This document shows positions 1 through 64,000 of a stretch of DNA of 64,000 nt, one piece after another. Position numbers and translations under genes: made by a program. Position 1 is the stretch's first letter, and the number at the start of each line of letters is the position of its first letter. The DNA lies in contig CM073322.1 of assembly GCA_037043015.1 (NCBI GenBank), forward strand, positions 22,410,364-22,474,363. The letters run 5' to 3'. The DNA is from Bryum argenteum. Taxonomy: Eukaryota > Streptophyta > Bryopsida > Bryales > Bryaceae. The notes under the pieces are model-generated. The model worked only from the letters and a program-made list of their open reading frames with translations. It did no database searches and was not told where the DNA came from.

Positions 1-611
1 ATGTACAATAGATTTGTAACCTCTAGGATCATGAACAAAGTTCAAATCTTCTCCAAAGTTTGTAAAGGTTGGTAAAGGTTGCGTGCTTTTCAAGCTTGTC
101 ACTCTTGGGGGCTCTATCACCATTAGCAACACAAAACATCATAAATTTACAAAATACTCAATATTAAGATCTACTAAAATTGGTCCGACAAGATTCATGA
201 CTTATAATAAATAAATTCTTTCAAGGTCTATATTTTAACAACCATTCACAACTTACTATTCACTTTAAACATTGATCAAAGTTACCTTAGATGCGATCTT
301 TGATGAAACAAATAAATTTTCTTAAAAACATTAACACCTTGAATGCACATCTAGATACTCAAAGATATGCAAGTTTTGAAGCTGCTAACATATCCATTAT
401 TCGATTCCAAGTATGGCATTAATATATAATGATCCAGATGCCACATTAAACTACTTCTAGATTAGGATCAATAACACATTGGGGACTCCTCGGTGGCTTT
501 GCAAATAAAAAAGTGAACCATATTAAAAATTTAAATTGGAGGTATTCCACAAAAATACAAAGATATTAAAATTTCTTGAAGTGGATCTTCAATCAATAGC
601 ATTACAACTTC
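1..611. other. AT-rich DNA, no gene seen
   Basis: No open frame with recognisable protein character and no structured repeat was found. It may be intron of the polyamine oxidase gene whose exon 3 lies at 1614-1750 on the minus strand, since later exons of that gene must lie at lower coordinates or outside the window. Confidence 0.4.
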
Positions 612-863
612 AACCTCAATTCCGTTAAAATGACACTATGCCATGTGCCATTTTGGCACAGTCACCAAATCTTATATATGTGCTCACATGAAATGGTGTA
701 TTCTGTAATATCACAATTTTTAAAATAATATAACTCCTTTATACACATTGTCACTCATTTTCCATAATATCACCTTACAATTCTGTTATATCACATGGTT
801 TTTGAACTGGCGTTGAGGTGTGCCATTTTACCGGAATAATGCCATTTTAATGGAATTGGGGCT
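612..863. mobile_element. MITE family A, copy 1
   Basis: The element has inverted ends. The left end begins AACCTCAATTCCGTTAAAAT, and the right end read in reverse begins CCCCAATTCCATTAAAATGG. The interior repeats phrases such as gccattttggcac and atatcac. Two further copies lie at 61749-62157 and 62980-63226, the last in opposite orientation with many interior words shared. There is no coding capacity, so it is a non-autonomous DNA element. The superfamily is not assigned because no clear target duplication was seen. Confidence 0.7.
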
Positions 864-1613
864 CTTCACAAAATTGGAAAATCTAAATCTATTCTTGAAT
901 GAGTCCAGATTTATTGAATGTGGCATTTATACTGAAATTTGAGGATTTGTTATAAGATGCAACTACTTTTTAGCAATCATCATCTTGATCTTCATTTCGT
1001 CCGTTTTCACAGGATGTGGCTATATCACAACACATTCATTAATCAGTCATCAAGTATCTCCAGAATATGACCGATTGGACAGAACTAAGGTCTGTGATTC
1101 AAATGCAAACCTGCAAACTCGTAGTCATTCATGTAGTAATCAAGCACCATCTCCACAGGTGTTCGTGGTACTCTGCGAAATCACACACGATCACCCTTCA
1201 TCAGTCTCCATTCATGAGACAGAAATCTACCAATTGGTCATTGAAACCACTATTCCATAGAAATGACAATATTCTGCAAGTTTGACACTTTTGGGGGTTA
1301 AAGCTTAGTGGAAAAGAGATACTTAATACTATTTCAAGAAAGCAACTGGGACTCTGTAATGGCATTGGAGGTGTCATTTTAGAAATATAACTAAATTCGC
1401 AACCGAAATGGCACTTTGTGACAAAATGACAGTTTTGCATTGCAAGAATGGCACTTGAAGTTTCTACCATTTTCACGGACTTGCTTATGTAAAGAGTGAC
1501 AAATCCGACCCGAATTCAATAAGTTTTTTAAGTCAACTTGAAACACAGATCTCCCCGAGAGCTTTGTTGCGAATTTTTCGATTCTCTAACTGGCAAAATG
1601 CAATGCTGCTTAC
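864..1613. other. No gene seen, probable intron
   Basis: AT-rich sequence with scattered fragments resembling MITE family A (for example near 1370-1460). It follows the minus-strand donor of polyamine oxidase exon 3, so it is most simply intron sequence. Confidence 0.35.
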
Positions 1614-2708
1614 CGAGAATACAAGCGTTGAGCGGTGAGCACGTTGATGTCAGTCTCACTGGTGTTTGTTAACGACATTCCCAGAGTCTCCGTGAATGCA
1701 TACATATCTTCCGTGACCGTCATCGCTGCCTTACACACCGCAGGCGCTACCTTGCCACTGGGAAATCAATATTCACCAGGCACATTCGATCACTTAATCA
1801 ATATACTGGTCAATTATCAAGAACGAGAGTGGATAACGGTGAGTCTTGAAATTATATGGAGAGTGTTAGGTTCACAGAGACTTGCTTGGCGGTGTAAATG
1901 TTGTTGGTAATATTGTCGAAGTTAGACACGGTGTTGACAAGATTCAGCTTTTTAGCATAGGGAATGATTGGATTCTCTTCAGGTCCACCAACACCCTCAA
2001 TCCAGTTGGCTCCTTTCTCGATCGTGAGACCATTGAAGTCATGGGTCATCATCCGCCCTCCGATCTCTCCTCGGGCCTCCAAGATGATCATATCCGTCAC
2101 ACCCTTCTCAGCTAGTTGCCGCCCTGCTGTGATACCTGCAACTCATCCTTTTCGTCAGCTCCATCCTTCTACATTCGTCAACTCCATAGTTCGAAAGAAA
2201 CCAGGCACATATCGTCAATTTTCCAACACAGAAGCGTTATGATAAGTTTTTTGAAACTTCAAGGTACGTAGGTGTCTGTAGAGGCTTGTAATTACAGCTT
2301 ATGCATGACATGAAAATATAAACAATTGCTTGTGATCGACAATTACGGTGTAGCATCGATTATAGAAGCTTATCAGATGCGTACTGTCTAGGTACTAGAA
2401 GCTCATGAATGACAGAGATGAAAATCAGGTACTAGACAGTACGAAAGCTTATGAAATGCATATTTGGTAACAGAGCTTCTCCTATCCTCAAAGAAAACTA
2501 CCCAGAATATGATGGACACAAGTATTTAATTCAGTTTAATTTCAACGATTCTTTGTAGGACTGTGGTCATGCCCTTCAAATTTAGAGATTGGGTATGCAG
2601 ACCTGATATGCCGGCGCCAATGATGATCACAGTCGTATGAGTCGGTCGCGCTGCCTGCAGCAGCCCTGCTGCTTGTAACAACACTAACAGCCACAAGACT
2701 CTCGCCAT
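1614..2708 (-). CDS. Polyamine oxidase, N-terminal exons (partial)
   Basis: Flavin amine oxidase that oxidises spermine or spermidine, probably in the apoplast because the protein opens with a signal peptide (MARVLWLLVLLQAAGLLQAA). Three exons are visible: 2708-2603, 2135-1882 and 1750-1614, with GT donors, AG acceptors and agreeing phases (1, 0, then 2). Residues 27-36 give the FAD-binding VIIIGAGISG, interrupted by intron 1 as the glycine codon is completed in exon 2. Exon 2 carries ILEARGEIGGRM and GANWIEGVGGPEENP, and exon 3 carries TDINVLTAQRL, matching the family position ahead of the catalytic domain. The rest (about 300 residues) was not found in 1-1613 and may lie outside the window. 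Either the gene continues leftward past a long intron or it is truncated. The ATG at 2708 is chosen because it starts the signal peptide. Confidence 0.8.
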
Positions 2709-3663
2709 AATATCAAATGGCCTGCAATACAATAGAACCTGAGGTGAGATTCCGGTCTTGAACATCTATTGCAACTGCAGCTCGTGACTGCGAAACATCA
2801 GTAACACCATAAGACCAGCTGCACGGGGAAGTTCGTCCACGTACATGGACGCGACGTACACCTGAAAGTGTGATAGTGTGTGACTATGTGTGTAACTTCT
2901 TGCTTTATAGTCAAGCGGCCCGTCAGGTTCCAAGCGATAAGGTGATCGAAACTGGCGACGCCCAGGACGACTTCATAGCATTATTTAGTTACAGCCTGCC
3001 ATTCCAACCAGGCTTTTCATGATGCCCAACCCTCGAGACTCAGAGCAAAGCTAAGACTGCTGCGAGCGGACGAACGGGGATCCTGTGGGTACAGCCGGCC
3101 AGCAGCAGGCCATCCAACCAATGCTGCAAAGTGATTCTAGCTTAACGAGCTACACCGACGTTTGCAAGCTGCAGTTGGTGTCTGAACGTCTATTTTGTCT
3201 CAAATGGTATGTGATGGACAAATGAGACGACTGTGGATGTTTCTTACACAGAGTCACGAGTATAATGCCGCACATGAGAGTCAGAAAAGAATGAGCACGC
3301 GGACAAGATCAGGACTAAGTCTTGGCTGTCCGCCAGTTCGTCTCCCTTGATATTTCAACTACCTCCCATGTTACGTCAATCATATTTGTACTAGTTACCT
3401 CCACTCCAGAGTTAAATACAATAAATAGAGACCAAAGGTGATATCTACCTTACAGTTTGTTTCTCAGTTACTCGACATATTTAAAGAACTCCACAATGGT
3501 GTGATCGAGATCTTTTCGATGCAATAAACATATATGTCTGCAAAAATCTCCTTCATGTATACCATGCAAAAACTGCATACCCTTCGAGGAGTATAGAGAA
3601 TTTCATTCATTTGCATTGTAACGGAGAGTGCTCCAAACCTGCTTATAGAACTGTATACTTTTC
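2709..3663. other. Upstream region of polyamine oxidase
   Basis: Upstream of the minus-strand polyamine oxidase start. It should hold its promoter, but I recognise no specific site. No other coding sequence was seen. Confidence 0.35.
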
Positions 3664-3887
3664 CACCTAGAGGTGCATAATAGCTTTGTAATTCAATAAA
3701 CAAAAAATAGAGTTGTAGGGTCTTAACCTAGAGGTACATGATAGCTTTCGAATCCAACAATATACTAACAATAGAGTTGTAGGCTTCTTCACGACTTCAC
3801 CTATAGGTACATGATAGCTTTGGAATTCAACAATACTAATAATAGAGATGTATGCTTTTTCACCTAGAGATACATAATAGCTTCACC
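3664..3887. repeat. Four imperfect tandem copies of a ~65-bp repeat
   Basis: Copies begin near 3664, 3726, 3798 and 3861 with variants of cacctagaggtacatgatag, followed by an AT-rich segment with aatagagttgtagg. A fifth partial copy (acctagatgcacataatcgc) lies near 4929. This is a degenerate minisatellite. Confidence 0.65.
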
Positions 3888-5345
3888 AGTACCATGTACT
3901 CATCCCAGACATGATAGGGTGTTAAAATAGGACACCATTTTAAATAGGAACATCTATAAGTTCACCTTATTGTAGAAGAGTCCAAAATTGATAAATCCAA
4001 TTAGACTATCCTTCTACTTTCTACTATCCTTCTACTTTCTCTCCCCATGTGCAAAAATTGCATACATTGTTATCTTCCTTACAGATTTAGCATCTTGAAA
4101 TTTGAACCAATCTTGAGCACCCTCCTGTATGAAGTGCAGTGCAATGAAATCCTTGTGCAAAGTTGTTCAAGGTGAAATGAGAATCTTCGTATACCCATGC
4201 GGAGAACTCTTACCTTCTTATCGCGGACAGGTTGTCGGGCGTAATTCATTGATATGCAGCTGGTTTTTCCTGGTAACATGGGATTATGCCTGGGAATATC
4301 ATCCCCGGGCCTTGAAGTTTTATCCCTATTTTGGATGATTCCTGCAGACATTTATCTTGTCAAGGGAAATCACCTTGTCAGGGGATTATGTGGCACATTG
4401 TCCTAGTTGCAAGCGACTGCCCTATACAAAATGGAAGCGGCACTGAAACTGGGGCTGGGTCTGACATCTGATAACGTCAGTGTGCATGGCTGACAAATTA
4501 TTTCCTGAAGTGACCCTTAAATCAACAGTTTCTGATTACATGTGTTTAGCATGTCACAAGATGGCCCTAGCATGAAAAACGTGAACATTCAGTCATGTAT
4601 CACATTAATGTCTTTTATCGAAGGATTCAATGTAAACATCAATTAAAGAATATATCATTCTGTGTTAGTTGAAAATAAAATTTAAAAATTAAAGAAGGTA
4701 TATATGTTCCATAGCAGGGTGCCTGCCATGATTCTCCAGAATTGAAAAAAATAAAATTTGTGTGGATAGTCTGAGGTAGAAGTGATGGAGGGGAGAAAAT
4801 AAATTAAAGATCAGAAGAGTATTGTAATAATTAAAGTGTTTGAAAACAGAGCAGTACCAATAAATGCTCTCACTTGGATGCATATAATAACCTTGTAGTA
4901 CTAACAACTGCTCACTAGGTTTCTTTACCTAGATGCACATAATCGCTTTGAAATTTATTCTTCCGCGTATTTGAAGCGAATATAATATACTGTCATTTCA
5001 AAAGCACCTCTAAGTTAGTCTAGGTTCATCAATTTACAACGAATTGTAGAAAAGTTCACAAATGATTCAATCTGGTCTATCTTACTTTGCCCATGCACAA
5101 GAATTGACCGTAGTCACCATAGTCATTATTAGTGAGATGTTGCTGCATAGTGACCCTCACTATGCATCAGCATTAGTTAATTAATTTAGGTCCTCTTATG
5201 CCACATGGACCCCCTTGAGGGGGTGCCACGTGGACCCACGGGAGTACTTTATTATACAACATTTTAATTTCAGCGGAGAGAAATAGACCCCAGCCCTTTT
5301 GTGCTTGCTCAGGGGAGAATTCAGCTACAATCGGTATGGGATAAA
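3888..5345. other. No gene seen
   Basis: AT-rich intergenic DNA. Short open frames on both strands lack protein-like composition. A GC-richer patch at 5190-5250 contains a small hairpin (ccccttgaggggg). Confidence 0.35.
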
Positions 5346-5440
5346 TCTGGTCTTCAAGACCCCCACCCCCAAGACCCCCTCCCCCAAGACCCCCTGCTCT
5401 CAAGACCCCCTCCCCCAAGACCCCCCGAGTTGGACCCTCC
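5346..5440. repeat. C-rich low-complexity tract (G-rich on minus strand)
   Basis: Repeats of caagaccccctccccc give runs of five or six C on the plus strand and runs of G on the minus strand. The minus strand has enough closely spaced G runs for a G-quadruplex. Proline- or glycine-rich open frames here are translations of the repeat, not genes. Confidence 0.6.
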
Positions 5441-5698
5441 TATACCCCTATTTCCGGATTTTCTGCCGTCCTTTGCGGCCCGCATTCCAGGATCACTAAC
5501 GAGATTTTGGGACATAGTCATAATGCAAAGGGGCACCACCAAAAAGATGGCCACTACTACTTGTGGTTAACTTTGCTTTGCTTTACACCCGTTCAAAATT
5601 GTCCGCCCCCATAACCCTATCTTGTGGAGAATATCTCTCCATGTGTCTTGATTTGCTCATTTTAGCTTCCACATCATCACCTTTGAGATCCATTTGAG

Positions 5699-5959
5699 GT
5701 GATTGGCTCTGAGCACAAGTTGGGGTATTTTAATTTTTCATGGATGGATGGACATCAAGGCACTAGATATTGTAAATTTTGTAATCAAATTAGATATGAC
5801 CCTTCAAGGCCATCATGGATAAAATCGATAGGTGACTGCTCTAATATGCTCTCATATATATCATCAATTATTCGTAAGATGATTCACTTGACTTTGGAAG
5901 CAACAACTCTAAATAACAACCTGGACATTCCAAGACATAATAATATGGCGGCCCCCTAG
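5699..5959 (+). pseudogene. Possible BED-type zinc finger remnant
   Basis: An 86-residue open frame contains GTRYCKFCNQIRYDPSRPSW, a C-x2-C spacing reminiscent of the start of BED fingers of hAT transposases. No transposase core follows and the His pair of a BED finger is not clear. It is offered as a weak candidate only. Confidence 0.2.
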
Positions 5960-6703
5960 TGCAACAATGTTCATTCAATAGGATGATCACCAATATTGCA
6001 ATATTGAATATGTCTATTATAAATACTCATGAGATTTAAAAACTCTACTAGTATTCAATTTGAATGTCTCAAACAAAAAAAATTGATTATCAACTTTTAA
6101 TCTACATTGCCTCTTAATTTGACTTTTTGGAATCAAGGTTCTTGATTAGGCTTTTGTTAACCTTCAAGATTATATGTACCACTGTAGGTTTTATTTTCAT
6201 GTCTTACCACCTTTATATATGACTTGCTTGTAAGTAACTTAGATAAGTGACAGTATTGGAAACCACTTAACAGTAGCTTCATCCATGCACAAGATACATT
6301 CTAATTTTGACCTTCAAATTTCAATTTACTCATGGTATACATTTTAAACTAAATGGTTCTCAATACCATGTCTATCATGAGTTCCACTCCAAATTCCAGG
6401 ACTGATGATTCCAATTGGTCCAATTCTTACGTAATCTGGACATGGGCCAATCCCATATGAGCTAGCAAGACGGTCGTCAGGATGAATGAGGTTATGAGGC
6501 GCCCGTCACGTACTGTAGATTTGCGGCCTCTCGTACATACATCAGACCACCTGCAATAAAGATGTTCTGGAAATTTCTTTGTATCTTAATTGTTCCTCGC
6601 ACCAGTCCACCTCATGCGCAGTACATTTAAGTGGTACTTGAAGTGAGATTCACAGCTTTCTGGGGGCTCTGCGCGCGGAAGATTGTAACATACTAATGCA
6701 TCT

Positions 6704-6749
6704 AACACCATATTCGCTTAATTGGGACTATTCCTTAAATTTGGGACTA
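6704..6749 (+). repeat. Left copy of 46-bp inverted repeat (outer element end)
   Basis: Begins AACACCATATTCGCTTAATT. Bases 6704-6749 are the exact reverse complement of 51386-51431, and similarity stops after 46 bp. The bases immediately outside are ATCT (6700-6703), and ATCT also lies immediately outside the other copy (51432-51435), a possible 4-bp target duplication. Confidence 0.7.
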
Positions 6750-7200
6750 TTTTGGTTGTGTGTACGTAAAGGTTTTGGTGTTTTCGGGAGGAAAAAATCC
6801 AACTATCAAAGTCCGACGTCCATGTTTTCATTTGTAGATGCAGTCATAGGTTATGGAAGTTACGGGAGTTGGACATTTATGTACTTGAATCTGGTGACAC
6901 CATTTTCCAAAAGAGGTCACTTTGGAAAGAATTGCCCAAAATTAAGAATGTTGTATCATGCTCTTCAATCTGCTCTACTGTGAAGTCCAAGCGTCCGTCA
7001 TAAATTGTGTAATACATTTTTTTAAATTTTTATTTTCCCCTCTTGTAGCGAGGTAAATTGTGTAACTACTTTAAGAAATTTGTGAATGTGTTTCATGATT
7101 GGGCTTCTGCTAAGATATTATTTTCTTCATGTTTGTGACGTTCCATCTTAGATATACTGTGATTGTTTTAATTATATATACAGTGCGAGTTTGTATATAG

Positions 7201-7236
<36 letters not shown>

Positions 7237-7980
7237 TTTAAGTGTCAGCTCCTTGCTATTTCCAATATTTGGCAAATACAAAATTCAAATTCCAACAATC
7301 ATTAGAATGAACACAATCATGCTATATCAATTTATGCATTCATTCTCGTCTGACCATATTCTTTTGACAAATGTACTTTCGATTATTATTTTCTTGCATT
7401 AACTTCATGTACCAATGTCACATTAGCAAATATATGTATTATTTGATTTCACTTATCGGCACTTGTAACCATAAACGCAACGATTTGTATGCACATCATT
7501 TGATAAATTCAGACACTATTGATGTTTCTACCATGTTCTCACTGCTAATCGTGGATTAAGTTTCGAGAGATAAATTTTATGATCCACTATTTATGATGAG
7601 TTGTTTTAGTTGTTTGTATTATTTTCCTATTCTGTAACAATGTTCATGTGTTTTTAAGAACATCGTAACACAGTTTGTGTCAAAATTTAAATTTGTTTAT
7701 CATAATTAGTATGATACAGTGTATAATTCACACCAATCTTTTGTACTGCCTGTGAATGTTACGGTGTGAGTATATTCATAGAACATGAAGTACCAATTCA
7801 CGGAATTGGATAGTTAATGGTAATTTGTATATTTAGAGCGAATTGTTATAAAACTATTGCTTTTCCATGTACATATATTTTTTTATAAGTAGAGTTTTTC
7901 AGTACATAATGTAGTTAACAATGTAGTACAATCGTCTCCACGTTTAAACGTACTAATAAGTAACCATTCATATATTAAGC
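6750..7980. other. Outer element left subterminal region, no gene
   Basis: AT-rich with a poly-T run near 7200-7240. No coding sequence was recognised. It lies between the 46-bp terminal repeat and the stop codon of the DUF7869-type gene. Confidence 0.4.
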
Positions 7981-10900
7981 CTATTCACTATCTGACGAGC
8001 TAGCTACTTCGGGAGCATTTGGGGACGCTCTGATTCTAAGAGCTATTCTAGCTAAAGCTTGAAGAATGTGACGTTTTGGAACGGTCACACTTGTTGATCC
8101 TTCTCCACGTTTTGGCTTCCACGCTGTTAATATAGAAATGACACTAGTCATTTGCTCCTCGTATGTCTCATCAATCTCCCATTTGAAATTTACCGCACTG
8201 TCCCAATTGTCATAAGGACATGACTCTTTCCCTCGCCGTTTGCAAGGCTTGTACCACTGTACTTTTATCATCCTCTCATTCACATCACCGAATGTAAGTA
8301 TTGGGTCCGAACGAGCTTCTCCTAGCCATATAGGTGCTTCACTGTCTACAGCTGCGCGTACAAGCAATAGATATCCAGCCCGACAGTCTCGAGCTACCCG
8401 GAATGATGGTTTTGGTTTCAGGCTTCTTGGTCCGATATAGTGATCGTCCTCCGCAAATTCGTCTCGCAGCTGACCATTTGCATTGTATAATGTTTGTACC
8501 TCAAATGATTGTCTAGTTCGTGGCCAGAACCCCATGCAAAGTACATCCACCGCTTCCATTTCTGGTTCTTTCAATGCTTCATTCACTCTACTCCAGTACT
8601 CCACAACGTAGGCAAATTTTCGCGTATACTCTCCCGATTTGTCTGCATCACCTACTGTTTTCCAATGTTGTATGAAGCCTTTAATGCCTTTCACAATTTC
8701 GTCTTGCCCCTTCATACCACGAGGTAACACTGCACGTGGGGTGCCCGGCGGCAACTTCGGCTTCCCTTCATTGTCTGCTTTCCATAACTTGATACCTTCT
8801 GCAGGGCGCCACTTCTCATCAGTACATCGCAGTTTATATTGCATCAGAGGCCATCCACTACCATCCCTGTAAAACCGAAATTGTCGCCCCTTGGAATGTC
8901 CGATGAGTTCGTCATCGCTTATATATCCATCAATGAAGGATTTAAAATCTGGAACTTCTTCGATGAGAGCAGGTACAAACGGTTCGTCATCTAAATCCAT
9001 GTACGATTTCATCGGAGGGGAATTGTTGGATAATCATTCTCCCGTAGTTTCACGCTCCAGCGTCCAAATGAAGCATCAACATCGTCATGAGTATGTCCAA
9101 CCAATAAAAATGATACTTGAATTTCCTCAAAAATACCTTTGCCAACTAGCAGTGACCAAAAGCATTTGATATGTCGACTTTTGTTGTCTTTCCAACAATT
9201 GTCAAGCTGTACGTGTAAGATAGGAGGTAACGACCGGATCGAAGTTGCAGGCGTGAAAGGTTTTTTCGAAATGGATGTAACACATTGCTCTGAACCTCCA
9301 AGTATTGCTTCGTATAACTCGGTGGTACCTGCACCGAGAAATAAAGATTCTCGGTCTTTGACTTTGGCGGGTTTTCGAGATCGCGGAGTAGCTTCGCAAT
9401 AGACCCAATTGTTTGATTGCTATCTGCTGGATACAAGTCCAAGGCATAGTGAGCGTATTTCTTGTCTCCGTGTCCGTGCGCCAACATTCCTGTCACTGAA
9501 ATCGGAAGCTTTATAAGTCCATCCACCGCTTTGTTCTTTGCCGCAAAACATGGAGAAGTCGTTTTTTGAATGGTCCACTTTGTCATGCATAATACACAAC
9601 AAGTTGTTCGGGACGATAGCGTGATAAAGCTCGACTCAAATAGTAGTGCGCGCGCGAGGCTTCTTGTTCTCGAAGGTGAAATGTGAGAAGTTGGTTCGCA
9701 TGTTTGTACCCAGGGGAACCATGAGCATGGACATTACGCAAAGCAGTTAGTTCATCACACCTCCCACACCGCGCAAAATTATCACCTCGTCGCTTAACCT
9801 GGTACTCCGAAAAGTGTTCTTTGCGAATCTTACTGCAACTGGACTGCGATATGGGTTTCTGACCACATTCTTTTTGTATCTGCAACCGTCTCCATTGTAT
9901 TAGAATTATAATCCATCAATGTCTCATATTCAAACTTAGCATTTTCATCCAAGTGGAGAAATTTGGCATTATGAAGCTATTTGCCATTTGCCATAAAGGT
10001 ACCAATTGTACAATTCACTAATTGACTTACATCATCTATATTTCATGGTCCCAATATACTCAAACGATTTTTATAATAGAATCAAATATCGGAAAGTTTA
10101 AGTTCATCCTACATAATCCACACTTCTATTTTTACATACACAACCTCACATAACCGTTATTTTCTAGCAACTTCATTAATCTCGAATAATGATGATACTT
10201 ATGGAAACATACCTTATTAATGTCCTCTAGTATATTCTTCCACTTTGTACCAGTTGGAAGAATTCTCTGAACCACCTTATCACCTTTTGTTAACCCAGCT
10301 GTTTTAGTCCGTGTCTTGTGTGGCATCGACTCAGCTGTATTTGTCAATATCATTGACATTGTCTGCACTGCTTGAGCTGTGCTACTCGAAGTCTTCCGTC
10401 TACCCGACAATCCATGATATTGTGCACGGCACCCACTCGCTGCGTATGCACGATACCTATAGAAATCTGTTTTTGACACACCGTAGATCATACGCCATGC
10501 ACCCATGCAAATGACCTTCCCTTCAACAACACATACTTTCTTTGATGTGTTCGGTATATAGTGGAAGTTCATATGAACCGCCAATTTAATACTATCTTTC
10601 GACTTACTGTCTACGTGGTGCAACTCGTAGCGCAGTGTCTCAACAAGAGATGGGCTAAACTGAGTTATGCATTCTCGCATAAAGACGACTTTGTCAATGT
10701 ATCTACAATCGACTTTTTGTCTATGAGAACATCCTTTCGCTTCTTGTTGGGAGGACGTGAAGTACTACGAATAGAGAAATACTGCCGACTTCCTCGACGA
10801 TCGCCGAGGCGAGCTGCTCGAGCATCTAGACCTTTGTTGTATTTACGCTCATGATCGTATAGACTCACTCCTTCGTAAAGTACACGTCTTGTAGGCCATC

Positions 10901-11180
10901 GTTGAAGTGTATGAGGTGTTAATAATGTTTGCGTTGCAGCAACTTCACATACAACAACTCCCACATACTCCTTTCCGAGTTCCGTTCGACCATTTATGGA
11001 CTGCCACTCTTTTGAAAACTCAACATACGCATCCGCCACCACCAATCCCTTCTCGTCTATAAGGGATACTTCTTTTTTACACCAATCATCTCTACCAATC
11101 CCGATGCAAATGGGGATCGGCCTCTCTTCCTCGCCGATGTGATACACACCATTAGCAGCATCTGAATCTGACTGTTTCCC
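7981..11180 (-). pseudogene. DUF7869-type transposase-like gene, frameshifted
   Basis: Probable RNase H-like transposase or integrase relative. The function of this family is not experimentally known to me. Reading 5' to 3' on the minus strand: acceptor at 11180; residues from GKQSDSDAANGVYH; a second block with SKTDFYRYRAYA (near 10470); an intron with donor after 10213 and acceptor before 9879; a Cys-rich block CGRCDEL (near 9760); HDKVDHSK (near 9570); LDNCWKDNKSR (near 9205-9175); VGHTHDDVD (near 9090); and a C-terminal domain from 9012 to the stop at 7981 with DVNERMIKVQWYKP. The DKxDxxK, LDNCxxDNK and VGHTHxDxD motifs in this order are what I associate with DUF7869. The blocks lie in different frames with about five shifts but almost no in-frame stops, so this is a recently decayed gene or one affected by indel errors in assembly. 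It shares orientation with the palindrome-rich leader at 11.9-14.8 kb. Confidence 0.6.
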
Positions 11181-11875
11181 CTGCAATTCAGTCCAAAAAT
11201 ATTCTGTAAGTGAACCGGTATAATAGTGCGGTATAGTGCGGTATAATAGTTTATTATTCCTAATTATCCTACGCACATTCTTATCATTTTCAGATCCAAA
11301 TTTATATAGATAACGCTGGTAAATTTCAGAGATCCTAGTCCAAATATTGGATATTGTATTACATTTTCATTTAAACAAATATGGGTATACATTGACATTG
11401 AATGTGCATCATACATGAGGAATAAATGAACAATAATTATAGTACACAAGTGTACTTAAACATTTGAAAGTAGTCATATTCATTGACTATAATCTCACAA
11501 TGTCGCTTGCAGATGCATCACTCTCCATAAGTGCCTGACTGATTCTGTACTGTTTATGCTCCACACCCAGTCACGTTCTCTGCACATTCTTCAACAACCA
11601 GCATCTACCTCATGATTCCAGAAAGCAATTTTTCTTAGTCCCGGACTTTCATGAATTCAGAGATCGTATGCATGACCGCTGTGTTCACAGTTGGAATCGT
11701 AAACTTGGAACTTCTATATGATCGCAGATTCAACTATTGTTTCAGTATACATAGTCTACAATTCTTGCATTATTAGAATGTGCCACTTCTAACAGCGTCC
11801 TATATATGAACATACTTAGTTTCCTTTATGATTTACTTTTAACATGTTTCAAAGTGTGCATTACATGCACGGATG

Positions 11876-11895
11876 CAGTGGGCAATTGCCCACTG
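11876..11895. repeat. Palindrome copy, 20-bp core exact
   Basis: Cagtgggcaa followed by its reverse complement ttgcccactg. Part of the family with half-site CCAGTGGGCAA. Confidence 0.85.
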
Positions 11896-12492
11896 TCTCT
11901 GTTATGAGCCTTCCCAATGACACTAATCTTACTTAGTACTCGATAATGCAATAATGGAATGATGATAATCATGATTGCTCAAGTAAATTTTTTCAGAACT
12001 CATAAGTCCTGATAACGCGCATCCTCTTATTAAGGCGAAGATGTTGCACCTGTGCATAAAAAAAGTCTGGGAAGGCAGTAAGGGTTGGTCGTAAACCGCT
12101 CCCGATTCCTCCACTGCGCCCGCCGTAGAGAAGAACCTGCCAAGCTTTGATGAGTACACTTACTATTTAGTGCGTAGTAAGTAAAGTAACCCAAAAATGA
12201 ATTTAGAGGAGGAATAAGTATGCACAAAAGTGGATTGGCATACATGGGTAGTTCTTCCAGTGGGCCACTGCCTACTGGAACTTTACTCCGCTTTTCATTG
12301 CAACCTCTACCATTTTCTACACTACGTACTCGACAACCTCTACCGTTCTCTACACTAATCATATTGAACAACCTTGCTGGCATTCTCAAAAGGGGCCACA
12401 TGTAACACCTCTACGTGCATCGATACGGTTTTCTTCACATAGTACACCTAAATTAAGTTCTCAAATATGCATTACTGTCACTTGTTACGGAT

Positions 12493-12514
12493 CCAGTGGG
12501 CAATTGCCCACTGG
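12493..12514. repeat. Palindrome copy, perfect 22 bp
   Basis: CCAGTGGGCAA followed directly by TTGCCCACTGG. A degenerate partial copy (ccagtgggccactg) lies near 12256. Confidence 0.9.
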
Positions 12515-13050
12515 TTGTAAAGTAGGTATTGGCACCCTACTTTAACTTCTTCGAAACTCGACGCTTTTACTTAATCTCAGTACTAGACTTCTGTAATTCA
12601 ACATCAGTGATTGCTCGTCAATCGTTCTCATTTATACACCTATTTTGTTACAAGATTAATTATAACTTAGAGGTTATTAGTAAAAGCATACATAACCTAT
12701 TATGATGAATTAAAGCAGACAACCCACCTCTGGAAACGCTGAGGATGCAGCAGGTGTCAGTTATAATCCGCTCTCCGATAGCTTCGCAACGCCCGATGTT
12801 AACTTCCGAAGGCATGAATATTACACTATGAATGTCGTTCCTAAGTACTATACTACAAGATTAAAGAATAACAATACTGATACATTGGAAGTGAAGTCTC
12901 TTTTCAATCATTCTCTTCTATACTACTTATTCTTAACTAGAATAGTTACTCTGTCTAGTGTAGTAGTAATTTGTCATGTCTACTAATTTCATATCCCTGT
13001 CAGAACTACTAATAAGTAATCCTGGTATGTGTGCGACCTACTGATGCAAT

Positions 13051-13072
13051 CCAGTGGGCAATTGCCCACTGG
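13051..13072. repeat. Palindrome copy, perfect 22 bp
   Basis: CCAGTGGGCAA followed by TTGCCCACTGG. A half-copy (ctagtgggcca) follows at about 13080, directly ahead of the 29-bp minisatellite. Confidence 0.9.
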
Positions 13073-13099
13073 GTGCAATCTAGTGGGCCATTTTCCGGA

Positions 13100-13650
13100 T
13101 TCCAGGCATGTCTACTCGGAATTTCTAATCCCTGGCATGTCTACTCCTAATTTCTAATCCCTTGCATGTCTTCTCCTGATTTCTAATCCCTCGCATGTCC
13201 ACTGATTTCTAATCCCTCGCATGTCTACTCCCGATTTCTAATCCCTCGCATGTCTACTCCTGATTTCTAATCCCTCGCATGTCTACTCCTGATTTCTAAT
13301 CCCTCGCATGTCTACTCCTGATTTCTAATCCCTCGCATGTCTACTCCTGATTTCTAATCCCTCGCTGTCTTCCTAATTTCTAATCAGTGGCATGTCTCCT
13401 CCTAATTCCTAATGAGTGGCATGTCTCCTCCTAATTCCTAATCAGTGGCATGTCTACTCTTTATTTCTATTCCCTTCCATGTCTCCTAATTCCTAATCCC
13501 TAGCATGTCTTCTAATTTCTAATCAGTGGCATGAATGTCTAATCCTAATTCCTTATCCCTGGCATGTCTCCTAATTTCTAATCAGTGGCATGTGTACTCC
13601 TAATATCTAATCATTGGCATGTCTACTCCAAAATTGTAATCCCTGTCAAG
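13100..13650. repeat. 29-bp minisatellite
   Basis: About 17-19 imperfect units, the most regular being tctaatccctcgcatgtcta plus ctcctgatt. Units at 13180-13370 are nearly identical and those to the right are more diverged. The array sits between two palindrome copies in the minus-strand leader. There are no unique spacers, so it is not CRISPR-like. Confidence 0.85.
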
Positions 13651-13830
13651 TGCTTCTAAATTTTCGTGGAACAAGATTGAGAATTGTTGATAAGAAATTA
13701 AGCAGGATTCTCTCATAGCAAAGTAATAGCATACATTGCGAACATCGGCGCCTTCGAAAAACCGCTTTGGACATGTCTCATCGCATCTCAAACCTTGACG
13801 CCTCGGCACCCAAGAATTGAAATGCGATTC

Positions 13831-13850
13831 CCGGGGCAATTGCCCACCGG
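13831..13850. repeat. Palindrome copy, degenerate
   Basis: Ccggggcaattgcccaccgg keeps the central gggcaattgccc but differs in the arms. It lies in an exon-like block (13866-13730) whose counterpart at 23819 has the perfect palindrome at the same relative place. Confidence 0.7.
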
Positions 13851-14830
13851 ACGGAGGAGGAAACATTCTACTCGATTATAAGAATATTCGCCCCGACGTA
13901 TACGTACTCGATACAAACTATGCTATACAGCGTCCACTGTAAATTGAAATACATGAAATCCTTCACCTTAATACACATTTTCGTAATGAAAATTCAGGGA
14001 ATAAATAAGACTGAACATAATATATTAACTAAATTATTTATACGACCAACAAGAGGTACATGAATTCTGCGATCTTTAACTTACTGATATAGTAGAGAAC
14101 ATCAACTCAAAACCAAATGACGTATTAACGTACAACAATGACAAACTAGGCAGTCCCTTCCCACTCAGCGCAGAAACAATGTGTAAAGCTGGTATGAGTG
14201 GAAAACCATGGCAAAATTGGTGTTCAAAAACGAGAGATCGAAACCTAATTCGATGTTTATGCACTGTAATTGCATTTGAACTCAAAATCTACCCGGCTGA
14301 AACTACCAAATCCATTTGGTAGGCAAAGTGGAGTCATTCAATGTACACATTACATACCTACGATGGAATGCGCTGAAGCTGAAATCGATGATCACATGCA
14401 CCGAAGCTCGAAATCGATGAACGCCAAAGCTGGAATTCGATGTTCACATGCGCCGTAGCTGGAGGACAATCATCCTCAGCGACAAATACTACGAGTGCAC
14501 CTGTTGTGATCGACGTCTACCGTTGTGCCTCCAAGCTCGTCCTGCCTAGAATAAAATCAAGGCTGCAGGTGCAATCATCTTCAACTTCCTGCGACTGAAA
14601 CAGCGATGGAGAGAAGTCCTTTGCGTAGAAGGACGACAAAGGTCGGAGAGAGGAGGAGGAGTAGGAGCGCAAATTGCGGCGACGAGACGTCGGAGAGAGG
14701 AGGAGCAGCAGCCCAGATCACGGCGACCAGAGTCACCAGACATCGGAGAGAGGAGGAGCTGCAAAAAGAGGAGGAGAAGCGCCGAAACTGATGGCAGACA
14801 GGGGAAGCCGTCATGCGTTGTGAGCCGCCA

Positions 14831-16318
14831 CTTTTGTGCTCTGACGTGGCACTGCTACATTAAATAGCAGTACATGCATTAATGCCCATTCAAAGTTACT
14901 ACACCTATAAACAAACTTTTCATGCTATATTTCAAACATTGCTTGTTCAGTGAAAGAATCCATGGCAATGAAAGAATCCATGGCAGTTGTAGATTAAGAA
15001 TACTTTCAAACTTGCAAAAAATTTCCCATTCAAACGAATATGGCAATAATAATAATTATAAACAAATGTCGTAACCCATTTTCACATGTACATATCTATA
15101 GAGGTTGATAAAATGAACGCTAAATTAACATAGAACACTACTACATTTACTTTCGTATAATAAATTTTGTAAATTTTAATGATTGGTAATGAATAATGTG
15201 TTGCCTAGCTCAATAAGTTGCAATAGAAAATGTCCTAAATTTAAATCAAGTAAATTACCCCTCATTTTACAAAATCTATAACACTTGATGTTTCCTATTT
15301 AAGTAAAAGGTCAAGTTGTTGCAAGTGAAAGAAATTACCATATTAATGTACAATTTTTAGTCATCCTAACTTACTACTTTGGTGAAGTACTGTCTTGAGT
15401 TGACGTAGTTCAACATTTGTAATCATTTCGTTAATGCTAAATTGATGTAAACTATTATGTAATGTATCCCTAAATTTTTAGTATTGAAGCTGCATTCCGT
15501 CGACGAGGTACTCGAACATGGTTTTATACCAAAAAAATAATTAAAGGATATGGTCGGCGTCGTCATCTTCTTCCTTTGTTTCTTTGCCTAAACGTTTCCA
15601 GATAAAGGTTATGTGTCCTTTTATATAACCATTTAAACACGTCTAATGAAATTAAAAAATAATAAATAATAAAACATGAGCTTTTGCGATCTCATACCCA
15701 TTCACAAATGAATATAATTCTAAGTATCCGCATTAGACATAGAAATTTCGTTCTGCATAGCCATTCAAACAATTATGAAATAAACCAGAAACATAAAAAA
15801 GAGTACATGATCTTTTACATTCTTAAACCCATTCACAAAAAAAAATCATAATTTAAGTAGGTAGGGACAAAAGATTATTTGAGTAGGCTGGTTCGACATT
15901 GGAATCTCAATAAAATATCCTTAGAAGTGTTTTGCTAAGAATAATAATAAGAATTATAAATGATAAATGCTCCCTGGGTTATCATTATGCTAGTTTTTCT
16001 ATAGACACAATTGCTGAACCTCTAAAGGCCTTTAAAAATGAAAATGGCATATTGCTATTTTTGAAAGCGTAGAAGAAGGCTCTAAATTTGGTATTTTGGC
16101 TTGTAATTTGGTGTGCATGTCGTAATATATACATACTATATGTGGTAGAAATTGGGCAACTAGATTGAAATTTTATAATTTCATTATGAAGATTTTTATT
16201 TTCAAGCTCACCTACGGCAACGATAAGAACACATTAGAAGAAAAAAATAAAATTAAAAAATTATTAAAAAAGAAATAAAATATATATAAAAAATAAATAA
16301 ATAAATAAATATAAATAA

Positions 16319-16380
<62 letters not shown>

Positions 16381-18134
16381 TTTTTTAAATTAATTTTTTG
16401 GAAATATGTTTATAATAATACTGATATTCTTATCACCAAGAATTCTAAGTTGAAAGTTTTACCAATTTTACAAGGGCAGCCTTCAAAAATTACAAGATCA
16501 AGCTTCAAAGTTTTCAGTACTTTACATTTTCTCTGTTTCAACATTTTCTGGAAATATATTTTTAACCAAATCAATACCCAGATTCCAAATAAACCCTTCT
16601 GAAAGACTTTACTAATTTTACAAGGGCAACCCTAGAATTTCTCAATAAAAGCTTTGCTTAAAAATCAAAAACTCATAAAGGCACCCTACCACCCTTTAGA
16701 TTTTCCTAAAACCAGGTAGGGTTATAGGGTCGCTATGTTGTACAGAGTTTTTAGGGTTTTTATAGCTTAGGGTTTTGAGGGTTTAGGGTCTAAGGTTCAT
16801 GACATATTTTGATGTATTACTTAACCCTTAACCGTCCGTCTGTTTTTTGGAGCTTGAAAGTAGAAAATTGCAATTTTCTTCCACTATGCACTCTTGGGGG
16901 TATGATCCAATTTCTTTAACTAATTTTAAATTTTCAACCCTAATATCTTGTGGCCAACCCTATTTGAAAGTGCTGATCTTAATTTTAACGCCTAAAAATC
17001 CAGGTGTTTCCTCGACCTCCAAAACCAAGAACTGCCATTTTTCACCTTCGTTGAGAAATGGGAAAATGGAGAATTTTTTTTCTGATTTTAGAGTTTCAAC
17101 CGTAAGATCTTGTACCTAACTTGTATACAAAGGACCGGTTAAAATTTCAACCGTTGGATGTTTTTCATTTGTGAGATCGTAACAATCAAAGTTCGACCAA
17201 CACTTTTTTCTGCCGCTGCGTGAGAGGCATTGTCTAAATGGTGCCAAGCGCAACTTGATGATTTTTACTCCAAACATTTTTCCCTCATTTTTTTTCCATG
17301 TACGTAATCAAGTTGTGTACGCTAATGGAAAATTTTAGAGACCAACTCCACTTTTTGACCTTACTGTAAATCATTTTATGAAATAAGGTCTAAAAACAAC
17401 CATATAGTAAAACAAGCAGCACATATGATATATTTAGTTTGAGAAAAATATGGACGGCGAATAGGTGCTTTTATGAGAATGTTAATGTCAAAATTGAAAA
17501 ATCTTCCGGGAAAATCCAAAATCTCGAATTTGGGCAATTTTTGAAAGAAAAAGTTGTAAAACTACTAGAAATTGTGAAGATTGTTTTTAAAAGTTTTGGA
17601 CGCTGCCCTTTTAAAATTGATAAACTTTTTGACTTCGGATACTTTGGAATTTGAAAAGTAATTTGGTAATGAATATATTCCCCAAAAATATACCCAAAAA
17701 AATAAATTAAGTTAAACTGCCCGTTCTGGACTTCAGACCTAAAATTTCTAGATGAAGTTTATAAAATTAAAATTTGGCTTCGCAAATTTTACCACATACA
17801 CATCACAGCATGGGAAGCATCTAGTAAAAATCTTAGGCAATAATATCAATTTAATTCCTTAAATTGAGCCGCACGAAATTCCAAAAAACCGAATCGGTTT
17901 TCCTGGATTTTTAGGGGTTAACCGTTAGATCTCATCCATTGGTGAGATCATAACGTTTAAAGTTATAGTGCTTGGTGTCCCTCTATGTATCCTTCTATCT
18001 ACTTCTATATACCTATTCTTGCAAATAAGGGCAGGAAAAGAAATTTAAAATGATCGAACTAGGCTCATGAATCTATATATACAAGCCGTCAAAATCATTT
18101 GGTGACTTCTTCTCTATTTCTTTTACCTATAAAG
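14831..18134. other. AT-rich centre of outer element, no gene
   Basis: No convincing coding sequence. It contains a 17-bp direct duplication (gaaagaatccatggca, near 14950-14985), a long AT microsatellite (listed separately) and a short TTTAGGG-like patch at 16720-16800 (agggtttttatagcttaggg and similar words), which is too degenerate to call an interstitial telomere. Confidence 0.45.
16256..16380. repeat. AT-rich microsatellite
   Basis: Aaataaataaat units pass into about 27 copies of AT and end in gtgtgt. Such tracts vary in length between individuals. Confidence 0.9.
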
Positions 18135-19108
18135 TTATCGATCTAATCTTAAAATTTGTAATGCTTCCAAGCCTGCATTTAAAACATTGAGCTTCACCAT
18201 GAGGGCAACTCCATATTGCTTGTACTTTGTATTTTTACTAGTACCGTGGTATATTTTTGAAGCATCAAAACATGTTAAAGTCCCACGGGTTGGACGGAAA
18301 AATAATCCATACTCTTTACGACAAAATTGTGCTCGTTTAATATGAGAATCATCTTCAATCTCTACAGAATATATTGAATTCAATTAGAACACTAGAGACT
18401 AATAAATGAAACAATTTAATAAAAACTTTTCGTATAACATGCAATTAAATACTTTTATACTAGTTTAAAAATATAAAAATAAATCTTGTAATAAAAAATT
18501 ACCTTCACGAACCCAAAAAATGCATCTAGAACTTTCCCCTATGTATTATCTATATGGTTAGGTGACCAATAGTTCTGTGTCACACTCATTGTTGTAAATG
18601 GAGTAATTCCAAATTTACCCCAAGTTGTTCCTAACTTTTTAGGAACTAAATATTGCAAACTTTTTATCCAAGATGACATTTTTAAGTTCAACACCTCATA
18701 TACTCTATTAATTGTTCGGGCTGCAAGTGAATTCAAATCTTTAGTTGAAATTGGCATACTTTTTTCAGTCCCTTTTCTATAAGTTTGTGTATATATACCA
18801 AATCCTGTTGGTGTCAATTTCCATCCAAATACAACCATATCTCCAGCACTCTTTTCTTTACCCCTTTTTACTATTCCTCCTGCATCGTATAGTTTACTAC
18901 ATTCTGTAGTCAATATGTCAATTTCTTCATTGGAGAAAAAAGAAATAAAAATTATTGCTACTACCTTTTCATTTTCAACATCATTAGAGCTTGTAATACT
19001 CTCAATATCAACAACCTTTCCAACATGTTTTTTGGACATATAATGAAACTCAAGTTGTGCTTGAGTTTTCATTATTTTGTCACATTCTTTACAGTTATAG
19101 GACTCCAT
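18135..19108 (-). pseudogene. 2OG-Fe(II) oxygenase-like protein with zinc finger
   Basis: Two minus-strand exons. Exon 1 starts at ATG 19108 and encodes a U1-type C2H2 finger at residues 5-30 (NCKECDKIMKTQAQLEFHYM then SKKH). A region with QNYWSPNHIDNT follows, where HID fits the metal-binding H-x-D of a double-stranded beta-helix oxygenase. An in-frame TAG at 18541-18539 follows directly, then GKVLDAFFGFVK to a GT donor near 18501. Exon 2 (about 18362-18135) gives RGTLTCFDASKIYHGT, a typical distal-histidine strand, and YGVALMVK, then stops. Without the TAG it would be about 280 residues. TET/JBP-like or alkylation-repair-like oxygenases are possible families and I cannot choose. It probably belongs to the outer element or an independent element, and it looks inactive. 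Confidence 0.5.
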
Positions 19109-22100
19109 ACTAAATGATAGATAGACAGATAAGAACTCTAATCCTCAAATCAAATATAACAATTTTATATAACCAAAGAACTCATAACAAAAAATAGTCT
19201 CTACTTTCTTATCCACGAGTCTATGTATCCATCTAAAAGTCTTTCTCTAGTCTTTTACTTTCCTATTTCTAAAAATAAATCTTATCAATAGATCAATTAG
19301 AGAAATCTTACTCTTCCTATATTTAAACTATTTATATTTAAAGTACGATGTGTATATTTATCTATATACTATGTATTAATAAAATGGGGTATGGATATTT
19401 ATGTATTTACTATCTATTTTCAAAGTGGAATATGTATATTAAGGTATTTATTATATATAATATATATCATCATTGTATTGTATAATGGTTGTATATATAA
19501 TATATATGTTATTTACTATATATATGTATAGTATGTATATTTATCTATTTACTATTTGATTTAAAGTTCTAGCACACAAAGTAGGAATTATTTGCTGTAA
19601 TTCTAAATATGTTTTTAGCAAAAACCGCTATTTATGTCGAGTGACTTTACCTCTACATATGTTTTAATTAAAAACCGCTATTTATGTAGAGCTTTAATCT
19701 TCATAGAGTGTACAACATTGTTGCATCTAAGTTCTTTACTTCTCAATTTAATAGTACTATTTCTTTTGATTGTATGAATGAAAACAAAGATCCTTACACA
19801 ATTACAACATAATACTTCACGTGAACAATAGCCTGTTCAAGGGAATTGAATACCTTCAGAAATTATTTTTTGGTACTTGAGGAAGGAATAACTCCGTCTA
19901 TCTTTAATCTTATTCAATGTAATTCATGAATAAACTCAGTTCCTCTTGCAAACAATGACGAATCTAGTTACTATGCTTGTCAAAAGTTAAGAGCTTCAGA
20001 TTGAATGATGGCCTCCATTTCTGAATCATGGTACGGTTAGTATTAAACAACGTACTTGTTTTTTGAAGGCACTTTTGTCTAAGCCTTTGCAAACAAAATT
20101 CGAAATAGGAGAGCATTTTCAATGTCAATTGAGACTTAAGAACTGCATCTCACAGGATTATCTTTTTAAACTAGAAGCTTAAAAAAACATTCATTGAAAG
20201 CGGGCTTCGATACCTAAGCTTCACAGTAAACTAAATACGTACTTCGTTGTCATTTTGCCTCCCAGAAACCTGCATTCATTGTCGTAAGCTGATATAATTC
20301 ATGATAGAATTTGGCAATTCTAATTGTGGACATGAGGAAAAACTTGAGGTTGTCGTTTTAGGCACATCACGCCTTTGATATGAAACAAAAATTAACGAAT
20401 CGTACCGCTTAGTATATTTTGATTTTAATTTTTTTTTTTTTTTTTCCGATAGAGGATTATCATATATGGTATACTTATTGTAACTTGAAGTTATTTTATT
20501 CTAGTATATAATAAAAATGTACTATTATCTTAAAATTGAAGAAAATAATTCATAGTTGTTTTATTATTACATAATTGATTATCCTTAAGCTATAATATAT
20601 CTACAAAATGAAAGCAAGAAAACGAGTAATTTAAGTAGTATTCAAGTTATTTGAACTTACTCAAATTTAGACGTACTTAAATTGAAGACACTTCGTTCGC
20701 TCCATTACAAAAATATAACATTACTATAACATTCAATTATGAGTAGAATTAAAAACAGTAAGACATTAAATGTAGTAAGACAGCAGGTTTTAACCGCATG
20801 GATTATTTTTTCTACTTCAACGCGGCCTTAGTGTAGTATGTGTCGTAAAAACATGTAACTTATAAAGTAAATAATTACTATAGTAAGTAGTATGCAATTT
20901 AACTTCAAATGCCCAATATAGCATACTACTTATTAAGATATTTCTCATCAATGTTTGAAAACATTGTTTAAAATAAGCCTAAAGCTGCCCAAATTGCGGA
21001 ATATGCTGATGTCTTCTAAAAATCCCGCCAAAATATATTTAAACTTAGAAGCTTTGAAAATAGAACAAAATTTGTTTTTTATTTCTTGTTCTTCCTGAGT
21101 TCTGTTTTTTGTACATGCTTATATGGTTTTAAGGCTTCATGTCATTGTTATGAGTTTCCTAAAACTAAGTAGTCTTTACGTGCCATATATTATTTCCATA
21201 TAGCGACCTTTGTATTTGAATTTCCGCATACTTCTATGTGACTAATAAAGCTCATTACTTCCGTTTTATAAGTTGCAAATTTGATAAAAATTTGCATAGA
21301 AATGTTCATAATGCATCTAAGAACAAGACTAAGAAGAGCCTCCATTCAAATAAGAGCCTCCACGGGTTTTATGGGCTCGCAAAAAACTAAAGATTAAATT
21401 TGCAAGAATGAAAAAAATTTGTGTTTCAACTTTGAATATTTGGACCCAACAATTGGTAAGAAATTGGTACACACATACAGTGACGAACAAAACCGAGTAC
21501 ATTTCTAACTCACTTCCACTTAAAAAAATCATACCATAAGTGGAAGTGGGCAAAACTCATAAGTGTCCAAATCAAAGTTGTAGTACATAATGTATTACAC
21601 AATGATAAAAAGTTTGAAGTGGAGTTGAATTGTGGTTTGGAAGATATTGAATGTGAAAGTAGAGTATGTCTTATACTCAGTTTTGTTCAAGATTGGTAAA
21701 ACATCTTTCAAAATTTACACAATTTGGAATGAAGCCAAACTTTTTTGGTGTTGCCTTTATGGTAATGTTAACCATCATCTTGAACATGTATATGCCTTTC
21801 ATCAATGGAAATCAACCTTTGTGCACTTGAGATAAATCTCAAACTGTGGAAAAATACATGTTTTTTGTGAGAATGACATTTAATATTCCTTTGTAGAATT
21901 GATAGCATGGGATATTTGTGGACATCACGAGTGACTCACATGAAACAGTATTGGCCATTATTGGATATATTTCATTTTGTATTTGAAATTTTTAGTATTT
22001 AATAAATATCCTTTCTAAGCTTGATTATCAATATTGGAATGATGTGATGCTTTTGTATTTGACCTTATTAATGTGACAATACTAATCAATGGGACCTTTC

Positions 22101-22148
22101 CATCCACCACTTTCATTTCACTTACTTGCATTTTGATGAAGTCGTATC
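19109..22148. other. AT-rich DNA, no gene
   Basis: Long AT-rich stretch with short TATA-type repeats (19360-19560) and a 35-bp direct repeat around aaaaccgctatttatgt (19623 and 19670). No protein-like open frame was recognised on either strand. Confidence 0.45.
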
Positions 22149-22342
22149 ATAAAATACTGAATGCTCCATTTTGCCTCTTCTTTTATTTTAATACCAAAAA
22201 TAGTTTTAAAATGCATTCTTGTTGTATATATGTTAAATATGAAGAAAAACATTAGTTAGTGCTGAAATTGCATTTTAATTTTTAAAACTATTTTTGGTAT
22301 TAAAATAAAAGAAGAGGCAAAATGGAGCATTTAGTATTTTAT
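22149..22342. repeat. Near-perfect inverted repeat (65-bp arms, ~55-bp loop)
   Basis: Left arm 22149-22213 (ataaaatactgaatgctcca onward) is the reverse complement of the right arm ending near 22342. Only about one mismatch is visible over 61 bp. Transcribed, it would form a long hairpin. It directly abuts the GC-rich start of the plus-strand ParB-like gene. It could be a MITE or foldback element, or a small-RNA source. Confidence 0.85.
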
Positions 22343-22560
22343 TACATGGGTTGAAGCAGGTACCCGGCGGGTATAAGGCGGTTATATAGTGCGGCGGTTA
22401 TCAGCTTGTCAAGAGGGGCGGTTATCAGCTTGTCAAGAGGGGGGCGGTTATCAGCTTCTGAACAGGGGGGCGGATATCCGGTTCGCGGGTATGTGTTCTG
22501 CAGGGTCTCGCCCGGTGAGGTTTTAATGAGTTTGGCGGCGCATCCTCCCTTCCCGCTCAC
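22343..22560 (+). promoter_or_regulatory. GC-rich promoter-like region with 26-bp tandem repeats
   Basis: Composition changes sharply from AT-rich to GC- and CpG-rich at 22345. Three tandem copies of gcggttatcagcttgtcaag plus agggg start near 22394, 22419 and 22444. The position ahead of the leader exons suggests the promoter of the plus-strand ParB-like gene. No TATA box is claimed. Confidence 0.45.
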
Positions 22561-23818
22561 TTTCTCTCCCTCCGCGTCCATGTGTCTTTTTTTTGCGTTT
22601 CTCATCGACCTCTCTTGCTGCGCGGCCTCAGCTTGCTTGCTTTTTTTTTGTCCGCCTCTCTTCTTGCGAACTTTCTCCACCTCGCCTTCGTCACCTTCTT
22701 TTCTTCTTCCTCTACCGCGCTGCTTTCCTCTACTTTTCGCTACCGTGCTGCATTTCTATACTTTTCGCTGCAGCAGTCAGTGAGGGTGTAGGGTCTAGTT
22801 TCTGAAGTGCAACTTCGAGAGTTGTGAGGGACGTTGGAGGCGCACATGAGCGAGGTTTTGGCAACCGCGAGGCGCGTAGGCGCGACGTTTTGGCAACCTG
22901 GAGATCGAGCTTTTCGGAAGGGCGACTTCCAGCATTGTTTGGGACGTTCGGGGTATTGGTAGAGCTGTTGGTAGAGCTGCGAGGTGCGCACGAGCGAAGC
23001 TTCAGGCCGTGGCAACCACCAGTCCCTTCAAGGTTCGAATCGAAACCCTAATCCCTCATGTGCTACAGATTCTTTGCAGTAGTGCTTTTAGGTTGGAGCT
23101 CCAATTCGGCGTGCAAAAGCGCAGCACTGCTTTTAGGGTTTGGAGCTGCAATTTGCCGTGCAAAAGCGCAGCAGTGTTACTGTGTCCGGACTCTAGATTT
23201 CAGTAAAGCTGGTCAAAAGAGCTTGCTGCGTGTTCTGTGTTGCAGCCTTGACCATGTTGCAGCCTTGAGCCTTGAGCATGTTGCAGCCTTGAGCATTTTT
23301 GTTGTACTGTCGATGACGGCCTTATCAGTCTGGTAGACAACTGAAGGTACATAGTTCTCACCAATTCATGCTTACCTGGTCTGTGGCTCTGTGCTTCTGC
23401 ATCATTCACACGTCAAGCTGTGAATCGCTGATTCCTGGATGGGATTCGTTCTGCATTCGTAGCATCATGTAGATGTTTATTTGTTGACACTTCCAACTTT
23501 TCATGTGCAGAAATCTAGCACCATCGAGTAGGACTTTTACTAGCAGCACTTGGATCCGAGTTTCGTGGACATCTTCGACCACTCTGTCAGCTGTAAGTAT
23601 TTACAATATTGCATTCCTTGTAAACGCTCCTTCTAATTCCGAGGTTTGTATAATGTTTTTATTATCTTAATGCCGTAATTAGCATTTTAGAAACTGTGTA
23701 TAAAGATTAAGTAATGTCTGTATTTGTATTTACAGTCTACAGTGTACAGCAGAGTTTGTATCGAATATGTATACTGTATGTGCGAATATTCCTAAACTAC
23801 AATGAAAATTCCATCGGA

Positions 23819-23840
23819 CCAGTGGGCAATTGCCCACTGG
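23819..23840. repeat. Palindrome copy, perfect 22 bp
   Basis: CCAGTGGGCAA plus reverse complement. It occupies the same relative position as the degenerate copy at 13831 in the minus-strand leader. Confidence 0.9.
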
Positions 23841-24844
23841 GGAAACGCATTTGTGATTTTGGTTCTGCCCGGGCAGCAAAGGATTTAGCAGCAGTGGACA
23901 TGTCCACAGCAGTTTTCCGAAACTGCCCGACATTTTGCAATGTATGTCGAGTCGCTGAGAAACACAGAAAGAAGAATCAGAAGTTTAGTGTCGAGTCATA
24001 TGCAGTTTACACTTGCAGTTCTTTTGTAATCATGTCTTATTGGCAGGTTTAATAACAGCCGCTGTGAAGAATTCGAGTGCGGATTACAACAGACTACTTC
24101 TGCATCCTCAGCGGTTCGACTTCAAGGTGCGTCTACTTTAGCTCTTGATTATAATTAGGCTTGCTAATACTAACGTAACCTCTGAGTTACTAATCTTGTA
24201 CAAAACTAGTAGTATACTAGATGCAAAGGATTAAATGACGGATTGAAGATGTTTTAGAGAAGTCCTGGAAGAATGAGGGATATCGTCAAGTTTAGAAATT
24301 AATTCTAAGCTTGTAGTCAATTCTATCAAGTTAATCATACTTGTAAGAACTATCTTGCATAACCGTGTGAAACCTGGACCATAATTATATGTGAACGAAA
24401 ACGAGTTTCCTTGCAGCAAGTAGGCGATTGCCCACTGAAAGGTACATATCCCGTTAGGTCCTGCTTTCATGTTTTAAATATCATTCACTGTCCTTGGGCA
24501 ATCTTCATGTGAGCTATTGCCATTAAAAACCGAACTGTCTGGATCCATATACAAAGGAAACATCAATTATCAAGCCTAGGAAGTCCTACCCAATAATAAA
24601 CAAGCGATAAACTGCGTTGTAGTTTTGAAAATGTTTGAAGAGTAACAGTGGTGTCGATGCCGTTTCCGGCCAGCAGTCAATTGACCAGTGGGCCAACGTA
24701 TTTCACATAATTCATTCTTGTTACCAGGCTGTGTCATGAAAGGAAATTATTACTACGAGTTGATATATGCCTATTTCAATCACTTCTGTATGCACCTGGG
24801 AATTCAGTTTCAATTAGAGAAGTACATAGAACAAGAAGCTGCGT

Positions 24845-24866
24845 CCAGTGGGCAATTGCCCAGTGG
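24845..24866. repeat. Palindrome copy, two mismatches
   Basis: Ccagtgggcaattgcccagtgg. The right arm differs from the perfect form at two bases. It is followed by aacttgcgacattgttagtg, as are the copies at 25471 and 25666. Confidence 0.8.
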
Positions 24867-25362
24867 AACTTGCGACATTGTTAGTGACTTTCAGCATTTC
24901 TTTTATATTGTATACGTACCGTCATGTAGATGTTAATTTGTTGACACTTCCAACTTTTCATGTGCAGAAATCTAGCACCATCAAGTAGGACTTTTACCAG
25001 CAGAACTTGGATCCGAGTTTCATTGACATCTTTGACCAGTCTGTCAGCTGTAAGTATTACCAGTATCGTTTCTTGTAAACGGTCCTTCTAATTCCCAGGT
25101 TTGTAGAATGTTTTATCTTAATGCCGTAATTAGCATTTAAGAAATTGCGTATAATGATTAAGTGTTGGACACGTCCTAACTTCACTGGTCCTAACTTCCT
25201 GTTAGGGAAGTAGATTAATTAACAGCCAGGAATTAACTTCTTGTAAGAGGAGATAGTACAAGAAACTGCACCCAGTGGGCAATTGACTTCGGAACTTGCG
25301 ACATTGTTAGTGTTGTAACCTATTTGCGAAAATTCCTATTCTGGAATTAAAATTCCATCAGA

Positions 25363-25384
25363 CCAGTGGGCAATTGCCCACTGG
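25363..25384. repeat. Palindrome copy, perfect 22 bp
   Basis: Perfect member of the CCAGTGGGCAA palindrome family, inside the 190-bp tandem array. Confidence 0.9.
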
Positions 25385-25470
25385 TCCGAACTTCTTGTTA
25401 GTGAAGTAGTTTCATTAACTGGGAATTTACATTTTGTTAGAAAAGTAGATTGTACGTCAAGAAACTGATC

Positions 25471-25492
25471 CCAGTGGGCAATTGCCAACTGG
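25471..25492. repeat. Palindrome copy, one mismatch
   Basis: Ccagtgggcaattgccaactgg. One base breaks the symmetry. Confidence 0.85.
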
Positions 25493-25559
25493 AACTTGCG
25501 ACAATGTCAGTCTACTTTATGTGCGAATATTCTTATACCGGAATGAACATTCCATCAGA

Positions 25560-25581
25560 CCAGTGGGCAATTGCCCACTGG
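25560..25581. repeat. Palindrome copy, perfect 22 bp
   Basis: Perfect member of the family in the third tandem unit. Confidence 0.9.
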
Positions 25582-25665
25582 TCATAACTTCTTGTTTGGG
25601 AAGTCGATTAATTAACAGCTGGAAATTAACTTTTTGTTAGGGGTAGATAGGACAAGATATTGCAC

Positions 25666-25687
25666 CGAGTGGGCAATTGCCCACTGG
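25666..25687. repeat. Palindrome copy, one mismatch
   Basis: Cgagtgggcaattgcccactgg lies about 46 bp upstream of the putative start codon at 25733. Confidence 0.85.
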
Positions 25688-27490
25688 AACTTGCGACATT
25701 GTTAGTGACTTCAAGCATTTCTGTAACAGGGGATGAAGAAGCGAAAGGAGACGGAGAGGGTGCCTGACATTCCCTACACAGGTGCCCTCAAGAAGTTGTT
25801 CGATGTAGTTAGAGATGTGAATGTCCGTGGAGACTGCAATGTGGGCAAGAAGTACCAACTGAAGCAGGCTTTAGCCACTCGGCAATGGTCGATGGAGCTG
25901 CAGAAGATGCCCAAGGACAGTGGGTACTGTCTACGAGTTGTGGTGAACAGCATGCTGCCTCCCAGTACTGAAGTGGCGTATACGACAATGGCTTCCGTTA
26001 CTGTGACGGATGTAAAGGTGCATGGCGACAACCTCATTGTATGGCTGGTCAATGCATCTGGTAGCGTTGCCAACCTCTATTTCTTCAAAGAAGACAAGTT
26101 TGAGCCGCGGCCACTTTTAGACAGCCTTCTAGTCCACGGCGAGGGAATATCCGAGTTTCACCGCGGTCCAATTCTACCCCAGGACGAAACGCGGGCTTTA
26201 ACTCAGTCAGCATTACAGAGGAAGAGGACACTGGGAAGCATTGCTGAGAAGAATTGCTGAAATCAACAAGGCGGTAATCCTGAAAGCCACTGCTGAAGCT
26301 ACACCCCGAAGTCGAAAAAGGCCCTCTGCACCAACGATTGCTTGTCCTCCAGCAGGCAGCCGCCAGAAGAAGGGCAAACAAAAGAAAATAGATGAGGAAC
26401 AAGAAGCAGAGGCGGTACCAAGCATTGTCGTTGTCGACAGTCGAGTTGTGGGCAGCGGTCTACAAGGAGAAGTGGCGATGGAGGATGCTGAAGAAGAAGT
26501 CCGTGAAGATACGACCAAGCCTCTTAGTGTTGAAGGTGATGATACGCTCGGTGGTCAATTGCCCACTGAGAATAGTGAGGAAGAGGAGGTAGAGGAGGTC
26601 GTCTCATCTAAACTTCCAAAGGCCAGAAGAAAGCAACTCCAAAAACCAAGAGGAAGTGGACCGGACCTAGCGACATGAAGTCCGAGAAGCAGGTTCGGGA
26701 AGAAAGCGGTTCATTAGTGGAGGTACAAGAGGAGGCTAAACCGAAGAAGCCAAAGAGGAAGACAAAGAAGAATCCAAAAAAACACCCCACGAAAGTACCC
26801 GAAGGCAAGGAGATAGACGTGAAAACTTTCCAAGAGGAGCTGATTGAGTTCAGGGACCGAGTCAAGCCCATGTACATTTGGGGACAATCTTTCACGGCCG
26901 AAGTGGACGTGAAACGTATGAGACTCGCACCGAAGGAAATGAAGTACCGCCCATTTCACAGCACTCTGGTAGATAGCTTGTTCCAAGTCTTCCTGACGTC
27001 TGTACACCCACGGAAGCAGACACTTACTCTCATGCCCATTTGTGATGAGAAACCGGAAACGTATGAGGATGCAAAGAATCTGCCGTTTTATATTATCAAT
27101 GGGCAGCACTCGTGGGCAGCGGCGTCCAGACTACTGGCGAGTAAGGACGTCGATTCAACTGTGAAGGACACATACAGAACCTGGACATGCGATTTTGTCT
27201 GGACGGATGACAACCTCTTATTGTCGGAGCTATCAAGAAGGGTGAACAACACAAATCTCTTCCACTGGGACTCCCCTGAGTACCTCCTACACATTCAGTA
27301 CGCGCGTGACCTATGGGTGCACTACGGTAACCCAACTTCCGATGGCAAATCGAAGTCAAACTGGAAGGTATGTCGTCTATCATTTTCTTGTTCGTAATTT
27401 GGGTCCAGTAGGCAGTTGCTGAAGTACATCTTTAACTGCACATTTCTAATCACCTAGAAGTTTGTACTCGGGTGGATTGATATTTGCAAT

Positions 27491-27512
27491 CCAGTGGGCA
27501 ATTGCCCACTGG
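27491..27512. repeat. Palindrome copy inside an intron, perfect 22 bp
   Basis: It lies in the 204-bp intron (27368-27571) between two coding exons of the outer ParB-like gene. A degenerate copy (gtccagtaggcagttgctg) occurs near 27409 in the same intron. Confidence 0.9.
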
Positions 27513-28660
27513 CTAAGGTGTATATCGACGATACTTGAGAATCATTTTCTTCGTTGCTATTGCTTGTGTAGGAGTTCCAATTGAAAGCAGTGGAGACTTT
27601 AAACGCAATGACAGTGAGGAATGCGAACAAGACTGCAAAAGAATATCCGGGCGAGTTTCGGGTTATTTGTGCGCCGAATGAGCTGCACAATCAGATTATG
27701 CATGCCTTCCACTGGTACGAAAGTGGCGATCTGATTAATCCGGACACGGGGAATAAATGGAAGGAAGATGTCAAGCCATGGGAACGCAAACACACCGTCG
27801 CGTACACATTCAAGTGTATCCGTGGCATGGGGACGTATAGTTTGACCGAGCTCGTAGCATGAATAACACAGGGCCTTGAGGTTAACGGGAAGCACACGCC
27901 AACGCCGGAAAATGAAGAAGTAGTTCTTCCGCCCAAAGTGTACATTGGGTCTAACAGACCTAAGAACAAATTCTGCTACAGTCTGAAGGAGTGGACTGAC
28001 AGAAAGAAGCAGAAGAAGGCCGTGATTCGCTGGATAAACAAGTACTACCCGGCTATGCTTTGGGTAGATGATGACGTAAATCCGGAGGCTTGGCAACGCT
28101 TCAAGACGGAGACAGGTTTCAACTCCGCCCACATGGACGAGTTAATCCGGAGGGGTACTAAGCTCTACCTGGCGAAGTTCATGAAAGCCAGTGACAACCC
28201 GAGGCGCGAGCAAGAGAGCCCTCCGCTTGGGTTTTTAGCGGAGATCAGTCGTGTTCTGAAAAAGAAACCCGTTCTCCGACCCGACGTTGCACCTGTGTAT
28301 GGCGTATTGGAGAAAACTCGGCATTTCACGAAGTTTTTGAAGGTTATCCATGTGGAAAACCAAGACCTATGGGGTGAAGTAGCTCAGGAGGATTGGGAAA
28401 CCGAATTGTCATCGAACATCGCGGGTGGCATTTTAGACTTCCGTCCTATCGACGAATTCCTGGAAGAGGAGGATTTCGAGTTTGATGCTATGAGTGGGCG
28501 CACTTACAAATCCATCTTGGACGTGCTACTAAAGCCAACAGATTTGTTGCATCCCCCGTCACATTGGTTGGTGATCTCGCACTGTAACAAATCAAAGGAA
28601 GTGCAACGCGTGTTGACAGCGTATTTTCCAAACTATACAGTGCAAGAATCTCAGTACATA

Positions 28661-28670
28661 GCGGCAACGG
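28661..28670 (+). repeat. Left 10-bp target site duplication of the MULE
   Basis: GCGGCAACGG, identical to 45008-45017. Ten base pairs is within the 8-11 bp usual for Mutator-like elements. Confidence 0.9.
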
Positions 28671-28740
28671 GGGGAAACCACCGGTGTGAGCGTTGAGCGG
28701 TGAGCGGTGAGCGGTGAGCGGTAAAGTTTGAGCGGTGAGA
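28671..28740 (+). repeat. MULE left terminal inverted repeat
   Basis: GTGTGAGCGTTGAGCGG and further TGAGCGG heptamers match the right end exactly for 38-39 bp from 28684. Beyond that the heptamer number differs (about four against six). Confidence 0.85.
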
Positions 28741-29537
28741 AAAAAAAAATTTAAAAGTTAATGGCCCTATTACCATGGAATGGGTGGTTCTTAAAATTTG
28801 AAATGGTTATTTTTAGGCCTGAAAGTACCCAAAACCGTGGATATAGGTCCTACAATATTTCATAAATATTCCACATTTGTAAGTTTAAGTAAAAGTTAAT
28901 TAAATTAGGGTCGACATCATCATATGTAACCCATACATTTGAAATCATATACTGGCCTTGTTCACTGTCAAATACAAAACTTTAACCGAAATCTGGGAGG
29001 GCCCGCTCGGACATCAATAAATTTAATTTTATGATTTTAAAATGTATAGTATAATTAGGGCTGACGTCATCAATTTCCCATTACAATTATAAAAAATTAT
29101 ATGTAAATGCTTCCGTATATATAATCTGAAGTTTAGGACTTCAAGTCGTCTTTCCGTGTCTCCTTGTAAGGTGTACAGAAAGACATTCACGTTGCATTGT
29201 GTGGTCCGAGTTCGATTCTCCTTGGGCTCGTTTGAGCGTTGTAGTGCGTCGTAAAGTAGCTATCCTGAGCTATACAAATACTGTACCAGAGCCCCTACCA
29301 ACATTGGCTATATTCAATTACTCTATTTGAAAATAAAGAAACGTTCTGAAAATTTTAGTTTGCATTCAGTTTAAAACTAAAACATGTAGATATAAATTAA
29401 GAAAGCGTTAAACGTTCATGATTAGTAGGTAAACGTCATATGTAGATATAAAAACATATAATAATACAACATGTATGACCAATGCCGTAGGACTATATCC
29501 CTACGTAGTCCAAACCAAACCAGGAAAAAAAAAACTA
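28741..29537. other. MULE left subterminal region
   Basis: AT-rich 3' flank of the ParB-methyltransferase gene. A tRNA-like B-box word (gagttcgattctcc, near 29208) occurs, as does a similar one at 50278, each followed by ggnctcgtttga. They may be remnants of a tRNA-derived SINE. Confidence 0.35.
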
Positions 29538-32500
29538 CTAAGAAGCAGATGGTGAACGACCATTAAAGTGTTGGTCACACTGATCAGCCTCATCGTCTAT
29601 AAACGCAAGCACTCTCGAGCTAAAGCGTCGACGTCTACTATTGTCCGATAAGACGAGAGAAGGGGCAGCGACAAATTCCTGGGCTATCCGCTCCGCATAA
29701 GATGGCAGGGTGAATGTTTGCGGAGGACTGCTGTAGAGACTTCCGTCGCCAATCAAGCGTCGATTGGAACCTGCGATCCTAAAAGTACAGAAAAAGTCAA
29801 TACCAATAAATTATTAGCCAGTGAAGGTGGCAATAGAAGGGAAGGGGGAGGAGTAAGAGATAAGTACGCACAAAATGTTGGGCGTTGCTTCTTCTGAAGC
29901 GGTTCAGAAGTGTCACTGTCGTAGTCATAAACTGGATCTGAATCGCCGCTTTCTTCCTCAAAAGCTGTACCATCCACGTATGCCGATAGAAGTCCGTCAA
30001 ATATCTCTTCATCAGCTTCAACAGCAATGAGATGACGGTTCGATCGCGCGCAGGCAATCACGGAAGCACCTACGTCCCAGCAACCAACATCAGAACTATA
30101 ATATTGAATAAGTTGAATGAGGGTTGGTTTTAGCAACAACTAACCAGTACTAGGGCTCCAGTCAAAGACGATTCCCCGCTCGTCTGTGAGAGAATCAATA
30201 AAACACTGGATGAAGGAAGGATCCTTCTCTCGCGAGCCACGCCACGGGGTACCATCTTCCTTCTTCCGAATGGAGTCATTGCTTGCAAAATTGAAGACAT
30301 GGTCCTCCTCGTCGGGAAGAATGGGCACACCTGCGTACTCTTTCGCAACCTGTCTTATGGAGAATCTGGTGGCGAAAGACTTCCGAACAAAGACCTTAAT
30401 GTGAAAGTTGTGAGTCTGCAAAATTCAATCCATGACAGAAATTTAAGAAACCGTTGTAAATATTCATAAATGATGGTCTGAATGTAGAATGAAGACCATA
30501 CCGTTTTCACGTGAGGGTTCGTCGACGCCATTGGCATGGGATTGTATCCCCACCAATCTCGCACCATTCGGAAATCAAATGCCTTCGATTCGGCGTCCAG
30601 AGCTTTCTCGACTCGACGGTCCTTAGGATGCATTACAAGTATCGCACCCTCGTCGGTCAAGTTGTAGAAAGCAAAAAAGAACACACTCTCGAAGTAGCTT
30701 TTCTCTCGCTTGTTCCATGAAGGGATATCGACGGGCGACACCTCAGGCACGGGTAAGTTCTCGGGTACGTCTGCGTAGATGAGGTCAATGCCGGGATGCG
30801 GGTGTTTCGTGCCCATCTCCTTACATGGGTACTTCCGGTCCTTGCCAATCTTTGGAAATAACAAAAAGTTAGACATGTTATAAGCAATGTGTTCCCATCA
30901 ACATTTAAGTAATAAAAGAATGTAATAACAAATTTAAGACACAATACCTTTCTGATATGGTTGATGATGTCCATGACTTGTGTGTCCCAATCTTTTGTTT
31001 CATGAGCGGCCTTTTGAACAGAAGCTCCGATATCTCCTTTTTCCAAGTACATTGGGAGAGAAATAGTAATCTCAGAAGACGAGCACTCTCCCACATGCTT
31101 GGGTTCAAGAAATGGGAGAGAAGCGAACTTCTTTCCGGAGCTGTGGTCAACAGTGAAAGACTGTGGAGGGGACCCCGCATTCGTCAGAGCGCCTACAGAA
31201 ATCTGTGTCAATGGTCGACCGCGTCTACCTGCATTGTTGATTGCTCCATCAGAAGCTTGAGTCAAATCAGCTTCTTCTGGACCTGCAATGTCTTGATGGA
31301 GCGGAGCAATTTCATCGGGTTCTTGATCAAGGTCAACGACAGGCTCCGCAGCAGCGTTGCGTCGCTTTCTGTTTGCTCGCGTTCTGGGTTGTGCAACCGG
31401 TGAAGGAGGATCAGAGGGTGAGACAGGTGCGCTTGGTAAAATGGAGACGTCGTCGCCGTCATCGTCATCGATCTCCATGGCTGCAGTGCCTGGTGCGTTT
31501 GAAGTGAGGTTCCGAAGCAATTGTCTCTCTTCCTTGTGCACAAAATTATCGTTGCACTCAAGGAACCAACCACCGGTCAACAACTGTGAGCTGGAAAACA
31601 GTCTCTGTTGGGCGTCAGAGAAGATGCTGGATGGATCATTTGAGACGTTTACGTCCTCCAGCTCGGCGGGAATGGACCAAGAAGCCAAGGCTCCTTTGCC
31701 AACAAGCTCATGTTTCAAGTACCTACAGTGAATTAAACATAATAGAATGACAAAATTCAGAATAGCGTACTGATATTGGTAATAAGCAAAAATAGTAGCA
31801 AATTGGGAATCTAAGTGAACACTGAACACATACCGGAATAAGAGCCGCTTAATAGTAACCTTGCCACCACTAATTTTCTGTATATCGGATCCTTTGATAA
31901 ACTTGGGGCTGGCATTTTGGCCCAGGTAGTTGCCGAATGCCTTTTCCCATAAAAGCAATCTCCATTTCTCAACATACGCGGATGGCTTTAGTACCTCATC
32001 GGTCCACTGAATGGAAATTCCGCCATCCTCTATAAGTTGTTGTATTCCACTTTCGAGGGATTGTTGTAACTGCATTGATTTAGAACTCGTTAGAAAAAGT
32101 AGATAGTGGATGACGAGAATAATGATTGGAAAGAAATTCTGTACAATATACCTGAGCCCAGAAAGAAGCGCGATGCAGGAATGCAAGCAATGTTTTATCC
32201 TTCATAGGGCGCTCAACCGGGAAGTGGACAGATCGACGAACATCGTCTGACGCATTCCACCATTGGAGCCACTTTCCCTTGAAATCGAAGTGGACATTGG
32301 TGGTGGCTACCATGTGCAACCGTTCGATTGTCATATCGGGCTTGAGGTTTTGGCTATAGTGAGAATAGATCTGCACACGCAACAAATAGAAGTATTGACT
32401 TTCAGTACTAATCAATATCAATATCAAGTCTCATTAGAAATTTAGTGGCTAGAATTATGTACCTCTTTCGGGAACACTTTCCCAAGTTGGTTATTGGCCA

Positions 32501-33846
32501 CAGCAACCATCTTGTCGAACTGTTTGCCACGAATAGATTTGATTTCCGTTTTAATGGCGTTATCCATGGCACTCCAAACTCCTGGCCCTGTCTGCTTTTC
32601 TTTAGGGGTGGTGGCGTAATAAGTAGCTTCTGCATTATCCGATGCTTTCGCTAACCTCCTCTATATAGCACAGAAGAAGTAGTAAGAACTTGTAATAAAA
32701 TGAATACAAGATAACAGTTTTTTGCACGTATTATGAAGTCTTACCGCATACAGGAACTTGACGAAGACGTCGAGTGTGACAGGATACCATGTTTCTTTTT
32801 TTGCTTTAGCGTTTTTACAAATTTGGTAATCCTCCGGAGTAATGAGGTCCTTGAAATCTTCAAGTTTCAACTTTCCGAATTTCCTCATGCGTTGCAACTT
32901 TGCACATAAACTGTCTTCAACATGGTCATGTTCCGTTGACCTAATCATCAAAAACTGATATAAGAATACGACGAGGTTACAAAGTATTGAAATGAATAAA
33001 TTAAAAAGATGCTTCAAGTACTTACCAATTTATGTCATTCATTGCGTCAAGAAGGAGATTGCTTTGTCCGCGAGCATCGAGTACGATGCAATCAACTGAG
33101 ATGTACCATGATGGATCCAATTGGTGGTACCTCTCAATGTGACGCATCCACGCCGTCACACGGTGGTTACCTTCGTATACGTAAAAGTATTTGCCACTGA
33201 GATCTTGAAGATCAGGATCCGACATCAAAGTCTTTTCGAACTCTTCATTTGCATTTCTCCAAAGCGGATTCTCCCACACGCCGTCTCCTGCATCAACCTT
33301 TTTTTCTCTTCCTTTTCTATCAAATGGAGATACATACATTACTCGGTCTCCTTCCCGGTAACCTTTGTTGAACTCGTTCTCGAGTTTCCTGACGTCTTGC
33401 TCTGAGATAGGTCGAACCTTTGGGTAACACACCAAACGGCACAGTGGAATAAGGAGACGAGATTTCTTAACATGTTTGATACGAAACCTGTTTATGATTG
33501 CAATGGAATCGCTTTTTTGAATCATTCGCATCTCGTTCGCACTCCATCCGGGGTCTTTGTTTTGGAGATGAGGCGGCATGTGAACAATGCCCACGTTGAC
33601 ACTCCCAGGCAAAGGAGACTCTTCATCATCTGAAATGGAATTGTGTTCATCAAGATCTTGCATAGTCCTTGGAGTAGAATCGGATTCGTTACGGCTATCA
33701 CGCAGCTCTGCAGGAGACATGCCTACTACGTCTTGTTGTGAGACCACTCTGCTATCATCTCCAACTGGAGTAGGAGTTGTTTGGAAGTTCTCAGCAGGTG
33801 TGGTACCTTCTTCGTCTTCAAGAGAATGAACCTCGACTATTGTCAT
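29538..33846 (-). CDS. ParB-like / DNA methyltransferase-like fusion protein
   Basis: Ten exons: 33846-33026, 32940-32745, 32660-32463, 32370-32152, 32069-31834, 31722-30948, 30849-30502, 30415-30145, 30069-29868, 29778-29538. All have GT-AG borders and agreeing phases, giving 1168 residues with no internal stop. Residues 1-100 are acidic. A ParB-like domain (about 150-265) carries YFYVYEGNHRVTAWMRHIE near residue 222. Exons 2-5 are helical. Residues about 600-740 are low complexity and acidic. A methyltransferase fold follows in beta-class order: IDLIYADVPENL (motif IV position, D842-V-P-E845), GAILVMHP, then VFDWSPSTGAS (motif I position, D1016) and HLIAVEADEEIF. Bacterial and phage proteins pair ParB with such methylases. 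The DPPY signature reads DVPE, so catalysis is doubtful. The ATG follows an AG exactly, so an upstream leader or coding exon may exist. Confidence 0.75.
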
Positions 33847-33977
33847 CTGAGAAGTCAAGTAAGAAAATACAGCACCAAACAAAAATAATAAGAATTAACC
33901 AAAATTGTGAATATAAATTCAAATATGAAGGCGTTCATAAGGAAACAATGTACGTCTCAAGTAATGTTATCATAAAA

Positions 33978-36900
33978 CTATTTCGATTTTATCTTCGCTG
34001 CAAGCCGTGGTGAACGACGTGGGGCAATTCTAGCTAATGCTATCGCTTGAATACGTCTAGCTTTTGCCTCGTTCTTTTTAATTCTTATGTTAACCGCTCC
34101 TGCAACCCGATCAACGAATACACTCGAAGTGTAACGGACAGGAGGGGCAGGGGGCGGAGTTTCCGGAACCGAAGTCATTGCTACTGCTAAACGGCGGGAC
34201 TCTACGGTAGCCAGGACACCAGCTTTCATAGCCGATAAATCGCTGTCGGCATCAGATTCCTCCTCCTGAGTGACAACTTTGAGTGTCAAGGGGTCCTGCA
34301 ATTCCACGTGCAGACTCAGCATAAGTATGTACCGGTATTCGCATACAATGAACATAACTAATGAGTTGGTTCTATATATCATAACACATTCTTCCGATAG
34401 TTAACAAGATAGACGCAAAGCATAACGATATCTCACATCCATTACAGCTAAAAGACGTTAGAGAAAAGTAATTCAAGCTGGTCTTGGTATCACGCCATGA
34501 CTTTAAATTCTACATATCTCCCACTGAAGATAACGACGATAAAACGAAGAACATTAGAAGAGTTCGAAGACAAAAAGACTGACCATCTGTATGGCAATAT
34601 GGCAATAATACGGCAAGACTTAAGTGAAGCAAATACAAATACCAAGCTGCGCAATAAATGGCCTCCCCAAAGCACTCGTCCGAACCCATATACAGGGATG
34701 TCAAAAGCCACTGAATTGCTGAGCAGGCTTAACAACAAAGTTGAATTGAAAAGAAATAAAAACGAACAAGAAGATGACCAGAACGTTGATCTCCCCAAAG
34801 CAACCTTCGAAAGCGCTGTTACCAAGCAAAAGAATGCTGGATTCCCCGATGCAACCTTCGAGGGCTCCGTTTAAGGATGCTGACACACACGAACCCTCAG
34901 GGCATGCTCAAAACAAACGAGTATCAAAAAAGGAAAGCATCAGACACATGGCAGGCAAGCGAATTCGAGGAAGTGAATGCCGATCTCCCCCAATCCCAAC
35001 AGCAAGTTCAAATGAAACATCTCCCCGAAGCCAAGTCCTGGGCTCCCCGAATCTCAACAGCACGTTGACATGTTTCATCTCCCCAGCCTTGCGGTACCGC
35101 AGGTTACCACCACTGGAATGCTCCTCTCCCCGAATCCCCCTTCGAGGGCTCTGATCACGGAGCACACCCTCAAACGGATACGCACACCAGCAGGGCAGGC
35201 TCGAAAACGAGCAGGAAGATGACCACGACGAATAGCAAAGGGACCATCCCGACAAGAGGAGCATGCGATTCAAGCAAGGTTCTGATTATTGAGCGACACC
35301 CTCGAACCCTCTGGGCAGGCTCGAAAACGAACAGGAAGGGGACCACGACGAATAACAATGGACCATCACCGACAAGATGCAGCCTTGCGGTACCGCAGGT
35401 TACCACCACTGGAATGCTCCTCTCCCCGAAGCCAGAGTGATGGGCTTCCCGAATTCCAACAAGACGTTAACATGTTTCATCTCCCCAGCCTTAAGGTACC
35501 GCAGGTTACCACCACTGGAATGCTCCTCTCCCGAATCCCCCTTCGAGGGCTCTGATCACGGAGGACACCCTCAAGCAAGATTCAACATCATCAAAAAGAC
35601 AACAAGATGACCACGACGAATGTCACAAAGCACCGACAAGAGGCAGCCTTGCGGTACCGCAGGTTACCACCACTGGAATGCTCCTCTCCCCGAAGCCAGA
35701 GTGATGGGCTCCCCGAATTCCAACAAGACGTTGACATGTTTCATCTCTCTAGCCTTGCGGTTCAGCAGGTTACCACCACTGAAATGCTCCTCTCCCGGAT
35801 CCACCTTCGAGGGCTCTGATCACGGAGGACACCCTCAAGCGGATACGCACACCAGCAGGGCAGGCTCGAAAACGAGCAGGAAGATGACCACGACGAATAG
35901 CTAAGGGACCATCCCGACAAGAGGAGCATGCGATTCAAGCAAGGTTCTGATCATTGAGCGACACCCTCGAACCCTCAGGGCAGGCTCGAAAACGAACAGG
36001 AAGGGGACTACGACGAATAGCAAAGGACCATCACCGACAAGATGCAGCCTTGCGGTACCGCAGGTTACCACCACTGGATTGCTCCTCTCCCCGAAGCCAG
36101 AGTGATGGGCTCCCCGAATTCCAACAAGACGTTAACATGTTTCATCTCCCCAGCCTTGCGGTACCGCAGGTTACCACCACTAGAATGCTCCTCTCCCGAA
36201 TCCCCCTTCGAGGGCTCTGATCACGGAGGACACCCTCAAGCGGATACGCACACCAGCAGGGCAGGCTCGAAAACGAGCAGGAAGTTGACCACGACGAATA
36301 GCAAAGGGACCATCACCGACAAGAGGAGCATGCGATTCAAGCAAGGTTCTGATCATTGAGTGATACCCTCAACCCTCTGGGCAGGCTCGAAAACGAACAG
36401 GAAGGTGACCACAACGAATAGAAAAGGACCATCACCGACAAGAGGCAGCCTTGCGGTACCGCAGGTTACCACCACTGGAATGCTCCTCTCCCCGAATCCC
36501 CCTTCGAGGGCTCTGATCACGGAGGACACCCTCAAGCAAGATTCAACATCATCAAAAAGACAACAAGATGACCACGACGAATGTCACAAAGCACCGACAA
36601 GAGGCAGCCTTGCGGTACCGCAGGTTACCACCACTGGAATGCTCCTCTCCCCGAAGCCAGAGTGATGGGCTCCCCGAATTCCAACAAGACGTTGACATGT
36701 TTCATCTCTCCAGCCTTGCGGTTCAGCAGGTTACCACCACTGGAATGCTCCTCTCCCTGAATCCCCCTTCGAGGGCTCTGATCACGGAGGACACCCTCAA
36801 GCAAGATTCAACATCATCAAAAAGACAACAAGATGACCACGACGAATGTCACAAAGCACCGACAAGAGGCAGCCTTGCGGTACCGCAGGTTACCACCACT

Positions 36901-37874
36901 GGAATGCTCCTCTCCCCGAAGCCAGAGTGATGGGCTCCCCGAATTCCAACAAGACGTTGACATGTTTCATCTCTCCAGCCTTGCGGTTCAGCAGGTTACC
37001 ACCACTGGAATGCTCCTCTCCCCGAATCCCCCTTCGAGGGCTCTGATCACGGAGGACACCCTCAAGCGGATACGCACACCAGCAGGGCAGGCTCGAAAAC
37101 GAGCAGGAAGATGACCACGACGAATAGCAAAGGGACCATCACCGACAAGAGGAGCATGCGAATCCAAGCAAGGTTCTGATCATTGAGTGACACCCTCGAA
37201 CCCTCTGGGCAGGCTCGAAAACTAACAGGAAGGTGACCACAACGAATAGCGAAGGGACCATCACCGACAAGAGGAGCAAGCGAATCTAAGCAAGTGAATG
37301 CTTATCTGGGGATCGACACCCTCGAACCGTCTGGGCAGGCGTGAATACGAACAGGAAGATGACAACGACAAATTACACACAAGGAAAGCATCATCGACAT
37401 GATCATCTCCGCTAATCCACCCCAGGGCTCTGTTGAGTGATTACGACACCCACGAAACTTCAGAATAGGCTAAACTCGAACAAGAAGATGTCCATGACGG
37501 AAATCGAATACAAAATCATCAGCGGGCATGGGAAGCAGGCGAATCGAAGCAATCTCCTGCTGAACTCCCCGATGGACTCCTCTAACGACGTCGACGAGGA
37601 CCAAACCAACCAGAGATTCAACCTACCATTCAAGACAGCATCTGCCTCTGCCAATTTTTTGCAACTGAATGATTAGTGCACTGACCTTGAAGTTCCTGGA
37701 GTAGAGCGCTTCCAGCTCAGCCCGAGTCTTGATTTTCTCTCCAGGAGCGTACTGATGTGATCTGTAAAAGTCGGCAAACAAACTGCTGGATGAACCGGAA
37801 CTCACACTTTCGAGATTCACGACGTTTTGCTCTCCATCGACCAGTGCCACCTCTTCTTCGACTGCGTTCGCCAT
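33978..37874 (-). CDS. Gene B: small protein, acidic N-term, basic C-term
   Basis: Not recognised. Two exons, 37874-37686 and 34295-33978, joined in phase 0 give about 168 residues. The N-terminal part (MANAVEEEVALVDGEQ) is acidic, and a middle part has FADFYRSHQYAPGEKIKTRA. The C-terminus is strongly basic and Ala/Arg-rich (RRSPRLAAKIKSK), like a nucleic-acid-binding or nuclear-import tail. An acceptor just upstream (37889) suggests a non-coding leader exon, perhaps in the GC-rich region 38110-38460. The 3.4-kb intron holds a large repeat array. The stop at 33978 lies only 131 bp upstream of the ParB-methyltransferase ATG on the same strand, so the two may be one transcription unit with alternative splicing, since exon 1 (phase 0) could also join at 33846. 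Its presence in the transposon suggests an accessory or regulatory role, which is inference. Confidence 0.45.
34490..35084. other. Intron of gene B, unique part
   Basis: A plus-strand open frame (34497-34874, 125 residues, Lys/Asn/Glu-rich) exists but lies antisense inside the intron and lacks recognisable features. It contains diverged words of the downstream repeat (ctccccgaa, ttcgagggctc), so I treat it as non-coding. Confidence 0.35.
35085..37300. repeat. Higher-order tandem repeat array in an intron
   Basis: Twelve copies of a ~50-bp box starting cagccttgcggtaccgcagg begin near 35085, 35380, 35486, 35644, 35750, 36043, 36149, 36446, 36605, 36711, 36870 and 36976. The box includes the palindrome GCGGTACCGC (changed in some copies to gcggttcagc). 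Spacers fall into three size classes, about 106, 159 and 295 bp, each with its own sequence, so the array is a mosaic of composite units. Long open frames across it are repeat translations. It lies wholly in the gene B intron. Confidence 0.85.
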
Positions 37875-37888
37875 AGCTTCCTGCTCTC

Positions 37889-39053
37889 CTGAAAATGCTG
37901 CTCCTTCCTACAAGCCGTAAGGAAAACGGAATAGTTTTACATATATCTTGTATAGGACAATCCATAGCTCCGAAAGCGGAATTCATCATACTATTTATAC
38001 GCGAACAGCTATTCCTGGCCCTCTCGTGAATCCGGCGTAATAATTACACGCAAAAATAAGTCCTGCAAAGCTTTCAATACAGCCTGCAAAGCTGCCCCAG
38101 CGTCAGAGATCAGCTTAGGGTTCTAAAACGAGCTTAATGCCCGCGCCTTCCGCTGGCGTGATTGGCGCCATCTCCGTTATCGCGCTGACAACTATCGGCG
38201 GGAGCTGGCATTTTCGGCGCTGCGATTCTCGACCGAGGGACCCCGATGCTGCCTTGTCAGCCCTGCACGATGTCCTCAACTCCTCCGTCCACTGCGGACC
38301 CCTGCGGCCACTGCGGACCCGTGCGGCCACTGCGGACCCCGCCGACCACAACGACTGTTCAGCGTGTTCAGGGGTAGCGGAGATCGGACATCGGAGGTAT
38401 ACCGGGGTCCCGCCCTCGACGCGGAAATCATCTGCTTAAGCCCGAACCGATAGTATCGGAGCGAGGATAATGGGCTCGGGCATCGGGCTACCTGTCCACC
38501 CGTTTTTGAGAACCTGGCTCTCCGTCTATCCTTGACGACCGGACTTTTATTCTATCCTTGAGGACCGGGCTCTCCATTGAGGAATGTCCCAACTACTCAG
38601 ATCCGGGCTCGACTACACCTCATCTGTAATAGAATAGTATTATGTTTGGCCGTGACAATTTCACAAACGCTATGTACTGTTTTTATTAACTCCGTACTTA
38701 GTCAATGCGTATACTGAATAATAGTTAACATACGTATACTTAATAATAGTTAACATTATTCTTGCAGAAAAACTAGAGTATCGTATCCACATTTGCCTCC
38801 ACTTAAAATATATTTAATCTATTGAGGAAAATGCTAAATTATGCCCATACTCTTACTTGACACTCAAGAAAAACGGCATGTCATTATCACATTCACATGG
38901 TAATCATGAGCCACTCCAAAATATTAAAACAAGAAACCCTTACATTCTCGAAGAACATAGAATAAATTTTGAACTACAAAATCACTATATAAAATATTCT
39001 TCAGTCATGCGTCCAATTTGTATCATAAAACTCTATCATGTCAAAACAAAAGT
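37889..39053. promoter_or_regulatory. GC-rich region upstream of gene B
   Basis: The stretch 38110-38460 is GC- and CpG-rich between AT-rich flanks, with three tandem copies of an 18-bp unit (cactgcggacccntgcgg, 38287-38345). Open frames on both strands here lack family resemblance. It is probably a promoter or leader exon for gene B and the ParB-methyltransferase gene. 38600-39053 is AT-rich and empty. Confidence 0.35.
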
Positions 39054-39812
39054 CTACATCGAACCGAAAAATTGACTACTGTTGATTGTATACTTAATCA
39101 ACCCTAAATCCTCCCAGTAAACTAGGAAGTAGGGTTTCTCATGTACCTCCTCCAATTCTTCAGCTGTTGTCTCTAATCCGTCCGCAGTATCAATTTGTGT
39201 TTCCTGATGACAAGATGATCCTGCTCTCTCGCCCACATCAGTCACTCTTTTCTCCTCAAACAGTACTGCCTCATTTCCTGCTTCATCTACTGCTTCATCT
39301 TGTGATCCAATGTCTTCCTCTTCCATTCCTTTGCTACCCTGAAGACAACACGTGTTGATATTAATCCATATATTTATTCAAGAATTATTTGACATTTACG
39401 AGAATCTACACATTTGTAATATACAATATTTCATTACCTCATTTGTAGAGTCCACACCTCCATCGTCATCTCCATCCGCGCAAACAGTTTGGCTAGACGT
39501 CCAAATTTGGCCTCTACGTCCTTCCTCCTCCCCGTCTTCAGCTTCATCCGTCTCCACACTCTCCGGGACACTGTCGAGGTTGAGCGATCGCATCTTGATA
39601 GTCCGCCTGAACGGGGGTAGCACATCTTCGTCGATCAAGATATCGTACGCGTCAGGCTCCCGGTCATCGCCGCTAGAACTTCTCCCATCGCGCTTTCGCA
39701 AAGCACTACGCCTCTGTGCTTTCGAATTTGTGAACTTTGTACCACCCCTCCGCTTCTTCTTTCTCTGGCCTATTTCCTTTCCTCTCTCACTACCGCTACC
39801 GCTTTCGTCCAT
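39054..39812 (-). CDS. Gene C: nuclear-looking basic/acidic protein
   Basis: Not recognised. Exon 1 is 39812-39438 and exon 2 39338-39054, phase 0, giving about 219 residues. The N-terminus carries a strong bipartite-type nuclear localisation signal (GQRKKKRRGGTKFTNSKAQR then RSALRKR). The middle (DILIDEDVLPPF, SVETDEAEDGEEEG) and exon 2 (EEEDIGSQDEAVDEA) are acidic. An alternative donor (gag/gtacatgag, near 39149) would remove the last 31 residues, and a downstream exon is then unknown. It is transcribed divergently from the MULE transposase, about 520 bp away, so the two may share control. In Mutator-like elements second genes are variable, so a role in transposition or silencing evasion is only a guess. 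Confidence 0.45.
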
Positions 39813-40330
39813 GCTGTTTGCAATGAGTTAACTTTTTACAGGTTCCACTTAACGAGTCCAAGTGTTCTCACTGCAAATGAAGAGGCTGAACTATGAGTTT
39901 CAACTCCATTATATAAGTTCCCCCATGCGGCTTAGAAACCCTAATCAGCCAATGCGTATTCCCTAACATCCCACTATGACTGTGTCAGACAATCCAAAAT
40001 AAGCTAACTTTTGAACGCATCTGTTAGCCAAATAAATCTCTGACAATGACTGCGGCCGTCACTTTACTTTCTACACCTACCAATTTTATAGTCGGATGTA
40101 ATATTAATAATCCTACCTATTTAATGCAATTATGTCACTCCAGATAATTTAAGTATTATAGGTAATGTACTTCCAAATTATCATCCTCACATTTCAGAGT
40201 ATCCGGAATCTGTACATTTTATTATAAGAATGTATTTCTATTCGGTATTCTATACCTATGCAAACACCCTACACCAAATTCTCGTATTTGAACATTCGAA
40301 ACGCACCTGAGACTCTCATTCTCCGCGCAC
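39813..40330. promoter_or_regulatory. Bidirectional promoter region of the MULE
   Basis: 518 bp between the divergent starts of gene C and the transposase. It is AT-rich in the middle with GC-richer edges. No individual sites are claimed. Confidence 0.45.
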
Positions 40331-43300
40331 TTGTTGATGTTGTCTTCTTCCCCTTTGTCTATCATGGCATCCTCCACTCCCTTACCTCCCGCAGCAGACG
40401 TCATTGCCATTAGGTCTGAAGACTTAAGTCCTCCCATATGCATTCCTCCAGGGGTAGGTGGAGTGGCTGAAGTCAGTCCGTCTTGGCTCGCAATTCGTTT
40501 CGGGTTTGATGAGTCCTCTCTTTGGTTAGAGAAACATGTCTTCGATCCAAACACTACTCTTGTGCAGTACTCTGTGCTTGTCGAACCAGTCGACCTAGAC
40601 AGTAATTGTAGAATGTATAAGCTACAGCCCGGACAGTATCGACTGTTCGGCATGACAGAGTCCGTCATGAACGCCTCCACCGTCCTCCTCACTCCTCGTA
40701 GTTCTTCTACCATCTCCACAGTTGTTCCAGTTCTTTCTCGTGTCAAGGTCGAACCCGGACTTGACGTCCGAATCGATATTTCTGATTCATCCGACGATGA
40801 AAGAAAAGCGTCCATGCAGTCCCGTCAACTATCATCAAATCTGCATCCCCCCTCGTCCGGTTCTGAACACAGTCTCAGAACCACCTCCTACTCTCTTCCC
40901 GCGTCCAAAGTCGTAAAACCCAAAAACATTCTATCCTCGCTCCGTAGACTAGGTAGTATGTCTCGCAACAAAACTATACTAAAAAAAATTGATTTCCATT
41001 CCATTCGTACTTACAACGTCTCTTTCTTGCCTCCCACTTTCAACGGTGATGTCCTATACATTCTACCTCCCGTTCTACCTACTACTGCTGTCAAGGTAGC
41101 CAAATCTATGGAAGGGATGGACAAAAGATACGATGGTCATGTGTGGACTAGAACAATGACAACTAACATCAGTAACAACCTCGGTTTGTCTTTCCGCTAC
41201 TCTAACTGTGTAGGTCATCTTCAATGCCACAATGGGAACTGCGGCTTCCTACTACGACCTGACCGAAGAGCAGAGGTGAATGAGGTGGAGTTCGAGGGCT
41301 TCACCAAGGACCCTTTCTCTGTCGGCCACGCGCCTCCTCCTTCTTCAACACTGGTCTGTAAGATCTGCAAAGAACCTCCCGTTTGTGTTGCTCTATGCCC
41401 TTCTAAAATATTCTACGTATTCGGAGAGGAGAGTCAAGAGCGGGCGTGTGTGCATATCGGTATCCACGAACATCCTGTCAAGGTCGGAGACTACAGATGT
41501 GCACGTAAAATAATTGATGAGTTGATAGAGGAGCACGTAGAACGTAACCCACAAGCTACCACGTCCAAAATAGTCATGGAGGCTAGCAAGGACTTACTCG
41601 GAAACTTACTTCTCCGTGAAGAAGGTGACCCTGTAACCTCCAAGCTCACCCTTCAGGAGCTAGAACCTATCTTTGATCAGTGTAAAGAGCTGAACTCTCC
41701 CAGCGTCAGGAATCGTATTACCACTTTTAAGCACTTGTGCAGATACGGTGTTCTTGATGGGATCACCAAGCTTCGAGGCCTCAGCAACCGGGCTTACATC
41801 CAACGTAACCAGTTCCCGGGCCAAGGAGATGAAAGTGACAAAGTGTTCATTTTCAAGATGTCCGAGGTCGGCCCCGGAAGCGGTGTTGACCTTGTTCGTC
41901 GTATGCAGCCTGGAGGCGACTTGTCCCATGCGTGGATGATGTTCGACCACGTCAAGCGTGTGAAGAAATGGACTACCATGGCGTGCCACGTTTATGACTC
42001 AAAAATCTGTCGCATTCTAACTATTGCATGCTGTGATTTCCAGTCTGAAGACGGAGAAGCTCAAATCGTCTTCTGGAAGAACCTAAACCACGTCATGGGC
42101 AGGAACGGAGTGGACGCGCCACAGTTTCAAGGGTTCATGGCCGACAGTGCGCAAGCAAACTGGAACGCTGTGCGGATCATTTACGGCTCTGGAGACCCTA
42201 AAGAGCCCATGGAAGGCCGCGAGCGGACTTGCTATTTTCATTGGACGCAATCCCTAGAGAAACACACTAAACAATACATCGTGCACGAGCTGCAGGATCA
42301 ACATCGACATCTTTGTAAGCAATACAAAGATGCACGCACCATGGCTGAGGCGGAGACAAGATACTGGGCGATCCGTGCGTGGTGGGCGTCGGCGCAGGCC
42401 ACCTCCGAAGTTGGATTAGGTCACCTCGAACACTGGCTTGCATTCTGGCATTTCCGATATAGGCAGTGGGGTGGCTTCATGGAATTGGTGAGTCCACAGT
42501 CACTGTAGCAATTATGTACACGTGAATTGATGTCTAGTAAATCAGTAAAATATATTTACTTATTTAGTATAGAATATTCTACTTTTTTGAATTTTATCAT
42601 TTACAATTATATTTTCAAAAAAATTTAAAATTTCTATTTTTAGATCAGCATTGCGGTGCAGCAAGTCTAACTCGCTCCAGATATCGTGATCAACTTCTTT
42701 TGTTACTAAGTCAAAAGTCTTTGCACCTTGCAGGAAAATAAATATTCTGCGGAAGAGCTAGCGGAGATGCCTTCATGTAACCTTGCGGAATCTATCCATA
42801 ACAAATGGTTGCAAGCGTCCGGCAAGAAGGGTGGGGACTTGTATGTTGCAGCTGTTGATGATTATGTTCGTGCTTTCCTCCAAGTTGTGGGATACCACGA
42901 CTTCAACGGAGGTGGTAAGGGTGGTAGTGGACCAACATCCGAAGAACTATTACTTCGTGTTGCCCATAAAGCTCAACGAACCGGAGATCCATCAGGCCTC
43001 ACAAAGGCAATTTCTGACTATCCAGGAGCTGAAAATATTTGTACCCGCGATGCCCACCTTGAGGGGGCCGAGGTGTTCGGATCCAAGAAACGTAAGGCTG
43101 ATGTTCCAATTGGAGCTGATGATGAAACGCACAGACCTGACACCGTGAGCTATTCACGTCCCCGAATGGGGAGAAGAGTTACCCGAGCTTGTGCTGAAAA
43201 TCTGAGTACTATCCATGAAGAGGATGAAGTTGACGAACCATTGACAATACCATCCACTTTTGCTGGACCTAGTATTGAACGTGTGACCGCTGTTCAAGAG

Positions 43301-44521
43301 ACTAAAGTAGACGAGAGGTTGTGGCACATTGCCCGTTTGAGGGAGAATTCTGCCAAGGCTTGTTGGGGTATTATGCGAAAGAGTAAAAAAAGATGCGACT
43401 CACGAATTATTCAGAAGGGGAAGGCGACCGCAGCTCCTACTTACACCGGTGTATGGCAACCAAGGTTGTCATATTGGGCGTGTTGAGGTAATCGGGCGGG
43501 CGAAACGGGCGTACAAGTTGTCCTGGACGGACGGGCTTGTCCGCCCACCTTGATTGTAGGGGGTGTGTTATTTTTTGTGGGTAACAAACTTTGCAGTAAA
43601 AAGCGTGTGTGACGTTCCACGCGGCCCATACGCGGCGGCCAAGTGGCTTATTTTTCACCTAAACTCTTGCCACGTCGTCGTTTTTTTACCTAAACTAAAA
43701 GTCAACAACCGTTTGACCCTATCAGGCGAGCCACAACTGAATCGGACGGACAAGGCGGACGGACGAGCGGGCCGCGTGCCCGCCTGGTATGACAACCTTG
43801 ATGGCAACGCCCTCAAGAGGGGCCAAGAAAAATTGATCAGTTCTTTTTTTGTGCGGATGATATTGACAGGTGTGTGAAGGGTCATCGTCGCAAATGGATT
43901 GAGCCATTCTCTCAAAGCGAGGATAGACCCCCTATTCCTTCAATATGGCCTGTTAAGATAGGGACTAACCTCACACGAGATGAAATGGAGGCGTTGGAGA
44001 ATGCGGGCTTTCGACTACCACAAAAAGAACAGCTTCCTACGAACCGTACTTTCAATAATGCTGCCCCACCAAGAGACTTGTCCCATATTCCAGTCCCGGA
44101 GAAGCCGGACGTGTTCCCGAGGTCGAGAAGATCGAAGAACATGAAACGCATTCCAGCTATGACTTCAAAGCACATGAAGAACATTGAGTCTGCCACCTCA
44201 ATGCGGGCCAAAATTCTGAAGGTGACCATGATCCCGCAGCCTGGTTTTGGGTGTATCGTAGACTTGGAGTCGGATTCGGATGCAGTTTATAGACTTTCAA
44301 TTAGTAAATTCCCGGATTGCTCATGCCCAGTGTTCAAGAAAACAATATCTTCGTTAGGATGGAGAGATCCATACCGACCTTGCAAGCACCTATACTACAT
44401 CACGGTATTGGTTTGCAAATTTGATCCGGATGCTGACCTCTTCATCCACGCGGCCACTCTTAGTTTTAACGAGGTGAAGAAGATTCTGGAGGGAGGAATC
44501 CTAGACCATGCTACAGATTAG
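40331..44521 (+). pseudogene. MULE transposase, interrupted by a hAT MITE
   Basis: Cut-and-paste transposase of the Mutator superfamily. Exon 1 is 40331-42487 (ATG at 40364 also possible) and exon 2 is 42734-44521, phase 0. Exon 1 contains a Cys/His cluster with CVGHLQCHNGNCGFLLRP near 41205-41265 (DNA-binding zinc finger type), then the catalytic region with CHVYDSK, FMADSAQANWNAVRI and CYFHWTQSLEKH. The last two fit the conserved MULE block around the second Asp with its C-x2-H. Exon 2 ends with a SWIM zinc finger (DCSCPVFKK then CKH, 44314-44389), usual for MULEs. A 340-bp MITE at 43461-43800 interrupts exon 2. The flanking frame is continuous across the insertion site once one 8-bp duplication is discounted (about 1198 residues originally). 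As it stands, reading stops inside the MITE at 43486, losing the SWIM domain. Confidence 0.85.
43453..43808. mobile_element. hAT-type MITE with 8-bp target duplication
   Basis: The element is 43461-43800 with ends CAAGGTTGTCATA and TATGACAACCTTG. It is flanked by the perfect 8-bp duplication ATGGCAAC (43453-43460 and 43801-43808). The 8-bp duplication and CA(A)GG-type ends fit the hAT superfamily. The subterminal regions are GC-rich with repeated cggacgga and gggcgggcg words. It has no coding capacity. Confidence 0.9.
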
Positions 44522-44941
44522 AATGCCTTATATATCCTCATCTACGTACGCTATATGTTAGTCTTATGATTGGGTGCTCCACACTATATGTGATATTTTT
44601 TCACAACTGATTAAAAATAATTATACCAGTACCTACGTGTACAACAAACCTTGCCAATTTGTCTAACTCGGAGTACTATTCACTTATAAATGTTACCTTA
44701 GAAACCTCTTGACATTTAAAAATTTGTGATTTACTGTCTAGTTTTGTAGCTCAAGTCTCACAAATTCAGGGAATTTAAGCCTTATTTCCACGGGTTTGGG
44801 TCACCAAATCCACGGTGATAAGTCTAGAATATTCGAATATTTCCAAGAATATTCGAAAATTATTCTCAATTTTTTTAAAAAACTTTTTTTAGAAACTTTT
44901 TTACTAAAAATACAAAATCAGCCATAAAAATTTTAAATCTT
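44522..44941. other. 3' flank of MULE transposase
   Basis: AT-rich sequence with a short repeat of gaatattcgaa words at 44828-44862. No gene was seen. Confidence 0.4.
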
Positions 44942-45007
44942 ACCGCTCACCGCTCACCGCTCACCGCTCACCGCTCACCGCTCAACGCTCACACGGTAGC
45001 AACGTCC
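44942..45007 (-). repeat. MULE right terminal inverted repeat
   Basis: About six ccgctca heptamers followed by cgctcacac (ending 44994) and a 13-bp outer end. It is the reverse complement of the left end. Confidence 0.85.
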
Positions 45008-45017
45008 GCGGCAACGG
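45008..45017 (+). repeat. Right 10-bp target site duplication of the MULE
   Basis: GCGGCAACGG, identical to 28661-28670. Confidence 0.9.
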
Positions 45018-45346
45018 CGGAGAAATATTTCTTCTTGAACAGCACGATCAAGAAGGGTAATGGGGTTGTTGTGCTCGTCTATTCGAAGAACGGTTGCCAA
45101 CCCTTGGCATGGAAAGAAGTTCTCCGTAGTGAAGAGAAGTTCAAGAAGATTGGCGCTGTGCGAGAGTACCCATCTCATGAGGACGAGCTGCGCATGGAGG
45201 TCTACCTAGACTTCATTGAGCAGCTTCATCAAACTCCTGAAGATGACGGGCCCCCTGTGAAGCTTATCTGCATTGCTGCGGGTCGAAAACCGATGATCGC
45301 TGCAGTGGTGAGGACTGCACACATTTTTGATTTCGGTTTGTAGATC

Positions 45347-45367
45347 CACTGGGCAATTGCCCACTGT
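45347..45367. repeat. Palindrome copy, near-perfect
   Basis: Cactgggcaattgcccactg lies right after the coding segment ending at 45343 of the outer ParB-like gene, probably in an intron. Degenerate copies inside coding sequence occur at 26549, 46657 and 46949. Confidence 0.8.
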
Positions 45368-46800
45368 CCGAGGGTCCTGACATATTTCGGTATGCAGTTG
45401 CGAGTCCTATTTGTATAATTATGGTTCGAACAATTGTAAAATCTAGGGGGCTATGGCCCAGTGGCAGGGAATCTTAATCTGACCGGTTTTTTGTTTTGGG
45501 CAGATGAATGGTTTAAAACCTATAGCTGTCGCTCTGCAGGGAGATTCGCTTGATATGTTAGCCTTTAGTCACAAGTTCGGATGTAACTTAACAGGGTTTG
45601 CGCACCTTTTCCACCCCGGAAAATCAACTGCCGATGTCTCAGATCATCATGGCCTGAGTTGGAAATCCGAAGGTACAGGATTGAATGATTTGAATCCCGA
45701 GATCTCGGATGAGAGTGCTTCACCTGGTTGCGACGAAGACATCGCGACAAATTTCGATGCTGGTAATTTGGCTAGGGATGGCACCGAAGCTGCAGAAAGC
45801 GAATGTGCAGATGATGAAGTGCACCAAACATTCGAGGATATATGTTCAGACTCTGGTAGTATTTCCCACTTCATGTTTCGATTTCTATATGCTTAACTTT
45901 AAGTTCTTCTGCTGACCTAAGTATACTCTTCTGTGAATGTGAAGGCGAAGATGAGGACGATGCGGATGAAGGTGAGGACGGCAAAGACTCTGCCGAGTAT
46001 TCACCTGCGACTGAAGTGACTTCGGTCTTTGAAGGAGACCTCGCATATCCGGAGAGGTTTGCAGCATTGCTCGAGAGTTCGAAGAATATCCTGCCAGACA
46101 TTGCGGATGGGCATAGGACGGCCACGGAGATGGCAGTGGCGGAAAGGTCCTCTCTGATGATGGGACGCATTCGTGGCTCAGGTGATTTTCTTCGCTGTTT
46201 TTTCCCAAATGCGCCTCTGATGCCAGCACCAGCGTAGCCGGAGAACTTTGGCGTAGCGGTTTGCTCTTGTGATGATGGATATGATCATGGAGACCCGGTA
46301 ACTGAAAGTCGGGATTTTGTAGGTTCCGATTATAAGACTGCATCTCAGGAAGGTCCTGTTTGTCAGGGACGGTCTCCGGATGGCTCTGAACCCTTAATTG
46401 GTGGGGACCCAGTCGCGGCGACGACGTCATTTGAGAACCCAGTGGTCCCAACGCCGGCATGTGAGACGTCAACGGATGGAACTCCGTCTTTTGGCTTTCC
46501 AAGGCTTCAACCTATTGAAGAGAGCGTGGTTGACCCAGTCGATCAATCGCTTGCTGAAGTCACCTCTGCCATTCCTACGCCCACCGATGATCCTTCGCCC
46601 AGTGGCAGCAACCATTTGAACACGTCGGGCGCTGAAGGGCACCCAAATTTGGCAGTGGTCGATTGCCCAGTGGCAGAGAATGCAGGATTGCAGAGAGAAG
46701 ACCATCGTATTCCGGAGACTCAGATCTCCATTCCAGAAGGTGTTCAGGCTGCTATCGAACAAGATGTCGTTCCTACGCCCACCGATGATCCTTCGCCCAG

Positions 46801-46890
46801 TGGCAACAGCCATTTGAACTCGTCGGGCGCTGGCAGCAGCCATTTGAACTCGTCGGGCGCTGGCAGTAGTCATTTGAACTCGTCGGGCGC
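46801..46890 (+). repeat. Three tandem 30-bp coding repeats
   Basis: The unit ggcagcagccatttgaactc plus gtcgggcgct encodes GSSHLNSSGA. It lies inside a larger ~300-bp duplication, with 46577-46760 resembling 46776-47040, in the disordered C-terminal part of the outer ParB-like gene. Confidence 0.8.
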
Positions 46891-48541
46891 GGCAAAGAAA
46901 ATCATTTGAACACGTCGGGCGCCGGGGCACCCAAATTTGGCGATGGTCAATTGCCCAGTGGCAGAGAATGCAGGATCGCAGGGAGAAGACCATCGTATTC
47001 CGGAGACCTAGATCTCCATTCCAGAACGTGTTCAGGCTCCTATCGAAGAAGATTGTGCCATTGTCCAGTTGGCTGTACCCGTTGACGCCGTGAAGCAAAG
47101 TCCATTACCTGCACTACGGGCAGTAAAGGTGGAGATTTCTGGCCCGAAACCTTCGAATATAGAGAATCCCATCTTAACCGACAGTGACGACGATGATCTT
47201 CATTATAAGAAGACAGTTGTGGAATATCCCACGGACCGATCTTGAGTTGTCGGAAGGTGTCTTTGCGATAATCTGATCTCGACAGAAGCGTGATAAGAAG
47301 TTGTCGCAGATAAAGCTTTGAGGATTCAACCGAGGGCAATTAGCAAGAAGAAGCTCGCCGTGAATGCAGCTAACCGCTGAAAAGCCGTGAGCTTGAGATG
47401 CGAATGCAGAAACGATCACGGGAGCTTGAGTTGAAACGAGAAGAGCTCGAGGAAGCGGAGAAAACTATCGAGTCTTTGGGTTGAGTCACGTCATCGATGG
47501 GGAGAGTATCGACACCCCGTCTACTCCACTTCCGGGCCAAGCCACCACCTCCATTGCATCGGCACCAGAGTTGTCAGGGTCCGAGGTATGCCCACCCAGA
47601 ATTCGACCAGCTGCAGAAGAGGTTATACCATGTACCCAGGTGCGTTGGATTTTGTGACATGTGAAATTTTCTTTATATCCTCATTGCAGCAATGTAACTT
47701 ACAAAACAACTGTGGAATGACAGGAATCCATACTACGGGGTCGAGATGACTCGCCGAATGCAGAGAATGTCCCTGAGGTTAGTTCCATTACCATATCCCT
47801 CATTTACTCGCCTTAACCACACGTTTTCTTTTGAGTCATGTTGCCCACATTAAATGAAAGGGTGGGGTCTGCCTACAGAGAAAATGAAAAACTTCATAAG
47901 ACGCATCGAGTTGAAGCTGTGGACAGGCCTCAGCACTATGAAGACCGCGTATACCCATAGCCTTTTATAGCATAGGAGCTATTTATAGCATGTGTGAATA
48001 GAGGCTAGTCACTTTATAGTACCGGACTTTACCCGAGAAAACATTTTTTGCGGACTTTACCCGAGAAAACATTTTTTATTTTGTTTGGGTTTTTGTTAAA
48101 GAATACTGGGGAATAATTTTGAAGACAGACAAGACCACGCAATGGGTCACATGAACCAAACATTTCCGTGAAAGGGAAATATGGAATAATTATGTAGTGG
48201 ACACTAATATTGATTATATTATTTGCAATGCTCAGGGCCATAGAGGTGATGACGATGAACGGTACCATCATCGCAAGGTAAAGTAGAAAAAAAACTGTTA
48301 GTAGTTAACTCTTTATTAGTCTTCACCACTGCAGTCTACTTTTGTAATTACTGTGTACAAAGTTGATGGGGTTTATGATGTGATATGGTGACAAAAACAT
48401 AACTGGTGTTTGACATCCATTGCATGACTGTGGATTGCATATATGCAGCGTGTAAAACCCAGTCCTGACGTTTGGGTAATGCATAAACGTCGCAAGCGCA
48501 AGGTCATTAGATATATCTCAGACATGGAGTCATCGTCATAG

Positions 48542-48673
48542 AGCCGTACATGCTTGTCAATCATCGTACATGCAGGAGTCAACCATGAAGAGCCGTGGAC
48601 ATTCTTAGCAACTCCCACGATACAGAATTTAAAATAAATGTACTAATAAGTTGTAGAATCAATAAATCAGAAT
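48542..48673. other. 3' flank of outer ParB-like gene
   Basis: No gene. A polyadenylation-like aataaa appears at 48632. Confidence 0.3.
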
Positions 48674-49053
48674 ATTGCGCACTCCATTAGTATAGAACTG
48701 TAGATGTATTGTACTAGATTTAATAATATATACAAATTACATGAAATTTATCGTCTCCAGTTTAGTGTAAGAAATTATAGATCCATTCGTCTCAAGATTG
48801 GGGTAGTGCATTACAATACAAGTATACATGTAGATCATCCGGCATTGTGCTGTATAATGTATCCCTTTGGGAGTTGATTTAAATAAGAAGTTATAGAACA
48901 TTCTTTGACATCATACATGCCGAATACTACAGTACTACATCACCTCAGTGTATATTAATTTCTTACACTAAAGTGAAGATAAATTTCATGTAATCTGTAT
49001 ATATTATTAAATCTAGTACAATTCATCTACAGTTCTATACTAAGGTGCAAGAA
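48674..49053. mobile_element. Foldback element with ~100-bp arms
   Basis: The left arm 48674-48776 is the reverse complement of 48955-49053 with roughly 8-10 mismatches, separated by about 180 bp. It is non-coding. It may be a MITE, and transcripts would form a long hairpin. Confidence 0.75.
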
Positions 49054-51385
49054 CTTCACTATACCCGGCCTTTGCCAAGCCCACATCATTGTAATAATAC
49101 TCGCTCTAAGTCATAATGATTGAACCATCATCATTTGACAAACAATTACAACATAAGAATTGTTACAAAAGACAGGTATAGTTGGCATATTCTATTTCAG
49201 AGAAATGTATATTACGCATTAATTTTTCTCAGTGATTGCAATGGGAACCAAAAGCAAATACTACTCTCATGAGAGTTGCCAAAGATATTACAGTGTAATC
49301 AGTCACTTTCAGTGTTGACCACTAGTCTCCAGGTTACAGTAATTAACAACACTGTTATGATTTTGTCCAATATTATAATTATAAGTTTCTTCACAAGTAC
49401 CATATAAACTGTTTGTAAACGTTAAATTCCTTCTACTCCCCACATATTGCACATTATGAATGTTAACAATGAAAGAGTCCTGACTCCCTTCTTTGTAAAT
49501 TTGACTCTAAATGTTAACAAAGAAAGACATCCTACAATACTACATTCTCTTTCAATGGTATTCTCACATGGACTCTTCACAAACGCATGAATTTATAAAT
49601 ATTAATAAACTGATAACCTCTATATAATTATGTTACCTCTCGAGTAGATCAAAGTTAACAATAGAGGGTAGACTGTACTATATAGTGCTGGTGTATCATA
49701 AACTTAAAATAATAGTTCAGAAGAAAGGCCTATTAATACGAAATTGAAAAATACGAATTTGAATCATACTAAGACTCCACAAACTCTACAGCTCACAAAG
49801 ATTCAGTGAAAAAATCTATGACAGTGAGAATCTCCCAATACGTAGTAAATTCACATAGAAATGTACAATTACGGAAACTATGAATTGTATAAATCTTTTT
49901 ACTTGAAATTGATTGAAAGTCTTGAGTTCGTATGCTATGACTATATGTTGCCAACCAATACATTAGTAATACTTAAACTCCATGTGAACTAAGATGATAT
50001 CGATTTCAAAAGTCTGCAGATATATCAATGGATAAGAAATCCAGTCTCCAAATCGAAGATCGGCTCTTCTACATCTGTTCGTAATTGATTTACCTCAATG
50101 GCCACAAGACAAAGATGTATAAGAAAAAAAACTACTCATCCCTTTCGGATAGACACTAAAACTCCACGGAACTGTAACTAAACTATACAAACCAAGATAC
50201 AATATCCATTTGTGGTGCGGTTTGTTCAATGGGTGTATGAATGTGATATTGGTGGGTACGTCGTCACCACGTTTCTAGTCGTGCTGGTCCGCGTTCAAAC
50301 CCCAACGGACTCGTTTGACAGTACGCATGGGTTGGGGCTATTTTTGAGAATATGGCAGGAAAATAGTATCAACCACTAGCCTCTTACGTAGAAGCTGAGA
50401 CTCAAGCAGTGCGTTGATACTATTTTCTAATTAGTCCATAATTAGTTACATATTCCTTAAATTGGCTCCTCTACCTTTGTAGAGTAGACATCTTTCTAGA
50501 TCAAGTATTTATACGGAACCAAAAGAATCAGACCTCATGTTTGACTGCAACTTGATACATGAACTCAATCTTCTGAAACACATTTTGGTAGAACAATACA
50601 CCAGGAATAAAGAGGATAGGAAGTGTACTACAAAACGTGTTGGTGAGATGGAAATATGGCATCAGCCCACGGTAACCTTCAAGCTCATGTGGAAGTACCT
50701 TGAACTTTTACATTAAATTTTATTGCACCAATCACTGTATCATCAACTTCATCATGTGCAATGTCATTGCAAAGAGTAGACTAGTTTTTGTACACTTTTT
50801 GAATGGTCATATTCGTTACATTGAGACTATGTGTACTTTGAGACTTTGAGCATACTTTAGGTCTGGTGAATTTATCCCCGGGCTGGGGATAAAACTTAAA
50901 TGCAACTTCTGGGCACAAGAGGTATTCATGTATATTAATAGGTAAAAGCCTAAAATTATAAATTAAAATGATTCAATATTGAACATGTTGAACCGTTTTT
51001 CTTTATCCCCGAATCGAATATGAGACTTCAAATCGTCTCAATGTAACAAATGTCGCCTTTTAAGTTATTTCCGTTGTAAGGGTGCCCAATTGCAAGAGCA
51101 GTTTTTGGGAGAACGTTTATTGGCCCCATGTCAATCATGCCTGAAATTGTCTAAAGGGAGGGAAGTACCGCGCTTTGCAAATGTTTACCCTACTGCAAAA
51201 AGCCCAGTGGTGGAATTACAAGCGCGAACGCACATCGTCTTTGATTTTGTTTTATGGTTTACAGTTTAAATTTCCGAATCATAATAGTAAGTAGATAAGT
51301 ATTGACAATGTCGCATTTTACAGGGTGAGAGTTCGCAACAGCTAGCAATTTTATAACTCTTTTACTGTGAATTTCAATATAAATT
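49054..51385. other. Outer element right subterminal region, no gene
   Basis: AT-rich DNA without recognisable coding sequence. Near 50212-50312 a GC-richer patch has a tRNA A-box-like gttcaatgggt and a B-box-like gttcaaacccc, possibly a tRNA-derived SINE head. No cloverleaf could be built. Confidence 0.35.
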
Positions 51386-51431
51386 TAGTCCCAAATTTAA
51401 GGAATAGTCCCAATTAAGCGAATATGGTGTT
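51386..51431 (-). repeat. Right copy of 46-bp inverted repeat (outer element end)
   Basis: Exact reverse complement of 6704-6749. Flanked outside by ATCT (51432-51435). Confidence 0.7.
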
Positions 51432-51567
51432 ATCTGCTAAGCCTGGGTAGCCTTGTAGCGACACTTCACCAGAAAGGTACATAGCTGCGTCAAGTACAAC
51501 TTACAATTGAGCACTCCTTTGTCAGACCAGGGAAGCGAGAGCCACTTTCGAAAGTTATCATGTCGAG

Positions 51568-51897
51568 CTAAGATGAGGTCTGTGCGGTCGTCAAGCCACG
51601 AGGATCCCGCCACGGTACGTGGTTGTGGACAAGGCTTTTACGAGTGATTTCGCAGGGATCAACCCAACCCAAATGAAGTGACAGGCGCAGCCCTGATATA
51701 GTCGACGGTCCAGGGATCTCCGAAACGTCTCCTCGTACAAGGAATCCACAACGTACATCAACGCTGCCTTCGTTGGCCTGGTCGCCAAACTTGTTGCTCG
51801 CAGTGTTGAAGATGCCAGCCATCAAAGCTTCTTCCAAAGGAGTGATCATGTTGCCGTATGGAAAGAATTTCATACGGATTGGTAGCATGGCATTCAC
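51568..51897 (-). CDS. Unidentified open frame with raised GC
   Basis: A 109-residue frame beginning MNAMLPIRMKFFPYG. GC content is higher than its flanks and codon use looks protein-like (TPLEEALMAGIFNTASN). I do not recognise a family. It may be an exon fragment of a captured or decayed gene, since a MITE begins 13 bp upstream of its ATG. Confidence 0.25.
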   Translation of the reverse strand: MNAMLPIRMKFFPYGNMITPLEEALMAGIFNTASNKFGDQANEGSVDVRCGFLVRGDVSEIPGPSTISGLRLSLHLGWVDPCEITRKSLVHNHVPWRDPRGLTTAQTSS

Positions 51898-51910
51898 AGC
51901 GAGTTCATAT

Positions 51911-52354
51911 TACCGTAACACCATAGCTGGTTCGTTCTTAAATAATTCCAAAAATAACAAACGAAAAAAAAACGGAAATTCCATGTCTTCAAGAACGAAT
52001 TTTAGGATAAATAATCTCAAATTCTCAATATAAACCGAAAATTGAGAAAATAGAGTATAATGATTCTGGAGGATTGTGGACTTATTCTGCCGCCCTCCAA
52101 AAATGGGTAAATGACGAAACTATGCGCTAGCCCCACTAATGTAGCTGCCAAATCTATTGATTTCAAGTCTTGCTTAGTCTTGTCATATTGAAGCTCCATC
52201 AACATATAAACCCCCTTCTCTGGCCCGAATTATTTTTTCTTTTAAAATATAGAGGGGAATTTTTAAAAATTTGATTTGCGAGAAACGAACCTTATTTTTT
52301 CAAAAAAAATAATTATTCGTTTGGCAGAGAACGAACGAGCTATGGTGTTACGAT
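51911..52354. mobile_element. MITE with ~26-bp terminal inverted repeats
   Basis: The left end TACCGTAACACCATAGCTGG continues ttcgttct. The right end read in reverse is TATCGTAACACCATAGCTCG followed by ttcgttct. It is 444 bp, AT-rich and non-coding. The target duplication is not clear. Confidence 0.65.
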
Positions 52355-52766
52355 AATTCTCCGTGACCATAACCGCAGTTCATGCAAAAACTATAGAGGT
52401 GGCACCTCCTCATTGGCCGAGGGAACTGTGGTTATTTCCCATAACGTCGCCTTCGCTGACCTTATGGTTTTAAACATTTTGCACTGTTGATCTTGGAGAT
52501 CAATGGTCTTCATTTTTTGTTTGGTAAGAAGGAAGGGGGAGGGGGTTTTTATACCCTGTTTTTTTTCTACGGGCAATTAGTAAGGGATAAATGACTTTTT
52601 TTCATTTTTTTTTTGGGGGAGGATGACGATTGAGTTATTTCCAAGTTTATGCAATTTTTTTAATTTTTTTTTGAGAGTGAATGATTTTTTTTGGATTTTT
52701 GAACTTTTTTTTAATATGCGGGGAGGGATTAATTAGTTTTTCTTAAAAGTTTTGAATTGCGGTATG
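52355..52766. other. T-rich low-complexity DNA
   Basis: Many runs of T (52560-52750). A patch at 52400-52445 (gtggttatttcccataac) resembles the arms of the foldback element that follows. No gene. Confidence 0.4.
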
Positions 52767-52883
52767 CTAGGTAACTCAAAAGGAGCCCCTGGTTATGGAA
52801 AATATCCAGTGGGGCTCCCGCGGCTCGGAAGGATGCCCCTCTGGTTATTTTCCATAACCAGTGGCTCCTTTTGCATTACCTAG
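52767..52883. mobile_element. 117-bp foldback element
   Basis: The arm ctaggtaactcaaaaggagc at 52767 pairs with gctccttttgcattacctag ending 52883. The inner arms tggttatggaaaata and tattttccataacca also pair. It is a compact MITE-like hairpin. Confidence 0.7.
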
Positions 52884-52918
52884 TACATCACGCCGGGGGA
52901 AACTACAAGCTTTTGCCG

Positions 52919-53287
52919 TTAACCCTTAAAGGTCCTTCCACTTTTCAATAGGCAGCCCGAAATTGGATCTCAGCATCTTTTGGACTTGGGCAACATGAAT
53001 AGTGCATTTTTTGAACTTGGGCAGCATGAATGAACCAATCAATGATGAGTTTGCAACCTCATACAAGGTTTTGTGCAATCCCAACCTACCTAACACAATT
53101 CTTTCAAAGCACAAATCACTGAGACAAATTGCGATTTGAATTGTAAGATTTCACTTTGTAGATGCATCACCAAAAGGTGACCAGAATGATTTTAAAAAAG
53201 AAGTGAAAATTTGAGAATCAAAAGAGCTACAGGCAAGATTCTGTTGGAAACCAGCCCCAGGGGCTGACAGGCGCCTTTAAGGGTTAA
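52919..53287. mobile_element. Possible small inverted-repeat element
   Basis: Ttaacccttaaagg near the left end and cctttaagggttaa near the right end are inverted copies 340 bp apart. No coding capacity. Short ends make this tentative. Confidence 0.35.
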
Positions 53288-53563
53288 GCAACCGGGAGCC
53301 TTTTTCTGCCCGACAATTGGGTTACCGGGCAGTTACAAAGTCAGTCGGTCAGTTACAGAAAACTCTCTCGAACGGGCAGCAAGCCAACCTCCATCGCTCT
53401 CCACTTCACTTCTGTTGCGCTTATTGCTTACAAAATTTAAAGTATCAGATTGTAAGGTTTTATAAGCTTGTTCATATTCTTCATAGACGTTGCATCACAT
53501 TTCCTAGAAATTGGCATTAGCAGAAAATTATCCTCATCGGAGGAAAATGAAAGAGTATTAACA

Positions 53564-54964
53564 ATGACCGGGACGTTATTGGCGCAGCCGCGGGGTTTTC
53601 ACGAGGAGCGATGCATCGTGCAGGAGCTTCAGAAGGAGACCAAATTGCACAAGGAGCGGTTGCAACAGAATCATTGGGCCAAAAACATGCGCCTCGCTAT
53701 TCTCGAGTCCACCAAGTGAACAAGCTTGTGAGTCAGCTCGATTTGCAGATTTGGGTGAGCTCAACTTCGGAAGGGTATTAATGTTGACGATCATGAAGAG
53801 TACCTTAAGGAGAAACCTTTCATCAACTTTAGTGGAGAGGTATTGCAAGCCTTACATCGACTTCAATGGAGAGGTATTGCCTTTATCTGTACCTTCTTAA
53901 AAGTGTGATGTCAATTTTTATGAAGACTGTAGCTCTTTAAAATTAGTTTAATCAATCTTGTGTGTAAGAGAAGTTATCACTGCTAGGAGTATACTAATTT
54001 GAACTTGTTTGATTTGTGCATTATATTACTATCAACAGTTGTGGATAAAGGTTGGAGCATTTGCCTTGGCAATGATATGATGCAGTTCTCGACATATCGG
54101 AATATATTAGAATGTGATGCTGCATTAAACTGCAATGCCTTTGCTTCAGTTTACAAAAATTGTTGTGTCCTATTTCAGGAAGCGTATGGACGATACTTAG
54201 TTTTACGAGATTTACAAGCAATTTTTGAACTCGAAGTTTGGGCAGTGTACGTAGTACTTACTCCCTTTTTCTAGATACTTTTGCAAACACATAAAATCTC
54301 ACGTGGTGTCAAGCTAACGAAGTAAATTTTGATGTGTGATGCATTTTAACATGACAAATGGATCTTATGTGCTCCTTTTAGGTGAACATGTGATTCTTTC
54401 ATGTTACCATTCACTGCTGAACATGAATAAGTAGAAGCCCGAGCATGATCTAAATTGTTTGTGAATTGCAGACAGTTTCAAGACTACTTAAAGTCAATGA
54501 CAGACTACTTACTCTCATTTTTTGGGCGCACTCAACCGCTACAAGACGTTGATAATTTTTTTGCTAAGGTTAGCGTGCATTGCTTTTTACCCTGACTCCT
54601 TTCCCAACTATGGTGTGTTATCAAATTACTTCTATTTTCAATGCAATAGTAGGTGGATGATATCCAACATCGACTTTAGTAAGCTGCGAGACTGTTTCAT
54701 TTGACTACTTCCAGTCGGTTCTTTCGTTAATTCACATTTTCTCCTATGCAGATCAAAGCAGAGTTTGACAAGAGATGGAATGCTGGAACAGTCCAAGAAC
54801 GGGAGGACAAGGGTGCAGGAACTGAGCAGACTTCCTTGAGGGAGCATCCACCATTGGATTTCAATTCGTTTGTTGGATTTAGCCACAACGTGGCCCTCCA
54901 TCCAGCGGGCTTACCCCTCGAAGGCCTTGACCAAGATCGAATGGTAGACGAGGGCTTTCTATAG
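53564..54964 (+). pseudogene. SF3A3 (SAP61/Prp9)-like gene, truncated
   Basis: SF3A3 is the 60-kDa subunit of the SF3a complex of U2 snRNP, acting in prespliceosome assembly. Visible pieces follow the family order. ATG 53564 begins TLLAQPRGFHEERCIVQELQ, where SF3A3 has its N-terminal helix. After a frame change near 53718, NKLVSQLD and then DDHEEYLKEKPFINFSGE reach a donor at 53840. An exon from 54179 has EAYGRYLVLRDLQ (family: EExxGRYLDLH). Exon 54472-54568 has QDYLKSMTDYLLSFFGRTQP then LQDVDNFFAK. Exon 54754-54964 has IKAEFDKRWNAGTV and ends at a stop. The C-terminal matrin-type zinc finger (about 200 residues) is missing. The frame change and early end indicate a truncated duplicate, not the working housekeeping gene. 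Confidence 0.65.
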
Positions 54965-55654
54965 GACAGAGAGTTCATAATTTGTGTACATCTAGTGAAA
55001 TATGTAGATGATGCTCCTCACATGTTGTATTTTTCAATAAATCAAAGTTTCTGCATTAGTTCTCATTCACCCAAAAACTGCAAATTCCATTCACTGTAAA
55101 ATGCACTTTCCATCTATCCAAATGTATATCTATCATCCATCAAAAATTCACCCAAAAACTTGTTTCATCCACCCATATAGCATATTTTCATTCATTTTCC
55201 ATGCCTTGGAAAAAAGAAAAGTTTACAAGGAAAATAGTCATCACTTTTCTCAATGAAGAGCAAACTTTCCCCTTATTCGATGTTTTCCGAAGGAAATCAT
55301 GGACGAATCCACAATTTTCTCCCTCGGAAGAATCACATGAGCTCCTTCTGATCAACAACGCTCCAATTGGAACTTACAGTAGTTACTTTCTGGCGGTCCT
55401 CTAGAGACTAATAATCTGTCTAGGGTATAGAGTACATTGTAGAAGAGATTCGTGCATTGAATTCGTGGCACTCTTTATGAGCATAGCACTATAAATTGGT
55501 TGCCCTGAGAGTCGTTGTGTACATGTATCTGTTATAGTATTGCAGGTTAGTATTGGAGTTAGGTAAAGGCCGCGCGAACGCGAGCCTGCTGCCACAAATT
55601 ATGACGTGTATGCCTCCAGTAGGAAGATACTAGAGTTCCCCTGCCCTAAGTGCA
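54965..55654. other. No gene recognised
   Basis: AT-rich sequence. A 67-residue open frame at 55201-55404 (MPWKKEKFTRKIVITFLNEE) has no recognisable family. Confidence 0.3.
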
Positions 55655-55711
55655 ATGGGACTGCCTCCTCCAGGCCATCCACCTCCAGGATCGCGGATCG
55701 ACCCCGCCCAG
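55655..55711 (+). pseudogene. Possible exon fragment, proline-rich
   Basis: MGLPPPGHPPPGSRIDPAQ runs to a perfect donor (cag/gtaagc). The RIDPxQ ending resembles the linker before the zinc-finger region of SEC24 COPII coat proteins, where RIDPNQIPRP is common. No following exon was found, so this may be a fragment or a coincidence. Confidence 0.2.
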
Positions 55712-57034
55712 GTAAGCACTGAAAATCTTCAATTTTGGACTACTTGTATGGCTGGGTGAAACCATGGTTCACCAAAAGGCATGGGGCATTCAGATTGAAG
55801 AAAGCATATATAGTTGATAGTCCTATGTCAAATCAGTGGCACTCTGTTTCCTTGTATGGAAGCAGTGTGCAAGTAAGCATTCACAGCAGGTGCTCGATCT
55901 TGAGTCTCTGGAATGAAGAAAACCTCGACTTTCTTGAGTGGTAGGAAATAGTAATGCTTGAGCAGAGTACTCCCATGTGGATTCAGCTGTTGCATGCTTC
56001 GCTCACAACATCAAATTAACAGGGCGCAAGTAAGATTTCTCCACCCATCGATCTCCAAACCCGAGGTTCCTTCCTGATCGAGCCACGGTAGTATCTGGTA
56101 TTATAGTGTTACTTGGCGAGCGGCATGACGTTTTTTAGAGGATGCTCACCACCAAAACTCAAGTCGTTGCTTCATTTCACCGGAAAGGGTCAAGTACTGT
56201 ACTGTACATGTTCTTCTCACTTTGAAGCACTGAATCGGTTTGTTTTTAAAGCAGGTGTGAATCTGTTTGGGAACGGAATCCGTGACCGTCTTCTGTCAAC
56301 CTTGGATGTATATGTGACTGTGCCGCGCTGGTGCTGAGATGATTCAACTCTGAAAAAGAGTCGAATGGTAAATTTTGAACGAGACACAGAGGGATCATGC
56401 GAATGTTGAATATTGACAAAGCTCATATGTCAAGGAAAGAAATACATATAAGAAAATACTTTCTTTAAGCAGCTGAGATACACATGGCTCTGTCTGACGA
56501 ATGAATAATGAAGAGCTCTATACTGGTATCACTGGAGGAAAGCCTAGCTAGCCAAGTAAGATTTTCTCTAACTTTCTAAGCAAAGCCGATGGAATGCGTC
56601 CTCGGGAGCCACTATTCATAATTAAAATATAATCCGATGAAGAAACTACCTAGGTTGCAGAATACTATTGGAGACGAAGCACCGTTCTGAACTTGCGACT
56701 ACAAAATGGTCCTCATGTTACTGCAGAGGGTGTAAGCTGAATGTGCTTAAAGTCAAGCTAATCTATAAAAAAAATACCACTCACTGTAGAACTGTTGCAA
56801 GGAGTGTGGACAAAATAGTAAAAATGCCGTAGAGCTGGTTCGAAGATGATCCCCCATGTAATGTTCGTGTTCTAGTAAGTGAACGTAGCTTCCTACTGAG
56901 CTCTACATTCACAAACTCGACACAACGTCGAATACGACATGTCAGACAGACAAAAGACCCTTTGATTGAGAATATACTATATTCTTAGAATATACTAAAA
57001 TATGCCCACGTATTCTTGGATATTCGAGCATATT
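55712..57034. other. No gene recognised
   Basis: Mixed-composition DNA with short open frames (55735-55944, 56113-56337) lacking family features. It includes the 3' flank of the DUF2235 gene. Confidence 0.3.
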
Positions 57035-59326
57035 TCATCCAACTTGTAGACACCTAACGCACTTGACGAACACGACGAACCCAACTAACAAGACAACTCC
57101 ACAGACAATGCGGAAAATGTCGAAAATGTGTTCAAGAAGTTTCTGCGGCCTCCAGTTAATCCACTCATCCCACTTCATTCGCAGCCAACATCGGTTTTCC
57201 TCATAGCTTAGAATGTCGTCTAAGTGCAGCCCGCAGTTGCAAGTGCACGGATTCTGCTTCTTAACAGAAAGAGTCGACTGCAATGCCTTCTGTTGTTTTT
57301 CTTGGGCTTCTGGCAATGGCTCCACTGTTTGCGACTCATCATACTCGATGCATGGCCACTTCCAATTCTTGCTCACTTTGATTTTGCCACTCTCGTCAAC
57401 TACAAGCCTGTCATCTTCTGCACGCTTGCTGATACCCAGAGTGCAAAGTAAGTCAGTCCAGTTACACCATATCCACATCCGAATCGACTGATTCGTGGGT
57501 TCCTTGACGAACAGACTCTCGGGTCGGTATGGCACCCACTTAGACTCCTCCTTTTTCTTCTCCTCCTTTTTCTTCTCCTCCTTTTTCTTCTCCTCCTTTT
57601 TCTTCTCCTCCTTTTTCTTCTCGTCAGCCTCATCAACCCCAACAGTATCTTCCGAGTCGTCCTTCGAAATATGGATTTCTTGTGACTTGTTTCCCCAGAT
57701 GCTTTTCCACATGCTTTTCCACGCGCATTGCGGCAACGCTTGCGGCAACGCTACCTCTGGGCCTTTGACCTTGATTCGCTCCACGACAGACCAGTGCAGT
57801 TTCGCAGCACCATTCGTGATGGACGCGGCGACATTGCGGTCATAAGGCAAACGGTAGTACTGGTATAAACCAGAAAGAAAGTTCTTGTACGAAGGCTCTG
57901 GATCCCTTTTAGAAATAAACTTTTTGGTATCTGACGGCGACCTTGTCTTCTTCTGAGGCGTTTCGTACGTCCAGTAGAACCGAAGGCCAAGCTTTTCAGC
58001 GTGTTTCTGCATCCACACGTACGAGTATAGCCACAGATCATCGGGGTTAATGAGATCATCCAGGTCGGCACCACCTCCCACGTTGCAGTGGCTTCCCACG
58101 AACCAGACTTGCTTCACCTCCTTCAGCGGGACCTTCTCGGATTTCTTGGGTTTCTTGACGGACTGCAAATCTGAAGCTGGAGGCATCTGGCACTCGGGAG
58201 TCGTGACGGACGCCAAATTTGAAGTTGAAGGCATCTCGTCCACCTCGCTCTCCGACTTCATCCTCGGCATTTTCCACAGCGTTGGTGCGAAATGAAAGCG
58301 GTGCTCGTCAATGGCGAGAGCGTGATAAGCATTTTCCACGATGCACGGCAGATCCTGGTCGTGAAACTCGTAATGCTTAGAGCGCAAGTGGTAATACAAG
58401 CGAGAGACGAAAGAGGGTAAGAAGGGTATCGATCCTAGGCCGACAGCCCCCACCGTATCCCACACGCCGAGCATTGCAACTGTCACTCGTTTCATGCTTT
58501 TGCCGTTTTCTCTTAATCCAACTCGAAGCTTTTTCGCTCTGCTCAGGAATTCTGGCTTCAAAGGGTCTATGGGATCGAATGCTTGGTACATGGCGTAGGC
58601 ATCGTCCACGATGCCATTGATCTCCTCACGCTTATGTCCCAGTGCGGGTAACCCGCCGCACCTGTGCAGAAGCGAGACAAGACTGCGCGCGGAGAACGCC
58701 CCCCGGCTGAAACCGAACACAAAGATCTCGTCGCCGACTTCGTAATTCTCAACCAACCACTTGTATCCATCTTTTATATTGGTTGAGAGTCCCTTTCCGA
58801 AAGCCTGGCAACCGAAACCATCCCCTCTCTTCGACCCGACGCCTCGTACGTAATGCACAAGCTGGATGTGCTTCAACGGTTGCTCGCACTTCTTACATGG
58901 ACCGTCCGGACCCTTATTACAGCTTGGAAGCTTCACTTTATGCGACTTCGTATCGACCTTCGGGGGTAGGCCGCACGTGGTGCAATCGTCCGCTACAGAT
59001 CCTGGGCCACCCTTGTTCAGATCGATCTGATGCGGTGCTGTCTCATTGGTATTGAACACTGTCTCAATATTGGAGTCTTTCACTGTCTCCTTGTACACCA
59101 CCTTGTAATCCTCCGGCTTCGAATCGTCGATTGCTTCAAAGAAGCGGGAAACGTTCGTCAAGCTGTTCCTCATATTACTAGTGCCATCGAACATCACCAC
59201 GAGCCGACGTGGTACCAAGGACTTAAAGGAAAGTTCTGGTTCCAACGATTCGATTGGCGCAGAGATCGAATGGAAAGAGTTTCCAGGTGTAGAAGACAAG
59301 AGCGGCGTGGACATCTGTGATTCCAT
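57035..59326 (-). CDS. Tle1-like/DUF2235 alpha/beta hydrolase with membrane anchor
   Basis: Predicted serine lipase or esterase of the DUF2235 family, known from type VI secretion phospholipase effectors and many fungi. Starting at ATG 59326 the single large exon encodes 763 residues. RRLVVMFDGTSN (40-51) is the first strand and GFSRGAFSARSL (205-216) contains the nucleophile S207. GVWDTVGAVGL (287-297) supplies D290 and FVGSHCNVGGG (409-419) supplies H413, so the triad is complete. Residues 115-147 form a Cys-rich insert (CTTC, then C, CKKC) that may bind zinc. A run of KKEEKKK repeats (about 567-594) is followed by a C-terminal hydrophobic segment (VCGVVLLVGFVVFV) that would anchor it in a membrane. 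An acceptor at 59356 (tgcag/ggg) shows a 5' exon upstream; an in-frame ATG further upstream lies in that intron. It looks whole. The substrate is unknown. Confidence 0.8.
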   Translation of the reverse strand: MESQMSTPLLSSTPGNSFHSISAPIESLEPELSFKSLVPRRLVVMFDGTSNMRNSLTNVSRFFEAIDDSKPEDYKVVYKETVKDSNIETVFNTNETAPHQIDLNKGGPGSVADDCTTCGLPPKVDTKSHKVKLPSCNKGPDGPCKKCEQPLKHIQLVHYVRGVGSKRGDGFGCQAFGKGLSTNIKDGYKWLVENYEVGDEIFVFGFSRGAFSARSLVSLLHRCGGLPALGHKREEINGIVDDAYAMYQAFDPIDPLKPEFLSRAKKLRVGLRENGKSMKRVTVAMLGVWDTVGAVGLGSIPFLPSFVSRLYYHLRSKHYEFHDQDLPCIVENAYHALAIDEHRFHFAPTLWKMPRMKSESEVDEMPSTSNLASVTTPECQMPPASDLQSVKKPKKSEKVPLKEVKQVWFVGSHCNVGGGADLDDLINPDDLWLYSYVWMQKHAEKLGLRFYWTYETPQKKTRSPSDTKKFISKRDPEPSYKNFLSGLYQYYRLPYDRNVAASITNGAAKLHWSVVERIKVKGPEVALPQALPQCAWKSMWKSIWGNKSQEIHISKDDSEDTVGVDEADEKKKEEKKKEEKKKEEKKKEEKKKEESKWVPYRPESLFVKEPTNQSIRMWIWCNWTDLLCTLGISKRAEDDRLVVDESGKIKVSKNWKWPCIEYDESQTVEPLPEAQEKQQKALQSTLSVKKQNPCTCNCGLHLDDILSYEENRCWLRMKWDEWINWRPQKLLEHIFDIFRIVCGVVLLVGFVVFVKCVRCLQVG
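57545..57625 (-). repeat. 15-bp coding microsatellite (Lys/Glu)
   Basis: Five copies of tccttttttcttctcc (plus strand, period 15) encode KKEEK units in the hydrolase. It is probably length-variable. Confidence 0.85.
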
Positions 59327-61748
59327 ATCGATGCTACCACCTCCCTTCGAACCCCTGCAATTAAACAGAGAATTGGTCTTAGGAAGATCATCCATTCAGT
59401 ATTCCACAGGTGGAGAATGTCACCAACCTCCTGGAGCTAATTTGCCGAACGTCTACCACATAGTAGGTACAGAATTGTCACTTCTACCTTCATATGTACA
59501 TCATCCATGCATCACCAACTTAACCAACGCACGAGAGGGACAAATTAGCAAAGAGTGCCTACGGAGAGATTACAGCATCTGCACACATACACATCTACTT
59601 GACTGGAAACAATGCATGAATATGACAGTCGAATTTACACATGTCAAGCAAATCATCCAATCATTACGACAGGCGCCAATCGATATATATTCATGAGATC
59701 AATGACATTCTTTACCTTTGTCTCAATTCCGGATTGGACATTTGATGCTCGCTGGGGTACAATCTCCTTGACTCCACGTGGAAGAGGACAGTCGAAAGCC
59801 TCGCAGTGAAGGCAAATACTTGAGAGGATTCACAGGTTCTCCTCTCTTTATATCACTCCGACCTGCAAATGCATCATCAGCAAAGTCGCTTCGGATAGCA
59901 CGTTTTTTTCTGATGTGCAAGTTGCACGCCTTCTACCATATAACATCATAAATAGATTGATACCTGAACATCTATATATAACTGCTCTTCTGGACACTTG
60001 TTTCGATCGGATGCGAGTGTACTCTCGTGAGTCTCGTCGGTGCGTGAACAAGATTCCGCACGTGTGTAATTACATGCCAGCTGGTTGAATCGGCGCGCAT
60101 ACAATAACATGGGTCGTGGTGTCTGAGATAGAAGACGTGAACGTCCTGGACCCGTCGATTCTGCAAGTGGAAATGCGAAACAGTGTACACATTGATTGTC
60201 GCAACAATTTTAAGTACTGATCAGCCCAAGTGTCGCAATGGGACTTCATGGATGATTTTCACATGGTACGGTCGAGCTCAGCACTTGACCAGAATGGAAA
60301 GTTGACAACATGCAGGCATTGTGTACAGTCGAAGCAATTGTTCTGTGTCAGCACGTCGTCGGAGTGCAAAAGAGTCGGGGGCGGCAAGCATCTTGCTCCA
60401 CGCAGCAAAATGAACTAAACCTCCGAGCCGAAGCTTTGACTTCGAGCGACTGTGGAGCACGTGAGCCTAGTCGAGGCAACGTGGGCACTGTAGAATACAT
60501 GAAAAGATTTCCGAATTCGGCTGGCTTCACCTAATGCTGGCCGTTCTTTCTATTTTTGTATGGCATGGTCACTTTCACGTGATTACATAGCGACTGGAGT
60601 AAGTACAACAAGTTGAATCCCTATGTTGGCAAATCTGTAGCACATGCCCTCAATTTGAGTATTTGACTAGGCAGGAAATAGGTAGATTATGTTGGAAACA
60701 ATAATAGTCTAGGGAAACGCTAAATGTTAGTGTTTCCATAGTGTTAGAACACTAAATGTCAACTTTAACACTCTTTGTAAGTATTAGTAATTCCAAATAT
60801 TTACATGTGCACATTTAGTGCTAAATATTAATGTTTGTGGATCTTGGAATGAGGAATTGGAGGAAAAATGTAACAATACCATGAAAGACACAATTTGCTT
60901 GGTATCGTAAAATTTGGACAAATAAACCTAAATTTGACAATGCCAAATTCAAGATTTTTGATGTAAATTTAAGAACTTTGATGAGACAACCAAGAGAAAT
61001 AGAAGTTTTTGAGGAGGCGATCAAGTGACAGTCAAAGTAGACAGAAGACATAAACTTTGAACTTCGACAAGACAAGCAAGAAACTCCAACGCTGGATCTT
61101 AGAACTTCAACGAGAAATCACATTGGCTCGCTGCTTGAACTATGAGGCTTTCTGAAAGTGCTCGAACTATGAGGCTTTGTGAGAGCAGATTGGATTGCTA
61201 CAAAATTCTCACAAAACGTTTAAGTTGGAAACAAGATGGGCTGCAATTGATGACAATCGAAGATGATTGTGATTGATGTGTGTGAAGCAAGTTTATAACT
61301 TGAAAGAGCCCAAGGTGGAGAGTCCATGCTAACCCTAATGCATAACCCTATTTAACATTGTTTTTAACTTTGATGACAGATAGTGTTTGATGGTAACTAG
61401 GCATTTAACACTAATCTTCATTTAATACTAATCTTCATTTAACACTAATCTACCTATGCAATGTAGCTAAATGGAGACTTTCAATAAAATCTAAGAATGG
61501 CTTACGCTAAGCAAGTTTCTTGCTTGCGTTCATGTTGTGTCCGTTCAATTGATCAACCTAAAAATGAGTGAAGCTCAAAATGGGTCGCTTTTATTTCGGT
61601 CACGCTCTCATTTACTAAATTTAGATTGATTGAAGTTTAAACTTTTTACAAGTCGTAAAATTTTTGGATTTCTTTCCAATAAGGTCATGTGTATTTCAGA
61701 GTTCCTTTTATTTTAAAAGGTATTCACTCTCAAAGCTTGAAAACACTA
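59327..61748. other. 5' flank of the hydrolase and empty DNA
   Basis: 59357-60200 probably holds 5' exons, introns and the promoter of the hydrolase (for example acceptor-like tttgcag near 59860). From 60540 it is AT-rich with short repeats of aacactaat (60700-60830 and 61380-61450). No further gene was seen. Confidence 0.35.
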
Positions 61749-62157
61749 AACCTCAATACCGCTAAAATGGCACATGGAATAGTGTCATTTTAGCGGAGCT
61801 AAAGTGCCATATTGTGCAAATGTGCCATTTTACAAGCATATTTTTGAACTAAAGTTCAGAAGTATTTATGCTTACAAAATGGCATGTTTATTAATATCAC
61901 ACATGTACTCCGTAATATCACCAAAATTTCCATAATATCACACATTTTTATGGTTTTTGACCTTTGGAGTTTGGACACAATAAAAGGGCAATATTTCTCA
62001 ACGACCGTTCAGAAACATTGTTGTTTTTGAACGGCCGTTAAGAAATATTTACCCTATCATGTCAAAACTCGACAAAAACCAACATCATTTTTTTCATTTT
62101 AAGCACCCCAAAAAGCACCATTTTAGCGGAATAACGCCATTTTAACGGAATTGAGGT
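61749..62157. mobile_element. MITE family A, copy 2
   Basis: Begins aacctcaataccgctaaaat and ends acgccattttaacggaattg plus aggt. Longer (409 bp) than the other copies because of an extra central part containing an inverted pair (aacgaccgttcagaaa and tttgaacggccgttaag). Confidence 0.65.
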
Positions 62158-62490
62158 GACTATTAGAGCACGCTCAATTTGCTAAATATTGATATATTAT
62201 TCCCAAACTCCTCCTTTATTCTCAAAATCTGCCCAAATCAATTAGATTGTAGTAGCCTCAAAGATTCACTAGAAATTGATAGTTTACTTTTTTCAAATTT
62301 TTTAGTACATGTAAAAAGTTAGTAAGGGATGACCTCACTATACAAATTTCTACTTCAATAACTTTATATTGTTGAACAACCTTGTATATGAAGAAGACGG
62401 GCAGAGGACCCGGAGCCCTCAAGGTTTCAATCCAAACTTGCAATTTGCTTGCAATTTGCTTGCAATTGGGAAGGTCCACCACTCTACCTT

Positions 62491-62657
62491 TAACACGTAA
62501 TTCGTTATAATAAATGGTAACATTCACTGATTTTGAGAAATGGGGGTTTAGCTTGAGTTGAGCTAAATGTACCTACAGAGCACATTTAGCTCAACTCAAG
62601 CTCAATTGTCATCAATTTGATAATTTGAATATTCCCATTATAACGAATTACGTGTTA
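62491..62657. mobile_element. 167-bp palindromic MITE
   Basis: TAACACGTAATTCGTTATAA at the left end and its reverse complement at the right end. A second nested inverted pair (tttagcttgagttgagctaa at 62547 and ttagctcaactcaagct at 62586) makes almost the whole element fold back. Confidence 0.8.
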
Positions 62658-62979
62658 TTTGAAATGCTAATTCCTCGCACTACTAGAGTTAACAAGTGAT
62701 TAGATATCATTTTGGGAAGAATCTCGATGTCCTTCCTCAGATCTCATTCCGAGATGGCGTCACCGAATAGCGCAAGGGAGGCTGGTATCGGAGCAGCTTA
62801 ATGATCCCTACCAAGGCTCAACAAAGGAATTGCAACGAAGCAAACGATTGCGATGGGAGACACCAACACGATCAAACTCGCGCTTGCAGAGGTACTTGCT
62901 ACCGATCGGGTGTCGGCTCACTCGTCCATTCAGCGAGAGCAAAATAGTCGTAATTCATTGTCACATGGCAAGAAAAAAC

Positions 62980-63226
62980 AACCCCAATTCCGTTAAAATG
63001 GCATTTTTCCGGTAAAATGGCACACTTCAACTTTCTCAACTGTAGTTCAAAAACCATGTGATATAAAAGGTGATATTAGGGAAAATTAGTGACAATGTAT
63101 ACAAAGAAGTGATATTACAAAAAAATTGTGAACTTACGAAATATACCATTTTATATGAGCACAAATGTAAGATCTAGTGTGACAAAATGGCACATGGCAT
63201 AGTGCCATTTTAACAGAATTGAGGTT
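62980..63226. mobile_element. MITE family A, copy 3
   Basis: The reverse complement resembles copy 1 (612-863) along most of its length, including the order of atatcac words. Possible 4-bp duplication AAAC on both sides. Confidence 0.65.
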
Positions 63227-64000
63227 AAACTCCCTTTTTGAAAATCAAACCGTAGGATCTCATAATGTTGCACTCGTTCACCGACAAGATGGAAGCCCGT
63301 GAAACACATCTCCAACTTACGCTACGCTCGCTCCAAGCTGCTCATTGCACGCTACATACTACCTGCACAAGATAAATAGAAGGTAATACCTAGGACCTTG
63401 GCGGTATCATACCTGCAAAGTGCATTAGTCAAGTTAGTCTAACTTGTGGGTTTTACTTAGTACTTAGACTAGTCCAACAAGAGCAAAATGCATCATAAAG
63501 AAGAAACTCCATGGCTTGTTATGCCTTTGACACTATATCGGTGACTATGGTGTCAACTTTGCGAGTTTGATTTGCGATAAGGTATCTTCTACCTAGAGAA
63601 CTTGGGAGATATAAGTGCAAGTCGGCATGAACGCTTGGCGCAAATTATAGCACTACAGTTGTCAGGTATAAAAATAATTTGCCAGAGGAAAACCCCGAGT
63701 TTTTGGTTGCACTTAAGTCAGAGGAGAAGCACGAAAAGCACGAGAAGTAATCAAACTATGTAAGAAAAGTCATTCTAAAGAATACAAACCTTCTTAAACA
63801 GATGCTAAAAGATTAGTTTTTATGTGATAAGTAAAATACAATTTAAGATTAGTTTAGCCTAATCAATAATAAGTAATTAATTAAGAGATTACTTAATAAT
63901 ATATTATTAACCTAAAATTCTAATATTGATTAGCCTTTAACCTTGATTAGATTAATTGCTCTAAGTTAGAGTTAATTTATCATGGTTACTGTAAAACAAA
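63227..64000. other. No gene seen
   Basis: AT-rich DNA, especially 63780-64000 (taataat and ttaatta words). Nothing recognisable. Confidence 0.4.

Follow-up and report, generated by a model that had tools for sequence, protein, structure and literature searches.

A gene with a predicted ParB/Srx fold and an amino-methyltransferase-like domain in a 16.3-kb moss transposon

Introduction

What use could a eukaryotic transposon make of a gene that couples a ParB-like segment to a segment resembling a DNA methyltransferase? This question is raised by a locus of the moss Bryum argenteum, which we analysed in a window of 64,000 nucleotides (the whole stretch of DNA under study). A first-pass annotation had placed such a fusion gene inside a Mutator-like element and had proposed that it could mark DNA. 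Our results indicate that the locus is very probably a 16.3-kb TIR transposon with a gene that combines a ParB/Srx fold, a conserved middle region and an amino-methyltransferase-like domain.

Results

A ten-exon gene on the minus strand

When joined, the ten exons of the minus-strand gene at 29538-33846 encode 1168 codons plus a stop. The nine introns all have GT-AG borders, are 75-111 bp long and are in phase, and the phase-consistent frame of 1168 residues given by the first-pass annotation was thereby reproduced from the window sequence. The parts of the gene are as follows.

29538..33846, minus strand: gene with predicted ParB/Srx fold and amino-methyltransferase-like domain, ten exons, 1168 residues
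33846-33026, 32940-32745, 32660-32463, 32370-32152, 32069-31834, minus strand: exons 1-5
31722-30948, 30849-30502, 30415-30145, 30069-29868, 29778-29538, minus strand: exons 6-10
33026..33846, minus strand: exon 1, with a variable N-terminal tail (residues 1-76) and the predicted ParB/Srx-fold domain (~128-273), P motif GNHR at 226-229
30948..32940, minus strand: exons 2-6, with the conserved middle region (~276-620) and a variable linker (621-775)
29868..30849, minus strand: exons 7-9, methyltransferase-like domain (~776-1058)
29538..29778, minus strand: exon 10, C-terminal tail

The methyltransferase-like domain begins in exon 6, which encodes ~40 of its residues. The segment EGNHRVTAWM corresponds to residues 225-234, IDLIYADVPENL to residues 836-847, VFDWSPSTGAS to residues 1014-1024 and LIAVEADEEIF to residues 1035-1045. 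Motif IV (ADVPE) is encoded in exon 7, and motif I (DWSPSTG) together with LIAVEAD in exons 8-9.

The gene lies within a TIR-bounded element

The element that contains this gene spans 16,337 bp (28671-45007), is bounded by TIRs and is flanked by a 10-bp target duplication; its ends were set from a comparison of flanking sequences in eleven elements. The features outside the gene are listed below.

28661..28670: left target-site duplication, 10 bp, GCGGCAACGG
45008..45017: right target-site duplication
28671..28753, plus strand: left end and TIR, GGGGAAACCACCGGT, then GTGAGCGTTGAGCGG and tandem GAGCGGT heptamers
44925..45007, minus strand: right end and TIR, GGACGTTGCTACCGT followed by GTGAGCGTTGAGCGG, as read on the minus strand
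33981..34400, minus strand: open frame upstream of the gene, 140 codons from stop to stop
35069..37274: internal tandem-repeat array with periods of 265 and 401 bp and eight TGCGGTACCGCA palindromes
40292..42508, plus strand: transposase open frame, first part (DDE-like block by eye)
42710..43486, plus strand: transposase open frame, second part
43802..44521, plus strand: transposase open frame, last part (CxC...CxxH, SWIM-like by eye)
43461..43800: MITE-like insertion of ~340 bp in the transposase frame, with short inverted ends CAAGGTTGTCAT...ATGACAACCTTG

Inverted repeats were detected near 28684 and 44994. Both ends carry GTGAGCGTTGAGCGG followed by GAGCGGT heptamers (3-16 within 200 bp of the end), and the outermost ~14 bp differ. 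The target duplication is an exact 10 bp in nine of the eleven elements, matches at nine of ten positions in another, and in the last extends over 9 bp with the tenth beyond view. Searching the 258.8-Mb genome for a 22-base end motif gave 338 occurrences (167 and 171), and none for the backwards control.

By eye, the motif order of the transposase frames looks MULE-type, with a SWIM-like zinc finger; a Pfam search of these frames yielded no match at E<=10. The TIRs, the 10-bp duplication and the many copies support a transposon, as the first-pass annotation had proposed. The Mutator-like assignment made there stands in part, with the TIRs, the length of the duplication and these motifs on its side, and the missing Pfam transposase match and the absence of the frames from three of ten elements against it. 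The ~340-bp insertion is missing from the four copies compared.

Frames resembling that at 33981..34400 are present in eight of the ten other elements. The palindrome TGCGGTACCGCA was considered as a family-wide parS-like site and rejected: its eight copies are confined to the array in the window, and each of the ten other elements has none, which argues against a fixed common site, so no family-wide binding site is claimed. A perfect 14-bp palindrome, AATATTCGAATATT, is found at 44828, ~160-180 bp from the right end, and also in seven of the ten other elements. Separately, a 143-codon frame at 39396-39827 (minus strand) has by eye a similar counterpart in the element at L009 (SERGKEIGQRKKKRRGGTKFTNSK), and is perhaps a further exon or a small gene.

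Exon 1 is predicted to adopt a ParB/Srx fold

All of the top 36 Foldseek matches of a structure model of exon 1 are of the ParB/sulfiredoxin type, none of them under E 0.001, and a PHROG for ParB-like partition proteins matches exon 1 at E 0.0062. The GxxR P motif (Box II), reported to be required for nucleotide binding (PMC12704722), is kept as GNHR at 226-229, with its G in 84 of 85 and its R in 80 of 86 aligned relatives. Pfam ParB models gave no match up to E 10 for any of eight aligned ParB-part sequences, and the alignment of this part matched no PDB chain, so the ParB assignment derives from the fold comparison and PHROGs. A tblastn search of this part against 50,697 phage records also returned no match. 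These findings support a predicted ParB/Srx fold for exon 1, and with it the ParB-like core that had been proposed around EGNHRVTAWM.

The C-terminal part resembles an amino-methyltransferase with altered motifs

The PADLOC profile MTase_II matches the methyltransferase-like part with E 1.9e-7 (61-274 against profile positions 27-246 of 260), and the best fold match of this part is CcrM, as judged from a weak structure model. Motif IV (841-845) precedes motif I (1016-1024), which is the order in beta-class amino (N6A/N4C) DNA methyltransferases. These results uphold the earlier proposal of a methyltransferase with this motif order, and support a predicted amino-methyltransferase-like domain in the C-terminal part. 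One other match of the methyltransferase profile, to dynein light chain (0.032), covered only 48 residues and was set aside.

The catalytic signature [D/S/N]PP[Y/F/W] is replaced, with D-V-P-E standing where DPPY is expected. Of 24 genomic places, 20 have D-x-P-E/D and none has DPPY, which is also missing from the relatives read. In those relatives, E, S or D takes the aromatic position of motif IV, with R in one damaged copy. Motif I for SAM binding (FxGxG) is likewise changed to DWSPSTG, in which the second G is kept and the first has become S. Ordinary methylation is doubtful because DVPE replaces DPPY and DPPY is found at none of the 24 places, and the same two altered motifs cast doubt on the earlier suggestion of DNA marking. 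From its sequence, the domain is quite probably not an ordinary base methylase.

An alternative is that the protein is an enzyme that methylates DNA despite its altered catalytic motif, placing N6-adenine or N4-cytosine marks on the element's own DNA under the targeting of the ParB-like module. The alignment along most of the amino-methyltransferase profile, the conservation of the domain (dN/dS 0.089 between the window copy and L019), and the invariance of D842, P844, E845, D1016 and E1039 in a four-protein alignment are all consistent with such activity. However, the motif IV aromatic and the first glycine of motif I are lost as described, and replacement of the Ser and Tyr of SPPY is reported to abolish the activity of a related enzyme (PMC8885841). 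We therefore regard an active methylase as unlikely.

The gene is common to all elements compared

Ten further elements were chosen, each delimited by two inward-facing ends separated by 10.8-16 kb; contig 1 holds nine of them and contig 2 one. The set leaves out end pairs separated by 17-31 kb and those on contig 3, two of which are ~15 kb apart. The ParB/methyltransferase gene is present in all ten, and transposase frames like those in the window are present in seven. The remaining three (L009/L010, L011/L012 and L015/L016) yield no transposase frames save one 20-residue match at 0.031. With the transposase missing from these three, what all eleven elements share is the ParB/methyltransferase gene. 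The transposase-free elements might be moved in trans, or by an unrecognised transposase.

Spliced protein-to-genome alignment put all nine introns at exactly the same residues in six of the ten copies. In the other four (L014, L024, L025 and L028), seven to nine introns fall within a few residues of these positions, the departures being due to deletions, damage or truncation where the retrieved sequence stops. The copy at L010 encodes 1171 residues with 70% identity and is lesion-free, in an element that lacks the transposase. The aligner reported 1-14 frameshifts and 0-3 stops in the nine other copies, and L024 also lacks ~120 residues. In a whole-genome search, at least 210 exon matches were obtained at no fewer than, that is at least, 38 places (38 of 3161 candidates scored). 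Contig C1 (44.1 of 258.8 Mb, ~17% of the assembly) holds 22 of the 38 gene places listed, and might be a sex chromosome or one rich in repeats. As the places come from the scored candidates only, this share may be biased.

Among named proteins, the closest relatives are three database entries from Ceratodon purpureus with 46-49% identity over residues 371-1168 (exons 3-10); P0002 and P0003 are each missing a single segment of 16-20 residues. As all three begin at residue 371, exons 1-2 are joined to the rest by the gene model and the conserved introns. This starting point would fit two separate genes, one ParB-like (exons 1-2 or 1-3) and one methyltransferase-like, instead of a single fusion. 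However, phases and intron positions are continuous over exons 1-10 in six of ten copies, and residues 276-620 are conserved on either side of 371, which makes two genes improbable.

Selection acts on the gene and its modules appear to be exchanged

Values of dN/dS were calculated by the Nei-Gojobori method for each protein region in pairs of copies. Between the window copy and L010, the ParB-like part gives dN 0.078 and dS 1.55 (ratio 0.051), the middle region a ratio of 0.045, the linker 0.29 and the N-terminal tail 0.77; in the methyltransferase part, dN is 0.24 and dS is saturated. The comparison with L019 that gave the methyltransferase value quoted above yields 0.045 for the ParB-like part. 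Purifying selection maintains the gene: compared with distant copies, the folded parts have dN/dS well under 1, with ~0.05 for the ParB-like part. Overall ratios are higher in close pairs (0.32 for L010 and L012, 0.20 for L010 and L021, 0.65 for L014 and L025), as is expected of decaying copies.

Identity along the protein, taken over stretches of 60 residues, changes in opposite directions in different copies. With the window copy, L025 and L014 share 36-68% identity at residues 121-780 and 81-97% at 781-1080, whereas L010 and L021 share 80-92% at 121-420 and 58-72% after 781. This pattern indicates an apparent exchange of modules between lineages, with a boundary at ~781, near the predicted start of the methyltransferase domain.

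Retention in the copies, the shared introns, the lesion-free L010, the dN/dS values and the Ceratodon proteins together confirm, at the level of sequence, that the predicted ten-exon gene is real and not a product of chance. It is highly improbable that the gene is a captured, Pack-MULE-like passenger of no use to the transposon: host gene fragments can ride in MULEs (PMC6446971), nine of ten copies carry aligner-reported lesions and three of ten elements lack transposase, but the gene is kept in ten of ten elements, with its nine introns in six, a lesion-free distant copy, a ParB-like dN/dS of this low order, and relatives in Ceratodon and on many other contigs.

A histone-reader-like frame accompanies the gene in some elements

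A 153-codon zinc-finger frame was found in the three transposase-free elements and in L005, and lies 0.5-1.4 kb inside the side on which the others have the transposase end.

L009:934-1392, L011:1416-1874, L015:1419-1877, L005:2081-2539, minus strand: 153-codon ADD-type frame

The ATRX ADD domain (PDB sequence 2lbm) matches the frame at E 9.6e-16, and the Pfam model ADD_ATRX scores it at 2e-4 to 8e-4, below the cut-off. It has 150 matches in the genome, many of them beside the same TIRs, and a search of the window for an ADD-type frame found none. In ATRX, the ADD domain is a reader of histone H3.

The element interrupts another repeat

The element is inserted in an open frame of another repeat, such that the flanks plus one copy of the duplication form a 377-codon frame running from 27863 to 45340. 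The interrupted gene (25727-28670 and 45018-45340) belongs to another repeat family with at least 147 matches (146 of 760 candidates scored), in which many open frames of ~495 residues share 26-37% identity. Its INGQHSWAAA segment is ParB/DGQHR-like by eye, and a library search gave no match. Its last residues had been considered by eye as a methyltransferase motif I; PADLOC found nothing, and this candidate was rejected. The palindrome GGGCAATTGCCC occurs 11 times in the window, always outside the element and several times around the interrupted gene.

11880, 12498, 13056, 13834, 23824, 24850, 25368, 25565, 25671, 27496, 45351: positions of GGGCAATTGCCC

Elsewhere in the window, at 57035-59395 (minus strand), a 786-residue open frame carries a T6SS Tle1-like phospholipase catalytic domain (PF09994, E 1.9e-62).

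Discussion

A possible accessory factor

The best explanation as a whole, held with rather better than even confidence, is that the gene encodes an accessory factor serving counter-silencing or transposition. An accessory role on the element's DNA is likewise somewhat favoured. The protein would act on the element's own DNA or chromatin, where the ParB-type module, with GxxR kept, may bind a nucleotide and so switch or clamp the protein. The methyltransferase fold, lacking D-P-P-Y, would mainly bind DNA, SAM or a partner and would not methylate bases. The likely benefit would be that copies of the element are kept unsilenced, as by VANC for VANDAL, or that transposition is helped.

Between these two benefits the balance is about even. 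In three of ten elements the gene persists with no transposase, accompanied by the histone-reader-like frame, which raises the weight of counter-silencing and favours a chromatin-related role. The findings suggest that the transposon may employ a borrowed DNA-handling protein of bacterial or phage type to spread. A more speculative picture, to which we give low probability, is that a phage-type fusion was taken up and became a nucleotide-switched DNA clamp that loads onto the element's copies, spreads, and shields or marks them in a partition-like or counter-silencing manner, in some elements together with the ADD-type histone reader; module exchange could then alter specificity, as in target-domain swaps of restriction enzymes. 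Since the gene is present in all ten other elements, with or without transposase, its role is directly testable, and mosses are tractable for gene removal.

Comparison with known systems

METTL14 and MTA9 are catalytically inactive partners of METTL3 and MTA1, and the moss protein may resemble them in keeping an amino-methyltransferase fold without catalysis, as proposed here from its residues. The bdelloid N4CMT (structures 8s9m-8s9o), which is among the sequence and structure matches, is also a bacterial-type amino-methyltransferase fold in a eukaryote. N4CMT is described as host-encoded, fused to a chromodomain and active with SPPY (PMC8885841), whereas the moss protein is transposon-borne, ParB-fused and has DVPE.

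Selfish elements with DNA-methylation-related domains include retrotransposons of dinoflagellates and charophytes with DNMTs (PMC5890265) and fungal DNA transposons with TET/JBP (PMC12730594). Those domains are C5-methyltransferases or dioxygenases, in contrast to the amino-methyltransferase-like fold without catalytic residues, joined to a ParB fold, that is predicted here. VANC, encoded by an extra gene of the Mutator-like VANDAL elements of plants, is reported to act against silencing, and its targets often form tandem repeats (PMC5735166). By analogy, the moss element also comes from a plant, has an additional gene whose product may act on its copies, and in the window copy has tandem repeats; a difference is that the palindrome of this array is missing from the ten other elements.

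We found no description of a ParB-methyltransferase fusion in a eukaryotic transposon in the open-access literature searched, and the main text of a 2025 survey of ParB-CTPase folds contains neither 'transposon' nor 'plant' (PMC12704722). According to that survey, sulfiredoxin is the commonest eukaryotic form of the fold, and phage ParB-CTPase folds are often fused to PF01555 (N6_N4 methyltransferase). The moss gene is similar to these phage fusions, when compared by folds and not by domain order, in that both folds occur in one polypeptide on a mobile element with GxxR kept, and its methyltransferase part matches phage methyltransferases (E 8e-4). It differs in residing in a eukaryotic transposon, in having introns and a long conserved middle region, and in the loss of the catalytic motif. 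A conserved ParB-fold gene, fused to a methyltransferase fold and carried by a eukaryotic transposon, would widen the surveyed picture of this fold, and would provide an example, open to experiment, of a eukaryotic element that reuses a protein from prokaryotic mobile elements.
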